Positions 1 to 14,910 of a DNA stretch of 14,910 nt are shown one piece after another. Source of the DNA: Bacillus sp. AFS037270 (GTDB taxonomy: Bacteria; Bacillota; Bacilli; Bacillales_B; DSM-18226); the NCBI RefSeq assembly GCF_002585305.1, contig NZ_NUNF01000050.1, positions 1 to 14,910 of the forward strand, given 5' to 3'. Position 1 is the first letter of the stretch. Each line of letters starts with the position of its first letter. The notes below the pieces were generated by a model. It saw only the letters and a list, made by a program, of their open reading frames with translations. It ran no database searches and was not told the DNA's origin. A program made the translations under genes and the position numbers.

Positions 1-203
1 ATAGACCTTATTGTCGACCGCCTTTCCCCAAAAATCAGCTCAGCAAATTAATTCTCAATTCAAGATAGAGCTAAGAAATGATTCCTTTAATTGAGTATAT
101 AAAGGGAAGCTAGTCATCCTGTTTTAACACATCAAACACCTGCCTGATTTTCTTAAAAGTATACTGTATAGAGAGGAACCTCTTCTCCCGGTAAGCAGGA
201 TCA
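1..203. other. intergenic stretch at left edge, no gene seen
   Basis: This AT-rich sequence lies downstream of the MFS gene, which runs leftwards. I see no open frame with a ribosome binding site and no convincing terminator. A short GAGAGG/CCTCTT inverted repeat near 171-186 has almost no loop and no following T-run in the MFS sense. Confidence 0.5.
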
Positions 204-1481
204 TTACTTTTGATGATTTATTCCTTTCCTCACTGAATCAAACTCCACCCTCCTCTTCAAGCTATTTTTTAAAGTAAAGAGCAGGAATAACATACCTCCA
301 AAAGCGGGAACAAGATAAGTTGATATATGGGTTAAAAGGAAGCCGGAGGTCACCATCGCAACTGGAAGGAGAACCTTTCCTATACTACTGCCAATACTCA
401 GCACCCTGCCCCTGTACTCATCTGGAATCTCCTTTTGCATCATATAGGAAAATGGGATATCAATCAGCGCCACAGCAGCACCGAAAAGGAACATAACGAT
501 ACTGTAAAAAATGACTAAATAAATTTCATTGAAGCCTTCCATCATCACCGGAATGCTTGTGATCATCATGAGAACAGATAAAGATATATTTAAATATCGA
601 AGAAGAATGGGATATGCAATCTTATTTGTGATTTTTTTAACCAGCAGGGCCCCTAGAATCATACCCACAGGAAATGATCCTTCAATGATGCCAAAATCCT
701 TTGCGCCAAGTTGGAAAATGGTATTAATGATATATGGGATTGGAACCATCACCGCAAAGCCGAGAAAAAAATTCAAGGAAATTAACACGATAAACAAATC
801 CAGAATTTTTCTCCTCACGATTAAATAATGAAATCCTGCCTTGATCTCGTTCATAAAAAGAATTCTTCTCTTCGGTTGGCTTTCACGTAACGAAGGTTTA
901 CCCGACATAAAATGAATAAACAATATGGCAACACCAGAAAGGATAAAGGAAATCCCATTCATTAGGATAAAAACCCTAATATCAAAAATGGCAAAAACAA
1001 TCCCCCCTAACATCGGCCCCATGATCGAAGATACAGAATCAATGACTTTACTAAGGGAATTAATGTTCATCAACTTTCTTTCCGTGACAATGTTCGGTTT
1101 TGCTGACTCCATTCCGACTGCAAAAAAGGTGCTAAACACTGTCATCAGTAGGGTTGCCGTATAAATGAGAATTAGGTTTAACCCCCAAATGGTACTTACC
1201 ACATAAACTAAAACGAATAGCAGTCCATTTAACAAATCCATGGAGACTATTAATCTCTTTTTATTGAATTTATCAGCTATAACTCCCGCGAACGGATTGA
1301 TGACAACCATTGGGATAATCCCTAAAATTAATGTAGCCGCGAAGCTTAACGCCGAGCCCGTCAATTTTAATACATAAAGACTTATCGCAAATTGATAAAT
1401 GGCCGTTCCAAATACTGAGATTGTCTTTCCTGCAGCATAAAGATAAAGATTTTTCCGTTCTAGTTGTTCGTTTATATTCAT
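204..1481 (-). CDS. MFS transporter, drug/siderophore-exporter-like (MFS_3 type)
   Basis: A predicted 425-residue integral membrane protein of about 12 hydrophobic segments, probably a proton-driven small-molecule exporter. The loop after the second segment carries a recognisable MFS motif A (GVIADKFNKKR, residues 66-76). A second conserved stretch typical of this exporter group is QKEIPDEYRGRV (349-360). The start at 1481 is chosen because AAGAGGTGG lies 7 bases upstream; an in-frame ATG at 1544 has no ribosome binding site. It is 116 bp downstream of the MerR-methyltransferase gene on the same strand, but a hairpin terminator lies between them. A 21-bp palindrome sits just upstream of the start. 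The family is clear. The substrate is not visible; drug efflux is inferred from the MerR-type neighbour. Confidence 0.85.
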   Translation of the reverse strand: MNINEQLERKNLYLYAAGKTISVFGTAIYQFAISLYVLKLTGSALSFAATLILGIIPMVVINPFAGVIADKFNKKRLIVSMDLLNGLLFVLVYVVSTIWGLNLILIYTATLLMTVFSTFFAVGMESAKPNIVTERKLMNINSLSKVIDSVSSIMGPMLGGIVFAIFDIRVFILMNGISFILSGVAILFIHFMSGKPSLRESQPKRRILFMNEIKAGFHYLIVRRKILDLFIVLISLNFFLGFAVMVPIPYIINTIFQLGAKDFGIIEGSFPVGMILGALLVKKITNKIAYPILLRYLNISLSVLMMITSIPVMMEGFNEIYLVIFYSIVMFLFGAAVALIDIPFSYMMQKEIPDEYRGRVLSIGSSIGKVLLPVAMVTSGFLLTHISTYLVPAFGGMLFLLFTLKNSLKRRVEFDSVRKGINHQK

Positions 1482-1498
1482 AATCGTCCACCTCTTTA

Positions 1499-1519
1499 TA
1501 AACTTATAAATAAAGTTTA
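1499..1519. promoter_or_regulatory. 21-bp palindrome upstream of MFS gene, possible operator
   Basis: TAAACTT-N7-AAGTTTA is a perfect 7-bp-arm inverted repeat, 17-38 bases before the MFS start codon and just upstream of its ribosome binding site. It could be a repressor or activator site. On the minus strand a weak TTCACC / TTTATA promoter pair overlaps it. No binding protein can be assigned from sequence alone. Confidence 0.35.
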
Positions 1520-1580
1520 AATTGTTGGGTGAACGCTTCATCAAGCACCAATTTTAATTATTTTTAGGGGTAAAAACATA

Positions 1581-1607
1581 AAAAGATAGGGTTTACCCTA
1601 CCTTTTT
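1581..1607 (-). terminator. intrinsic terminator of the MerR-methyltransferase gene, near-bidirectional
   Basis: On the minus strand the stem is AAAAAGGTAGGG / CCCTATCTTTTT with a TAAA loop and one G-U pair. It ends in a T-run and contains the gene's own TAG stop codon (1598-1600). The flanking A and T runs make it plausible in both directions. Confidence 0.7.
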
Positions 1608-2809
1608 CCAAAAAATGAATACGAATAGATCTCTTCTCCTGGCACAAAAAAATCCTCGAACTTTCCGCCTTTATTAATCGGTTCCGAAATCCACTCATCT
1701 TGAGCCTTATACTTTAAATGGCTGATGTTTTTCCTAATGGTATTGATTGTAAAATTATCTCTGTTTCTTGCCTCAATTTTACTCTTATGACTAAAGTTTT
1801 TAAAAACTAAATAGGAACCTAATAAATATCCGTCCGGTTTCACAAGTGAATCCACTTCATCAAGCAAAAACGCCTCATGCTCGAAGCTATAATTACTTGT
1901 ACCTGTGTGGTCCACCACCATATCAACCATATGACTCGGTAATGGTATTTCTAAGAAATCTGCACAAATAAACAATATTTTTCTTTTTATACCGGCCTTT
2001 TCAAGAAAGTTTTTTAAAAATAAATGCCGTTCGATGTTGTGTTCCACCGCAATATAAAGGCAGTCCTCCGGTAAATCTTGATAGATATTCCGAAGAAAAA
2101 ATCCGGATCCTGAGCCTAATTCGAGGATTACCTTTTTAGTTAAATTCACTTGATCCAGCTTCCTTTTTAGCCAATGTAACCCGATATTCATATTTTCCAA
2201 ATACATAGGATCTGTTTCTTGAATATATTCGGGAATTGAATTTACAAGAGGAGTAACTGGCTTCACACGTTTCCCAACTTTTACTATTCCTGATTCAATC
2301 GGATACTCCTCCCCACAATCACAAGAAAGTTTTCCCTCGATAATTTGATTTCTAGAAATTACCCCATCTTGAAGTGTGAGGTGCCCGGCACATTTCACAC
2401 ATCTCAGCATAGCTAGTACGGTTAAATCGACACCCAGCGCACAACTTGTCTCTTGGGAACTCGTGGATAATAGAGCTACTTTCTGTTTAAGTCTGTCTCT
2501 CGCTTCTGCCAGCATTTTTATTTCGTGGTCTAACTCCTCATATTTTTTCAAAAAAATAGATTGATAGTAGGCATCCACTTCATAATCGGTCAGTTTTGCA
2601 AAATTTTTATAATGAAAAATCATTTTCATTTCATTTAAACGAAAGCCCATCTTTTTTAATTCTAAGATAAGGTCTAGGTCCATTTGACAACGCTCATCAA
2701 AAAAATAATGACCGCCTTGTTTTTCCGGGACGATTAAACCTAAATCCATATAGTGTCTAATCGTGTCGATACTAAGATCATTTACTTTTCCAAATTTCCC
2801 GATCCTCAT
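1598..2809 (-). CDS. MerR-type HTH / Trm112-like zinc ribbon / SAM methyltransferase fusion
   Basis: 403 residues with three parts. Residues 2-70 form a MerR-family winged helix-turn-helix (SIDTIRHYMDLGLIVPEK, then a YFFDE wing-like stretch), followed by a charged helix at 85-115 that resembles the MerR dimerisation coil. Residues 134-178 resemble a Trm112-type zinc ribbon: C137-x2-C140, then C163-x-C165 and GEEYPIESGIV. Residues 225-340 form a class I methyltransferase with SAM motif ELGSGSG (230-236), acidic E256 in AVEHN, and D284. MerR proteins normally end in a ligand-binding domain; here the C-terminus is an apparently intact enzyme. The ATG at 2809 is favoured because GGTGAT lies just upstream; ATG 2815 and GTG 2821 are alternatives. 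It may regulate itself and the downstream MFS gene. The methyl acceptor is unknown. Confidence 0.8.
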   Translation of the reverse strand: MRIGKFGKVNDLSIDTIRHYMDLGLIVPEKQGGHYFFDERCQMDLDLILELKKMGFRLNEMKMIFHYKNFAKLTDYEVDAYYQSIFLKKYEELDHEIKMLAEARDRLKQKVALLSTSSQETSCALGVDLTVLAMLRCVKCAGHLTLQDGVISRNQIIEGKLSCDCGEEYPIESGIVKVGKRVKPVTPLVNSIPEYIQETDPMYLENMNIGLHWLKRKLDQVNLTKKVILELGSGSGFFLRNIYQDLPEDCLYIAVEHNIERHLFLKNFLEKAGIKRKILFICADFLEIPLPSHMVDMVVDHTGTSNYSFEHEAFLLDEVDSLVKPDGYLLGSYLVFKNFSHKSKIEARNRDNFTINTIRKNISHLKYKAQDEWISEPINKGGKFEDFFVPGEEIYSYSFFGKR

Positions 2810-2945
2810 AATCATCACCACTACTATTTATTCTTTATCCATAATGAAAATTCCTACCGTTCATATTCAGTTCATAAACCTGTTTTATTCTTTAACAGAA
2901 TTAGAACTGAAACAAGCGAACAAACAAGGGAATCGAAAATTAGTA

Positions 2946-3002
2946 GTTTACGTCGTTTATTATCAGAATATTTATAAAATATTTAGTTGAATCTACTATA
3001 AT
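2946..3002 (+). promoter_or_regulatory. candidate promoter region for dhaS
   Basis: A perfect SigA -10 hexamer TATAAT lies at 2997-3002, but no good -35 sits 16-18 bases upstream. A weak SigB-like pair, GTTTAC (2946-2951) N14 GAATAT (2966-2971), lies upstream. The gap between the divergent genes (2810-3076) must hold promoters for both; I cannot choose firmly for either. Confidence 0.35.
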
Positions 3003-3076
3003 CACAGTGTTACGATTTTTTATGTGAGCACCACCATGAGTAAATACATAGACAACTACTTTTATGGAGGGATTTT

Positions 3077-4561
3077 ATGAATCAACTAACTGCTGTTTTA
3101 AAAGAAAAGGTAGAAAAGTTTTTAAATGGGAAGAAGAAACTTTTTATTAATGGTGAATTTGTTGAAAGTAAATCTCAGAAAACCTTCGATTCATATAATC
3201 CAGCAACTGGAGAAGTATTATCCTGTGTTTATGAAGCCGGCGCAGAAGATATCGATTTGGCCGTAAAAGCTGCCCGCAAAGCATTTGATGAGGGCCCATG
3301 GTCAAAAATGAGTGCCGCTAACCGCAGCCGGCTGATGTACAAGCTAGCTGACCTAATGGAAGAAAACAGTGAAGAACTAGCTCAATTAGAGACCTTGGAC
3401 AATGGTAAACCAATCCGCGAAACGACTAACGCTGATATTCCATTGGCAATTGAGCATATGCGTTACTATGCAGGCTGGTGTACAAAGATTGTGGGGCAGA
3501 CCATTCCAGTTAATGGTCCATACTTCAACTTTACACGCCATGAGGCTGTTGGGGTGGTTGGCCAAATTATCCCTTGGAACTTCCCTCTTCTCATGGCGCT
3601 GTGGAAGCTTGGTGCGGCCCTTGCAACTGGGTGTACAGTGGTTCTCAAACCTGCTGAACAAACACCATTATCTGCATTATATTTAGCTGAATTAATCCAA
3701 GAAGCCGGCTTCCCAGCAGGTGTTGTCAACATCGTCCCTGGTTTTGGAGAAACCGCAGGCCAGCCGCTTGTCGACCATCCTTTGGTTGATAAAATTGCTT
3801 TTACCGGCTCCACTGAAGTTGGAAAAATGATCATGGCTAATGCTTCTAAAACATTGAAACGGGTCACCCTTGAGCTTGGTGGAAAGTCGCCTAACATCAT
3901 CCTTCCAGATGCTGACCTAACCAAGGCCATTCCTGGTGCACTTAACGGTGTTATGTTCAACCAAGGACAGGTTTGCTGTGCCGGTTCCCGCGTGTTTATT
4001 CAGAAAAAGCAGTTTGATAATGTGGTAGCTGATATGGCTGCCCATGCGGACAAGATCAAACAAGGTGCTGGAATTCATGCGGATACAGAAATTGGACCGC
4101 TTGTATCCGATGAGCAGCAAAAACGAGTGCTCAGCTATATTGAAAAAGGACTTAATGAGGGTGCACAGCTTGTAACGGGCGGCATCAAGCCTCAGGAGCA
4201 AGGCTACTTTGTCTCCCCTACTATCTTTGCCAATGTCCGTGATGAAATGACGATTGCCAAAGAAGAAATCTTTGGACCTGTAATTTCTGCAATGCCTTAT
4301 GATGATTTGGATGAATTAATTAATCGTGCGAACAATAGCGAATATGGCTTGGCAGCAGGTGTATGGACTCGCGATGTGGCGAAGGCGCACTATATTTCTA
4401 GTAAACTTCGTGCCGGAACGGTTTGGGTCAACTGCTACAATGCCTTTGATGCCGCTTCCCCATTTGGCGGATATAAACAATCAGGCATCGGACGTGAAAT
4501 GGGCTCCTATGCACTTAATAACTATACAGAAGTGAAGAGTGTCTGGATTTCCATGCAATAA
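3077..4561 (+). CDS. dhaS: NAD-dependent aldehyde dehydrogenase, DhaS-like
   Basis: A 494-residue cytoplasmic enzyme of the ALDH superfamily that oxidises an aldehyde to the acid with NAD(P)+. All key residues are visible: oxyanion N168 in PWNFP, K191 in KPAEQTP for cofactor binding, the Rossmann GSTEVG (244-249), catalytic base E266 in ELGGKSP, and nucleophile C300 in FNQGQVCCAGSR. Length and sequence follow Bacillus subtilis DhaS closely over the whole protein, as recalled from memory. The start is supported by GGAGG seven bases or so upstream. The gene is transcribed alone, divergent from the MerR fusion. Its 3' flank is a dispersed structured repeat followed by a strong terminator, so its mRNA may carry a ~300-nt structured tail. 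The physiological aldehyde is not determined by the sequence. Confidence 0.93.
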   Translation: MNQLTAVLKEKVEKFLNGKKKLFINGEFVESKSQKTFDSYNPATGEVLSCVYEAGAEDIDLAVKAARKAFDEGPWSKMSAANRSRLMYKLADLMEENSEELAQLETLDNGKPIRETTNADIPLAIEHMRYYAGWCTKIVGQTIPVNGPYFNFTRHEAVGVVGQIIPWNFPLLMALWKLGAALATGCTVVLKPAEQTPLSALYLAELIQEAGFPAGVVNIVPGFGETAGQPLVDHPLVDKIAFTGSTEVGKMIMANASKTLKRVTLELGGKSPNIILPDADLTKAIPGALNGVMFNQGQVCCAGSRVFIQKKQFDNVVADMAAHADKIKQGAGIHADTEIGPLVSDEQQKRVLSYIEKGLNEGAQLVTGGIKPQEQGYFVSPTIFANVRDEMTIAKEEIFGPVISAMPYDDLDELINRANNSEYGLAAGVWTRDVAKAHYISSKLRAGTVWVNCYNAFDAASPFGGYKQSGIGREMGSYALNNYTEVKSVWISMQ

Positions 4562-4562
4562 C

Positions 4563-4830
4563 TAAGAAAAGCGCAAGGCGCTTAGACTTCGGCGACAAGC
4601 ACAAGACGAGCCTGCCGAAAGGTTGTTCTTTAACCTTTTGGACGGATTGATCTAAATGTGGAGGTGACTGTTCTGGGACTCTAGGCTAAGACGCACCCTG
4701 TAAGAAGGAGTTTTTTGCCTTCTTCAGGGGGTGGCTTAGACTTCGAGTCCCAAGGAGACGCAACTGGATAAGCTTGTGACCTCGAGCCGATGGCGCCTGG
4801 AGCTGGACAATTCTCGAAGTCCAAACTTAG
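4563..4830 (+). repeat. dispersed structured intergenic repeat, copy A (long copy)
   Basis: The first 80 bases (4563-4642) match 14831-14910 without gaps, 68 of 80 identical by my count. The shared part includes a 10-bp hairpin CCGAAAGGTT / AACCTTTTGG (4615-4624 with 4632-4641). The 11-mer CTTAGACTTCG occurs at 4581 and 4735, and its partial inverse CGAAGTC at 4815, which suggests imperfect inverted ends. The right boundary is an estimate. It starts one base after the dhaS stop codon. From memory, similar repeats are scattered between genes in Bacillaceae genomes; no transposase is encoded, so it is either a non-autonomous element or a structured RNA repeat. Confidence 0.7.
4675..4751 (+). 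other. long imperfect stem-loop inside repeat copy A
   Basis: Nested complementary blocks form a 77-base hairpin: GGGACTC (4675) with GAGTCCC (4745), CTAAG (4686) with CTTAG (4735), CACCCTG (4694) with CAGGGGGTG (4725), and AAGAAGG (4702) with CCTTCTT (4718). A short loop holds six T. It would be very stable as RNA. Whether every copy of the repeat has it cannot be seen, because copy B is cut by the window edge. Confidence 0.7.
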
Positions 4831-4853
4831 ACATTCTTATCTTTTGAAGGATG

Positions 4854-4895
4854 AGGGCTGAATCTGTTTCCCCAGATCAGCCCTTTTTCTTTTTG
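4854..4895 (+). terminator. intrinsic terminator after dhaS and the repeat
   Basis: AGGGCTGA (4854-4861) pairs with TCAGCCCT (4877-4884). Inner TCTG/CAGA pairs extend the stem, and a T-rich tail follows. It is the first strong terminator downstream of dhaS. Confidence 0.85.
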
Positions 4896-4908
4896 TTTTT
4901 AAAAAAAG

Positions 4909-4933
4909 GTTTAGAGCCAGGAAGCTCGGGTAC
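4909..4933 (+). promoter_or_regulatory. SigB-type promoter of gsiB
   Basis: GTTTAG (4909-4914), 13-base spacer, GGGTAC (4928-4933). This fits the Bacillus SigB consensus GTTTAA-N12-15-GGGTAT with one mismatch in each box. It lies 54 bases before the gsiB start, and gsiB is a classic SigB-regulated gene in B. subtilis. Confidence 0.8.
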
Positions 4934-4987
4934 ATAAAGAGTGTAAGTCAAATAGCAATTCCAAATAACACTAGGAGGGATTTTATT

Positions 4988-5269
4988 ATGGCAAACAAAG
5001 AAAAAGAAAACAGAGACAACAGTATGACAGTGGAAGAAGCAGGCCGTAAAGGCGGAGAAGAGACTTCTCGTACACATGACAAGGAATTTTACCAAGAAAT
5101 CGGTCGTAAAGGTGGAGAAGCCACTTCAGAAAACCACGACAAAGAATTTTATCAAGAAATCGGACGTAAGGGCGGAGAAGCCACCTCTAAAAACCACGAT
5201 AAAGAATTTTATCAGGAAATCGGAGAAAAAGGCGGAAAAGCTCGAGCAGAACAACGAGATGATGATTAA
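4988..5269 (+). CDS. gsiB: general stress protein GsiB, KGG-repeat hydrophilin
   Basis: A 93-residue, very hydrophilic, cysteine-free protein built from an exact 20-residue repeat of the form GRKGGEATSxNHDKEFYQEI. KGG occurs at residues 21, 41, 61 and 81: three full units plus a degenerate final one. This is the GsiB / KGG stress-repeat family, induced by heat, salt, ethanol and glucose starvation in B. subtilis and thought to act as a protective hydrophilin. The recalled B. subtilis protein is about 123 residues with more units, so this copy is shorter. AGGAGG lies 9 bases before the start. It has its own SigB-type promoter and terminator, so it is monocistronic. The biochemical role of the family is not settled. 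Confidence 0.93.
   Translation: MANKEKENRDNSMTVEEAGRKGGEETSRTHDKEFYQEIGRKGGEATSENHDKEFYQEIGRKGGEATSKNHDKEFYQEIGEKGGKARAEQRDDD
5042..5257 (+). repeat. in-frame 60-bp tandem repeat within gsiB
   Basis: Units begin at 5042, 5102 and 5162, with a partial diverged unit from 5222. The period is exactly 60 bp, encoding the 20-residue KGG repeat. Third-codon positions differ between units, so the repeat is old rather than a recent slippage. Confidence 0.9.
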
Positions 5270-5280
5270 GGATTAGGCAT

Positions 5281-5311
5281 AAAGGGAGAAGACCATTCTT
5301 CTCCCTTTTTT
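5281..5311 (+). terminator. intrinsic terminator of gsiB
   Basis: AAAGGGAGAAG (5281-5291) pairs with CTTCTCCCTTT (5298-5308) around a six-base loop. The T-run continues to 5311. Confidence 0.9.
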
Positions 5312-5460
5312 ATTAAAAACTACTACCCCACTCTATTAAATGTTCCCCCTACTTAATCTCCTTTAATTGAATCTGCACATTTTGTATTATGACAAATTCT
5401 ACTTTTTGATTAACAAAGATTTAATTTTCTGAGAAAAATCCATCTGTTTCTCCATAAAAA

Positions 5461-5469
5461 TGGTAGAAT
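5461..5469 (+). promoter_or_regulatory. candidate extended -10 promoter of the coiled-coil operon
   Basis: TGGTAGAAT contains the TGN extension and a 5/6 match to TATAAT. It lies 52 bases before the next start codon. There is no clear -35, which extended -10 promoters can lack. Confidence 0.4.
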
Positions 5470-5520
5470 AATCTGGTAATCTGTTTTCATAAGTAGAAAT
5501 GCAGGAGTTGGATTCTAAAA

Positions 5521-6612
5521 ATGAATTCTACATTGATTGATTTCCATAAAAAACGTTTTGAATGGGCCTTTAAGGCGAAAGAGGAATTCCTCAACCATTT
5601 CGATCCATATAAGAATGAAGGACTTTCCGACTCACTCGAAGACCTTTTGCATATTCTGCAAACGGACCTTGAAAACCCAAATGAGCCTTCTTTCGACCGC
5701 CTCAACAAATTTTTTCAAGAAGCGGACGAAGAAATGAAAATGAAGCTGAAAAACTATGAAAAACAAATCGAACCATACGAGCTTTTAATCACAAAACAAT
5801 CATCCATTATTGACCATAAAAAAGAAGAAGCCCGAATACAAGAGGACGGATTTGCCATTGAGATTGATGACTATGACCGATTCCTCAAACAGATTGAGCT
5901 TAAACATACGGAATCCGACCATATTTGGGTATTGGTGGATGATACCATTGAGTATACTCCCCAGGATCGAAAAGCGAGCATTATCAACGAAGATGTGTCT
6001 AGATTGCAGATAGCGGTAGAAAGAGACTTAGGGACTTCCATCCTTATACTTAAACAGGAAGCTCATTTTTTTAAAATAGAGCTAGCAACTCCTTTAGAGC
6101 TTCCCTTCGTCCCTCCGATTCCAGCGATCGAGCAAAAAATCGACGCCTTCTGGTTTAAGAACACCTATGAAAAGGCCCTGTTCAAAATGCGCTCCCAAGC
6201 ACATGATTGGGTTACGGAGATGTATCAAAATTATAATCGCTTATTAACATCGATTTTATATGAAATAACAACGCAAAGAGAGCAGGCTGTCAAAGAGGCA
6301 GAGGCATCAAAGCTTGAGTACAGACAAAAGATAAACACTCTTGAAAACCAATTGGTTACATATCAAAAGGAAGAAGCGCAGCTAAAAGCCCGCTATCAAA
6401 AGGCCTGCCAAGTGTGGAATCAATTCCAGAAGCATGCGTCTCAGTTGCAGGGCTATTTGATCAAGCATTGGCTGGAGTATAAGGAAGAATTGCAGCAGGA
6501 TTTCCTATATGGAAATGCAGAAGGCCGCTTTCTTGCGGCACAATATTTGCAGCTTTTGCGGAAAGACGGTCAGAAGATAATCGAATCTGTAAACAGAGGA
6601 GGCGATGTATAG
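5521..6612 (+). CDS. unrecognised cytoplasmic coiled-coil protein, first gene of a two-gene unit
   Basis: 363 residues that I do not recognise. There is no signal peptide or membrane segment. The N-terminal 130 residues are charged and helical. Residues 134-190 look more strand-like (HIWVLVDDTIEY, TSILILKQE, FFKIELATP), and residues 196-202 are a proline-rich turn (FVPPIPAI). Residues 210-340 are long amphipathic helices with coiled-coil character around 250-300. No catalytic motif is seen. The ATG at 5521 is the only good start. GGAG is 13 bases upstream, a rather long spacing, so translation may be modest. The TAG stop directly abuts the ATG of the next gene, so the two are almost certainly co-transcribed and translationally coupled, and probably function together. 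Confidence 0.75.
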   Translation: MNSTLIDFHKKRFEWAFKAKEEFLNHFDPYKNEGLSDSLEDLLHILQTDLENPNEPSFDRLNKFFQEADEEMKMKLKNYEKQIEPYELLITKQSSIIDHKKEEARIQEDGFAIEIDDYDRFLKQIELKHTESDHIWVLVDDTIEYTPQDRKASIINEDVSRLQIAVERDLGTSILILKQEAHFFKIELATPLELPFVPPIPAIEQKIDAFWFKNTYEKALFKMRSQAHDWVTEMYQNYNRLLTSILYEITTQREQAVKEAEASKLEYRQKINTLENQLVTYQKEEAQLKARYQKACQVWNQFQKHASQLQGYLIKHWLEYKEELQQDFLYGNAEGRFLAAQYLQLLRKDGQKIIESVNRGGDV

Positions 6613-7305
6613 ATGGTTCAAACCAATCTCCCTACAAAAAGTGAATATGAAAATGCGGTTAATGAATTAAAGAAGCTGAACGAAGACATTTTTTACGGTG
6701 ATTTAAAAGAAAAAATGCATTCATTAGAAGGCAGAAACAAGGAACTGTTGGAAAAAGCCGTAACAACGGTGGATACCGTTTCTAACGAAATTGCTGAATT
6801 CACGCGCGAGCTAACGGTTTCAGCCGAAAACAATCGGAAATTTTTGGAGCAAAATGAGGCGTTTTTCACTCTCACAAAAGATGACTTAGCGAAAACACAT
6901 GAAAAATTAGCTACCCACGTCACCGCACTGTTGGCAATGGATAACCGATTGCAGCAGCTGCAGCAATCGTACAAAGAAATGTTCCACAAACATTCCGAGT
7001 CCATCAATAGCATTCTGGTGGTGCGTGAAGAGGCGCTAATCAACAAAGTCGTGTATCAACTCGAGTGCCTCGCCCAAAAACAGCTAGCGGAACTCGAGCT
7101 TCACAAGGCGGAAATAGAACAATTGCGAGAACAAATGGAGTCGGTGAGCAGCCACAATCAAGAGACACTCCAAACCCTTTCCAACCAGATGACGAGCAAA
7201 CAAGACTTGGCAAAGCTGGAGAAGAGAAGCGCGTTTAAAATGAACTTGCTATTGGGCGTGGTGGTAGTGGAAGCAATCTTAATTGGCATAAAATTTTTCA
7301 TGTAA
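6613..7305 (+). CDS. unrecognised coiled-coil protein with C-terminal membrane anchor
   Basis: 230 residues. Residues 10-205 are almost wholly helical and rich in E, K, Q and L with heptad-like spacing. Residues 210-228 (FKMNLLLGVVVVEAILIGIKFF) form a single hydrophobic segment two residues from the end, so this looks like a tail-anchored protein with the bulk in the cytoplasm. GAGGAGG lies 10 bases before the start and is contained in the end of the preceding gene; the two genes touch (TAG then ATG). There are no enzymatic motifs. The likely role is a structural or scaffolding partner that brings the upstream protein to the membrane, which is an inference only. A strong terminator follows. 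Confidence 0.75.
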   Translation: MVQTNLPTKSEYENAVNELKKLNEDIFYGDLKEKMHSLEGRNKELLEKAVTTVDTVSNEIAEFTRELTVSAENNRKFLEQNEAFFTLTKDDLAKTHEKLATHVTALLAMDNRLQQLQQSYKEMFHKHSESINSILVVREEALINKVVYQLECLAQKQLAELELHKAEIEQLREQMESVSSHNQETLQTLSNQMTSKQDLAKLEKRSAFKMNLLLGVVVVEAILIGIKFFM

Positions 7306-7310
7306 GAGCT

Positions 7311-7343
7311 AGGGGCTGTCCAATTTGGACAGCCTCTATTTTT
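7311..7343 (+). terminator. intrinsic terminator of the coiled-coil operon
   Basis: AGGGGCTGTCC (7311-7321) pairs with GGACAGCCTCT (7327-7337) around AATTT. A T-rich tail follows. Confidence 0.9.
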
Positions 7344-7360
7344 GTGGATGTGGATGGGAT

Positions 7361-7472
7361 TTGTTAATATAATCAATTTTTTGTTAATATCTGCTGAATT
7401 TTTGTTAATATATTTAAATTTTTGTTAATATGTCTCACTTTTTTGTTAACATCCGCTATTTTTTGTTAATAT
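7361..7472 (+). repeat. phased array 1: TTGTTAATAT x6 at 20-21 bp period
   Basis: TTGTTAATAT starts at 7361, 7381, 7402, 7422 and 7463, and TTGTTAACAT at 7443. Steps are 20, 21, 20, 21 and 20 bases, close to two turns of B-DNA. The intervening ~10 bases differ between units except for a T-run before most motifs. The array sits between the operon terminator and the SigB promoter of the next gene. Confidence 0.9.
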
Positions 7473-7509
7473 CTACAAATCTCTTGTCCTCCACTCTTCC
7501 ATTGAACAG

Positions 7510-7535
7510 GTTTCATCCACCCTCACAAAGGGTAC
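7510..7535 (+). promoter_or_regulatory. SigB-type promoter of the PfpI-like gene
   Basis: GTTTCA (7510-7515), 14-base spacer, GGGTAC (7530-7535). The -10 box is identical to that of the gsiB promoter in this window. It lies 35 bases before the start codon. Confidence 0.75.
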
Positions 7536-7570
7536 TTTAATATGGAGTCTTAGAAAAGGAGTGGATTGCT

Positions 7571-8086
7571 ATGAGCAAAAAAATTGCTGTGGTAGTAACA
7601 GATCATTTCGAGGATTCCGAGTACAGTGAGCCCGTCCAGGCCTTTAAGGAAAATGGGCACAAGATCACTGCAATCGAAATGGAAAAAGGTAAAACCGTGA
7701 AAGGAAAACAGGGACAGAGTGAAGTAATCATCGATAAAAGTATTGATGACGTCTCTCCAGAGGACTTTGATGCCCTATTCATTCCTGGTGGATTTTCACC
7801 GGATATCCTCCGTGCAGATGAGCGTTTTGTCCAATTCGCCAAAGCCTTCATGGATGCTAAAAAACCTGTATTAGCCATTTGCCACGGACCTCAGCTGCTC
7901 ATCACAGCGGAAACGCTTGAGGGGCGTGATGTTACCGGGTACAAGTCCATTCACGTGGATTTAAAGAATGCTGGCGCTAATTTGCATGACAAAGAGGTTG
8001 TCGTGTGCCAGAATCAACTGGTCACTAGCCGGCAGCCGGATGATATACCGGCCTTTGTCCAAGAATCATTAAGAATATTAGGGTAG
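7571..8086 (+). CDS. PfpI/DJ-1 superfamily protein (general stress protein 18-like)
   Basis: A 171-residue cytoplasmic protein of the DJ-1/PfpI fold. The nucleophile elbow is AICHGP with C104 and H105. The acidic partner is probably E14 in HFEDSEY, and the oxyanion-loop GG is in IPGGFSPD (71-78). Family members have been described as intracellular proteases, deglycase/glyoxalase-type enzymes or chaperones, and the activity here cannot be decided from sequence. It most resembles the Bacillus YfkM/YraA group; yfkM (GSP18) is SigB-dependent, which agrees with the SigB-type promoter upstream. AAAAGGAG lies 9 bases before the ATG. The gene is monocistronic and shares a hairpin with the convergent DoxX gene. 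Confidence 0.9.
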   Translation: MSKKIAVVVTDHFEDSEYSEPVQAFKENGHKITAIEMEKGKTVKGKQGQSEVIIDKSIDDVSPEDFDALFIPGGFSPDILRADERFVQFAKAFMDAKKPVLAICHGPQLLITAETLEGRDVTGYKSIHVDLKNAGANLHDKEVVVCQNQLVTSRQPDDIPAFVQESLRILG

Positions 8087-8090
8087 CATC

Positions 8091-8118
8091 AAGGCAGAAG
8101 GAACATCCTTCTGCCTTT
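8091..8118. terminator. shared hairpin between convergent genes
   Basis: AAGGCAGAAGGA (8091-8102) pairs with TCCTTCTGCCTT (8106-8117). The T-tail is short on both strands, so termination may be partial. Confidence 0.7.
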
Positions 8119-8125
8119 GTTGGTG

Positions 8126-8671
8126 TTAGCCATTTATTTTAAATGTTTCCTTGTGATCTAACTCTATGATCGTCATTCTTTTATTTCCTTTCGGTATTGC
8201 TTGTCGAACGAAAGGAATCACCCACCGATCAAGACCAAATTTCCCAGCATTGAAGCCTGCAAAAAGGATGATACCGCCTAACAAGATATCCACTGGGTTA
8301 GAAGAAATGGCTCCAGCAAACAAATAGGAGAAATTCATCATTAGTCCAAAAAACATAGCTGCAGTAGTTAAGCATCCTAAGATTAGGCCTAAACCAACTA
8401 AAAATTCACCAACAGGGATAACTGTATTAAAGACATGAACGTTAGGTAACGCAACCTGTTTTAAGAAATCAATATACCAACCAAATACAACTGCTCCGTC
8501 CGGCCCTTTCACTGGATTTGCGATAGCTCCTTTCAGGAACCCCGAAGCATCAAAATCCCCGCTTATTATCTTGCCCCAACCAGCCGCGAGCCAACTATAT
8601 CCAAGATATAAACGAAGAACTGTTAATATAATAGAAGCAATCTTGTTTTGTCTTAACCAATCTACTACCAT
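8126..8671 (-). CDS. DoxX-family membrane protein
   Basis: 181 residues with four predicted membrane segments (about 11-33, 82-104, 106-122 and 127-144). Family-typical stretches include RLYLGYSWLAAGWGKI (20-35), GEFLVGLGLILG (88-99) and a FDASGFLKG-like periplasmic region. DoxX/DoxD relatives include the quinone-linked thiosulfate dehydrogenase subunit; most bacterial DoxX proteins have no proven reaction. The start at 8671 is chosen because GGAGG lies six bases upstream, and the ATG at 8686 overlaps that site. Convergent with the PfpI-like gene, it has a 591-bp upstream gap that carries repeat arrays. No clear promoter was found; a weak TTGTTA-N15-TAAAAT pair lies close upstream. Confidence 0.85.
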   Translation of the reverse strand: MVVDWLRQNKIASIILTVLRLYLGYSWLAAGWGKIISGDFDASGFLKGAIANPVKGPDGAVVFGWYIDFLKQVALPNVHVFNTVIPVGEFLVGLGLILGCLTTAAMFFGLMMNFSYLFAGAISSNPVDILLGGIILFAGFNAGKFGLDRWVIPFVRQAIPKGNKRMTIIELDHKETFKING

Positions 8672-8846
8672 TTGCAACCTCCCCATAGAAAAGTAATTTT
8701 ATGTACGGTCTTACCATAACAAATTTATTTTTCCGTGCGGGAAGTTTCTTCACAATTTAACAAACTCTTAAATCTATTTAAAATAATGTAATTAATTATA
8801 TATTTCGTTACACTGTTGCAATGGAAAGGACTTCATTAGTAAGGAT

Positions 8847-8931
8847 TGCCGACAAAATGTATTACCATTTCTATTAACATGCGATGCCCAAACTTCTCAT
8901 GACAATTGGAATGCCCCCCCGTTCATGACAA
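8847..8931 (-). repeat. weak array 3: TTGT-led units at 25-26 bp period
   Basis: On the minus strand TTGTCATGA starts at 8931 and again at 8905. ATGTTAATA follows at 8880 and TTGTCGGCA at 8855, so the steps are 26, 25 and 25 bases. The first two units also share a GGGCAT block. The later units are degenerate, so only the first two are secure. Confidence 0.45.
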
Positions 8932-9058
8932 GTATCGGCTCCCTTCATTGAGCACTCGATTGAATAATAGGCTGCTTTTTACAGCATTTCCGAGAAATAG
9001 ATCCATCCATCAATCTGAAACCTAAATTCCGCTTGAAAATTGGATGCGCAGAGGGGAA

Positions 9059-9243
9059 TTCTACAAATAACATGCTGTATTCTACAAATTGGAGCGATAA
9101 TTAAACGAAATTTTTAGTAATTCTACATTACTTCGCATGAATTCTACAAAATTTGGAAATAAATTTCCAACAAAACAATTAATGAGTACAAATTCTACAA
9201 AGCTCAGGAGGTTTTCTACGAAATCAGGTGGTTATTCTACAAA
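9059..9243 (-). repeat. phased array 2: TTTGTAGAA (plus strand TTCTACAAA), 20-21 bp period
   Basis: Plus-strand TTCTACAAA starts at 9059, 9080, 9142, 9193 and 9235, with near copies at 9121 (7/9) and 9214 (8/9). Degenerate copies at 9101 (6/9) and about 9165 fill the gaps. Steps are 21, 21, 20, 21, 23, 28, 21 and 21 bases. It lies immediately 3' of phzF, whose stop codon is embedded in a related TTTTGTAATC. Confidence 0.85.
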
Positions 9244-9262
9244 ATACGGTAAATATACAAGA

Positions 9263-10144
9263 TTACAAAACCACTTCAAATTCCCTAACAAACACCGCAT
9301 TCCCAGTAATCTCAATATCATAACTATCCTCCGCCTTAGCAACATGAACGGTAACCCGCCCATCTTTCCCCATTTCCTGCCCCTGCTCTACCACTAGATT
9401 CAATGAATCTTCAAAATCGGTCTTTATGTATTTGGCATAATAAGCCCCCATGACACCTGATGCGGTTCCTGTGACAGGATCCTCGATGGTCCCGGAATAT
9501 GGGGAAGAAAAGTGACGGCCGTGCAGGTCGGCTTCCGGATGATAGGTTTCCAAACAAATGGGATGAATAGAGGCTTGCGGCATTTCTCTTAAAATAGCCG
9601 GGAACAACTCATTATTGGGTTTCATTTTTTCAAAGGATGCTAGTTTTCTTATTGGGACTAATAGTGTCCAAATCCCCGTACTTCCATAGAGAATCGGCAG
9701 ATCCGCATCGATCTCCTCTTTCGTTAACCCTATCGCACTTGCTAACTCTTCCTTAGAACCGTTAAACTCTTTAAACTGTGGTGCTGCCTGTTTCATCGTA
9801 ATAAATGATTGCTCATCTATTTTGATGGGTAAAATGCCTGCTTTTGTTTCGATGGTAATATCAGTCTTATCGCCTAACTGCCCGCTCGTTTTTAGAGCAT
9901 AAACCATTGCCATGGTTCCATGTCCGCACAAGTTCATTTCGTGGCCGGGCGTAAAAAAGCGGATTCTAAGGTCCGCGATGTCTGATTTAACGGGAAAAGC
10001 GGTCTCATTAAACCCTACTTTTAACGCAACCTCTTGCATTTCCTCCTCCGTCAGATCATCCCCATTTAAAACGACCCCTGCCGGATTCCCTTTATTCGGT
10101 TCCTTACTAAATGCGTCATATTGAAACACCCTAACGGATTTCAC
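9263..10144 (-). CDS. PhzF-family isomerase/epimerase-like protein
   Basis: 293 residues of the PhzF / diaminopimelate-epimerase fold. The catalytic glutamate of the family is E47 in GFNETAF. Conserved motifs are GNPAGVV (19-25), [15 protein letters not shown] (63-77) and [10 protein letters not shown] (221-230). The family includes the phenazine enzyme PhzF, but most Bacillus members (the YfhB group) have unknown substrates and lie outside phenazine clusters; no phenazine genes are seen here. The start is taken as GTG 10144 because AAGGGGG lies 10 bases upstream and the protein then begins [11 protein letters not shown], as in the family. ATG 10186 has no ribosome binding site. It follows the SAM methyltransferase gene on the same strand, with a terminator between. 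Its 3' end runs straight into phased array 2. Confidence 0.9.
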
Positions 10145-10176
10145 CTTTTTAAGTCCCCCTTTTTTTCTACCAATAG

Positions 10177-10194
10177 TAAAATACATCTATTTTA
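10177..10194. promoter_or_regulatory. AT-rich palindrome upstream of phzF
   Basis: TAAAATA-CATC-TATTTTA has perfect 7-bp arms around a 4-base centre, 33-50 bases before the GTG start. It could be an operator or part of the phzF promoter. AT-rich palindromes also arise by chance in such sequence. Confidence 0.3.
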
Positions 10195-10202
10195 AGTAGA
10201 TT

Positions 10203-10229
10203 AAAAAAAGTCACATGTACTAGTGACTT
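10203..10229 (-). terminator. intrinsic terminator of the LCM-type methyltransferase gene
   Basis: On the minus strand AAGTCAC pairs with GTGACTT around an eight-base loop and is followed by a run of T (plus-strand A, 10203-10209). It separates the methyltransferase gene from phzF. Confidence 0.75.
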
Positions 10230-10241
10230 AGGTAATTTCTA

Positions 10242-11054
10242 TTACACAAATCGTAAATGCACAAACTTCAACATCTTGATTAAATCGACAAGCCGTACCA
10301 TTAGCCGCGTACCGCTTTCCCACTGCTTGCTGACCGGAATCCCTTTAAAATACGGTTCAGACGATACGACCTTGATGTTAGGCGACCAGCTTTGTAGTAC
10401 TTTGGGATTGTTGACATAGAAATACATTTTGGCGCCCTTGTTTCCTGTTTTTTCAACGGTCCGATTGGAGATGTTGACTGCAAATTTCGATTCTGCATCA
10501 AAGAACAACTCGCCTCCCGGAAAACGTGTTGCCATTGCTCGTAACATTTCTTTGAGCTGACTTTCCTGAAAATAATAGAAAACTCCAGCAGAGATAAAAA
10601 GGATACCATCCTCCTTGTTAAAAATCACATCGTCAAACCAGGATACATCGAAAAAGGATTTGGCAATGCTGTTGTTTCTAGGTGTGTCTGTAATCAGCGT
10701 TTGGCGGAAGGCAATCGCATCAGGTAAATCAAGGTTATACCAGTTAATCGTGCCGTTATCCACCCTTGAAAAAGTGGTATCAAGCCCCGCACCGATGTTG
10801 ACAATCGTAGCCCGAGGATGTTTTTGGATAAATGCCCGGACCGTATCGTCAATTTTTCGAGCTCGTACAATATAGCTGATGCCGCCATATTCCCCAAATG
10901 TCTTGGCTATTTCGGTAAAATCAACCTCACACCTGGCAATGATTTCGATCGCTTCTTTGTCGTATAGGATATCCGGGTTCTTCTCACTGGCAGTGGCGCG
11001 TCCCCAAAGAGGGATGAGCATGGTGGCTTGAACGGATTGTAGGTTTATCGTCAC
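10242..11054 (-). CDS. class I SAM methyltransferase, leucine carboxyl methyltransferase (LCM/Tcmp) family
   Basis: A 270-residue soluble protein. The SAM-binding motif is VNIGAGLDTTFSRV (85-98), the family's GAGLDTR-type signature with T in place of R. The ribose-binding acidic residue lies in WYNLDLPD (105-112), and SAGVFYYF (155-162) matches the family's motif IV region. Bacterial relatives are O-methyltransferases of polyketides and other small molecules; the acceptor here is not evident. The start is GTG 11054, with AAGGAGG 8 bases upstream and no better ATG. It is divergent from the purine permease gene. A possible structured leader precedes it (11120-11186). It may belong with phzF in a small metabolic pathway, but the terminator between them argues for separate control. 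Confidence 0.85.
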   Translation of the reverse strand: MTINLQSVQATMLIPLWGRATASEKNPDILYDKEAIEIIARCEVDFTEIAKTFGEYGGISYIVRARKIDDTVRAFIQKHPRATIVNIGAGLDTTFSRVDNGTINWYNLDLPDAIAFRQTLITDTPRNNSIAKSFFDVSWFDDVIFNKEDGILFISAGVFYYFQESQLKEMLRAMATRFPGGELFFDAESKFAVNISNRTVEKTGNKGAKMYFYVNNPKVLQSWSPNIKVVSSEPYFKGIPVSKQWESGTRLMVRLVDLIKMLKFVHLRFV

Positions 11055-11119
11055 TTATCGCTCCTCCTTCAGATATTTTTAAATAAGCTTCATGATTTGT
11101 TAATAGTTTGTTCATCTAT

Positions 11120-11186
11120 GGGGTGTAAGATAAACCTATGAAATTGATTTTACCTCTTTTTCATAAATGACCCCCTTTTAATTATA
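11120..11186 (-). promoter_or_regulatory. candidate promoter and structured 5' leader of the methyltransferase gene
   Basis: Minus-strand TATAAT lies at 11186-11181 with no good -35. A transcript starting near 11175 would open with GGGGGT, complementary to ACCCC at 11124-11120. Inside, TATGAAA (11165-11159) can pair with TTTCATA (11143-11137), and GTAAAAT (11153-11147) with ATCTTAC (11131-11125). These two pairings interleave, as in an H-type pseudoknot. It matches no riboswitch I know. Pairings of this size can occur by chance in AT-rich sequence. Confidence 0.3.
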
Positions 11187-11196
11187 TATTGTTTGG

Positions 11197-11228
11197 TCCA
11201 GCTGGTCTTCAGCTGGATATTTTTTTTT
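11197..11228 (+). terminator. orphan intrinsic terminator upstream of the permease gene
   Basis: TCCAGCTG (11197-11204) pairs with CAGCTGGA (11210-11217) and is followed by TA and nine T. It is oriented rightwards, but no rightward gene precedes it: the upstream gene reads leftwards and starts at 11054. It may end an unseen small RNA or act as a leader attenuator. Confidence 0.75.
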
Positions 11229-11252
11229 GTTTATGTAACCTTACATTTTTGT

Positions 11253-11301
11253 TATAATAACCCCCGGCATAAGTTAAATAAATGAACTTAATGCGGGTGG
11301 G
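11253..11301 (+). promoter_or_regulatory. candidate promoter and hairpin leader of the permease gene
   Basis: A perfect TATAAT lies at 11253-11258, with weak TTTATG 17 bases upstream (11230-11235). An imperfect inverted repeat follows at once: GCATAAGTT (11267-11275) against AACTTAATGC (11285-11294), flanked by CCCCC and GGGTGGG that can extend the stem. It would form at the 5' end of the mRNA. It does not match the purine riboswitch consensus. Confidence 0.45.
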
Positions 11302-11333
11302 AGAGGGAAATCGCGAAAGTGTGATAATAAACA

Positions 11334-12623
11334 ATGAAAGGGGTATTTAAACTTAAGCAGCATGAAACCAATATTAGAAAGGAGGTTATAGCAGGGTTAA
11401 CCTCATTTTTTTCGATCGTCTATATTCTTGCCGTCAACGGAAAGATTCTTGAAGATGCTGGAATCCCTTTAGAAGCTGGAATTATTGCAACTGTACTATC
11501 ATCGTTTATCGGATGTTTACTGGTTGCCTTTATCGCCAATGCACCATTAATTATAGTTCCGGGGATGGGGATTAATGCCTTATTTACGTTTACGATTGTG
11601 GGTTCGTTAGGGCTTGATTATAAGGAGGCTTTAGGGGCTGTTGTCCTTTCTGGCATACTTTTTGTTATCGTTGCCTTTACGAAATTACACAGCATCCTAA
11701 CAAGAGCGATTCCAGATTCATTAAAAGAATCGATATCAGTTGGTATTGGCCTATTTATTGCCTTCATTGGTCTTCAAAAAAGTGGGATTGTTGTCGGGAG
11801 CCCGACTAATTTTGTTTCCCTTGGTGAGTTATCTTCGCCTATTGTGTTGGCTTCGATTATTAATCTCATCACTGCGTTATTTCTGTTCTTAAAGAAAATA
11901 CCGGGGAATTTTTTAATCACCATCATCCTAGGTACGATTGTTTCCTATTTTTTTGGACTGGTTGATTTTAAAGAGATGGACACTAGCTTCATTTCCTTTG
12001 AGAGCTATAAGGATGTGTTCCTAAGCAGCCATTTTGGAAAGTGGTCTTTCCTTCCATTTTGGTCCGCTGTCTTCTCACTGGTGTTAGTGCTTGTCTTTGA
12101 AAATATCGGGTTGGTGCATTCCCAAGTGAATGGGATGCTTCAGGCACCCGAAAAGAGCGGGAAATCTTTAAAGGCAATCTCGATTTCCACGATTGTTTGT
12201 GGATTGTTAGGCACAAGTCCTGCTGTTTCGACGGTTGAAACAGCGGCGGGTATTACCACGGGCGGCAGAACTGGGTTAACCTCTGTTGTAACAGGTTCAC
12301 TTCTTCTGTTATCTCTTTTTTTCATGCCGTTTATCAAATTAGTACCAGAAACCGCGATCACTCCGATTCTGATTATTATCGGGGGATTGATGATGACAAA
12401 TGTAGTAAATATCGATTTCTCTGATTTTACTGAAGCATTTCCGGCCTTTCTGGTGATCATCATGATTCCATTAACCTATAGTATTGTTGATGGAATTGCT
12501 TTCGGATTTATCGCTTATCCGCTTGTTAAAGTTTTTTCTAATAAATTAAATCAGATTTCACTTTCAAGCGTCATTATTTCACTGTTGTTCTTTACCAATT
12601 TTCTGCTTCATGCAGTTGGTTAG
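11334..12623 (+). CDS. AzgA-like (NCS2) purine/nucleobase permease
   Basis: A 429-residue integral membrane protein of the AzgA branch of nucleobase transporters, alignable from its first residues with Bacillus PbuG/PbuO. Family landmarks are GLTSFFSIVYILAVN (21-35), IIVPGMGINALFTF (73-86), a GTS...VETAAG block (293-306) and GGRTG (310-314). The usual FDTxGT motif in the middle reads FENIGL (255-260), and the loop after the first segment is shorter than in PbuG. It may therefore have different specificity from a hypoxanthine/guanine permease. The ATG at 11334 fits the family's N-terminus, and an in-frame stop lies six bases upstream. No proper ribosome binding site precedes it (AAGTGTGAT only), so translation may be weak or controlled. 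It is convergent with nupC. Confidence 0.88.
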   Translation: MKGVFKLKQHETNIRKEVIAGLTSFFSIVYILAVNGKILEDAGIPLEAGIIATVLSSFIGCLLVAFIANAPLIIVPGMGINALFTFTIVGSLGLDYKEALGAVVLSGILFVIVAFTKLHSILTRAIPDSLKESISVGIGLFIAFIGLQKSGIVVGSPTNFVSLGELSSPIVLASIINLITALFLFLKKIPGNFLITIILGTIVSYFFGLVDFKEMDTSFISFESYKDVFLSSHFGKWSFLPFWSAVFSLVLVLVFENIGLVHSQVNGMLQAPEKSGKSLKAISISTIVCGLLGTSPAVSTVETAAGITTGGRTGLTSVVTGSLLLLSLFFMPFIKLVPETAITPILIIIGGLMMTNVVNIDFSDFTEAFPAFLVIIMIPLTYSIVDGIAFGFIAYPLVKVFSNKLNQISLSSVIISLLFFTNFLLHAVG

Positions 12624-12640
12624 GAAAATGAACTAATAAG

Positions 12641-12677
12641 AAGAAGACCTCTTAAATACCAAGAGGTCTTCTTTTTT
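12641..12677. terminator. bidirectional terminator between permease and nupC
   Basis: AAGAAGACCTCTT (12641-12653) pairs perfectly with AAGAGGTCTTCTT (12661-12673). A T-run follows on the plus strand and a shorter T-rich run on the minus strand. Confidence 0.9.
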
Positions 12678-12684
12678 ACTAGTG

Positions 12685-13866
12685 TTATAAAACTACACTT
12701 ACAATCACGGATGATAAAACACTTACTAAAGTTGCTCCATACAATAACTTTAAGCCAAATCGAGCGACTGTATTACCCTGCTTTTCGTTTAAGCTTTTTA
12801 CTGCTCCGGCAACGATTCCGATGGAAGAAAAGTTTGCAAACGAGACAAGGAATACTGAAATAATCCCTAATGTACGTGGACTAAAGCTAGATTGTATTTT
12901 CGTTAAATCCATCATGGCTACGAACTCATTCGTGACAAGCTTCGTTGCCATAATTCCTCCAGCCCGGACGGTTTCTGAAAATGGGACACCCATGATAAAG
13001 GCAAGCGGCGAAAAAACATATCCTAAAATTTCCTGGAATGAAATCCCGAAAATCAGATCAAATACGTTATTAATTCCAGCAATTAACGCCACAAAACCGA
13101 TTAACATCGCCCCAACAATGACGGCTACTTTAAACCCATCGATAATATATTCCCCTAGCATTTCAAAGAAGCTTTGTTTTTCCACCTCTTGGATCACCAG
13201 TATATCCTCACTTGGATTTACCTGATAGGGGTTAATGATCGAGGTTATGATAAATCCGCCAAATAAATTAATGACCAGTGCGGTGACCACATATTTCGGT
13301 TCAATCATTGTCATATAGGCTCCGACGATCGACATTGAGACGGTAGACATTGCGGAGGCACACAACGTATATAAACGATTCGCAGGGAGCAGACCCAGCT
13401 GTTTCTTCACCGTGATAAACACTTCAGATTGACCAACGATTGCCGAGGCCACTGCGTTATATGATTCCAATTTCCCCATACCATTCACTTTGCTTAGCAA
13501 TAAACCAATCGCCTTCATAATGAAGGGAAGAATTTTTAAATACTGAAAAATGCCAATTAAGACGGAAATGAACACAATCGGAAGCAGGACCGTCAGAAAG
13601 AACGGCGCTTCTCCTTTATTCGCAAGCCCGCCAAACACAAACGATACCCCACTGCCGGCATACTCTAATAATTTACTAAACACCTCAGCAAACCCTTTAA
13701 TTAAAACTAAACCGAATGTTGTATTTAATAATAAAGCAGACAAAATGACTTGAATCACGATCATAAGGAAGATCGGCTTCCATTTAATCTGTTTCCGATT
13801 ATTGCTGGCCAGATAGGCTAGTCCAAAAACTACTAATAATCCAATAATGGCAATGATGTACCTCAT
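12685..13866 (-). CDS. nupC: NupC-type concentrative nucleoside transporter
   Basis: 393 residues, the same length as recalled for B. subtilis NupC, with about eight to ten hydrophobic segments. CNT-family landmarks are GQSEVF (145-150), SAMSTVS (171-177), NLFGGFI (200-206), TNEFVAM (312-318) and FANFSSIGI (343-351). These fit cation-coupled uptake of nucleosides. The start at 13866 follows GGAGG by nine bases and gives the family's short N-terminus; ATG 13935 lacks a site and would add 23 residues. In B. subtilis nupC lies with dra and pdp, but here it stands alone, convergent with a purine permease and divergent from a TrmB-family regulator. The upstream region carries a cre-like site and two palindromes, pointing to catabolite and local control. 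Confidence 0.92.
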
Positions 13867-13897
13867 AGTTAAGTTCCTCCATGCTGTCTTTCCTTTT

Positions 13898-13923
13898 TGA
13901 ATTCGCTTACAATTATAAGCGAA
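13898..13923. promoter_or_regulatory. cre-like site and 22-bp palindrome over the nupC -10 region
   Basis: TGAATTCGCTTACA (13898-13911) matches the CcpA cre consensus TGWNANCGNTNWCA at 13 of 14 positions. It overlaps the palindrome TTCGCTTA-N6-TAAGCGAA (13902-13923), whose centre holds a minus-strand TATAAT (13917-13912), the best -10 for nupC. The -35 is weak, so activation or repression here is plausible. Confidence 0.5.
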
Positions 13924-13939
13924 AATTTTCAACAACGAT

Positions 13940-13961
13940 GATTACTATATCAGTAGTAACC
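13940..13961. promoter_or_regulatory. second 22-bp palindrome between nupC and the TrmB-like gene
   Basis: GATTACTA-N6-TAGTAACC has seven of eight base pairs in its arms. The TACT...AGTA core recalls the TACTNNNAGTA element reported for archaeal TrmB, with a longer spacer. Its centre is 38 bp from that of the first palindrome. It is a good candidate operator for the divergent regulator. Confidence 0.45.
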
Positions 13962-14002
13962 AACCTTGTAAAGGCAGATCACATTTTATTCATAAGAAAT
14001 AT

Positions 14003-14031
14003 TTTACAACGCTTGTTTTATCCCATATGAT
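14003..14031 (+). promoter_or_regulatory. SigA promoter of the TrmB-family gene
   Basis: TTTACA (14003-14008), 17-base spacer, TATGAT (14026-14031), with five of six matches in each box. The -10 overlaps the upstream in-frame ATG at 14027, which rules that ATG out as the normal start. Confidence 0.7.
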
Positions 14032-14068
14032 TATTTTAGTGTTTCCAATTTTTTTAAAAGAGGTCAGA

Positions 14069-14833
14069 ATGATGCTTAGAAAGTTTGGATTTTCTCAATA
14101 TGAAAGCCAGGTATTTGAAGCTCTCGTGTCTTCCAATGAACCGTTGGATGCCACGCTCATTGTTAAATATTCTGGTGTTCCCAAGGCAAAGATTTATGAG
14201 GTGCTGACGCGGATGATTGAAAAAGGTCTAGTATTAGACTCTGTTTCCGAAAAGAAAAAACTCTATACCGCTCTGCCTCTAAATCTAGTTATTGAAAAAT
14301 TAACCAAGGAATTTGAAGAAAATATTAGTCAATTGAAAAACAATACCCATCAAAACAACAGGTCTGATGATCGCGTCTGGAGTTTAAAGGTTGATTCTTC
14401 TATTCAACTCCAATGTAAACAGCTTCTCCAAGAAGCGGAGCACTCGATTCAGATTTCAGTTTGGAAAGAAGACTTCCAAGAGTTTTTGCCAATTTTAATT
14501 GAAAAAGAACAATCAGGTGTAAAAGTCGAGGCACTTGTTGTGGGTGATGTTCAAGAATCACGCCTTTCATCCCTGCATATCCTGTCGCCTAATGAAGAAC
14601 ACCGCAGATTAGAGAAAAACCGCCTCATCATTATTGATGAGGAGACGATTTTGTTTGCCGGTGTAGAAAACGATTCATGGCAAGCCATGCTTACAAAATC
14701 AAAGCCGTTTGTGAAGTTTTTTGTCGAGTTTTTCTATCATGATGTCGTGTTAACAAAAGTCACAAAAAAATATGAAGACCAGTTAATGAATGATGAAGAA
14801 TTTAAACATCTTCTGTTAAGGCTCCGGTATTAA
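14069..14833 (+). CDS. TrmB-family transcriptional regulator
   Basis: 254 residues. Residues 1-70 form the TrmB winged helix (LRKFGFSQYESQVFEALV, then VPKAKIYEVLTRMIEKGLV), followed by a linker helix (72-92). Residues 110-250 resemble the TrmB C-terminal effector domain (SIQISVWKEDFQEFLPILIE, VKVEALVVGD, RLIIIDEETILFAGV). Archaeal and some Bacillus members sense sugars or other small metabolites. The start at 14069 follows AGAGG by five bases; ATG 14072 is equally possible, and ATG 14027 is excluded by the promoter. Divergent from nupC across 202 bp with two palindromes, so the natural guess is control of nucleoside uptake. The effector is unknown. Its TAA stop is the first three bases of a dispersed repeat. 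Confidence 0.88.
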   Translation: MMLRKFGFSQYESQVFEALVSSNEPLDATLIVKYSGVPKAKIYEVLTRMIEKGLVLDSVSEKKKLYTALPLNLVIEKLTKEFEENISQLKNNTHQNNRSDDRVWSLKVDSSIQLQCKQLLQEAEHSIQISVWKEDFQEFLPILIEKEQSGVKVEALVVGDVQESRLSSLHILSPNEEHRRLEKNRLIIIDEETILFAGVENDSWQAMLTKSKPFVKFFVEFFYHDVVLTKVTKKYEDQLMNDEEFKHLLLRLRY

Positions 14834-14910
14834 GAAAAGCGCAAGCGCCTTGGTCAGCCCCGACAAGCATAAGACGAGCCGGCCGAAAGGTTGCTCTTTA
14901 ACCTTTTGGA
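14831..14910 (+). repeat. dispersed structured repeat, copy B, cut by the window edge
   Basis: It matches 4563-4642 at 68 of 80 ungapped positions, including the conserved CCGAAAGGTT / AACCTTTTGG hairpin. It begins with the TAA stop codon of the TrmB-family gene and lies in the same orientation as that gene, as copy A does relative to dhaS. Confidence 0.8.

Follow-up and report, generated by a model that had tools for sequence, protein, structure and literature searches.

Genomic context and structure of the array

The DNA analysed here, called the window, is a stretch of 14,910 nucleotides from Bacillus sp. AFS037270 (contig NZ_NUNF01000050.1, positions 1 to 14,910). It carries on the plus strand a 230-aa ORF (6613..7305), with a coiled-coil look by eye and a weak, sub-cut-off match to DUF4407, followed by a gene of the DJ-1/PfpI family (pfpI, 7571..8086; PF01965, 5.6e-54), the close relatives of whose product place the window among Neobacillus, with 92-94% identity for the best seven loci. 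Between these two genes lie, also on the plus strand, an intrinsic-terminator-like element of the upstream ORF (7310..7343), formed by a 13-pair stem (7310-7338) and a subsequent T run, a phased array of six units (7360..7472) and the sequence GTTTCA-N14-GGGTAC (7510..7535), which we take, from the SigB consensus, its sequence and the upstream regions of 18 loci, to be a SigB-like promoter of pfpI. Rfam gave no match in the whole window.

An earlier note on this DNA had described six phased copies of a motif with a single base change and steps of 20, 21, 20, 21 and 20 bp, which is confirmed at 7360-7472. The units, TTTGTTAATAT, start at 7360, 7380, 7401, 7421, 7442 and 7462, the fifth one being TTTGTTAACAT, with one T>C change. 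Their core, TTGTTAATAT, is found at 7361, 7381, 7402, 7422 and 7463 and as the variant TTGTTAACAT at 7443, the copies being separated by gaps of 10-11 bp. All six units are on the same strand and the motif is without self-complementarity. Both strands of the whole window contain nine TTGTTAATAT matches with at most one mismatch, against a mean of 2.68 in 200 dinucleotide shuffles, none of which had nine. The conserved unit extends over at least 11 bp (TTTGTTAATAT, from 7360) and is mostly preceded by two or three extra T, so that the spacers, described earlier as not conserved, are not wholly unconserved. The array was also said to lie just after a terminator, and the stem does end 21 bp ahead of it. 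The gap of 38 bp between the array (which had been placed 38-149 bp upstream of a SigB promoter) and the SigB-like sequence is likewise borne out, but this promoter occurs independently of the array, since a similar sequence is present upstream of pfpI in arrayless Neobacillus loci (e.g. L001).

A second array of the same class, whose different motif reads TTTGTAGAAT on the minus and ATTCTACAAA on the plus strand, occupies 9058..9244, with units at 9058, 9079, 9120, 9141, 9192, 9213 (variant) and 9234, thus at intervals of 21, 41, 21, 51, 21 and 21 bp. It is overlapped by an ORF (9137-9397) encoding STK every seven codons, probably a spurious by-product of its 21-bp period, and phased arrays may be mis-annotated as genes in this way. 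Heptad-coding repeats were ruled out as an account of the arrays, as mixtures of 20- and 21-bp steps break the reading frame. Other repeats of the window include an 80-bp repeat of the AAGCGCAAG.. type, another dispersed element with two copies 85% identical at 4563-4642 and 14831-14910, and a KGG stress-repeat gene (5045-5241) with 60-bp coding repeats, arrays of this period being present with different copy numbers in L001, L002, L003 and L005.

Conservation of motif and phase at orthologous sites

The pfpI locus of Neobacillus cucumis V32-6 (L002) carries the same six units as the window, with five of five steps identical. Between the two sequences, 3 of 66 motif positions are different, against 20 of 47 positions between the motifs (Fisher p 1.4e-6), through point changes in spacers of equal length; among the fourfold-degenerate sites of pfpI, 28 of 66 are different. 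As the spacers diverge like the fourfold sites of pfpI while the motif and the steps are kept, motif and phase look to be under selection at this locus and the spacers neutral. Unit number and spacer identity, which the earlier note had singled out for comparison between strains, thus gave equal units with diverged spacers for this pair, and a unit number that varies between species: a single unit is found at the pfpI site of N. cucumis DSM 101566 (L003) and none in L001, L005 and L006. Given this high turnover, any function of the array at this site would be dispensable.

Other sites taken as orthologous formed 15 pairs, 8 of which agree in unit number. These 8 gave a weaker contrast in the same direction, with 31 of 490 motif positions differing against 80 of 299 in equal-length spacers; six of them stem from a single site compared among four genomes, and one pair takes in a degenerate, T-rich unit that precedes the array. 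At these sites, 28 of 41 steps were equal and the 13 others differed mostly by 1 bp.

The TTGTTAATAT family in Neobacillus

A search of 193 genomes of the taxonomic family for a TTGTTAATAT..TTGTTAATA pair with any gap of 2-32 (steps 12-42) returned pairs in 11 of them. In five carriers (N. drentensis, two N. cucumis and two Bacillus sp.), all 60 pairs are at steps 19-21 or 41-42. In each of the six further genomes there is a single pair (steps 24, 27, 23, 21, 16 and 15); these look like background, although the pair at step 21 may be real; the reversed pattern gave at most one match in any genome. The free drift of spacing against which the earlier note had cautioned is therefore not seen, TTGTTAATAT pairs keeping their phase in the five carriers, and its suggestion of a spaced-repeat family gains support from the many dispersed loci.

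Many non-orthologous Neobacillus copies have in common a G-rich 5' end (..GTTGT.GGGGGA), the unit TTTGTTAATAAAGCGTTAAAGC at their 3' end and part of their spacers in the same order; some whole elements have therefore been copied. The window array is without the terminal unit TTTGTTAATAAAGCGTTAAAGC. It had no match in plasmid and phage collections, nor had a three-unit array pattern in viral contigs. N. drentensis L138 contains two TTGTTAATAT arrays in the same direction (13775 and 17695), about 3.9 kb apart, and N. cucumis DSM 101566 a single one (L214:8664, minus strand), which has the left-hand surroundings of the first and the right-hand surroundings of the second, as would be expected if the two arrays had recombined with loss of the intervening genes, or if these genes had been gained.

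A wider class of arrays at helical periods

An open scan of periods from 12 to 90 bp over 2.34 Mb of Bacillaceae and relatives recovered 34 arrays outside ORFs. Their periods are 20 (nine arrays), 21 (eight), 40 and 42 (one each), 51 (three), 52 (nine) and 28, 39 and 60 bp (once each), the one at 60 bp being most likely the KGG gene. Counting those at 40 and 42, 31 of the 34 fall at 20-21 or 51-52 bp, about two and five helical turns. Twelve further arrays of the same scan lie inside ORFs, with periods of 18 (one), 21 (four), 27 (one), 51 (two), 52 (one) and 60 bp (three). The surroundings of pfpI at 80 loci (1.54 Mb) contained 19 arrays with at least four copies of a 10-mer at steps 19-22, against zero to two in each of seven other step windows, and 16 of the 19 lie outside ORFs of at least 150 codons; these surroundings being orthologous, not all of these arrays are independent. 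The 51-52 bp class, of about five turns, accounts for 12 of the 34 arrays outside ORFs (found in L007, L009, L018, L025, L073, L113, L117, L120 and L135), and inverted repeats are visible in two (L018 and L073) of the four such arrays viewed.

The same search over 800 kb of N. drentensis returned four arrays of four different words at steps 19-22, one at 39-43 and seven at 50-53, and none in four off-period step windows. Save for the separate 51-52 bp class, phased series are nearly absent off-period. The distances between identical 9-mers in the same 800 kb are raised at 21 bp (102 against 2 in shuffles) and not at 20 bp (10 against 9), with larger peaks at 102, 52 and 39 bp coming from other repeats. 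In Bacillus tequilensis, no array at steps 19-22 was present in 259 kb plus L040, where about one or two would be expected at the N. drentensis density, so that this species may still have such arrays.

The array families are dispersed over many loci and clade-specific. N. drentensis has three of them. According to tallies of pair spacing made by eye, the CGCTATA family has all of its 84 pairs, in 10 genomes, at steps 19-20 or 39-40 (11-41 being allowed), TTGTAGAAT has 147 of 150 among the matches listed (of 306) at 19-22 or 40-41 (12-41 being allowed), and TGCCGATAA has 31 of 34 at 20-21 or 41. Of the CGCTATA-type pairs, 75 belong to Mesobacillus subterraneus and 9 to Cytobacillus oceanisediminis, the remaining eight of the 10 genomes having none; TTGTAGAAT and TGCCGATAA pairs occur in 18 and 9, respectively, of 61 genomes of the genus, some of them being single chance-like pairs. 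A G-n-ATA core (G, one to four bases, then ATA in conserved columns) recurs in unrelated lineages and is present in 9 of 13 distinct families, against 1.9 expected from a strict background (P 7e-6), for a pattern picked after the motifs were seen.

Position relative to genes

Arrays of the Mesobacillus and Neobacillus sites are mostly located 3' of genes, in either orientation. They avoid divergent intergenic regions, where 2 of 33 sites are found against 75 of 353 in the background (p 0.018); the 33 sites comprise 20 from Mesobacillus with both neighbours and 13 from Neobacillus merged by eye, and one of the two divergent sites may duplicate another counted site. Between tandem genes, the motif has the direction of the genes at 15 sites and the opposite direction at 7, a split which favours recognition in DNA over RNA. 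In two N. cucumis genomes, for example, the TTGTTAATAT array is antisense to both flanking genes (L213:8337 and L217:8719), which we take from their sequence to be pgk and tpiA. No common theme was apparent by eye among the genes flanking the arrays. Independence of orientation, together with the exact helical spacing, favours recognition in double-stranded DNA.

Hairpin and insertion sequence in Mesobacillus

Most CGCTATAAAA arrays open with an inverted repeat, AACTGGAAA..TTTCCAGTT, directly ahead of the first motif. When pairing was scored on 24 of 29 extracted segments, a few of them from Cytobacillus, the nine core pairs of this hairpin were kept in 19-24 of the 24, one pair varying as C-G, T-G and T-A, and the four outer pairs in just 6-14. 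Two of 30 hairpin copies precede CGCccATAA or CGCcaATAA, which indicates that one hairpin can be followed by different words, and five of 30 precede no unit. The Mesobacillus arrays have no common 3' end by eye, and an Rfam search of five Mesobacillus loci gave nothing on the arrays and a single FMN riboswitch match elsewhere.

An IS256-type insertion sequence with a PF00872 transposase is present in M. subterraneus (L203:6319-7860 and L252-L271). In its draft genome, 19 of the 20 recognisable ends of this element, one of them weak, lie inside phased arrays: 13 of the 20 have at least two CGCTAT motifs in the adjoining 110 bp, against 35 of 3108 background windows, and six further ends were assigned by eye to sister arrays of the CGCCAATAAA type, that of L260 having just one full copy. 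The end in L261 is in no array. The assembled copy has the 8-bp motif segment TATAATAA on both sides. Arrays at contig ends of Mesobacillus had been considered as marks of rRNA operons, an idea rejected when they proved to be insertions of this element. Y1 transposase genes (PF01797, Y1_Tnp) were found in 10 of 12 genomes and had no match in the Mesobacillus draft genome (G100), which holds 75 pairs.

Comparison with known repeats

As a kind, the arrays can be placed beside STAR and REP/BIME elements, from which they are set apart by motif and spacer length for the former and by the palindromic unit for the latter. A study on the STAR elements of Staphylococcus describes direct repeats scattered between genes, in which a short conserved motif recurs a variable number of times with spacers particular to each locus; they are present at dozens of loci per genome in species-specific locations, with a 'start signature' ahead of the first motif. 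The study gives a GC-rich 14-bp consensus, T(G/A/T)TGTTG(G/T)GGCCC(C/A), with spacers of at least 40 bp, and reports no known function for STAR (PMC3532100). Firmicutes intergenic repeats such as STAR are still without a known function. The window family is similarly dispersed, with a variable unit number and locus-specific spacers, although some spacers are common to loci of one family. It differs by its unit TTTGTTAATAT, without GGCCC; the present arrays moreover consist of 10-11 bp motifs with 9-11 bp gaps, a two-turn period and a different motif per clade. REP sequences are described as dispersed, regularly spaced in BIMEs, protein binding sites and targets of insertion sequences (PMC2817692, PMC1525189). 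The last property has a counterpart in the 19 of 20 IS ends (one weak) located in arrays, for Mesobacillus only and not for the window family. However, REPs are palindromes in alternating orientation tied to RAYTs, whereas the present arrays are non-palindromic direct repeats.

Other phased or modular systems were also considered. The BOX elements of Streptococcus pneumoniae are modular and dispersed, composed of end modules and of internal units that vary in number, boxB being of about 45 bp; the likeness lies in this modular dispersed organisation, but boxB units are not phased short motifs. Plasmid iterons and phased operator arrays are direct repeats of about 20 bp binding one protein in helical register, whereas the window array adjoins an ORF without significant family and pfpI, with no replication gene, and its family is found at dispersed chromosomal loci. 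A CRISPR or another spacer-acquiring array was ruled out, orthologous spacers differing by point changes at equal length. The G-n-ATA frame resembles the reverse complement of the DnaA box (TTATNCACA), but words such as CGCCGATAA differ at three positions of the conserved part and DnaA boxes were rejected. So were ComK boxes (AAAAN5TTTT), because A and T blocks occur mainly in the CGCTATAAAA family, among the families looked at, and their spacing is different. No description of these phased arrays was recognised in the licensed PMC texts, of which part of longer result sets was covered.

Possible nature of the arrays

Judging from these comparisons of sequences, the window array probably belongs to a Bacillaceae-wide intergenic class whose word, about 10 bp long, particular to each lineage and frequently built as G-n-ATA(A), recurs at 20-21 bp while the DNA in between varies freely, and would provide sites for a putative DNA-binding protein. 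Each unit would be the binding site of one sequence-specific molecule, the two-turn spacing would bring adjacent molecules into contact, almost on one side of the helix, and these could then form a short cooperative nucleoprotein strip. The protein-binding array suggested by the earlier note is consistent with the constrained motif and phase; its view that all motifs share one face of the helix is valid between neighbouring units, but families with a strict 20.0-bp period would rotate by about 34 degrees with each unit if a helical turn takes 10.5 bp. By analogy with REP/BIME elements binding host proteins, it may tentatively be proposed that such strips mark the boundaries of transcription units or organise the nucleoid. 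An equally speculative extension, which we hold to be possible rather than probable, would have a helix-quantised class of two-turn and five-turn arrays read by putative fast-evolving DNA-binding proteins, with clade words on a G-n-ATA frame, the arrays serving as chromosome or transcription boundaries and as safe harbours for insertion sequences.

Among the other explanations, a selfish dispersed element of MITE or REP type, with a mobilising enzyme recognising the motif or the 5' hairpin and no host function, is unlikely but has the most in its favour: the common ends and ordered spacers of non-orthologous Neobacillus copies, the 5' hairpin common to most Mesobacillus copies and a location 3' of genes typical of tolerated repeats would all fit. 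However, an inert copy should decay evenly, whereas at the vertically inherited pfpI locus the motif is about ninefold more conserved than the spacers; the absence of matches to Y1/RAYT transposase genes in the Mesobacillus draft genome and of a visible common 3' end in its arrays also argues against this explanation. That the motifs would act in the transcript (3' UTR or read-through RNA), where they might form a multimeric site for RNA binding or a region of processing or termination, is rather improbable. The position of many arrays after a terminator and the pairing kept through C-G, T-G and T-A in the Mesobacillus hairpin are in line with such a role, but an RNA element is at odds with the antisense motif at 7 of 22 tandem sites (e.g. 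pgk/tpiA in L213), with the Rfam results in the window and on the Mesobacillus arrays, with minimum-energy folds of 13 array regions, which share no structure by eye, and with an exact spacing of 20-21 bp unexpected for single-stranded sites.

A neutral minisatellite born of slippage, with a motif common only because the copies are young, appears very unlikely. Duplication does contribute, as seen from the alternating two-unit blocks of L036, L058 and L064 and the unit number varying between species, which qualifies the earlier statement that the array is not simple slippage. Against slippage, the spacers are mostly unrelated within arrays of the Neobacillus and Mesobacillus families, in which the motif is near-perfect. 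Moreover, between species the spacers have reached neutral divergence and the motif has not, one word recurs at many loci, and periods beyond 20-21 and 51-52 bp are nearly absent. The least credible alternative, to which we give hardly any weight, is intrinsically curved DNA, in which phased T tracts and TA steps would bend the helix without sequence-specific binding. T tracts do recur every 20-21 bp and, with the Bolshoy wedge angles, the modelled bend of the window array is 82 degrees against 43 for its shuffles, and the contour/end ratio of 10 among 20 arrays lies above that of 95% of their own shuffles. The curvature raised by the earlier note may thus apply to some families, but is not significant in the window, where 7-14% of the shuffles are as bent, and almost all shuffles of L036 are more bent than L036 itself. 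Since wedges add up in any phased repeat, a bend excess is expected in such models anyway, and bending alone does not account for the conservation of one exact 11-bp word.

Under the preferred reading of the arrays as sites for a DNA-binding protein, each of them is a short bait of known phase and offers a direct molecular handle for pulling out this protein. The concentration of periods at two and five helical turns across genera would be hard to explain by slippage alone, and words that differ between clades yet share a frame are a hint of a DNA-binding factor in rapid evolution.
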